Shown: positions 1 through 37,608 of the stretch, in pieces | Position numbering within the stretch: position 1 is the first letter of the stretch | Layout: each line of letters opens with the position of its first letter | NCBI GenBank assembly: GCA_903888345.1 | Contig: CAISTG010000002.1 | Coordinates: forward strand, 1 to 37,608 | Direction: 5' to 3' | Length of the DNA stretch: 37,608 bases | Source of the DNA: Candidatus Buchananbacteria bacterium | GTDB taxonomy: Bacteria > Patescibacteriota > Patescibacteriia > 2-01-FULL-39-33 | Notes under the pieces: generated by a model | Told to the model about the DNA's origin: nothing | Seen by the model: only the letters and a program-made list of their open reading frames with translations | Database searches by the model: none | Program-made: the position numbers and the translations under genes

Positions 1-59
1 ACCTGACGATACCATCTGAACCTTATTTCTTGAGGGGCGCTAAGCTTTGATCCTGGCAT
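1..59 (-). CDS. Partial N-terminus of a possible IS481/integrase-like transposase (MPGSKLSAPQEIRFRWYRQ...), truncated by the window edge
   Basis: Open minus-strand frame from ATG at 59..57 to the window edge with no stop; Lys/Arg/aromatic-rich N-terminus; next to repeated TGTCACCCTT motifs that resemble subterminal repeats of an IS end. Only 19 codons visible. Confidence 0.35.
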   Translation of the reverse strand, partial: MPGSKLSAPQEIRFRWYRQ

Positions 60-81
60 ATATTTTGCTAAGTTTAGGTGA

Positions 82-137
82 GTTAACAGTGTCACCCTTA
101 TCTTACCAAAATGTCACCCTTTGATGTTAACTGTACA
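82..137. repeat. Candidate IS terminal region: direct repeats TGTCACCCTT (90-99, 112-121), GTTAAC at 82-87 and 125-130, ending at TGTACA (132-137)
   Basis: Read directly: two identical 10-mers 22 bp apart, flanked by GTTAAC on both sides. Confidence 0.4.
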
Positions 138-142
138 TAGTA

Positions 143-171
143 TTGACAAAACAGAAAATATATGATAAACT
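143..171 (+). promoter_or_regulatory. Sigma70-like promoter TTGACA-N17-TAAACT for ORF 207..509
   Basis: TTGACA 143-148, 17 nt spacer, TAAACT 166-171; ORF starts 35 nt downstream. Confidence 0.55.
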
Positions 172-206
172 AATCTATCGTTAAAAACCAAGAAAGGGAA
201 TATACG

Positions 207-509
207 ATGGGTATGCATATTGAAAGCCTGACTGACTTTGGCTTTGAAATCGCGCGCGAGGAAATTATTCGGGGAAATGCAGTAAAGATAGATGATTGGG
301 TGCACAGAAAACGCATCAGGGGCCAATGTCCAAAATGCAAAGCATGGTTTGATCAAACCTTCAATATACTGTATGGAGGCGACAAAGAGAGCTCCTGCAT
401 TTGTGGATATTTCACTATCGACGCCAAAGAAGAAACCGTCATCTACGACGGCCACAACATTAGTGAGAAGGAGTGGAAACAACGCCGAGCTGAAGCAGAA
501 AAACAGTAA
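207..509 (+). CDS. Small hypothetical protein (100 aa) with a possible zinc-ribbon (CPKC...CIC)
   Basis: ORF with good upstream promoter, AAGAAAGG upstream of ATG, and a rho-independent terminator just after the stop; CPKC and CIC motifs. Confidence 0.7.
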   Translation: MGMHIESLTDFGFEIAREEIIRGNAVKIDDWVHRKRIRGQCPKCKAWFDQTFNILYGGDKESSCICGYFTIDAKEETVIYDGHNISEKEWKQRRAEAEKQ

Positions 510-522
510 ATCAGAACCTTAG

Positions 523-555
523 ACACCAGCCACTTGCGGCTGGTGTATTTTTTTT
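523..555 (+). terminator. Rho-independent terminator of ORF 207..509
   Basis: ACACCAGCC (523-531) / GGCTGGTGT (538-546) perfect stem followed by a T tract. Confidence 0.85.
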
Positions 556-561
556 GAATCT

Positions 562-598
562 AAAAAACATCCTCGCTGTAATGGCGGGGATGTTTTTT
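562..598 (-). terminator. Rho-independent terminator of recA (minus); A/T tracts on both sides
   Basis: AAAAAACATCCTCGC (stem 567-576) / GCGGGGATGT (584-593) with one mismatch, followed by TTTTTT. Confidence 0.8.
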
Positions 599-611
599 AT
601 TATAGAATATT

Positions 612-1691
612 TTATTCATTAGCTAACGGCTCATCAGCGTAATCGTCATTAGCGGGTTTAACGCCAGCCAATTCTGATTCTCTAATCTTCTTCACTTCTT
701 CCATAATCTGTTTGCGAATAGCGGTCATTAACTTTAAATTAGATCTCAAATAGGTTTTGGCACTTTCACGTCCAACGCCTAATTTTTCTTCGCCAAAAGC
801 ATAAGTATTGCCATTTTTCTTAATCACGCCCTTTTCAATACCGACATCAAGTAAATCACCAGAAACGGAAATCCCCTCGTTATACATAATATCGAATTCA
901 CAGGTTTGAAATGGAGCAGCTACTTTATTTTTAACCACCTTAACTTTAACGCGATTACCAATATTTCTTTCGCCCTGCTTGATTTGAGCGGCGCGACGAA
1001 CTTCAATACGAACTGAAGAATAAAACTTTAACGCGGTACCGCCAGTCGTAGTTTCCGGATTACCGAAGAACACGCCAATCTTCATTCTAATTTGATTAAT
1101 GAAAATTAAGACAGTATTCGATTTAGAAATCGCGCCAGTTAACTTACGTAAAGCTTGGGACATTAATCTGGCCTGCAAACCCATATGAGAATCACCCATA
1201 TCGCCTTCAATTTCCGCCTTTGGCACCAAAGCCGCCACGGAGTCGACAACGATGACGTCGATCGCATTGGAACGAACCAATGTTTCGACAATCTCTAAGG
1301 CTTGCTCACCGGTATCAGGTTGAGAAATAAATAAATCATCAACCTTCACACCAATCTTACGAGCATAATCAGGATCCAGGGCATGCTCAGCATCAACGAA
1401 GGCCGCGACACCACCCAGCTTTTGAACTTCAGCCACAATATGCTGTGCCAAAGTTGTTTTACCAGAAGCTTCCGGACCAAAGATTTCTACAATTCTACCA
1501 CGCGGTACGCCACCGACACCCAAAGCAATGTCGAGTGACAAACAGCCAGTTGGCACGACTTCGATATCCATGGCTCGAGCTTCCCCGAACTTCATAATGG
1601 AACCATCGCCAAATCTTTCCTTGATTTGTCCAATGGCCGATTCTACTGCTTTAAACTTCTCACTTGTCTCATCACTTGATTTTTTAGCCAT
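612..1691 (-). CDS. recA: Recombinase RecA
   Basis: Canonical motifs: GPEASGKTT (Walker A), [49 protein letters not shown]. The supplied ORF starts at a TTG at 1703; ATG at 1691 (MAKKSSDE...) is the likelier start. Confidence 0.98.
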
Positions 1692-1811
1692 AAAATTATA
1701 CAAACTTATTTATATATTTGTCATTTTAACCCAAACCCCTATTTTACTTAGGCTAACAATGGGCCCCTTCTAACGCTAAAATTTTACCAAAAATCCGACA
1801 AAATAACAACA

Positions 1812-1836
1812 GCCTGCCAGACTCGCCTAGGCAAGC
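1812..1836. repeat. Imperfect palindrome GCCTGCC...GGCAAGC
   Basis: GCCTGCC (1812-1818) and GGCAAGC (1830-1836), one mismatch; between recA and the HTH gene. Confidence 0.4.
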
Positions 1837-1862
1837 CAAACAGCTGAACTGATAATTGTCAA

Positions 1863-2504
1863 TTACTCCCCAAATAGCACCCTCACACTGGCCTCCTGAG
1901 GCCGACTGTAGCGTTTTTGGGCGGTAATAGAGATTAGATTAAGTCCGCTTTGTAAATCAACAAAAGTGCTAAATTTGCCATCCTGATCAACAAACACCGC
2001 TTTATTATTAATAACTAATTCCGCCTCCCTGGCCGTCACTCCAGTTACTAATAATTGACGCGAATGGGCTACAGTACCGTCTTGAGGTGAATTAATTTGT
2101 AATGGTGGCGGACTAAAAATTGCATTCACGCGGTATAAAAGAAAAAACACCAGACCGCTAACCGCTACAATAATTAAACCACGACTCAACCACTCATAGA
2201 CTGAGCCGAAATTACTTTTTTTGCCCAACTGATTTTGTCCAACCACTTGAACTTTATTTTTTAAATCATGCATCTCCGCTTTAGATAGCGCCAAATAATC
2301 ACCATAAAGCGCTAGCCATTTATCATAATATTCACGACTAGGTACTAGTCGTGGCTCTTGCGTTTCCAGTGCCTCCAAATATTTACTGGCAATATTAAGA
2401 TCGGCACTCGCCTTTTTAATCGTGATTCCACGATTAAGACGCGCTTCACGTAAGCGATTACCCAAAGGAGTACCAAGTTGTCGATGTTTAATAAAAGCTG
2501 TCAT
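1863..2504 (-). CDS. RodZ-like membrane protein: N-terminal HTH (XRE/HTH_25 type), TM helix, C-terminal Ig-like domain
   Basis: LGNRLREARLNRGITIKKASADLNIASKYLEALE (HTH); TM GLIIVAVSGLVFFLLYRV; C-terminal beta-rich INSPQDGTVAHSRQLLVTGVT... Confidence 0.8.
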   Translation of the reverse strand: MTAFIKHRQLGTPLGNRLREARLNRGITIKKASADLNIASKYLEALETQEPRLVPSREYYDKWLALYGDYLALSKAEMHDLKNKVQVVGQNQLGKKSNFGSVYEWLSRGLIIVAVSGLVFFLLYRVNAIFSPPPLQINSPQDGTVAHSRQLLVTGVTAREAELVINNKAVFVDQDGKFSTFVDLQSGLNLISITAQKRYSRPQEASVRVLFGE

Positions 2505-2515
2505 TTTTAATTAAC

Positions 2516-5281
2516 TTAAGTCCACTCATCATTACTAAAAAAATCGCGATGGCTCTTCTTCGGCTTAGCTGGCACTTCTTCTTCTTCTTCTTCTGCTGCT
2601 GCTGTTATTACCTCAATCTCTTCTTCAGCCTCCTCTGCCTCAGTCTCTGACGCCAAAGCAGCCTCCGCTTCTGCCAATAACTCCGCTTCCGTCTCAATGG
2701 CATCCGCCATTTCCTGATCCGCTAATTCTTCCGTATTTGTTTCAGTAATAATTTCCGGCTCCACCAAAGCATCAACCTCGATATCACGATCAAAAAACGT
2801 TGGCAATTCTTCTTCGGGCTCCTCTACTTGATCATCATCCTCAGACTCATTGAGATCAGTTTCGGGAATTTCTTGACCACGACTAAAAGCGGTAAATGAT
2901 GGCTCTTCTTCCTCATCATCAAAATTAACTCTAGCCTTAATCGTTTCGCTAATCGGTCGTAATTCACCAGTTAAATTATGCTCACGCGCTGAAAATTCCA
3001 AAGCGTTAACGCCGCCCAATTTATCCAGGAAAATTTCTCGGGCTTTGGCTCCATCTGATGGTCCAATTATACCCTTTTCTTCTAAAATGTCGAGGATTCT
3101 AGCGGCGCGCGCATAGCCCAATTTTAAACGTCGCTGTAATAACGAGGCCGAGGCTTTACCTGATTCGCGAATCACATCAATTGCTTCATTAATCAACGGC
3201 TCATCACTATCACCACCAAAGCCACCGCCGCCACTACTACCACCATAACTCGAAGAACCAGAGGCAGTCAAAGCTTCGACATATTCAGCTTCGCCTTGAG
3301 ACTTAATAAAGCGAATTAAATCGCTAACTTCCTTATCCGAAACAAACACACCCTGAATACGTTTTGGTTTAGAATATTCCGGTCCTAAATAAAGCATATC
3401 ACCGCGTCCAACCAATTTTTCCGCGCCGGACCCGTCTAAGATAGTACGTGAATCGATTGATGAGGCGACCGAAAACGAGGCACGCGCCGGAATATTGGCT
3501 TTAATCAAACCCGTAATAACTTCAGTCGATGGACGTTGCGTCGCTAAAATCAAATGAATGCCAACGGCACGAGACATTTGCGCCAAACGCACAATTCCCG
3601 CTTCCATATCATTAGCCGCCGAGGCCATTAAGTCCGCTAACTCGTCAATAATAATGACGATATAAGGCATCTTATCAGCGTGAGTCTGATTGTAAGAACC
3701 GATATTACGATTACCGAATTTCGCCAATAATTCAAATCGACGTTCCATTTCCGTAATACTCCACTTCAAGGCGCCAATGGTTTTCTTAACATCAGTAATT
3801 ACCGGCGTCAACAAATACGGAATATTATTATAAAGCGGTAATTCCACTCGTTTCGGGTCAACCAAAATAAATTTTAATTCATCAGGTGAATTCTGATACA
3901 TCAACGAAATAATAATCGAATTAACGCAAACTGATTTACCCGAACCGGTCGCACCGGCCACCAGTAAATGCGGCATTTTATCCAACTGTGCAAAAATCGC
4001 TTTACCAGAAACATCTTTACCTAAAGCAATATGTAAATTATTGGTGCGTGCCTTGTATTCTTTAGACAATAACATTTCTCCCATGGTCACTTTAGCACTA
4101 ATAACATTAGGCACTTCGATACCAACGAGAGACTTGCCCGGAATTGGTGCTTCGATACGTATCGGATGGGCGGCTAAGGCCAAAGCTAAGTCCGCATTTA
4201 AGGTCGTAATTTTCGATAAGCGAACACCATCAACGGGACGCATGGTATATTGAGTAACAGTCGGTCCAATATTAACATCACCCATTTCAACTGGTATCCC
4301 GAAGTTTGATAACGTTCGACGAATCACCTCTTGACTATTCTTGATATCGCCAGCGGTCGCCTTGCCGACCTTAGAATTCATCAAACCAATTGGAATATCC
4401 AGAGGGCCATATTTTTTGTTTTTAACCTCGGGCAATTCAGCGGCCACCCCACTGAAACCCATTTTAATTTCGGTTTTTACAAAGCCAGGCGCCTCTTCTT
4501 CAATTTCTTCCGGTTCTTCTTCCACAAAATTTTCTGCTGCTGGAGCGACTGCAACTTCCGCGGATTCTTCCTCATAAGTGTCTTCCTCGGTTTGTGACAA
4601 TAATTGTTCTTGATGTCTCATCTTGCGATAATAATGCCAATCTTTAAGTTTTAAGTAGATATAATTAATAACTTTAAGTGGCCACAAAATTCCATAAATT
4701 GAAGTCTCCAGAGCCAACAGAATGCCAATTAGCAACACGGCCACTAGCACCACTAAGGCACCCCAATAGCCCATACCACGTAATAGTGGCAAAGACACCG
4801 CTGCGCCCAGATAACCGCCACCATGACCGGCTTTCGCGGCCTCCAACGCCATCCAAGAATCAAAAGATAAATGGAAGATGCCAGCCAAGCCGCACAGTAA
4901 TAAGCAAACTCCGAAATAGTTAATCAGCCTAATCGGATATTTTTCTTCATTCAGCAAACAGAAAATCCAAGCACCTAGTAGCACTGGCACTAACCAGCGA
5001 ATATTGCCTAGCGCCATAGCTAAACCAGAATTAGTCAGTTGTCCGAATTTACCTGATAAGTCTAATAGCCCCAAGACACTCAAGGCGCCCAACAGGAAAA
5101 GAGTGATGATAAATATCCCCTTTTTGGTTTCCGGCGATAACTCCGCCAGCATATTAAAAATTGAACCAAAACCAAAACCACCACCAGTTGATTCATCTTC
5201 CACCTGTCGTCGATGATAACTGCGCGTTTTACGACGAGTTAAAAAAGAAAACATTCCCGATTTTTTTCTGTACCTAGACAT
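2516..5281 (-). CDS. ftsK: DNA translocase FtsK/SpoIIIE
   Basis: N-terminal TM segments; GATGSGKSVCVN Walker A; IIIIDELADLM; LATQRPSTEVITG; winged-helix gamma domain DEPLINEAIDVIRESGKASASLLQRRLKLGYARAARILD; long acidic C-terminal tail. Confidence 0.97.
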   Translation of the reverse strand: MSRYRKKSGMFSFLTRRKTRSYHRRQVEDESTGGGFGFGSIFNMLAELSPETKKGIFIITLFLLGALSVLGLLDLSGKFGQLTNSGLAMALGNIRWLVPVLLGAWIFCLLNEEKYPIRLINYFGVCLLLCGLAGIFHLSFDSWMALEAAKAGHGGGYLGAAVSLPLLRGMGYWGALVVLVAVLLIGILLALETSIYGILWPLKVINYIYLKLKDWHYYRKMRHQEQLLSQTEEDTYEEESAEVAVAPAAENFVEEEPEEIEEEAPGFVKTEIKMGFSGVAAELPEVKNKKYGPLDIPIGLMNSKVGKATAGDIKNSQEVIRRTLSNFGIPVEMGDVNIGPTVTQYTMRPVDGVRLSKITTLNADLALALAAHPIRIEAPIPGKSLVGIEVPNVISAKVTMGEMLLSKEYKARTNNLHIALGKDVSGKAIFAQLDKMPHLLVAGATGSGKSVCVNSIIISLMYQNSPDELKFILVDPKRVELPLYNNIPYLLTPVITDVKKTIGALKWSITEMERRFELLAKFGNRNIGSYNQTHADKMPYIVIIIDELADLMASAANDMEAGIVRLAQMSRAVGIHLILATQRPSTEVITGLIKANIPARASFSVASSIDSRTILDGSGAEKLVGRGDMLYLGPEYSKPKRIQGVFVSDKEVSDLIRFIKSQGEAEYVEALTASGSSSYGGSSGGGGFGGDSDEPLINEAIDVIRESGKASASLLQRRLKLGYARAARILDILEEKGIIGPSDGAKAREIFLDKLGGVNALEFSAREHNLTGELRPISETIKARVNFDDEEEEPSFTAFSRGQEIPETDLNESEDDDQVEEPEEELPTFFDRDIEVDALVEPEIITETNTEELADQEMADAIETEAELLAEAEAALASETEAEEAEEEIEVITAAAEEEEEEVPAKPKKSHRDFFSNDEWT

Positions 5282-5381
5282 AATATATTAATTAAAAATT
5301 ACTTATTGAACCTTAAACAGTGAAAACTAAACTATGGTGTGACCGGGCTAAAATCGGCCTCAGCTGCAGAGGTAATTAATC

Positions 5382-5446
5382 GTCATCCTGAGTTAACGAA
5401 GGATCCCACCCATATACTACGAGATCCTTCGCAAGCTCAGGATGAC
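5382..5446. repeat. 65-bp imperfect palindromic repeat GTCATCCTGAG...GGATC / GATCC...CTCAGGATGAC
   Basis: GTCATCCTGAG (5382-5392) inverted at CTCAGGATGAC (5436-5446); nested CGAAGGATC / GATCCTTCG. Confidence 0.85.
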
Positions 5447-5465
5447 ATTCTTATGTGTCTCTGCT

Positions 5466-5532
5466 GTCATTCCGGGCTTTCTTTATTGTCATTCCGGGCC
5501 TGCCTGTCCGGTAGGCAGGCTTGAACCGGAAT
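5466..5532. repeat. Nested palindromic element GTCATTCCGG[GCCTGCCT-GTCCGGT-AGGCAGGC]TTGAACCGGAAT, preceded by a partial copy GTCATTCCGGGC at 5466
   Basis: Outer arms ATTCCGG (5491-5497) / CCGGAAT (5526-5532); inner arms 5498-5505 / 5513-5520. Confidence 0.85.
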
Positions 5533-8500
5533 CTGAGCCCGCAGTCTCAGTCACTACTGACGCAGCAGCTGGAACAGCTGGAGTTTCCGGAGTTGCTGGA
5601 GTTTCACTAGCATCTGGTGTACTGGTTGGTATTTCAGTGGTAGTAGTAACCACCCCCTCTGACTGCTCAGTAGCAGAACTGGTCGCTGTTGTTTCTGCTC
5701 CACTTGCACCACTCCCTTCTAGAGGTGCATTAACTAGATTTTCAAAGGTGTTATCAGTACTGCTCGCCGAATAATCAATTACAGTCTCACGCTGGCCCAA
5801 AGCCACCCAATCAAAATACAGATCATCAGCCACTGGCGCATCGATAATAATCCAGAAACTGCTAGTTGATTTTTTGGTGACAGCATAACGAGCAAAGATC
5901 GAGCTGGTTGATAAATTCAAATTTAATAAGACCTTCGGGACGGAATTATAAGGTTTATCAAACTTAACTTCAATCGTAGTGGTGCCGGCAGGAATCATAA
6001 CCGTGCCTAATTGATCCTTATCAAGATACAATTTACCCTGAATTTCCACATCGTTCTTAAAGGTCACCTTGGCTTCAAAACCCGCTTCGCCAAAGACCGT
6101 CATCGTACCATAAAAACTCGAAGCAGTCGAAACGGTCAAGTTAGAAAAGCTATTATTATTACTATAAACAGTGAGGGTCGTATTATTGCTAGCAGTAGAA
6201 GTACTAACTTCATTCAAACGCGAAGTCAATTCCTTAATTTCTGCATTTTGATTTTGAGCAATCTGCAATAAATAGAAAGGTAAATGATCAGCACGATAAC
6301 CCTTATTGGTTCCATTCTCCATATAAAGTTCCGGCAAAGCCGCCTTGACTTCCTCAGCAATCAAACCGAAATCGCTCTGACCAGTGGCCTTCCAATCATA
6401 TGATTTAATTTGCAGACCCAACAAGGCATCGACATTCAAGGTAGTACTAGCAATATTATCCTTATATGTCCTGGATGACGGGTCAACATTAGTCAAAATT
6501 CCATTATAAGAATAAACCGTGCCATTGGTGCCCAAATCAGTGACCAAAACGCCATTACCACTGTCGAGTTCGATATAATTTGAACGCAATTTGAGATGGC
6601 CGGACTGATCCTCAAACGTAATGTCGGCACTTGTCACAAAACTAGCGTCAGCAAAAGAAAGGCCAACAGTATCGGATGAACCTAATGCTTCATAAATGCT
6701 ACTCGATGCATCATTAATAATAGCCAAACCATTTTTTACTGCGACCATTGAAACATCAGGGATGGACTGCCCAGCTAAAGCGGTGGTATGTCCTTCTAAT
6801 GCCAACCCCAGAGACATATGATTAATTGCCAAAGTATTCCCAATATCATCGCCGACTGTAATTAAAGGCGAAGTCGAGGCTCCCTTAATATTCAAATTGC
6901 CATTAGCAATAACCAAATCGACTGGATTAACAGAACCAATACCAGTGATATCACCGATGATCATGCTATTATTATTTGTATTATAAATTATTTTTCCGAC
7001 ATTCCCGGTATCGGCAAAATTCTCGGCAGCAAAAGCGAGTGATGGTAAGACGCTTCCACTAGCCGCTATTATCAAACTTCTATCAACCGCGCCAACAGTG
7101 GAATCACCAGGAAACTGAGAATTAAATTTAATCAAAGGAAGGCTGCCATTAGCATAGGTCCCGCTAAATGGCATATTTTCAACGGTCATATAATTGCTGC
7201 CAGCAACATCACCGATTTTAGAATCAAACGGCATCGTGGTGGTACCACCAAAATAATTTTGACCGAAAGCAGAATAAATTCCATAATTAGTGGAACTAGC
7301 AAAGATGGCATAACCGTTATTGGCATTATTCACGAACAATCCGGATATACTGAAATCATTAGTAGCCATACCCATCACACCGACAGCTGCACCATAACCA
7401 TTAACCCCAACTAGGCCCTCGCCCCTGACACCAACCCCATTATCAGAATAGCCATTTACCGAGGCCACCGTATCAGTTGCCATCGCCTCATCAAAATAAC
7501 CATAGCTTGTTTGGAAGGCAGTACTATAATCCAGACCACCGTAATTAATAGCATTATAGGAATAAATATTACCATCAGCAACGGTTAATTTTTCAGACGG
7601 ACCTGAAGTACCAATACCCACAAAAACTGCGTCAGCGCCAGTTCCACCTAAGGCCATCATATTTGAACCACTAACTTTGGCGTTATAGCCAATAGCCGTG
7701 GCATTGGTCAAGCTTGTAGTTGAGGCATTATTGCTATCACGCGAAGCACCATAACCGATGAAGGTCGAGTTTGTATCGATTACAGAATTATAATCAGAAA
7801 CAGTTCCACCGATACCCGTACCGGCAAAGGCGCCTAGAGCCGTCAGACCTTCAGTAGTGGAGCCGAATTTGAGCGACATATAGCCGCTAGCATTATTAAA
7901 TGAACCTGACACATTGCCATATAAAGAAAAATTTCCATTGGCAACATTATAATTTCCTGTTTTGTTTGATAATAATGAAGAAATGCCAAAACCAATATTA
8001 TCATGTCCCGTGGTATTGACGGAGAGTGAATATTGGCCAAAACCTAAATTTTGTATGCCAGTCATCGTCATATTGCCAGCACCACCATAAAAATAGTTAA
8101 GCTTACTGGTTGAGGCATAAGCCAGAACTACTCCATTATATTTCAAAGCGGTACCAGTCGCCATATTAATATCTCCACCAATCGTTAATCCACGAGAAGA
8201 ATCAATTGGCGATAAAGCCGTGCCCGAGTCCGCCCAATAATTAGTGCTACTGGAACTGCCACCAATCATACCCAAGGTAGAAGTCGACACCCATTTGGTT
8301 GAAGTGCCAGTACTCATTAAAATTTGGCCAGTTGTGCCAGCAGCATTAGTGGAATCCTTCAAATAACCACCAATAGCCAAGCCATTAGAGATCGTGACAT
8401 TACCGCTATTATCAATCACAAAGATGTTTTGGTTGGTGGAAGTAGCAACACGGAGCAAGGTAGTTGCTGATGATGCGCCATAAATATTCAAATAAGCATT

Positions 8501-11500
8501 TGGCGTGGAAGTTCCGACTCCAACATAGCCCGACTTAAGAACACTCAAGTAATTGGCTCCAGTCGTTGAAGCAATATTGAAAATATATGAGCCGGCAGTA
8601 ATACTTGTTGTCGTTCCGACATTGACCGCTCCACCATTTGGCTGAACAGCCACCACACCATAATCAACTGAATTGCCCTGAATAACTAAATTAGTACCGG
8701 AAGCATTGCCACCAAAGAGGCTTTGGCCAGTATCACGTCCCGCTAACAGCGCGTATTGCGTGTGATCATCATTAAGCAAACCAGAAAGCGCACCATGGGA
8801 CGAAGCAACATAAGTGCCGGAAGGTAAATTAGAAACTGAGCGCAAATCTTGAACTTCTTGATAGACAGCCGCTCCACCAACTTGGCGCAAGATGACACGA
8901 TATAAAACCTTCATTTCTGAAAACGGTAATGTGCCAAATGACAGACTTTCCCAGGTATTATTGGTTCTGGCGTTAGCAATCGAACCATCAACACTTTGAC
9001 CCATAATTGCCACCACTGGATTAGCAACATTATCGGTGGCAACAATCCAATAAGCAACATAATTATTATTACCAACTGTAGAAGTTGAAGTCCCGCCCAA
9101 ATTATACAGTACGTTTGAAGCTTGCAGGATATAATAAGCATTTTGTGCAGCGGTAAACTGCCAACCCGTCCCAATCTTGTAAAGCACTGGGAATTGAACT
9201 TGTTGCGCGATCGACAAATCAATATCTTCATCCCAAATAACACCGGCGGTGGTGGTCGCTCGATTATTATCAAAAGTTCCAGTCAAACCAGATTGATAAC
9301 GAGTGCCAACCGTGCTATGCAAATAAGCGTGCGTCGCGCCATCCATCGTTAGTCCATGACGTTCATCAGCCATAATTCCCTTTTGGATAGTGGCATTCCA
9401 ATAAATAGTGACGATCGGAATTGTACCATCAGTTAGTGTCCAGAAAGTTGTGCTAGTACTCAAGGCAGCGGTTGTCTTGTCATAATAAATGAAATACAAC
9501 CCGGTCACATTAGGAATAGTAATCACCTCGGAACTCTTGATATACTCCTTGCCAGACGAATACACTTTAAAATTGGTACCGGTAATTTGGAAAGCGCGAG
9601 TATTATCAAAGAAGGCAAGACTGGTATCGGTACGATTGGGGAAGCCAGTCATTTCTTTGGTGGTATTCTGTTGATTATATAGCCTTGTGTCTAAATCTTG
9701 GATGGCTAATTTAATGCTGCTAGTGGTAATAATGTTCCCCGTCAAACCGATCATATTCAAGTTGCCGGTCATCGAGACATCACCATTACCATCAACTACA
9801 AAAATATTCGGATTAGTAGAAGTGGCAACCCGCAATAACGCTATGGCAGACGATGAACCATAAACATGCAAAAAGGCATTTGGAGTTGAAGTACCAAACC
9901 CGCCAGCACCCTTCACAATCAAACCCTCGGCTGGCGCACTAACATTGTTATAGCCGGTAAACCCGATAGCCGTTCCCCCATTAGTCGATAAAGTTAATTG
10001 AGGTGAGTTGTTATTGGTAAATAATCCGAATTTGTTGGTAGTCACTGTACCAAATTGAACAGCAGCAGTAGCTGAACCAGCGCTAATAAACATTGAGGCT
10101 CGCGCCGTTTGAGCGGTGTTACCGATAGAGAAAACATTTTTCGCGTCTGGTCCAACAACATAAAGAGAATACGGGCCATAGGCATCAGCGGGCTGAGTAG
10201 CAGCTCCCACATTAACACTGCCATTATTATCAATGTTTAATAACGATGCCCCGGTTGAGGAAGTTATATTTAGAGCGTAAACTCCTGCAGCCGCCTGGAT
10301 GTTAACCATTGCAATCGCCGAAGTTGTTCCGACTGATAATTTGGAAGCGGTGGTAGTGGCAAGTGTTGTTAGGCCGGTGACGGTTAGATTGGTTGAGGTT
10401 GTATTGGTCGAAGATACGCCAGAGAAGAGAGCTAAAGCGGTAGATGAGTTATAATTTGAAACATAACCAGGATTAGTCCAGCCATATTGGACACTATTAG
10501 TTGTTGTGGTGATAGTCAGGCCAGTTCCTGAGGCGGTGAAAGCTGTCGCTGCCAATCCGCTACCGCCAGTAATGCCAAGACTGGAAGTTGATACCCATTG
10601 AGTTGAGGTGCCAGTACTGATCAACACCTGACCATTAGTTCCAGTCGAGTTAGTTGAATCCTTAAAATACCCGCCAAGTGATAAGCCATTACTGAATGAG
10701 GCGTTACCGTTAGCATCAATGACGAAGATGTTTTGATTGGTAGAGGTGGCGACACGAAGTAAGGTGTCAGTTGTTGTGCCGAAGATACTAAGTTTGGCAT
10801 TAGGGGTTGTCGTACCGATGCCGATGGTGCCATTTGCCTTTATAACATCCACTCCATTAGTCGCAAAAAATGTATCCTGTCCATACCAGTTAAAATAAAA
10901 TCCACCCCCATTACTCTGAAACGTATCATCATACAAGGATAATGATTGTGTTCTGCCACCCTTTATATTCATGATTTGAGTTGAATTGCTGGCCCCTGAA
11001 TCAACCACACTAAATTTTACCGCCGGTGTTGTTGTACCAACCCCCACATAACCATTAGGCGCCATATACAACATCGAGGCCCCAGTTGAGGAAGTAATAT
11101 TTAAAGCCGAAACTCCCGAAGCTCCTTGGATGTTGAGCATTGACGTTGCTGAGGTCGTTCCGACTGATAATCTGCCAGAAGTTGTGGTTGCTAATGTTGT
11201 TTGGCCAGTAGCAACCAAGTTCGTTGTCGTGACATTGGTGGAAGAGACGCCAGAGAAAACTGCTAAGGCGGTGGAAGAATTATAATTAGTTAAATAATTT
11301 CCAATTAACTGATAAGTAGCAGCAGCGGTGGTCGTGGTCAAGTATGGCGTCAAAGCTGAGGCCGTAATATAACCGGAGTTATTCACCCATTGAGAAATGC
11401 TAGAAGTAGCAAAAGCGGAAACTGTTAATCCCAGCGAGGAAGTTGAAACAGCGGTGACAACTCCATTGGTGCCCAATAATAAGCCATTCAGGCTTGCGAC

Positions 11501-14500
11501 TTTCAGTGTGCCACCAGTCGTCAAATTGCCACTCGCCACAAAATTTCCGGTCGTAGTCGCATCGGAATTAATTATGAAGGCGTTAGACGAGGTAGAATTG
11601 GAAACACCAAAATTATAACCATTATACGAATCAAATTCCATTCGTCTGGTTGAGGTATTAAATTCAATGCCAGCCACATAACTAATATCGCCACCATAAG
11701 CATAACCATCACCGACAAAGCGTAAGTCCGGGAAACGATCGCTGCCAGTATGCGGCTCAGCAATATACAAGCCATTGGAAATTCCACCAACCATTGACCC
11801 GACATTCATGACGCTATTAGCAGCTGAGCTATTGAATTTCATCAAGGTCACTGGTAAAGAAGTGGCCATGGTCGCCTCAGCAAAATATCGCTTTTCAAAC
11901 GAGATCCCCGTACCGGCATCACCGATGTAGGTGGTGCTAGCCACGGTCAGGGTGCCGTTAATTGAGGCGTTACCATTAACGACAAACTTTTGACTTGGGG
12001 TTGTCGTGCCAATGCCGACGTTGCCATTACTGCCAACATAGAAAATAGATGAGGTGGCAAAAGTGGCTGAGGTTGTAGTAACAACATCAAACAAAGCCTG
12101 AGTAGCACCATAAGCATTCTGAACGGAAAGTTTCGCCCATGAGGTTGAAGTGCCAATAACAACTGACCCGCTAACGATAATGCCATTTTGTGTAGGGCTT
12201 ACTGTGGCAAAATTACCGATAGATAAGCCACCAATACCCATATTCGCATAAGAGTTGCCAGAGTCTAAAAATCTGATTGATGGACCTGAAGAATATAGTC
12301 TCAATCTATTCACTCCACCCTGTTCTCCGAAAATGAATGGGATATTGCTAGTGGTATCAATGGCCTTAAATCCACCATTAACATCTAGAGCAACTGCGGG
12401 AGTACTTGTCCCAATACCAATAAAACCATTTGGCGCCATATACAACATAGAAGCCCCAGTTGATGAAGTAATACTTAATGCCGAAACTCCGGAAGCACCC
12501 TGAATATTTAACATGGAAGCAACGGAAGTAGTACCAACTGAAAGTCTTGCTGCGGTTTCGGTCGCAAAAGAATTAGTCCCCGTCCAGGTGTTATTGGTAG
12601 CAAAAATTGATGAAGTGATATAGCCCGCATCGTTGACCCATTGTGAAATAGTGTTAGTAGAAAAATTGGCGGTGGTTAATCCGGTACTAGTTGTTAAGAA
12701 ACCAAAACTCGTTGTCGCCACCCACTTCGTTGAAGTACCAGTGCTAATTAAAACTTGACCATTAGTACCAATTGAATTGGTAGAATCCATCAAATAGCCA
12801 CCAATGTCCAAACCGTTAGAAATAGCGACATTACCACTAGCGTCAATGACGAAAATATTTTGATTAGTGGAAGTGGCGACACGGAGGAGAGTGTCGGTTG
12901 TGGTGCCGATAACCGTGAGTTTGGCCGATGGTGATGAGGTGCCAATTCCGAGGTTACCCGTACCACTTATTCTTACGGCTTCATAAGGATTGGCTGCGCC
13001 ATTACTTACTGAAAAAGCAAGACCACGATAACCACCCAACTCACTATTAGCGGTCGCGGAAATTCGTGCCATATTATAAGGAGTACCAGCCGTTTTAAAT
13101 AAAATTCCAACATAACTACCACCAGTAAATGGAGCTTCAAGAGTCATTGCGTCAACACTACTCTGTCCCGAATTCGTCACAATATGCAAGGCGGAGGTTG
13201 GAGCATTAGTCCCAATTCCCACAAAACCATTAGCAGCGACAGCAAAAGTTGAAGAACCAGTCGAGGATGTAATATTTAAAGTCGAAATTCCCGAAGCCCC
13301 TTGAATGTTTAACATCGAGAGCGCTGAGGACGTGCCAATTGATACTCTGCTGGCAGTCGTCGTCGCCAAAGTAGTCGTTCCAGAAAAAGTATTAGAACCA
13401 GTAAAGGTATTATTAACAGACAAGTAGGGCACGGTATTAGAAACATTCCAGAAGGCCTGCCATTGAGAGGACGAGGCATTCCAAGAAGCATAAACATTAT
13501 TCCAGTTGGTAACAGCCAAATTGGAACCGGTCACAGTTCCGGTTACACCCAAATTGCCAGTAATCGTTCCATTACCATTTACCTGCAATCCAGTTGAAGA
13601 AGCGGTGCCAGCGACTTCTAATCGAACCGTAGGACTCAGGACACCAATTCCGACATAAGCGCTACTTCTCACAATACTAATCGCATTAACATCACTACCT
13701 TGAACAGCATCAGCCGTATCATGGACTCCGATATTTAAGGTATTAATCGAACCGTTGTAATGGATAAACGCACCCTGATAGTAAGGTGAGGCGGCCATGT
13801 TGGTTTCGGTAAATCTCAGCCGGCCACTTTCAACTTGATTAACTCCACTGCCTCCCAAATTAATAATTGGGCCAGTATCTTTATCATCACCGCTATAGAT
13901 CGCCAATCTTGATGCTGGGGTTGTAATACCAATACCCAGATTACCATTAGGAGCAACGTAGAGCATCGAAGCACCCGTTGATGAAGAAATATTTAAGGCA
14001 GAAATTCCAGGCGCTCCTTGGATATTTAACATGGAAGACTGAGAAGAAGTGCCAATCGACAACATGCTGGCAGTAGTAGTTGCTAAAGTTGTGGTACCAG
14101 TAAAGGCATTAGTTCCAGTAGCGGTATTATTAGCGCCGAGTTTAAAATATGATGAGGAAGCAGCCATCCAATAAGGATCGGTTTCGCTGACCAAGAATCC
14201 TAGGGAAGTTGTAGCGACCCAGCGAGTTGAGGTTCCAGTGCTGATTAAAATTTGACCGTTTGTTCCAATGGAATTAGTGGAGTCCATTAAGTAACCACCA
14301 ATATCTAAGCCGTTAGAGAACGTGGCGTTACCATTAGCATCGATAACGAAAATATTTTGATTGGTGGAAGTAGCGACACGCAGTAGGGTGGTTGCCAGGG
14401 ACGAAGTGCCAAAAACGGTCAGATACGCATTCGGAGTTGAGGTGCCAATACCAACAAGGCCATTTTCTTGTACTCTAAACAATTCTACTGCATCTCTAGC

Positions 14501-17500
14501 ATAGTAATTATTGGCAAAAATAGAAAAATATCTAGTCGTAGAGACATTGGCAGTATCGATTCCTATGCCGACATTTGCTTGAGAATTTAATGCGAAATCT
14601 AGTGCACCGATAGCACCAAAACGAACATTTAAGGAGTCTGCTCTAAATTCTCCAGTACCGTAACCATTATTGATATTATATTCTTTCGACAATATCCTTC
14701 CATTAACTTCTAAAGGCTGACTCGGACTTGCTGTCCCAATCCCCACATTGCCATTAGCAGCAACCGTTACCATCGAGGCTCCAGTAGATGAGGTTATATT
14801 TAAAGCAGAAACTCCAGGCGCTCCCTGAATATTAACCATCGAAGTAACAGACGAGGTACCAACAGAAAGTCTTGTCGCGGTAGTTGTCGCAAAAGTGTTA
14901 ATACCAGTAAAGGTATTATTAACAGACAAATATGGCACAGTATTAGAAACATTCCAGAAGGTTTGCCATTGTGATGAAGAAGCGTTCCAAGAGTTATAAA
15001 CATTGTTCCAATTAGTGACCGCCAAATTTGATCCGGTGACCATACCAGTCACTCCCAAATTACCAGTAATCGTGCCATTGCCATTAACCTGCAACCCAGT
15101 TGAAGAAGCGGTGCCACCAACATCCAATTTCACCGTTGGACTGAGAACACCAACGCCGACATTACCATCAAAATACGCTGTCTTATTTGGATATAATCTG
15201 AAAGTATTAGTGGAATAACTGGCATCAGTTTCGGCCCCAAAGAACATATAAAGAAGTGACGGTGCTGTAACACCAGAGTTTAAGCTTCCATAAACTCCAA
15301 TTTGACCAAAGTCAGCACTTAGTCCTGTGGTAGTATTTTTGGCATTCAAATCAAACGCAGTAAAAGCAACTCCACCGCCATCTCTCTCAATCGACTGAGT
15401 AATACTTGGATTCTGTCCTTGCAACAACACCATTGGTGTACCTGTATATACTGGATTAAAGATATGAAGTTGACTTGTTGGGGTGGAAGTACCGATGCCA
15501 AGTTTACTATTAACCACTAAATTAGTTGTCGTGACATTAGTGCTAGACACACCCGCAAAAACCGCCTGAGCAGTTGATGAATTGTAATTTGTTAAATAGC
15601 CCAGAGTCGTTGTCGAAACCCACATCGTCGAAGTTCCAGTGCTAATTAAAATTTGACCGTTTACACCAGTCGAATTGGTCGAATCTTTAAGATACCCGCC
15701 GAGCGACAAACCATTAGAGAGCGAGGCGTTTCCATTGGCATCGATAACGAAGATGTTTTGATTAGTGGAAGTGGCGACACGCAGTAAAGTGTTGGTGGTG
15801 CCAAAGACATTTAGGTTGGCATTAGGAGTCGAGGTGCCAACACCGACATTGCCCGTTATTGTCATATTTCCTGACCCATCATCCAAAACATTCCTCCAAG
15901 TAGGCGCTGCTAAAGACGTTAACGGAACCACAGAGCCAACTTTTCCATTATTAGCAAAAGCCATTGACATCATCCAGCCATTTGCTGGTACACTTCCGTT
16001 CGCAGCCCCGGTACTGACCAAACCCACAAAACCAGTACTATATGTTTCCATGAATCTCAAGCCCAAATAATCATTCGAATTAACTGATTCAATACCAGTA
16101 TTTGGACCATTAAACCTCACTGTATTAGGAGTAAAAGCAGAACCAGTGACTTGATTAAAGTATAACATGCTATTATTACCATTCATCACATTTTGTATAG
16201 ACTGATTAACCATTCCGTAATTAGTACTTATACCATTTAATGTAATTACTCCGCTGCTATTACCACTATTTCCCAGTGTCAGCATTGAACTCGGGCTCGT
16301 CGTCCCAATACCAATATTGCCATTAGGCGTCATATACAGCATCGAAGCCCCAGTTGATGAAGTAATATTTAAAGCGGAAACTCCGGATGCTCCTTGGATA
16401 TTTAACATGGAAGACTGAGAAGAAGTGCCAATCGACAACATGCTGGCAGTAGTAGTTGCTAAAGTTGTGGTACCAGTAAAGGCATTAGTTCCAGTTGCTG
16501 TATTATTGGCGCCGAGCTTGAAATAAGAAGAAGAGGCAGCCATCCAATAAGGATCGGTTTCGCTGACCAAGAATCCTAGGGAAGTTGTAGCAACCCAGCG
16601 TGTTGAGGTTCCAGTGCTGATTAAAATTTGACCATTATTGCCAATCGCATTAGTCGAATCTTTAAAGTAACCGCCAACAGCTAATCCATTAGAAAGTGAA
16701 ACATTACCACTTGCATCAATAACGAAAATATTTTGGTTGGTGGAGGTGGCGACACGCAAGAGAGTGACTGCCGATGAAGAGCCATAAACATTCAAGTAAG
16801 CATTTGGAGTACTAGTACCGATGCCGACATTGCCACCTAAGAAAGCAAAATTAGGAGCAGTGCCAATAGTATTAAAGGTTGTTAAACCGGTACTACCGAT
16901 AGTTGCCGATAAATAATTAGCAGCATCGTAACCCACTCTCAATTGTTCGGTTGTCCCCAAAATATCCAGGTAGGCAGTTGGAGCATCATTATTAATTCCA
17001 GTCCTTCCATTCTTCATGGTCAAGGATGTCGGAGCATAATTAACAGTAACTGAGGGAGCGGTAAATACAGTAGTAGAAGCCGCCACTGTAGTTCCCGCAG
17101 GATCACCCCCAATAGCTAAAGTAATTGACGCGGTTCCAGCGGTTGCGCCTGCAGTTCTTCTTAATCTAAATGCTGCGATTTGACCAGAAATCATAACATC
17201 AATTTCCGCATCATTGCCACTATACGCGCCTGTAGTTGAAATTGGTAAAGCTTTCTGCCAAACTCCAGCCGTGCCGTTATATTGTACTGGTACGATATAT
17301 CTCTTGGATTGCGCATATCCACCAGAATGAATTGTTAACCAAATTTCAACGTTAGAAGAAAAATCAGAGTTTGTCACTGTCGCAAATCCTATAGCATCTC
17401 CAGCGGCGGCTGGAACAGCAAAACTATATTGAATTTGTTTAAGGTTAGATCCTGATAAAGCACCAGCGAAAGTCCCACTACCAGTAACCGTTAAGTTGCC

Positions 17501-20500
17501 TCCCAAATAAGTATTACCGGCAACCTCTAAACGATTAGTCGGAGAGGATGTTCCAATACCTACATTGCCGTTGCTTAAAATTGTCAGTAAGGATGCGCCA
17601 GTCGAAGAAGTAATATTTAAAGCCGAAACACCAGACGCGCCCTGGATATTTAACATCGAAACTTGCGAGGTTGTGCCGACAGCTAGTCTTGAAGCTGTGG
17701 CGGTCGCAAAAGTGTTAGTCCCCGTCCAGGTGTTATTAGTAGCAAAAATTGATGAAGTGATATAGCCCGCATCGTTGACCCATTGTGAAATAGTGTTAGT
17801 AGCAAAATTAGCAGTCGTTAATCCGGTGCTGGTTGTTAAGAAACCAAAGGTTGTTGAGGCTACCCAGCGAGTTGAAGTGCCAGTGCTAATTAAAACCTGA
17901 CCGTTAGTGCCGACGGAATTCGTCGAATCCATCAAGTAACCACCGATATCTAAACCGTTAGAAATGGTAACGTTACCACTGGAGTCGATGACGAAAATAT
18001 TTTGGTTGGTGGAAGTAGCAACACGCACGAGGGTGTCAGTCGTTGTGCCGAAGATGCTGAGCTTGGCATTTGGAGTATTATTACCAATGCCAATATTCCC
18101 CGTATTATACTGTAAGGTTAGAGCATCCACCCAATTACCGTTGAAATAAGTGTAGGTAAGATTTTCGGTCGTATCTGTTTCGCCAAATCTCCACTTTTCT
18201 GCTCCCGCAGTCAGAAATCTAAATTGATTAGTATAACCAGTACCACCTCGATCCAAATAAATCGAAGCATGTTGAGCGGAGTCGATAGTCAGCTGAGGAA
18301 AATTAGTACCATACAAATACATTTGTCCATTAGCATTCATTTTTGCTAAAGAATCACCAGTAGATGATACGAAATCAAAGATCGGATTAGATCCCGCCGT
18401 ACCCATAACACTAAACTTGGCAATTGACGAAGTAGTCCCAACCCCAACATTACCATTAGCTGCCACATAAAGTGCTGAAGCTGTTGATGAAGTTACAACG
18501 CTTAATAATGGCGTGGTCGAAGTACCTTGAACTGATAACATAGCTCCAGGAGTAGAAGTGCCAATACCAATTTGCCCTGTTGAAAGAACAGTTAACTTGG
18601 TTGCTGACGCTCCCCAGGTTCCGTCATTGGAGACATCAATTTGGAATTTACCAATACTATCAGAACCATTTCTAACAGCGGAAGTTCTGGCAATAAAATT
18701 CTCGACTCCCGCATTATCCTCAATTGCATAAAGGAAGCCGGGGCCAAAACCATCGGTCATATCGCCAGTTGAGGTCAACTTAAAAGTCATTGGGCTAGCA
18801 ACAGAACCAGTTGCGCCAGTTACATCATTAAAGAGCGCCAATCTCCCGGCATCAGTATCGGAATTGTTATAAAAAACATTTTTATAAGTGCCATTTGGTG
18901 TCGCGATACCTGAAGAAAATCTATTGCCGACGTTATAAGCGACAAACTCAGAGCCCGAAACATCTAACTTCACACTAGGATTCGCTGTCCCAATGCCCAC
19001 GTTACCGTTGGCCGCAATAGTCAATAGTGAGGCACCGGTCGATGAGGTAATATTTAACGAAGCAACTCCCACAGCACCCTGAATGTTAAACATCGATGAC
19101 TGCGAAGTCGTGCCAACTGATAACATACTAGCTGTCGTCGTTGCTAAAGTTGTAGTACCCGTAAAGGCATTAGTTCCTGTCGCAATATTATTGGCCCCCA
19201 ATTTGAAATAAGAAGAAGAGGCTGACATCCAATAAGGATCAGTTTCGCTAACTAAGAAACCCAGAGAAGTTGTCGCGACCCAACGCGTCGAAGTACCAGT
19301 GCTGATCAATACTTGCCCATTAGTGCCGATAGAATTAGTTGAATCCATTAAGTACCCGCCGATGTCTAAGCCATTAGAGAAAGAGGCGTTGCCATTAGCA
19401 TCGATAACGAAAATGTTTTGGTTAGTGGAAGTAGCAACACGCAAAAGAGTCGAGGTTGTACCAAAAATATTAAATAATGAATTTGGAGTCGTCGTACCAA
19501 CACCGACAAAGCCAGATGATAATACACGAACCGCTTCCACGATTGAGCCACTTCTTCGGGTTCTAATAAAAAATGATCCACTGGCAGCATTGCCGGTTGC
19601 ATCTTCGATAACATCACCGATAATGGCATAAGGAATTGCAACTCCTCCAGCCTGTTGATTGCCCAGGGCAATTGTGGCTTCAGTTCCAACGACAGCGCCT
19701 GCTTTATAAAATGATAAGGCATAAGTATTAGAACCCTGTGAAACCAATAAGGCGGAATTACTATCCAAATCAGAACCAATTGAGCCGATAGTTCCAATTG
19801 TTAATTGATTTCTAGCTGAAGAATTACCAATACCGACATTACCACTAGGCGCCACATACAACATCGATGCACCAGTTGAAGAAGCAATATTTAAGGCTGA
19901 CGTGCCAGCAGCGGTTTGCAAAGTCAATAAAGAACCGGCTGAAGTCGTACCCATAGAAAGATAACCATTGCTATTAACTGTTAGTAAGGCCGTGTTTGAT
20001 GAAGATGCCAGAACCAAAAGATTTCCCGTGCCAGCGGCATTAGTGACTTGTAATCGGGCATTGGGCGTGGTGGTACCAATACCAAAGTTACCATTAGCAT
20101 CCTCAAAAGTTTTAGGATTCAATGCCACTGCGTTATAAAGAGTTGGTTCGGTACTTGAGATATTTGTGGTCCAACCAGTTCCCCAGCCTGTAATACTGGT
20201 GTGTCCAGCAATAACTTCATTAACTGTAAATTTTGGATAGGCCCAGGTCGTTGAAGTATTACCCAAAAGAATTAAATCAGTTGAACTGTTATTGGCTAAT
20301 CTCACTTGATTAAAAGGCGGCGTGCCATAATATTTGATGCTCGAATTATACCAATTATGATCGCTGAAGTTATAGCCACCAATCAAAATTTCCCAAGCTC
20401 CACGAGAAGTATAATCATAACCACTGATTCTAATTTGTAACATGGTTTGACTACCGAATTTCGGCAAAGAAATAATACCGGTTCCGGTGATACTGGAAAT

Positions 20501-23500
20501 GTTTTGAGTATAATCAACAACATTATAATAATGGTTGGTACTACCAGTAGTTAGGGCCATGTCACCATTAATTTCCAACTTATTAAGTGGGGTATTAGTA
20601 CCAATACCAACATAGCCAGTACTACTAACAAAGAGGGCTGACGCCGCAGAGGCAGTGGTGATATTTACAATAGCATTAGTTGAACTACCTTGGACATGTA
20701 ACCTGGCTGATGGTGAAGCAACACCGATACCCATATTTCCAGTAAACAAGACGTCACCATTACCCTTCCAAGTCTGAATGCCAGAGATTACTACTGAAGC
20801 ACCATTATCCGTTAACTTATCAACACGTAATGAGTCGGAAATATTAATATAGCGGAAGAACTGATTGCCAGCACTGTTGCCCGCTGTTTTCCAGTTAAGC
20901 GCACTCTCGGAGCCAGAGGCATACATGTTAATATAGGCTTGCGTTCCTTCAGCTTGAATAGTAGCCCAAGCAGCGCCTTGGTAGACATGTAAATTAGCCG
21001 AGGGGGTCGAAGTACCAATGCCAACTTTGCCAGTTGGCCCCATATACAACATCGACACGCCAGTCGATGAGACGACATTAATCGAAGGAATCCCAGCGGT
21101 CGTTTGCACATTCAACATCGCCACTTGAGAAGTCGTACCGACCGACAACATACTAGCTGTCGTCGTGGCCAAAGTTGTGGTACCGGCAAAAATATTAGTT
21201 CCAGTGGCAGTATTATTTGCACCAAGATTAAAATATGATGATGAAACGGCCATCCAGTAAGGATCAGTTTCGCTAACTAAGAAACCCAGAGAAGTTGTCG
21301 CGACCCAACGCGTCGAAGTGCCAGTGCTGATCAATACTTGCCCATTAGTGCCGATAGAATTAGTTGAATCCATTAAGTACCCGCCGATGTCTAAGCCGTT
21401 AGAGAAAGAGGCGTTGCCCCTCGCGTCAATAACAAAGATATTCTGATTGGTTGAAGTGGCGACTCGAAGTAAAGTGGTAGCGTTCGATGTGCCATAAATA
21501 TTTAAATTTGCGTTAGGAGTTGAAGTCCCGATGCCCACAAAAACAGCATCAGCACCAATACCACCTAAAGTTAACATATTGGATCCGCCAACTTTGGCGT
21601 TATAACCAATGGCTGTGGCATTGACAATACCAGTCGTTGAAGCGATATTGTTGTCTCGCGACGCACCAAAACCAATGAAGGTCGCGTTAGTATCGGTAAC
21701 AGAATTATAATTTGAAACGTTGTTAAGTCCAACGCCAGCCAAAGAACCAAATGCAGTCATACCATTAGTCGAAGAAGTGTAATACAGAGAAAAGAATCCG
21801 CTGGCGGTATTATTAAAGCCAGTAGAATTCGAGTTTAAGGAAAACGAGCCATTAGCCGTATTTTGATAACCGCTAGTGTTTTGAAGCAAAGCATAAAAAC
21901 CGTTGGCAGTATTATTACCACCAGCAGTGTTTGATCCCATAGCTAAATAGCCACTGGCAGTGTTCTGGAGTCCGGTAGAATTTACTGCCAAAGCTTGATT
22001 ACCAATTGCCGTGTTAGCCCCACCGACCATAGTTAAATTACCAGCGTTACCAAAGAAATAGTTACTCAGGGTTGTCGAAGCTAAAACTAAATTAGCACCA
22101 TTATATTTCAAGGTTGAACTCGCCATCATATTAACGTTACCGATAATCATTCCGATAGAGGTCGAGGCTAAGGTTGTGGTGCCCGTGAAAGTATTAGTAC
22201 CAGTAGCATTATTATTTGTACCTAATTTGAAATATGAAGAGGAGGCAGCTAACCAAATTGGATCGGTTTCAGTAACCGTCAAAGCTGTTGAGGAAACCCA
22301 GAGCGTTGAAGTTCCAGTACTGATCAAAACTTGGCCATTAATGCCAATGGCGTTCGTGGAATCTTTAAAATAACCACCGACCGCCAATCCATTAGTGAGA
22401 GAAACATTACCATTAGAATCAATAACGAAAATATTTTGATTAGTAGAAGTAGCGACACGTAAGAGAGTTGAAGTGGTTCCAAAAACGTTTAATTGCGCAT
22501 TGGGAGTAGAAGTGCCAATACCAATATTGCCACTCACTGCAACAAACAACATTGAGGCTCCAGTCGAGGAAACGACATTAAGTGCTGGCAATGAAGTGGT
22601 GGCCTGCACCGTCAAAGTAGCGCTGGCCGTAGTAGTGCCAACGCCCACCCCAAAACTAGATAAATCACCATTACCATTGGAAACTCCAGTGACTGATAAA
22701 ATTGGATTACCAGCGAGGTTGGCGGTATAAGAAACTGGTACGCCATTACTGGTTGAAGCCGTCAGCGGCATATCGGTCCAAGTAACAACACCCGAATCAG
22801 TCGGGAAAGAAATCGCACCGATTTCCATATTATCAATTGAAGTAACACCGGACGAAGAACTGTAAGTCAAGGCACCATTACCAACAACAAAATCATTGTA
22901 AATAGTAGTGGTACTGTTCGGCATCGAGACTGAACCAATACCAACATTTCCCTGACTCAAATCGCCGGTAATCAGATTGCCGATATTCAGCGAATTTGCG
23001 GTGGTGGTGGCAGCCGTTAATATTCCATTGCCAATAATAATATTGTTATAACCATTGATTAAATTACTGCCCGCGGCATTGCCAATGGCGATGTTGTTGT
23101 AACCAACCGTTAAGCCAGCTAATGATGAGGTACCAAAAGCCAAGTTGCCGTAGCCAGAAGTAACGGCAGTTAAAGCGCTATTACCAAAAGCCAGATTACT
23201 GCTACCACTAGTAACCAGGGTTAAAGTACTGGAACCAATGCCCAGGTTATCCATCCCCGTCATGCTCAAATTGCCAGCATTACCAAAAAAGAAATTGCTC
23301 AGCGTCGTTGACGCATAAGCTAAGTTAACGCCGTTATATTTATAATAACTACCCAATGAAAGATTCGTATCGCCATAAATATCCAATTTGAAAGCTGGGG
23401 CATTAGTACCAATTCCTACATTACCACTACCGGAGACTGCCAAGAGTGAAGCGCCCGTCGAAGAAGTTATGAGCAAGGCCGGAACACCCGCACCACCCTG

Positions 23501-24367
23501 TACATTAAGCATGGCGGTAATGGAAGAAGTTCCGACGGATAAGCGACTGATCGAAGTAGTCGCTAAGGTGGTGGTTCCAATACCCACTAAGTTGGTAGAG
23601 GTAACATTGGTTCCGGTCAGATTAGTAAAAATTCCCGTAAACGCATTCAAGGTCGTAGCGAATAAATTCGTTGTCGTAGCATTCGTGGTCGTCGAATTCG
23701 TCGCCGTTAGATTGGTAATCGTAGCAAACGTGGCCGTTAAATTATTAAAAAACGCCGAAAAAGCGTTGAGAATTGAGGCAAAAAAGTTAGTGGAAGTGGC
23801 GCGCGTCATCGACGCATTTTGCGCGAAGAAATTGGTCGAGGTTAGATTGGTAATCGTCGCTTGCGCGTTATCAAGATCCGAGCGTAATAAAGAAGTCGAA
23901 CCGACACCGCCAACCGTGCCAGCGTCGTTAGCATAAAGAGCGGCTGGAACCGCGCCAAGTTTTTTTCGTGGCGAGAGCACTACTGGGGTCGTGGTACCGA
24001 TAGAAACCTCCAAATAAAGCGGCTGATTAAAAAAAGAAACTGTTGTCGGCAAGGGATTAACCTCACCCAACATGACCGAAAATAAGCCATTAGTTAACGA
24101 AACTTTATTGGCGCCAGTACGTGTTTCCGTCCAGAGAGCGGCGCCACCAGTGGAACTAGCATAAAGCTTGAATTCCATGGCATAAGCACCATCATCAGCC
24201 ACGACATTGGAATGTGTTGTGAGTTTTCCTTGGTAGTTGATTTGCGGATTAAAGGCCGCTTGAGCAAAAGTTGATAAAAAACAAAAAACACCTAGTATTG
24301 TGACAAAAACAACACTAGCCGTGGCCCCGATTAGCCGGTTTCTTTTTTTGTTTTTAGTTACTTCCAT
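5489..24367 (-). CDS. Giant secreted modular repeat protein (6292 aa) with C-terminal S74/endosialidase-type chaperone domain
   Basis: Intact 18.9 kb frame; N-terminal signal/TM segment; repeated GNVGIGTSTPNA and LRVATSTNQNIFVIDxxGN modules; S74-like SSRTYKDNI...YDWKATGQSDFGLIAEEVKAALPELY; followed by a further beta domain. Confidence 0.93.
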   Translation of the reverse strand: MEVTKNKKRNRLIGATASVVFVTILGVFCFLSTFAQAAFNPQINYQGKLTTHSNVVADDGAYAMEFKLYASSTGGAALWTETRTGANKVSLTNGLFSVMLGEVNPLPTTVSFFNQPLYLEVSIGTTTPVVLSPRKKLGAVPAALYANDAGTVGGVGSTSLLRSDLDNAQATITNLTSTNFFAQNASMTRATSTNFFASILNAFSAFFNNLTATFATITNLTATNSTTTNATTTNLFATTLNAFTGIFTNLTGTNVTSTNLVGIGTTTLATTSISRLSVGTSSITAMLNVQGGAGVPALLITSSTGASLLAVSGSGNVGIGTNAPAFKLDIYGDTNLSLGSYYKYNGVNLAYASTTLSNFFFGNAGNLSMTGMDNLGIGSSTLTLVTSGSSNLAFGNSALTAVTSGYGNLAFGTSSLAGLTVGYNNIAIGNAAGSNLINGYNNIIIGNGILTAATTTANSLNIGNLITGDLSQGNVGIGSVSMPNSTTTIYNDFVVGNGALTYSSSSGVTSIDNMEIGAISFPTDSGVVTWTDMPLTASTSNGVPVSYTANLAGNPILSVTGVSNGNGDLSSFGVGVGTTTASATLTVQATTSLPALNVVSSTGASMLFVAVSGNIGIGTSTPNAQLNVFGTTSTLLRVATSTNQNIFVIDSNGNVSLTNGLAVGGYFKDSTNAIGINGQVLISTGTSTLWVSSTALTVTETDPIWLAASSSYFKLGTNNNATGTNTFTGTTTLASTSIGMIIGNVNMMASSTLKYNGANLVLASTTLSNYFFGNAGNLTMVGGANTAIGNQALAVNSTGLQNTASGYLAMGSNTAGGNNTANGFYALLQNTSGYQNTANGSFSLNSNSTGFNNTASGFFSLYYTSSTNGMTAFGSLAGVGLNNVSNYNSVTDTNATFIGFGASRDNNIASTTGIVNATAIGYNAKVGGSNMLTLGGIGADAVFVGIGTSTPNANLNIYGTSNATTLLRVATSTNQNIFVIDARGNASFSNGLDIGGYLMDSTNSIGTNGQVLISTGTSTRWVATTSLGFLVSETDPYWMAVSSSYFNLGANNTATGTNIFAGTTTLATTTASMLSVGTTSQVAMLNVQTTAGIPSINVVSSTGVSMLYMGPTGKVGIGTSTPSANLHVYQGAAWATIQAEGTQAYINMYASGSESALNWKTAGNSAGNQFFRYINISDSLRVDKLTDNGASVVISGIQTWKGNGDVLFTGNMGIGVASPSARLHVQGSSTNAIVNITTASAASALFVSSTGYVGIGTNTPLNKLEINGDMALTTGSTNHYYNVVDYTQNISSITGTGIISLPKFGSQTMLQIRISGYDYTSRGAWEILIGGYNFSDHNWYNSSIKYYGTPPFNQVRLANNSSTDLILLGNTSTTWAYPKFTVNEVIAGHTSITGWGTGWTTNISSTEPTLYNAVALNPKTFEDANGNFGIGTTTPNARLQVTNAAGTGNLLVLASSSNTALLTVNSNGYLSMGTTSAGSLLTLQTAAGTSALNIASSTGASMLYVAPSGNVGIGNSSARNQLTIGTIGSIGSDLDSNSALLVSQGSNTYALSFYKAGAVVGTEATIALGNQQAGGVAIPYAIIGDVIEDATGNAASGSFFIRTRRSGSIVEAVRVLSSGFVGVGTTTPNSLFNIFGTTSTLLRVATSTNQNIFVIDANGNASFSNGLDIGGYLMDSTNSIGTNGQVLISTGTSTRWVATTSLGFLVSETDPYWMSASSSYFKLGANNIATGTNAFTGTTTLATTTASMLSVGTTSQSSMFNIQGAVGVASLNITSSTGASLLTIAANGNVGIGTANPSVKLDVSGSEFVAYNVGNRFSSGIATPNGTYKNVFYNNSDTDAGRLALFNDVTGATGSVASPMTFKLTSTGDMTDGFGPGFLYAIEDNAGVENFIARTSAVRNGSDSIGKFQIDVSNDGTWGASATKLTVLSTGQIGIGTSTPGAMLSVQGTSTTPLLSVVTSSTASALYVAANGNVGVGTTSSIAKFSVMGTAGSNPIFDFVSSTGDSLAKMNANGQMYLYGTNFPQLTIDSAQHASIYLDRGGTGYTNQFRFLTAGAEKWRFGETDTTENLTYTYFNGNWVDALTLQYNTGNIGIGNNTPNAKLSIFGTTTDTLVRVATSTNQNIFVIDSSGNVTISNGLDIGGYLMDSTNSVGTNGQVLISTGTSTRWVASTTFGFLTTSTGLTTANFATNTISQWVNDAGYITSSIFATNNTWTGTNTFATATASRLAVGTTSQVSMLNIQGASGVSALNITSSTGASLLTILSNGNVGIGTSSPTNRLEVAGNTYLGGNLTVTGSGTFAGALSGSNLKQIQYSFAVPAAAGDAIGFATVTNSDFSSNVEIWLTIHSGGYAQSKRYIVPVQYNGTAGVWQKALPISTTGAYSGNDAEIDVMISGQIAAFRLRRTAGATAGTASITLAIGGDPAGTTVAASTTVFTAPSVTVNYAPTSLTMKNGRTGINNDAPTAYLDILGTTEQLRVGYDAANYLSATIGSTGLTTFNTIGTAPNFAFLGGNVGIGTSTPNAYLNVYGSSSAVTLLRVATSTNQNIFVIDASGNVSLSNGLAVGGYFKDSTNAIGNNGQILISTGTSTRWVATTSLGFLVSETDPYWMAASSSYFKLGANNTATGTNAFTGTTTLATTTASMLSIGTSSQSSMLNIQGASGVSALNITSSTGASMLYMTPNGNIGIGTTSPSSMLTLGNSGNSSGVITLNGISTNYGMVNQSIQNVMNGNNSMLYFNQVTGSAFTPNTVRFNGPNTGIESVNSNDYLGLRFMETYSTGFVGLVSTGAANGSVPANGWMMSMAFANNGKVGSVVPLTSLAAPTWRNVLDDGSGNMTITGNVGVGTSTPNANLNVFGTTNTLLRVATSTNQNIFVIDANGNASLSNGLSLGGYLKDSTNSTGVNGQILISTGTSTMWVSTTTLGYLTNYNSSTAQAVFAGVSSTNVTTTNLVVNSKLGIGTSTPTSQLHIFNPVYTGTPMVLLQGQNPSITQSIERDGGGVAFTAFDLNAKNTTTGLSADFGQIGVYGSLNSGVTAPSLLYMFFGAETDASYSTNTFRLYPNKTAYFDGNVGVGVLSPTVKLDVGGTASSTGLQVNGNGTITGNLGVTGMVTGSNLAVTNWNNVYNSWNASSSQWQTFWNVSNTVPYLSVNNTFTGINTFATTTATRLSVGTSSVTSMVNIQGAPGVSALNITSSTGASMVTVAANGNVGIGTASPSQPLEVNGRILSKEYNINNGYGTGEFRADSLNVRFGAIGALDFALNSQANVGIGIDTANVSTTRYFSIFANNYYARDAVELFRVQENGLVGIGTSTPNAYLTVFGTSSLATTLLRVATSTNQNIFVIDANGNATFSNGLDIGGYLMDSTNSIGTNGQILISTGTSTRWVATTSLGFLVSETDPYWMAASSSYFKLGANNTATGTNAFTGTTTLATTTASMLSIGTSSQSSMLNIQGAPGISALNISSSTGASMLYVAPNGNLGIGITTPASRLAIYSGDDKDTGPIINLGGSGVNQVESGRLRFTETNMAASPYYQGAFIHYNGSINTLNIGVHDTADAVQGSDVNAISIVRSSAYVGIGVLSPTVRLEVAGTASSTGLQVNGNGTITGNLGVTGTVTGSNLAVTNWNNVYASWNASSSQWQAFWNVSNTVPYLSVNNTFTGSNTFSGTTTLATTTASRVSIGTSSALSMLNIQGASGISTLNITSSTGSSTFAVAANGFVGIGTNAPTSALHIVTNSGQSSVDAMTLEAPFTGGSYVGILFKTAGTPYNMARISATANSELGGYRGLAFSVSNGAANPYEAVRISGTGNLGIGTSSPSAKLTVIGTTTDTLLRVATSTNQNIFVIDASGNVAISNGLDIGGYLMDSTNSIGTNGQVLISTGTSTKWVATTSFGFLTTSTGLTTANFSTNTISQWVNDAGYITSSIFATNNTWTGTNSFATETAARLSVGTTSVASMLNIQGASGVSALSITSSTGASMLYMAPNGFIGIGTSTPAVALDVNGGFKAIDTTSNIPFIFGEQGGVNRLRLYSSGPSIRFLDSGNSYANMGIGGLSIGNFATVSPTQNGIIVSGSVVIGTSTSWAKLSVQNAYGATQALFDVVTTTSATFATSSIFYVGSNGNVGIGTTTPSQKFVVNGNASINGTLTVASTTYIGDAGTGISFEKRYFAEATMATSLPVTLMKFNSSAANSVMNVGSMVGGISNGLYIAEPHTGSDRFPDLRFVGDGYAYGGDISYVAGIEFNTSTRRMEFDSYNGYNFGVSNSTSSNAFIINSDATTTGNFVASGNLTTGGTLKVASLNGLLLGTNGVVTAVSTSSLGLTVSAFATSSISQWVNNSGYITASALTPYLTTTTAAATYQLIGNYLTNYNSSTALAVFSGVSSTNVTTTNLVATGQTTLATTTSGRLSVGTTSATSMLNIQGASGVSALNITSSTGASMLYMAPNGYVGVGTTTPAVKFSVVDSGASNSTQIMNIKGGRTQSLSLYDDTFQSNGGGFYFNWYGQDTFFATNGVDVIKANGTIGIGTTTPNAKLSIFGTTTDTLLRVATSTNQNIFVIDANGNASFSNGLSLGGYFKDSTNSTGTNGQVLISTGTSTQWVSTSSLGITGGSGLAATAFTASGTGLTITTTTNSVQYGWTNPGYVSNYNSSTALALFSGVSSTNTTSTNLTVTGLTTLATTTASKLSVGTTSAIAMVNIQAAAGVYALNITSSTGASLLNIDNNGSVNVGAATQPADAYGPYSLYVVGPDAKNVFSIGNTAQTARASMFISAGSATAAVQFGTVTTNKFGLFTNNNSPQLTLSTNGGTAIGFTGYNNVSAPAEGLIVKGAGGFGTSTPNAFLHVYGSSSAIALLRVATSTNPNIFVVDGNGDVSMTGNLNMIGLTGNIITTSSIKLAIQDLDTRLYNQQNTTKEMTGFPNRTDTSLAFFDNTRAFQITGTNFKVYSSGKEYIKSSEVITIPNVTGLYFIYYDKTTAALSTSTTFWTLTDGTIPIVTIYWNATIQKGIMADERHGLTMDGATHAYLHSTVGTRYQSGLTGTFDNNRATTTAGVIWDEDIDLSIAQQVQFPVLYKIGTGWQFTAAQNAYYILQASNVLYNLGGTSTSTVGNNNYVAYWIVATDNVANPVVAIMGQSVDGSIANARTNNTWESLSFGTLPFSEMKVLYRVILRQVGGAAVYQEVQDLRSVSNLPSGTYVASSHGALSGLLNDDHTQYALLAGRDTGQSLFGGNASGTNLVIQGNSVDYGVVAVQPNGGAVNVGTTTSITAGSYIFNIASTTGANYLSVLKSGYVGVGTSTPNAYLNIYGASSATTLLRVATSTNQNIFVIDNSGNVTISNGLAIGGYLKDSTNAAGTTGQILMSTGTSTKWVSTSTLGMIGGSSSSTNYWADSGTALSPIDSSRGLTIGGDINMATGTALKYNGVVLAYASTSKLNYFYGGAGNMTMTGIQNLGFGQYSLSVNTTGHDNIGFGISSLLSNKTGNYNVANGNFSLYGNVSGSFNNASGYMSLKFGSTTEGLTALGAFAGTGIGGTVSDYNSVIDTNSTFIGYGASRDSNNASTTSLTNATAIGYNAKVSGSNMMALGGTGADAVFVGIGTSGPSEKLTVADGNIYSYNAINYGGLDYSTAFQTSYGYFDEAMATDTVASVNGYSDNGVGVRGEGLVGVNGYGAAVGVMGMATNDFSISGLFVNNANNGYAIFASSTNYGIYSAFGQNYFGGTTTMPFDSKIGDVAGSNYMTVENMPFSGTYANGSLPLIKFNSQFPGDSTVGAVDRSLIIAASGSVLPSLAFAAENFADTGNVGKIIYNTNNNSMIIGDITGIGSVNPVDLVIANGNLNIKGASTSPLITVGDDIGNTLAINHMSLGLALEGHTTALAGQSIPDVSMVAVKNGLAIINDASSSIYEALGSSDTVGLSFADASFVTSADITFEDQSGHLKLRSNYIELDSGNGVLVTDLGTNGTVYSYNGILTNVDPSSRTYKDNIASTTLNVDALLGLQIKSYDWKATGQSDFGLIAEEVKAALPELYMENGTNKGYRADHLPFYLLQIAQNQNAEIKELTSRLNEVSTSTASNNTTLTVYSNNNSFSNLTVSTASSFYGTMTVFGEAGFEAKVTFKNDVEIQGKLYLDKDQLGTVMIPAGTTTIEVKFDKPYNSVPKVLLNLNLSTSSIFARYAVTKKSTSSFWIIIDAPVADDLYFDWVALGQRETVIDYSASSTDNTFENLVNAPLEGSGASGAETTATSSATEQSEGVVTTTTEIPTSTPDASETPATPETPAVPAAASVVTETAGSDSGSSLPTGQAGPE
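5785..6020 (-). other. Post-chaperone C-terminal beta domain (H-type-lectin-like?) of giant 1
   Basis: AGTTTIEVKFDKPYNSVPKVLLNLN...YAVTKKSTSSFWIIIDAPVADDLYFDWVALG; clearly paralogous to the giant 2 C-terminus. Confidence 0.5.
6220..6487 (-). other. S74-type intramolecular chaperone domain of giant 1
   Basis: SSRTYKDNI retains the Ser and Lys of the S(D)xxxK(x)N(I) pattern; GLIAEEV; ends in coiled-coil-like AQNQNAEIKELTSRL. Confidence 0.8.
8421..22440 (-). repeat. About 11 copies of the scaffold module LRVATSTN(Q/P)NIFV(I/V)D in giant 1
   Basis: DNA copies seen near 22421, 21428, 19403, 17987, 16717, 15741, 14341, 12843, 10718, 9795 and 8413; irregular spacing of about 0.9-2.1 kb. Confidence 0.9.
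8715..9735 (-). other. Unique non-repeat insert in giant 1, resembling phage structural/tail-associated domains
   Basis: IKLAIQDLDTRLYNQ...ADERHGLTMDGATHAYLHSTVGTRYQSG...SSHGALSGLLNDDHTQYALLAGR. Confidence 0.5.
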
Positions 24368-24453
24368 TAAGAGTTCGGCAAATATTAGTAAATAATTTTT
24401 TTTGCCTAAATTTTAATAAAAAAATAATGCTTTTTTACTAAATTTCTATCTTT

Positions 24454-24462
24454 ATTATAACA
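24454..24462 (-). promoter_or_regulatory. Extended -10 (TGTTATAAT) of giant 1
   Basis: Plus-strand ATTATAACA; the 14-mer ATTATAACACAAAA is identical upstream of giant 2. Confidence 0.6.
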
Positions 24463-24494
24463 CAAAACCAGCTATAAATCATAGCTGGTTTTGT
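24462..24494 (-). terminator. Perfect 14-bp hairpin between the 541-aa gene and giant 1 (terminator and/or regulatory)
   Basis: ACAAAACCAGCTAT (24462-24475) - AAATC - ATAGCTGGTTTTGT (24481-24494). Confidence 0.7.
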
Positions 24495-24500
24495 GGATAA
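24492..24500 (-). promoter_or_regulatory. DnaA-box-like TTATCCACA upstream of giant 1
   Basis: Plus-strand TGTGGATAA, exact match to the classical DnaA box; within a 15-mer TTGTGGATAACTTTT also found at 29474. Confidence 0.5.
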
Positions 24501-24513
24501 CTTTTTAATTATT

Positions 24514-26139
24514 TTACTCGATATTTTTGCGATTTTTAAACTGAAACCTCCTTAATAATAACCATAAAATCAACAGGAATATTATCAGCCACCACCAATA
24601 CTGTAGTAGCCAAACATTAAGTTTATAATATATGCCCGCATAGCACTCTAGTGGTCGTCCCCAACAAACTTGCTGTGGCATCTGCTGGATCACTTTTAAA
24701 TATGATTGCAAGAGCTCTTCGGAATTAGCTTTCAGTCTACCTTGAATATCGCGAATTGGTAAATCGTGTTGATCGTAAAGAATTATATTAACCTGATAAT
24801 CTCCTGGTAAGAGTCCAGCTAGGGTTGCGCTCAATCTTGTACCATTACAATCACGCGACAATAAATATTGCTGAAAAGAATTCTGACCGGTAATAACTAG
24901 TACTAAATTTTTAATTTGCGGTGGCACTTTACTGGCTGAGATCGCCACCGTTAACGGTGCTCGTGAAGAGTTTAATGTTACTAAATCCCTTAAAAATGGC
25001 AGTTTTTGACCGGAATTAATGAAATCAAAGTCATATAGACTCAAACGATATATATTTTCCAGCGCCTCAGCCGATAAAGACGGTGGCACAATTTCAATTT
25101 CAGGCTGAACAATAAATATCGGAATTGACTGAAACATAATGACGGCCGTCAACACTCCCGAAGACACGCGTGAACCATCGGTTGTAAACACTGTATAGTA
25201 CGAAGTGCGATTATTAAAAGTCCGATCCCAAGCCATTAATTTCCCCTCTTGCAGCTTACCTGCACCACGGTAGATAAGTTCACCAGTAGTTAAGCTTGGA
25301 TAAAAATCGAAGCTACGACGAATTATTACTTCCTGATAATTTTTGTTTGCCGGATCAGTCCAGCTCAGCTGTGCTTGATGGTCTTTGACCTGAACCGTCA
25401 AGTCATTAACATTTACTAAGGGTTGCTCTGCTGGCGGCACTGGCGCAATTTCTTCTTTCAATAAAAAAGAAATATTTTGCAAGAAAGCCTCATGATTTAA
25501 GGTGTCTTTACAAAAAATTTTAAAATAATAAGGGGTATTTACAGCCAAATTCGATAAAGTCACTGAATGTGACTGCGTAATAAACGCTTCTGTTGATAAT
25601 CCCAAGGCATAATATAAATTAGTGCCCCATGACAATTGGCACGAAGCGTCATGATTAGTGGTCCAATCAATAACGGTTTCACTTTTACTCTTTTGGGAAA
25701 TTTTTAAATTTTCGATCAACAAATTAGTGATCCCTCCGCCACCGCCTCCCCCACCTATTGCCGGACAGTCCGCCGCACATAAAGCGTTATTCTCAGACCA
25801 ATCACAAACGCCGTTACCACAATGACAATCAATCGCACAATTTCCGAAATTCTCACCTAGACCCGAGTCACAAACTCCATTACCACAAGTCGAAGTTAAA
25901 CAGTCAACTGCACAATTACCGACATTTTCCAGTCGATCAGTCTCGCAAATACCATTATTGTTACAACCGCAATCAGTTGAACAAGTGACATCATTTTCAC
26001 CATAAACCGTCTCACAAATAGCATTGTTATTGCAAGAAAAAACCGTAACTTCTACTGGATACTGAACAGTGGCAGCCCCAACCGGCAGGGCTGCCAAAAA
26101 AAATAACGGTAAAAAAAATTGTAAAAGTTTGAATTTCAT
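24514..26139 (-). CDS. Secreted/membrane-anchored protein: signal peptide, four Cys repeats, polyglycine linker, FnIII-like domains, C-terminal TM helix
   Basis: CGNGVCDxGENxxNCAxDC-type repeats; GGGGGGGG; ASCQLSWGTNLYYALGLS...TPYYFKIFC; C-terminal LLQYWWWLIIFLLILWLLLRR. Confidence 0.8.
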   Translation of the reverse strand: MKFKLLQFFLPLFFLAALPVGAATVQYPVEVTVFSCNNNAICETVYGENDVTCSTDCGCNNNGICETDRLENVGNCAVDCLTSTCGNGVCDSGLGENFGNCAIDCHCGNGVCDWSENNALCAADCPAIGGGGGGGGITNLLIENLKISQKSKSETVIDWTTNHDASCQLSWGTNLYYALGLSTEAFITQSHSVTLSNLAVNTPYYFKIFCKDTLNHEAFLQNISFLLKEEIAPVPPAEQPLVNVNDLTVQVKDHQAQLSWTDPANKNYQEVIIRRSFDFYPSLTTGELIYRGAGKLQEGKLMAWDRTFNNRTSYYTVFTTDGSRVSSGVLTAVIMFQSIPIFIVQPEIEIVPPSLSAEALENIYRLSLYDFDFINSGQKLPFLRDLVTLNSSRAPLTVAISASKVPPQIKNLVLVITGQNSFQQYLLSRDCNGTRLSATLAGLLPGDYQVNIILYDQHDLPIRDIQGRLKANSEELLQSYLKVIQQMPQQVCWGRPLECYAGIYYKLNVWLLQYWWWLIIFLLILWLLLRRFQFKNRKNIE

Positions 26140-26141
26140 GA

Positions 26142-26972
26142 TTAATTCATGAAGGCCGTAATAATTACTAAAGCCTGATAAACACCAGCAGCCTGAATGT
26201 TATCCGGACCCGACTCAGCCATAAATTCTAAAACCGTATCGGAGCCACCAGCCAAATCGTTAGCAAAAGTTGTATAACTTAAATTGGTATTAGTTGTTTT
26301 TAAGGGCGCCCAGCAAGTTTCTGGTGTTGCCGCGTCAGTAGCTTGGTTACAAGCCGAGCCATTATCTCGAAAGAACGGCACAATATCTGGTCCATCAGCC
26401 GTAAAACCAAACGCCGATTGCGACATCGGAATATTCCAATAGTAATCAGGCGAGGTCGAAGTCGCGGTTGTATAGTTAGCAAAAAAACTACTGGTAGAAG
26501 TCGATTGCAAAGCAGGCGACGTGCTAGCTCGCGCCATTAAAGTGTAACCACCCGGACTATTAGTTAGAACGTGCACTGCTGAATACTCCGAAGCAGTACC
26601 ACCGGAAACACCATAAATAACCGGCAATAAGAAGATTTTCTCCGGCACGCTTAAAGATAAGTAACGCTCACCGCCGTTTTGCTGATAACCAGCATGCAAG
26701 TCATAAGCGGTGTTAGAAGAATATCCGGTACCAACATCACCCAAAGTATCTTCAAGATTATTATCGCCATTAGCCGCTAAACCACCGCCGAAATTTACAG
26801 AATCCGACTGCAAATAATAGGTGCCATTTGACATTACATAAGCCAAAATAGGCGTTGCCAAGGAAACGCCTATTAAGGTTACTAAAATATAAATTGTGAG
26901 CGATAATTTTGAACTAGTTGGTTCTCGGTTCGCGTCCGAATTAACGCTTCTTTTTCGGTTTAAGCTGAACAT
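26142..26972 (-). CDS. Secreted WxL-like protein (276 aa), distant paralogue of the 220/224-aa proteins
   Basis: N-terminal TM/signal; SPGGYTLMARASTSPALQSTST; C-terminal GVYQALVIITAFMN; start overlaps the 3' end of the upstream gene. Confidence 0.6.
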   Translation of the reverse strand: MFSLNRKRSVNSDANREPTSSKLSLTIYILVTLIGVSLATPILAYVMSNGTYYLQSDSVNFGGGLAANGDNNLEDTLGDVGTGYSSNTAYDLHAGYQQNGGERYLSLSVPEKIFLLPVIYGVSGGTASEYSAVHVLTNSPGGYTLMARASTSPALQSTSTSSFFANYTTATSTSPDYYWNIPMSQSAFGFTADGPDIVPFFRDNGSACNQATDAATPETCWAPLKTTNTNLSYTTFANDLAGGSDTVLEFMAESGPDNIQAAGVYQALVIITAFMN

Positions 26973-27945
26973 TATCCTTTAGCCACTTAATAATTAATCT
27001 AATAATTAACACTAATAAAGCTAAGGCGATTAAGACTCCGATCACTAACTTCCAAGAGATGATCAAGAAGCCGACGGACTTTTCCGAAAATTGATTATTA
27101 AAACCGTAATTTAATTTAAGGGTAGCGGTATAGTAGCCTAAGCGAAAGCCATTACCAGTCCATTTGACCTGATTGGTACGTAACGCATCAGGTAAGGTAT
27201 AAAATGGCAGAACTTCAACTGAATCAATAACTGAACCATAAAGATTCTTAATAGTAATACTACCATAAGGATTAGCATAGACACTGCCGGTATTTTCATA
27301 AGAAAAACCAAAGTTGACTGGGGTTTGATCGTAGTAGAATTTATCAGCACTAAAGTTCAATAAATTACCAGATTCCTTAACATCACCCTTAATTCTGACA
27401 AAAAACAACACAGCAATACGCGAAACAACCTTCACATTACCAGTCGCCTCTTCCGCGTTATAACCTGGAGAGTTAGGATCTTCTTTGGTAGTAACGATAA
27501 TCGAGCCATATAAGCCACCCGGAACCGCATCTTTAGGAATAGTGACACGAACCGGAACAGTAATACGGTCACCTGGTTGTAAAGTAAAAGTAGTAGCTTC
27601 AGGAATTAAGTAATCTCTTAAGGAATATGGACCTTTAAGAGCACCCAATAGCTCTAAATTGACACCATTTTCACGCGAACCCTTAAAATCCTCTAGATCC
27701 AATTGAAAGGTTTTAGGCGTTGCAAAACGATTGACAACCGTTATGTTCTTGATGATTGTCTGTCCAGGGGAGGCTAGTAACTCTACCTTTCCCGGGCCGA
27801 CAACATAATCATTAGATATAACCATGTTGGGGTTCTTTTCGATGGAGGTTGCTGCTTGAGCACTACTAGCAGTAACTAAAAGTAAACCCAGAGCGATAGC
27901 CGCCACTGGCAAATATCTATTAATTAATGAAACTACTTTGTTCAT
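26941..27945 (-). CDS. DUF916/WxIP-like membrane protein (334 aa) with C-terminal TM and basic tail
   Basis: Signal peptide; VVGPGKVELLASPGQTIIKNITVVNRFATPKTFQLDLEDF; IPKDAVPGGLYGSIIV; C-terminal TM LVIGVLIALALLVLIIRLIIKWLKDNVQLKPKKKR. Confidence 0.65.
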   Translation of the reverse strand: MNKVVSLINRYLPVAAIALGLLLVTASSAQAATSIEKNPNMVISNDYVVGPGKVELLASPGQTIIKNITVVNRFATPKTFQLDLEDFKGSRENGVNLELLGALKGPYSLRDYLIPEATTFTLQPGDRITVPVRVTIPKDAVPGGLYGSIIVTTKEDPNSPGYNAEEATGNVKVVSRIAVLFFVRIKGDVKESGNLLNFSADKFYYDQTPVNFGFSYENTGSVYANPYGSITIKNLYGSVIDSVEVLPFYTLPDALRTNQVKWTGNGFRLGYYTATLKLNYGFNNQFSEKSVGFLIISWKLVIGVLIALALLVLIIRLIIKWLKDNVQLKPKKKR

Positions 27946-27986
27946 AAAATTTTAATTTAATAAATGAGCGATTAAATATATAAAAA

Positions 27987-28649
27987 TTAATTCATGTAGG
28001 CGGTAACCGTGGTCCAACTGCGGTATAACCCAGAAGGTTGTGATGCACCCGCTAAGACTTGTGCCTGATAATTCATGACGATTGATTCACCGGCAATAGC
28101 AGTTGGTACGGACGCGGACGCAATCGTTATCGGTGATGTACCATTAAAACCAGTATATTTAGCACCAGAAAAATTTGAAGAGGCGTAATTTCCAGTCACA
28201 TTGAAGCCGAATTTACTAGAAGAGGCAACAGTCGGTGCCGACCAGGTCGCAAAAGCAACGGCGGCATCAGGAAAATTAATAGTGGTCGAGACTACACCAA
28301 CAAGAGCCGGTGAAGTCGAAGCTTTAGCCGTCATCGTCCAACCGTCATAGTTATTCGTCTTAACAACACAACCTCGAGAAGCGGTGGCCGTACCACCAGT
28401 CATACCAGCGATATTAGTTAACATAGTCGAAGTTGCAACGTCACAAGACAAGGTCAACTCAGAAGTAACGGTTAACTCAACCGGGTACGTTAGACCGACA
28501 GAGCCGGCGCTAGACGTAACAGTCGTCGTAACCGTAGAAGAGGCCGCAGCAACAGTAATACTTTCAAGCAAAATGAAAGCATTAGTGATGGCAAAAACTA
28601 ACAACAAAACAGCTGATAGATTTTTGATTTGGGTTTTTGCTTTAAGCAT
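27987..28649 (-). CDS. Secreted WxL-like protein (220 aa)
   Basis: Signal peptide; LSCDVATSTMLTNIAGMTGGTATASRGCVVKTNNYDGWTMTAKAST; C-terminal SGLYRSWTTVTAYMN. Confidence 0.6.
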   Translation of the reverse strand: MLKAKTQIKNLSAVLLLVFAITNAFILLESITVAAASSTVTTTVTSSAGSVGLTYPVELTVTSELTLSCDVATSTMLTNIAGMTGGTATASRGCVVKTNNYDGWTMTAKASTSPALVGVVSTTINFPDAAVAFATWSAPTVASSSKFGFNVTGNYASSNFSGAKYTGFNGTSPITIASASVPTAIAGESIVMNYQAQVLAGASQPSGLYRSWTTVTAYMN

Positions 28650-28717
28650 ACTTTTAAATTAAATTGATGTTGGTAGCGATTATATTTTAAAATTGTGACT
28701 AAATTAACAATTAAATA

Positions 28718-29380
28718 CTAATTCATATAAGCGGTGATCGTGGTCCAGTTACGATATAATCCAGAAGGCTGCGATGAGCCGGAGGCGACTTGTGCCTGAT
28801 AGTTCATAACCACCGATTCACCATTAACTGAAGTTGGGACGGTTGAAGTAGCGATAGTTATTGGCGATACACCATTAAACCCTAGGTAGTTAGTGCCATT
28901 ACTAAATGAACTAACCGCTCTGGCTCCACTAACAGAAAAACCAAATAAACCGCCTGTACCTGGGGCTCCCCAGGCTGTTGGAGTACTAGTACCATCATCG
29001 GCAAAATTTATTGTAGTCGAGGCGACATTTACTAAGGCTGGGGTAGTTGAAGCTTTGGTAGTCATGGTCCAGCCAGCATAATTATTGGTTTTCACAATAC
29101 AACCACGAGCGGCGGTAGCTGTACCACCAGAGATACCAGCGATATTACTCAACATAGTGGTGGTAGCCACATCACAAGTCAAAGATAACTCCGATGTAAC
29201 AGCCAACTCCACTGGGTAAGTTAAACCAACTGAACCGGCGCTGGAAGTAACGGTGGTCGTAACAGTTGATGAGGCCGCGCTCACTACAGTTCCCTCAATT
29301 AAAAGAAATAAATTACCAAGCAACATTACTGCCAGCAGAAAGAACGACAAGGATTTAAAAATTTTACTAGTTTTAGACAT
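28718..29380 (-). CDS. Secreted WxL-like protein, tandem paralogue of the 220-aa protein
   Basis: Colinear with the neighbouring gene; C-terminal SGLYRNWTTITAYMN. Supplied ORF starts at a TTG (29392); ATG at 29380 (MSKTSK...) is likelier. Confidence 0.6.
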   Translation of the reverse strand: MSKTSKIFKSLSFFLLAVMLLGNLFLLIEGTVVSAASSTVTTTVTSSAGSVGLTYPVELAVTSELSLTCDVATTTMLSNIAGISGGTATAARGCIVKTNNYAGWTMTTKASTTPALVNVASTTINFADDGTSTPTAWGAPGTGGLFGFSVSGARAVSSFSNGTNYLGFNGVSPITIATSTVPTSVNGESVVMNYQAQVASGSSQPSGLYRNWTTITAYMN

Positions 29381-29438
29381 AAATGCTAGCAATTTAAGGC
29401 AGCTGATACTCGAATTGAGTAACTAATTTACTTAATAT

Positions 29439-29447
29439 ATTATATCA
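29439..29447 (-). promoter_or_regulatory. Extended -10 (TGATATAAT) upstream of the first WxL-like gene
   Basis: Plus-strand ATTATATCA, about 60 bp upstream of ATG 29380. Confidence 0.55.
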
Positions 29448-29474
29448 TAATTAAATAGTTGTTACTAGAATAAT

Positions 29475-29483
29475 TGTGGATAA
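29475..29483 (-). promoter_or_regulatory. DnaA-box-like TTATCCACA upstream of the first WxL-like gene
   Basis: Plus-strand TGTGGATAA, 30 nt from the TATAAT. Confidence 0.5.
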
Positions 29484-29642
29484 CTTTTAAACTACAATTT
29501 GTATTACCCTGGACCCAAAAATTCGCCCCGGAAAAGAAATCAAAATTTACCACCTAAACACGTAATCGCTTTCCACCAATCAACTAATTAAATTACAACA
29601 TAAATAACTAAAATAATCAACAAAAATCGCTCCAGCACCACT

Positions 29643-29756
29643 CTAAATCGCCCAAGCGACAAAAATAACTACCGGTAATAATAACCATAATAAACTCAAA
29701 ACAATTTTAATCCGATCTTTTTTGGGTCGGTACGCTTCGATGGTCAATAATGACAT
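29643..29756 (-). CDS. Putative small single-pass membrane protein (37 aa), absent from the supplied ORF track
   Basis: ATG...TAG frame: MSLLTIEAYRPKKDRIKIVLSLLWLLLPVVIFVAWAI; starts about 30 bp after the giant 2 stop; basic N-terminus then a TM stretch. Confidence 0.45.
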   Translation of the reverse strand: MSLLTIEAYRPKKDRIKIVLSLLWLLLPVVIFVAWAI

Positions 29757-29787
29757 AAATAATTTAACTCTTAATTTAGATAATAAT

Positions 29788-32700
29788 TTACTCGTTAGGA
29801 GTAGCTACGGCTGGCTCAGGAGTGACGACCCCTTCGAGCGACTGGGCGATCGTCGTCGGTATTTCCAGCTCAGCTGGAGGATTAGTAGCGGTTACGGCCG
29901 GCAATTCAAAATTAGTACTACTAGAGGTTGAGCTAACAGTCGCAGTTGGTTCCGTTAAAATTGGGTTGGCAATCGCGTCAATTACAGGATTTGACGGTGT
30001 TAAGTTGCCCTCAACCTCAATCGAACCGACAGCAATCCAATCAAAATAGACGTCGGTAGACAAAGATCTTTCTAAGACAATCGAGAAAGACTCCTTCGAT
30101 TTATTAATAATATTATAATTAATGAAGGTCGGAGTGCCCGAAGCCGAAATATTAGCTACGATTCTTGGGGTTGAAATATAAGGCTGACTAAAGACCACTT
30201 GGGCCGTCGTCGTTCCGGCTTTAATAATGATTTCACCGGCCGAATCTTGACTTACGTAAATTTTATCCTTAAAATTAACTTCCTTTTCAAAAGTAACCTT
30301 TGACTTAAAGCCGGCGGCACCAATAACTGTCATCTCACCATAGAAGGTAGCTGCGGAAGTCACGCGTAAAGTGTTAAATCGTGGATTCGCTTCAGTAACC
30401 TCTAAACCATCAATGCCCGTGCTAGCACTATTTAAAACTAACTTTTTCGACAGTTCAGTTACCTGCTGTTGTAAAGCTTTAATGCCAATTAAAGCGACTC
30501 CGGCCGGATCGATTGTCGAAATAGCTGTATCTGTACCACCCAAACCAAAGGCGGCATAAAAATCTTGGGCCACTGGCCCTAAATGTTTGATGCCAGATGA
30601 TTCCACCTTATAATTCCACAATTGCACCGGCAAATTAACAATTTTATTCAAAATGTCATTAGCATCAACATCGGTAAAATTCTCTTTCAAATTACGATCA
30701 GAGGAGTTAGTCCAAACCCCGCCAGCCGTCAAACTAGCACCAGAATTTGCAAAAATCACCGCTGATGACGAAGCAGTGGTCGTACCCAGCAATAAAGTTC
30801 CAAATAGGGTCGTCGTTGCTAAAGTTGACGTTTGGCTAACCCGTAAAGTATAGGCGATGGTCGTTGAGGCATTAATGCGTAAGTTCTGTGAGGCGGGAGT
30901 GGCATTAAATGTTCCATATAACAAAGCCCCAGCCTTATCACCCGCCGTTGAACCGCGATCCTGATTATCGACATAGAAGGAGTCTGAACCGAGCTCATAT
31001 TCACCGGCTGAAAAGCCGACGGCCACATTATTCGATCCAGCCGAACTATTCAACAAGGCATTAACACCGATAACAGTATTATTTGCACCGGTAGCGTTAT
31101 TATGCAAAGAATAATGGCCGACAGCAGTATTAAAATCGCCACTACTGCGATGATACATCGAATTGGAGCCGACTGCGACGTTACCGCTTGCTCCGACATT
31201 AGTATAGAGTGCCTGCTTGCCCAAACCAACGTTTTCGATACCGGTAGAATTAGAATATAATGTTTGATAACCAAAAGCGGTATTGTCGCTAGCTACATTA
31301 GTATAAAGAGATTGATAACCTACTGAAACATTGCGATGACCACTGGAATTAGAAAAGAGTGAAAACTGACCTAAGGCTGTATTATAAGTACCACCGGCGT
31401 TAGTATACATTGACTGATCACCAATTGCGGTATTATAAGAACCATCATTGTTAAATAAGGACTTGAAACCTAGAGCCGTATTTTGAAGGCCGGATTGCGC
31501 CTTAAGTAATGCCTGATAACCAACTCCAGTATTTTCACTAGCATTCGTCGTACTAGCTAAGGCTTGAAAACCGACACCAGTATTATAGGTGCCAGTCATA
31601 GTTAAATTTCCCGCACCACCAAAAAAATAATTACCAGCGGTTGAGGTACCATAAGCCAAATTTATCCCATTTAATTTATAAACTCCCCCGTCTAAAATCT
31701 GAATATTACCGGCCACAGTCAGCTTATCGGTTACTGTTGAAGTGCCAACTGCAATGCTACCGAGAGCATAATAAATATTGCTACCAGAAGTAATCCATTG
31801 TGAACTCGCACCGCCAAGACAATTGATACCATCGATAGAGAAGCAGCTGGCGGTAGTAGTTCCCGTAACATTAACGTTACCCACAACCGACAACCTTTGG
31901 GCTGGCGTCGAAGTTCCGATTCCGAGATTACCTGCATTATTTATAACGAAAATATTTTGATTAGTCGAAGTTGCTACTCGTAATAAGTTGTTAGTTGCTG
32001 AAGCGCCAAAAATATTAAGATAACTATTAGGGGTTGAGGTGCCAACTCCGACAAACACGGCATTAGTGCTGGTGCCACCCAAAACTAACATATTAGATCC
32101 ACCGACCTTGGCGTTATAACCAAGAGCGGTTGCATTTACAACTGGCGTAGAAGTGGCAATATTAGAATCGCGAGAAGCATAAGCACCAATGTAAGTAGAG
32201 CTAGCATCCGCAATTGAATAATAGCCACCTAGATAATAAGCATCGGAACCAACCCCCGCCAGATAACCATTGGCCGTATTATAGGAACCAGTTTCATTAT
32301 AAGCTAAGGCATAAAATCCCTGGATCGTGTTATATGACCCCGAAGTATTAGCAAACATGGCGTTATCACCAACTGCCGTATTGTTATTGCCAGATATATT
32401 CTTTGACATAGCAGAATGACCAAAAGCAGAATTGGCACTGCCACTAGTAACTTGCCAGAGGGCATTGGCACCGAAACCAACGTTTTGACTACCACTCATT
32501 GTAGAATTACCAGCATTACCAAAAAAATAATTGGCCTTACTTGTGCTAGCGAATGCAAAATTTAGGCCATCATACTTATAATAATTGCCAGCCGTTATAT
32601 TAATACTACCATCAATGCTTAATTTATCTGACGGCGTCGAAGAGCCAATCCCAACATTGCCGACATTATAATAGATACTACTGCCATTATTGAGCCATGG

Positions 32701-35700
32701 GGATCCACCTGGACCACCAGCGATACAATTAATACCATCAACAGTAAAACAAGCCGCCGTAGTAGTACCAGAGATATAAGCATTTCCAGTTACTGATAAC
32801 TTTTGACTCGGTGTCGTTGAACCGATACCGATATTGCCAGAAAGTAAATCGCCATAAAGCGCATTGCCAATATTTAGATAGTTGTTGGAATTACTCCCCA
32901 GCGCCTGCGTGCTACTGCCGATTAAAATATTATTCGAACCAGTATCCAAATAATAACCAGCTAAATCACCAAGCAAAACATTGCCCGCTCCGGAAGTCAA
33001 ATGGAAGCCAGCATTGAAACCCAACAAACTATTATAACTTCCATTAGATAAATTCAAACCAGATTGGTATCCGATAATCGTATTAAAGTTATTGACGGAG
33101 GTCGAGGTCCCATAACCAGCTTGGAAACCAATCACAACATTGCCAGTTGAAGAAGCTGTCCAATACATTGCACCATAGCCCATGGCAGTATTGTTAACGC
33201 CGGTACCATTCGAATAAAGAGCTAGACCGCCAACTGCGGTATTTTCACTACCACTAATGTTATTTTGAAGAGCACCAGCGCCAATTGCTGTATTAAGGTA
33301 GCCATTTTCATTATTGAAAAGTGAACGCTGACCAACACCAGTATTGCTATTTCCGGTCGAAGAAGAGTTACCAGAATTACCGAAATAATAATTAAATAAG
33401 GTTGTTGATGCTTGAGCAATTATCCTTCCATCTAACCAATAAGCATTGCCCGGGCTAACTCGAATACTACCATTAACGTCAAGGGCAACCGTCGGATTAT
33501 TAGTGCCAATACCGACATTACCCTGATTATTAACCACTAAGATATTTTGATTAGTTAAGGTAGCAATATGCAATAAAGTTGTAGCCGATGAAGAACCGAA
33601 GACCGTTAAATTAGCGTCCGGAGTCGTGGTACCAATACCAACCTTGCCATCTTTGATGGCCATCGCTATAACTGGCGCAATAGCTACCTTATTTACAAAT
33701 AAAATAGTGTCATCGTTCGTAGTGCCTAAAAATAAACTATGACCTGCCTGCGCTTGCAAGCCGAAGGAACCGGTGGGAATACCGTTATAGAAATTGTAAT
33801 TGGAGGAAACCGAAAACAATGATCCAGCTTGGCCAGCATCATTAAATAATCTAACTTCGGCCGTGGCGGAAGTTCCCGAATTACTGTTCTCAACAATCAT
33901 GCCGCCAGCATTGCTATCTCGATTATATTTAACATGCAAATCATAAGTTGGACTATTAGTGCCGATGCCAATATTGCCATTATTAGAGACATGAAGTAAT
34001 GAAGCTCCAGTAGAAGAAGTAATACTCAATAAAGGTAAAGTACTGGCCGATGACGTTCCCTGAATTGCCAATAAAGCTATCGCTGTAGAAGTGCCGATCT
34101 GTAAATGACCAGAACTATCGATAGTAGATAAAATGGAGCCAGTATAATTTTGCCATTCTTGCAAATTAGCGGTTTGGGTTGATGCTCCCTGAATAATTAA
34201 ACCTTTTTCCGTATTAAATGTTGGTGCGAGATGTAATTTAGCTAATGGGTTTGGAGGTGGAATTGTACTATTACCTAATGCCAATTCTTGAATCACCAAT
34301 TCCCCACCCTCAGAAGCACTAACATTAATTCGGTAGTATCGATAGTGGACAGTGGATACCAAATTATAATTTCTAACCTCAAGTAGTGTCCAGGCTGGAG
34401 CATTTGTTTGAGTATCTAGTACCGTCCAACTGGAATCATCATTCGAACCTTCAAAGGTCCAAGTTTTAGGCGCCGAACTAACACCCAAATAGGAGCCGGG
34501 GCCAGTCACCTGATAGCCATTAACATACGTCTGACTGCCAAAATTAAGCTTCACCCACCCATCATTTGTTGCTGATATCCAGCCTAAAGTATCAGTTCGA
34601 CCATCAAAGGCCATCCAGGCACCTTGGCCGCCATAAACGCTCGATGCCGATGTATCATAAGGCGCCGGCACCGTATTAGACGTCATTGTTGGTGAAACCT
34701 GAGTAAAAATAAATTCCTGCGGAATCGGACCGACCGCCAAACGCTTATTGGTGTCATCCCAATAAAAATTCGCGTTATTTTGGGTTATTGTTTCTCCGGC
34801 ACCAGCAAATAACACCGATCCCTTAACTATCCCAGCCAAATTAACGCCGCCACTAGCCAAACAATTAATACCATCTACCGTAAAGCAGGCAGCGGTGGTC
34901 GTGCCCGTAATATAGGCATTACCATTAACTGTTAATTTTTCGTTTGGATTTTCAGTACCGATACCAACATTACCTTTATTATTACTACCAATAAAATTAA
35001 AACTGCCATAATCATTGATGAAATTAAAATTACCAGTATTGTAGTTAAAGGCAACGGCGGTTGTTGTAGTTAAAGCATTATTACCTAAAACAAAGCCAAC
35101 CGATGACGGCAAACTTAGCACATCAAACAAAGAATAATCACTGGATGGCGTCAAAATTAAGCCATCTTTAAAAGACAATGCCGAGGCGCTATTGCCACTC
35201 AAATCAATCGTACCCTTAGCACTAATAACTCCCGCTCCACCATCAATCGAATCACTATACAACTTCCAAGAAATTAGTGGGTCTGCCTTATCATCAACAT
35301 AGATTAGCGGTTCAGAGTTAAGACCAGAAACTGTTAATTGAGCCTTAGGAGTTGTGGTGCCAATACCAACGTTGCCAGTAGCAAAATAAATGTCACTACC
35401 ACTAGTCAGCCACGGCGAGCTCCCTAGACCACCCGTAATACAATTAACACCGTCTACCGTAAAACAAGCAGCCGTAGTGGTGCCAGAGATATAAGCGTCG
35501 CCACTAACCGTTAACTTCCGTGACGGTGTCGAAGTCCCGATACCGACATTGCCCAAATTACTAACTACTAAAATCTTCTGGTTTGTCGAAGTTGCGACTC
35601 GCAACAAATAATTACTGGCCGAATCACCATAAATATTTAAATAGGCATTAGGTGTCGAAGTCCCGATACCCACCAAAACAGCATTAGAGCTAGTTCCACC

Positions 35701-37278
35701 CAGGACCAGCATATTCGAACCACCAACTTTAGCATTATAACCAATCGCAGTAGCGTTATTTAAATTTGAATATAAAACATCCGCCTGTCCACCAATCATT
35801 GTATTATAATTACCGGTAATACTGGACCTTAAAGAACTATCACCAATAGCGGTGTTATAAGTTCCTGAAGTACTGCTACCTAAGGCATAACGGCCGACGA
35901 CAGCATTATAGCCACCATTAAGATTAGAAATCATGGCATAGTTTCCAACAGCAGTATTTAGCGAACCAGAAATGTTAACACGTAGAGAATTATAACCGAC
36001 AGCTAAATTATTGGTGCCGTCCTGATTATCGCCTAAAGCATAACTGCCGATTGCCGTATTCAAAAAACCAGTGGTATTATTAAGTAATGAATTAAAGCCA
36101 ATCGCAATACTAGCATCGAAGCCATCCGCGGGTGAGGAAATAAATTTAGTGCCATGCAAATAAAAGCCCTGCGTCGACGAACCAGCATTAACATAGCCCG
36201 AACTAGAAACATTACCCTGCACTGTTAATCCACCGGTCAGTTTAGTATTTCCAACCACTTTAAGGCGCATTAATGGGTCAAAATCATCAGAAGTAGTTGC
36301 CGCCGCGCCGATAATAATCGAAAAATTGCCGGCCAAATCAGGATAACCAATTAAATTATTGGTCGAAGTCGCCCAAAATGAGCCAGCAGCACTGCCGCCA
36401 GAAACGGGCCAGGTCATGCGATAAACACCGCCTAAAGTAATCCCCTTTCCACTCAATACCGTTAAATCATTATCAAAGTGATAAGATAAAGCATTAGAGA
36501 AACTGAGTCCAGTCGTTGAGGTATCATAAGTAATGACGGCCGAACCACTAAAATTTTGGTCACCAAACTGCAGTGATGGATTAAAATCAACACCCCTTAA
36601 CGCTAGACCATTTCTAATACTTACAACATTAATGCCGACATTGGTCGATCCCGATAATTCCAATCCGGTAACTAGTCCGCCACCCAAGGAAAATGGTGCA
36701 ACTCTTAAAGTGTCGGTTCCCGTTCCAAAAGTTGTCGTACTCAGAAAATTACTCGAACCATTAACGACTAAATTCGCAAAGGTATTAGTCGCAGTATATG
36801 TATTGGCACGCGTTAAAACCGCTAAAGAGCTCGTTGCCAAACCATCCAACTTCTGAGCATTAAAAGCGTTAGGGACCGAGCCCAAAATCTTACGTGGTAA
36901 CAATGTTTCAAAAGCAGGTGTACTAGTACCACCAATATTAACTTCCAAATATAAAACCTGATTAAAGTTTACCTGGTCAAGAGTTGAACTGACCGCACCA
37001 ATCATGGCCGAGAATAAGCCATTACTAACCGCGATTTTATTGGCACCAATATGCGCTTCATCAAAAACTGGCACCGAACAAGCACTATCGGCGCAAAGCC
37101 GAAAATGCATATTATAACTGCCGTCAGCGACTGGATTACCGACACTATCCAGTAGCTTACCCTGGTAGTTAATTTGGTTGTTGGCAGCCGCAGTAGCCAG
37201 GTTTAAATAAACAAAAAATCCCGCTAAAACCATAGCGAAAACAGCAAACCATTTGATTGTATTTTTGAACCTTTCCAT
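29788..37278 (-). CDS. Giant secreted modular protein (2496 aa): N-terminal domain shared with giant 1, YadA-like head arrays, discoidin-like domain, S74 chaperone, C-terminal beta domain
   Basis: INYQGKL...VADGSYNMHFRL...NGLFSAMIG N-domain; NTAxGxxxLxxN repeats; SDRNLKENF...LGPVAQDFYAAFGLG S74 domain; FSQPYISTPRIVANIS...VYFDWIAVG C-domain. Confidence 0.93.
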   Translation of the reverse strand: MERFKNTIKWFAVFAMVLAGFFVYLNLATAAANNQINYQGKLLDSVGNPVADGSYNMHFRLCADSACSVPVFDEAHIGANKIAVSNGLFSAMIGAVSSTLDQVNFNQVLYLEVNIGGTSTPAFETLLPRKILGSVPNAFNAQKLDGLATSSLAVLTRANTYTATNTFANLVVNGSSNFLSTTTFGTGTDTLRVAPFSLGGGLVTGLELSGSTNVGINVVSIRNGLALRGVDFNPSLQFGDQNFSGSAVITYDTSTTGLSFSNALSYHFDNDLTVLSGKGITLGGVYRMTWPVSGGSAAGSFWATSTNNLIGYPDLAGNFSIIIGAAATTSDDFDPLMRLKVVGNTKLTGGLTVQGNVSSSGYVNAGSSTQGFYLHGTKFISSPADGFDASIAIGFNSLLNNTTGFLNTAIGSYALGDNQDGTNNLAVGYNSLRVNISGSLNTAVGNYAMISNLNGGYNAVVGRYALGSSTSGTYNTAIGDSSLRSSITGNYNTMIGGQADVLYSNLNNATAIGYNAKVGGSNMLVLGGTSSNAVLVGIGTSTPNAYLNIYGDSASNYLLRVATSTNQKILVVSNLGNVGIGTSTPSRKLTVSGDAYISGTTTAACFTVDGVNCITGGLGSSPWLTSGSDIYFATGNVGIGTTTPKAQLTVSGLNSEPLIYVDDKADPLISWKLYSDSIDGGAGVISAKGTIDLSGNSASALSFKDGLILTPSSDYSLFDVLSLPSSVGFVLGNNALTTTTAVAFNYNTGNFNFINDYGSFNFIGSNNKGNVGIGTENPNEKLTVNGNAYITGTTTAACFTVDGINCLASGGVNLAGIVKGSVLFAGAGETITQNNANFYWDDTNKRLAVGPIPQEFIFTQVSPTMTSNTVPAPYDTSASSVYGGQGAWMAFDGRTDTLGWISATNDGWVKLNFGSQTYVNGYQVTGPGSYLGVSSAPKTWTFEGSNDDSSWTVLDTQTNAPAWTLLEVRNYNLVSTVHYRYYRINVSASEGGELVIQELALGNSTIPPPNPLAKLHLAPTFNTEKGLIIQGASTQTANLQEWQNYTGSILSTIDSSGHLQIGTSTAIALLAIQGTSSASTLPLLSITSSTGASLLHVSNNGNIGIGTNSPTYDLHVKYNRDSNAGGMIVENSNSGTSATAEVRLFNDAGQAGSLFSVSSNYNFYNGIPTGSFGLQAQAGHSLFLGTTNDDTILFVNKVAIAPVIAMAIKDGKVGIGTTTPDANLTVFGSSSATTLLHIATLTNQNILVVNNQGNVGIGTNNPTVALDVNGSIRVSPGNAYWLDGRIIAQASTTLFNYYFGNSGNSSSTGNSNTGVGQRSLFNNENGYLNTAIGAGALQNNISGSENTAVGGLALYSNGTGVNNTAMGYGAMYWTASSTGNVVIGFQAGYGTSTSVNNFNTIIGYQSGLNLSNGSYNSLLGFNAGFHLTSGAGNVLLGDLAGYYLDTGSNNILIGSSTQALGSNSNNYLNIGNALYGDLLSGNIGIGSTTPSQKLSVTGNAYISGTTTAACFTVDGINCIAGGPGGSPWLNNGSSIYYNVGNVGIGSSTPSDKLSIDGSINITAGNYYKYDGLNFAFASTSKANYFFGNAGNSTMSGSQNVGFGANALWQVTSGSANSAFGHSAMSKNISGNNNTAVGDNAMFANTSGSYNTIQGFYALAYNETGSYNTANGYLAGVGSDAYYLGGYYSIADASSTYIGAYASRDSNIATSTPVVNATALGYNAKVGGSNMLVLGGTSTNAVFVGVGTSTPNSYLNIFGASATNNLLRVATSTNQNIFVINNAGNLGIGTSTPAQRLSVVGNVNVTGTTTASCFSIDGINCLGGASSQWITSGSNIYYALGSIAVGTSTVTDKLTVAGNIQILDGGVYKLNGINLAYGTSTAGNYFFGGAGNLTMTGTYNTGVGFQALASTTNASENTGVGYQALLKAQSGLQNTALGFKSLFNNDGSYNTAIGDQSMYTNAGGTYNTALGQFSLFSNSSGHRNVSVGYQSLYTNVASDNTAFGYQTLYSNSTGIENVGLGKQALYTNVGASGNVAVGSNSMYHRSSGDFNTAVGHYSLHNNATGANNTVIGVNALLNSSAGSNNVAVGFSAGEYELGSDSFYVDNQDRGSTAGDKAGALLYGTFNATPASQNLRINASTTIAYTLRVSQTSTLATTTLFGTLLLGTTTASSSAVIFANSGASLTAGGVWTNSSDRNLKENFTDVDANDILNKIVNLPVQLWNYKVESSGIKHLGPVAQDFYAAFGLGGTDTAISTIDPAGVALIGIKALQQQVTELSKKLVLNSASTGIDGLEVTEANPRFNTLRVTSAATFYGEMTVIGAAGFKSKVTFEKEVNFKDKIYVSQDSAGEIIIKAGTTTAQVVFSQPYISTPRIVANISASGTPTFINYNIINKSKESFSIVLERSLSTDVYFDWIAVGSIEVEGNLTPSNPVIDAIANPILTEPTATVSSTSSSTNFELPAVTATNPPAELEIPTTIAQSLEGVVTPEPAVATPNE
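30840..31600 (-). repeat. YadA-head-like array in giant 2 (about 16-17 aa period, NTAxGxxxLxxNxxG)
   Basis: NTALGFKSLFNNDGSYNTAIGDQSMYTNAGGTYNTALGQFSLFSNSSGHRNVSVGYQSLYTN... Confidence 0.85.
32060..32500 (-). repeat. YadA-head-like array in giant 2
   Basis: NVGFGANALWQVTSGSANSAFGHSAMSKNISGNNNTAVGDNAMFANTSG...NATALGYNAKVGGSNMLVLGG. Confidence 0.8.
32880..33370 (-). repeat. YadA-head-like array in giant 2
   Basis: NTGVGQRSLFNNENGYLNTAIGAGALQNNISGSENTAVGGLALYSNGTG... Confidence 0.8.
34270..34690 (-). other. Discoidin / F5/8 type C-like carbohydrate-binding domain in giant 2
   Basis: GGQGAWMAFDGRTDTLGWISATNDGWVKLNFGSQTYVNGYQVTG...PKTWTFEGSNDDSSWTVLDTQTN...YYRINVSASEGGELVIQELAL. Confidence 0.75.
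35690..36100 (-). repeat. YadA-head-like array in giant 2
   Basis: NTAIGSYALGDNQDGTNNLAVGYNSLRVNISGSLNTAVGNYAMISNLNGG... Confidence 0.8.
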
Positions 37279-37319
37279 TGAGAGACATTTTAGCCATTGA
37301 GGCTAGTGTACATGAATTA

Positions 37320-37333
37320 ATTATAACACAAAA
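37320..37333 (-). promoter_or_regulatory. Extended -10 region (TTTTGTGTTATAAT) of giant 2
   Basis: Plus-strand ATTATAACACAAAA, identical to 24454-24467 upstream of giant 1. Confidence 0.6.
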
Positions 37334-37355
37334 ACAATTAATTATCCAAATAAGA

Positions 37356-37364
37356 TGTGGAAAA
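37356..37364 (-). promoter_or_regulatory. DnaA-box-like TTTTCCACA upstream of giant 2
   Basis: Plus-strand TGTGGAAAA, 30 nt from the TATAAT; near TTATCCAAA at 37342-37350. Confidence 0.45.
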
Positions 37365-37374
37365 TTAATTAATT

Positions 37375-37414
37375 AAAAAAACACGCTCACCTTTTCGAGT
37401 GAACGTGTTTTTTA
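37375..37414 (-). terminator. Rho-independent terminator of rpoC (minus)
   Basis: AAAAAA ACACGCTCAC (37381-37390) / GTGAACGTGT (37399-37408) TTTTTT; one mismatch. Confidence 0.8.
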
Positions 37415-37437
37415 TATTAGAGTTTCAGCAAATAATT

Positions 37438-37608
<171 letters not shown>

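Follow-up and report, generated by a model that had tools for sequence, protein, structure and literature searches.

A run of genes for secreted and membrane-anchored proteins, set between two giant Peptidase_S74 genes in a member of Candidatus Buchananbacteria, raises the question of what kind of surface structure such a locus encodes. An earlier note, made from the sequence alone, had proposed an analogue, in the candidate phyla radiation (CPR), of the WxL/DUF916 cell-surface complexes of Gram-positive bacteria. Descriptions of WxL clusters come almost exclusively from Lactobacillales and Bacillales (PMC10599100), and no paper combining the WxL domain with the candidate phyla radiation was found in the literature searched. 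The window analyzed here, i.e., the whole stretch of 37,608 nucleotides, is the entire contig C2 of a 1.39-Mb genome in 66 contigs.

Organization of the locus

Analysis of the open reading frames in the window revealed five consecutive genes on the minus strand, bracketed by two giant genes. The genes of recA, a RodZ-like HTH protein, and ftsK lie elsewhere in the window on the same strand. The features of the locus are listed below; S, B, and C denote the families of the small secreted proteins, the 334-residue protein, and the Cys-repeat protein, and E values for S are those of an S profile built without the window's proteins.

29788..37278, minus strand: giant protein of 2,496 aa with an N-terminal INYQGKL-type domain; Peptidase_S74 at about 30547-30702 (PF13884, E 7.8e-11)
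28718..29392, minus strand: S224, short-type secreted small subunit; TTG start, with an ATG at 29380 that would give 220 aa (S profile, E 1.3e-24)
27987..28649, minus strand: S220, short-type secreted small subunit of 220 aa, 67% identical to S224 (S profile, E 2.2e-26)
26941..27945, minus strand: B334, WxLIP/DUF916-like two-domain protein with signal peptide, C-terminal transmembrane (TM) helix, and basic tail (PF06030, PDB profile, and Foldseek)
26142..26972, minus strand: S276, long-type secreted small subunit of 276 aa (S profile, E 8.8e-63)
24514..26139, minus strand: C541, Cys-repeat/Gly hinge/FnIII-like/TM protein of 541 aa (FnIII, E 3.3e-4)
24461..24495, no strand: putative element lying between C541 and the giant that follows it, an inverted repeat of 15 bp (sequence scan)
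5489..24367, minus strand: giant protein of 6,292 aa with the same N-terminal domain; Peptidase_S74 at about 6326-6478 (PF13884, E 6.3e-9; H_lectin, E 0.0016, below cut-off)

The five genes look like an operon because they are spaced by 68, 41, -32, and 2 bp in order: the third and fourth genes (B334 and S276) share 32 bp, and 2 bp separate the fourth from the fifth (C541). A scan of the sigma-70 consensus revealed no excess of promoter-like sites. C541 contains four C-rich CGNGxC...DC repeats and a C-terminal TM helix, and its FnIII match is weak and below the cut-off. The architecture described in the earlier note was recovered in each of its parts, namely, the five consecutive minus-strand genes, the three related secreted small proteins (one family by the profile built without them), the 334-residue protein with signal peptide and C-terminal TM helix, the Cys-repeat/FnIII-like TM protein, and the two bracketing giants, in both of which Peptidase_S74 scores above the cut-off.

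The 334-residue protein is a diverged WxLIP homologue

The earlier note had regarded B334 as the counterpart of DUF916. Searched alone, B334 matched PF06030, the WxLIP peptidoglycan-binding domain (PGBD), with 17.6 bits (E 0.0039), a score that does not reach the curated cut-off of 27.3 bits; a phmmer search of the Protein Data Bank (PDB) returned EfmWxLIP1 as the sole entry (E 0.11). A search of the genome contigs with the single B sequence gave no matches, and the alignment-based search succeeded. The B alignment comprised 31 homologues, drawn from related genomes as well as from that of the window. Its profile, searched against all PDB sequences, identified the Enterococcus protein EfmWxLIP1 (9i25 and 9i1y) with an E value of 8.6e-7 and nothing else below 0.3. 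PF06030 was matched by 23 of the 31 homologues at an E value of ≤1 (best, 1.5e-7), and its curated cut-off was passed by at least one of them (from locus L047, 28.3 bits). The PDB profile and the PF06030 matches indicate that the first domain of the B family is homologous to the PGBD.

The AlphaFold (AF2) model of B334 (pLDDT 90.8) consists of two beta-sandwich domains followed by a C-terminal TM helix (residues 298-325). In a Foldseek search of the PDB with this model, WxLIP chains occupied ranks 1 to 3, with 9i25_C giving an E value of 1.2e-13 over 272 alignment columns; the top entry is described as WxLIP "bound to long WxL." The chaperones CfaA, CsuC, and FimC of chaperone-usher systems were among the next 50 matches. 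The global TM score against WxLIP was modest (0.39-0.47, rmsd 9.7), so the angle or orientation between the two domains of B334 probably differs from that in WxLIP. For the second domain, B334 gave no Pfam match to DUF3324/HBD, which is also missing from the 25 families that the 31 homologues match most often. The NQIDKxxxYFDLK motif is absent from B334, where the matching stretch reads NDYVVGPGKVELLASPGQ and is not conserved across the B family. The profile, Foldseek, and PF06030 matches identify B334 as a true, though highly diverged, homologue of WxLIP (DUF916 type).

In the known systems, the predicted role of a hairpin in the first WxLIP domain is to enter WxL and complete the WxL sandwich (PMC10599100). 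The only long low-confidence loop within the beta domains of B334 lies between strands 143-154 (F1) and 176-185 (G1) and aligns with the corresponding segment of WxLIP. We infer that this WxLIP segment is the hairpin itself. The G1 strand of the B family retains alternating hydrophobic residues in the pattern V-x-SRxG-x-L-x-V-x-G.

Two further observations concern the distribution of B-like proteins. In four loci (L041, L048, L051, and L067), 2 to 4 longer proteins of about 310-580 aa beside B, mostly with a TM helix, match the B profile, which suggests a duplication of the scaffold. A B-like match outside Patescibacteria occurs in Omnitrophota (L107; tblastn, E 9e-9).

The small secreted proteins belong to the Pam pilin family

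The profile built without the window's proteins recovered all three S proteins, although S276 shares only 25-27% identity with S220 and S224. A scan of the S family against NCBIfam revealed matches to "CPR-type pilus protein PamT" in 20 of 28 members (best, 1e-47) and to "Pam pilus system pilin subunit" (Pam pilin_C) in 14 of 28 (best, 2e-45), some S proteins of relatives scoring well above the NF058581 pilin cut-off. One and the same profile recovered the window's S proteins (1e-24 to 9e-63) and the Pam pilins above the cut-off (4e-10 to 8e-36). The window's S proteins themselves gave no match to the NCBIfam Pam models, and their genome contains no pilin_C match at an E value of ≤10; S252, from a second cluster in the same genome, matched PamT with 1.2e-12, below the cut-off. 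The curated models miss the window's S proteins because these are too diverged. As judged from the profile matches, the S family is homologous to the Pam pilins of CPR bacteria.

The AF2 model of S276 has a core with a pLDDT of about 90 and a disordered N-terminal segment. Its Foldseek matches in the PDB are donor-strand pilins, of which the best, a weak one, is CfaB (E 1.2e-3; TM score 0.54 on the target), and WxL chains were not among the best PDB fold matches. Within residues of about 50-100, S276 carries an SxNYxIxxD..SxGG...DTxGE segment that is conserved in the long-type S proteins and predicted to be disordered on its own; it is possible that this segment is a donor segment.

The earlier note had interpreted the small proteins as WxL-like and as wall- or partner-binding subunits. 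PF13731 matched neither of the two S alignments (28 rows each, partly shared) nor any other protein of the window's genome, and the W-x-L motif is absent from S220, S224, and S276. Comparison by hhalign of S with an intermediate set of 14 WxL-type CPR proteins, 13 of which match PF13731, gave probabilities of 12-46% on only a 27-residue terminal GxYxxTxT strand. The subthreshold matches of the CPR WxL-type profile were rich in S proteins; these scored no better than shuffled or reversed versions of themselves (AUC 0.56 and 0.54), so the weak enrichment is compositional. By the Pfam, NCBIfam, PDB, and hhalign searches, together with the shuffled and reversed controls, S is not detectably WxL. 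Because S belongs to the Pam pilin family and the WxL tests were negative, the wall-binding WxL reading was replaced by that of a pilin-type subunit.

Gene order and co-occurrence in relatives

In non-redundant loci, an S gene directly adjoins B for 60 of 71 B genes (upstream in 50 and downstream in 37), and a C-type gene lies at most two genes from B in 43 of 71. The commonest order in named loci, S-B-S-C, is conserved across Patescibacteria, the C family following the second S gene. Among 146 genomes of the phylum, B was found in 78 and S in 58, the two occurring together in 56 (Fisher P 1.6e-19); the S and B profiles had been built from B-centred loci, and the genome search itself was blind to position. 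A same-strand B gene was found no more than 300 bp away for 43 of the best 83 S matches and no more than 6 kb away for 67 of them. The co-occurrence that the earlier note had expected in relatives is borne out by these counts.

In the four genomes with the strongest PamR matches, a B gene lies directly between a Pam pilin gene and a PamR gene (G066 C5, G123 C1, G105 C10, and G088 C1, the pilin stretch of the last being partial). PamR matches are above the cut-off in G066, G123, and G088 and just below it in G105. No similarity to PamR was detected in the window, including C541 and S276, and the rest of its genome gave only an unrelated weak match on contig C34 (E 0.045). In some Patescibacteria, 12 of 15 WxL (PF13731) matches lie within 6 kb of a same-strand B gene. 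Because B is found in both, it is what Pam-type and WxL-type loci have in common. In other lineages of Patescibacteria, small WxL proteins of the PF13731 type were observed near B-type proteins (L110, L113, L115-L118, and L120).

The window's genome contains a second cluster on contig C28, with B308, S252, and a 930-aa C-type protein; a giant of 3,845 aa follows at a distance of about 5 kb downstream. Clean profiles place the S domain at the C terminus of several large proteins of relatives and separate the C family from S, with one weak exception (L049). An S domain at the N terminus of large C-type proteins was an artefact of a contaminated profile.

Giant S74 proteins recur beside the cluster

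The window's genome contains seven S74 open frames of 2,504-6,307 aa on contigs C2, C3, C24 (three of them), and C28, which add up to about 88 kb, or 6% of the genome. Of 71 non-redundant loci, many of them cut by contig ends, 27 have a gene with the N-terminal domain of the window's giants near the cluster, usually downstream; in L056, L064, and L065, S74 genes end just upstream of S. A search of 58 genomes gave 28 S74 genes, about 9 of which are no more than 10 kb away from B, compared to about one expected by a rough estimate. The link between the giants and the cluster, suggested earlier from their flanking position, is thus seen in relatives as well.

In neither giant is the S74 domain C-terminal: about 250-280 residues lie beyond it (within 5489-6988 and 29788-31287), and in the larger giant this C-terminal stretch gives a sub-cut-off match to H-type lectins. 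Given these residues, auto-cleavage would release or separate the lectin-like end.

Comparison with known systems and a possible mechanism

The locus is real, conserved, and ordered and is a divergent variant of a system already named by NCBIfam, i.e., the Pam pilus (NF058581 Pam_pilin_C, NF058579 PamT, and NF058578 PamR). No paper describing the Pam pilus, PamT, or PamR was found in the literature searched. The locus resembles Pam loci in that the S family includes the curated pilins, B homologues of relatives occur between Pam pilin and PamR genes, and secreted subunits are encoded beside a membrane-anchored partner. It differs in that the curated pilin model does not detect the window's S proteins, the cluster has no PamR gene, B is followed by a second S gene and C541, and giants lie on either side. 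The WxL/WxLIP (csc) clusters of Lactobacillales and Bacillales, represented by EfmWxLIP1, share with it the signal peptide, two Ig-like domains, and C-terminal TM helix of B334, the PGBD-homologous first domain, the pairing of a single protein of this type with at least two partner-domain proteins, and a C-terminal partner domain in large proteins of relatives. In contrast to those clusters, the partners in the window are not WxL, B334 has neither a DUF3324 sequence match nor NQIDKxxxYFDLK, and the host belongs to the CPR. Chaperone-usher systems (CfaA/CfaB, CsuC/CsuA-B, and FimC) are similar in fold, B matching the chaperones and S276 the pilins, and in the long flexible F1-G1 loop of B334; this likeness is one of predicted fold, and B is TM anchored. 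CPR bacteria are not known to have an outer membrane (a monoderm envelope is expected), and for this reason no usher is expected.

On balance, we consider it probable that the genes form a divergent Pam-type pilus or surface-fibre cluster and that B, anchored in the membrane, is a chaperone-like partner of S, which it completes through its F1-G1 hairpin. S224, S220, and S276 would be exported, pilin-type beta-sandwich subunits, and B334 their WxLIP-type partner with two Ig domains, anchored in the cytoplasmic membrane. PapD-type chaperones complete pilins with their G1 strand. By analogy with such chaperones and with the predicted insertion of WxLIP into WxL, the hairpin of B334 (about residues 143-185) would most likely insert a strand into an incomplete S sandwich; B would thereby hold the S subunits at the membrane or pass them to a growing structure, in which S may polymerise. 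C541 may act as a further scaffold anchored in the membrane. The S74 giants on either side probably form trimeric fibres, which would be displayed with the structure, possibly in contact with it, and would serve in attachment to a host or a surface. Counting against this reading are the failure of the window's S proteins to reach the curated Pam models, the missing PamR gene, the weak Foldseek matches and disordered N-terminal segment of S276, and the modest global TM score of B334. The earlier proposal of the 334-residue protein as membrane partner of the small proteins stands.

Two other explanations were weighed. The cluster could be the CPR counterpart of the WxL system itself, with S proteins acting as single, unpolymerised wall- or partner-binding subunits docked on B and with the large proteins that end in an S domain as displayed adhesins. 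B is indeed a WxLIP homologue, most of the PF13731 matches in some Patescibacteria lie close to B, and the S domain is C-terminal in several large proteins, as WxL is in large WxL proteins (PMC9772566). However, S lacks PF13731, shows only the short hhalign match and scores no better than those of the shuffled and reversed controls, and overlaps with the curated Pam pilins, which makes this explanation rather unlikely. The analogy drawn in the earlier note accordingly holds for the membrane partner and is not supported for the small proteins, which are of the Pam pilin family. Still less probable is that the S74 giants simply adjoin the S-B-S-C operon, independently of it, in an island of surface-protein genes. 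Such independence would fit with the giants elsewhere in the genome that have no detected adjoining B (three on C24 and one on C3) and with the many clusters without a visible giant, but it is at odds with the recurrence of the giants' N-terminal domain near the cluster, in spite of the contig ends, and with the estimated excess of S74 genes within 10 kb of B.

Implications

What is new under the divergent Pam-type reading is that B is homologous to WxLIP, that B has a place in Pam loci, and that giant S74 fibres are repeatedly associated with the cluster. The cluster connects two systems that had not previously been linked, the Pam pilus of the CPR and the WxL complexes on the surface of Gram-positive bacteria, and a WxLIP homologue is present in about half of the sampled Patescibacteria genomes, fixed beside Pam-type pilins. 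A broader and tentative idea, to which we give little weight, is that of a donor-strand pilus which Patescibacteria assemble on the cytoplasmic membrane without an usher, with WxLIP-type proteins as the anchored chaperone or platform, Gram-positive WxL as a non-polymerising or diverged relative, and giant S74 fibres displayed for attachment to prey or host. A role is thus proposed for B, a neighbour in Pam loci for which no NCBIfam name turned up in the present analysis, and a structural hypothesis for the assembly of surface pili in these epibionts is provided: the F1-G1 hairpin of B should complete S.
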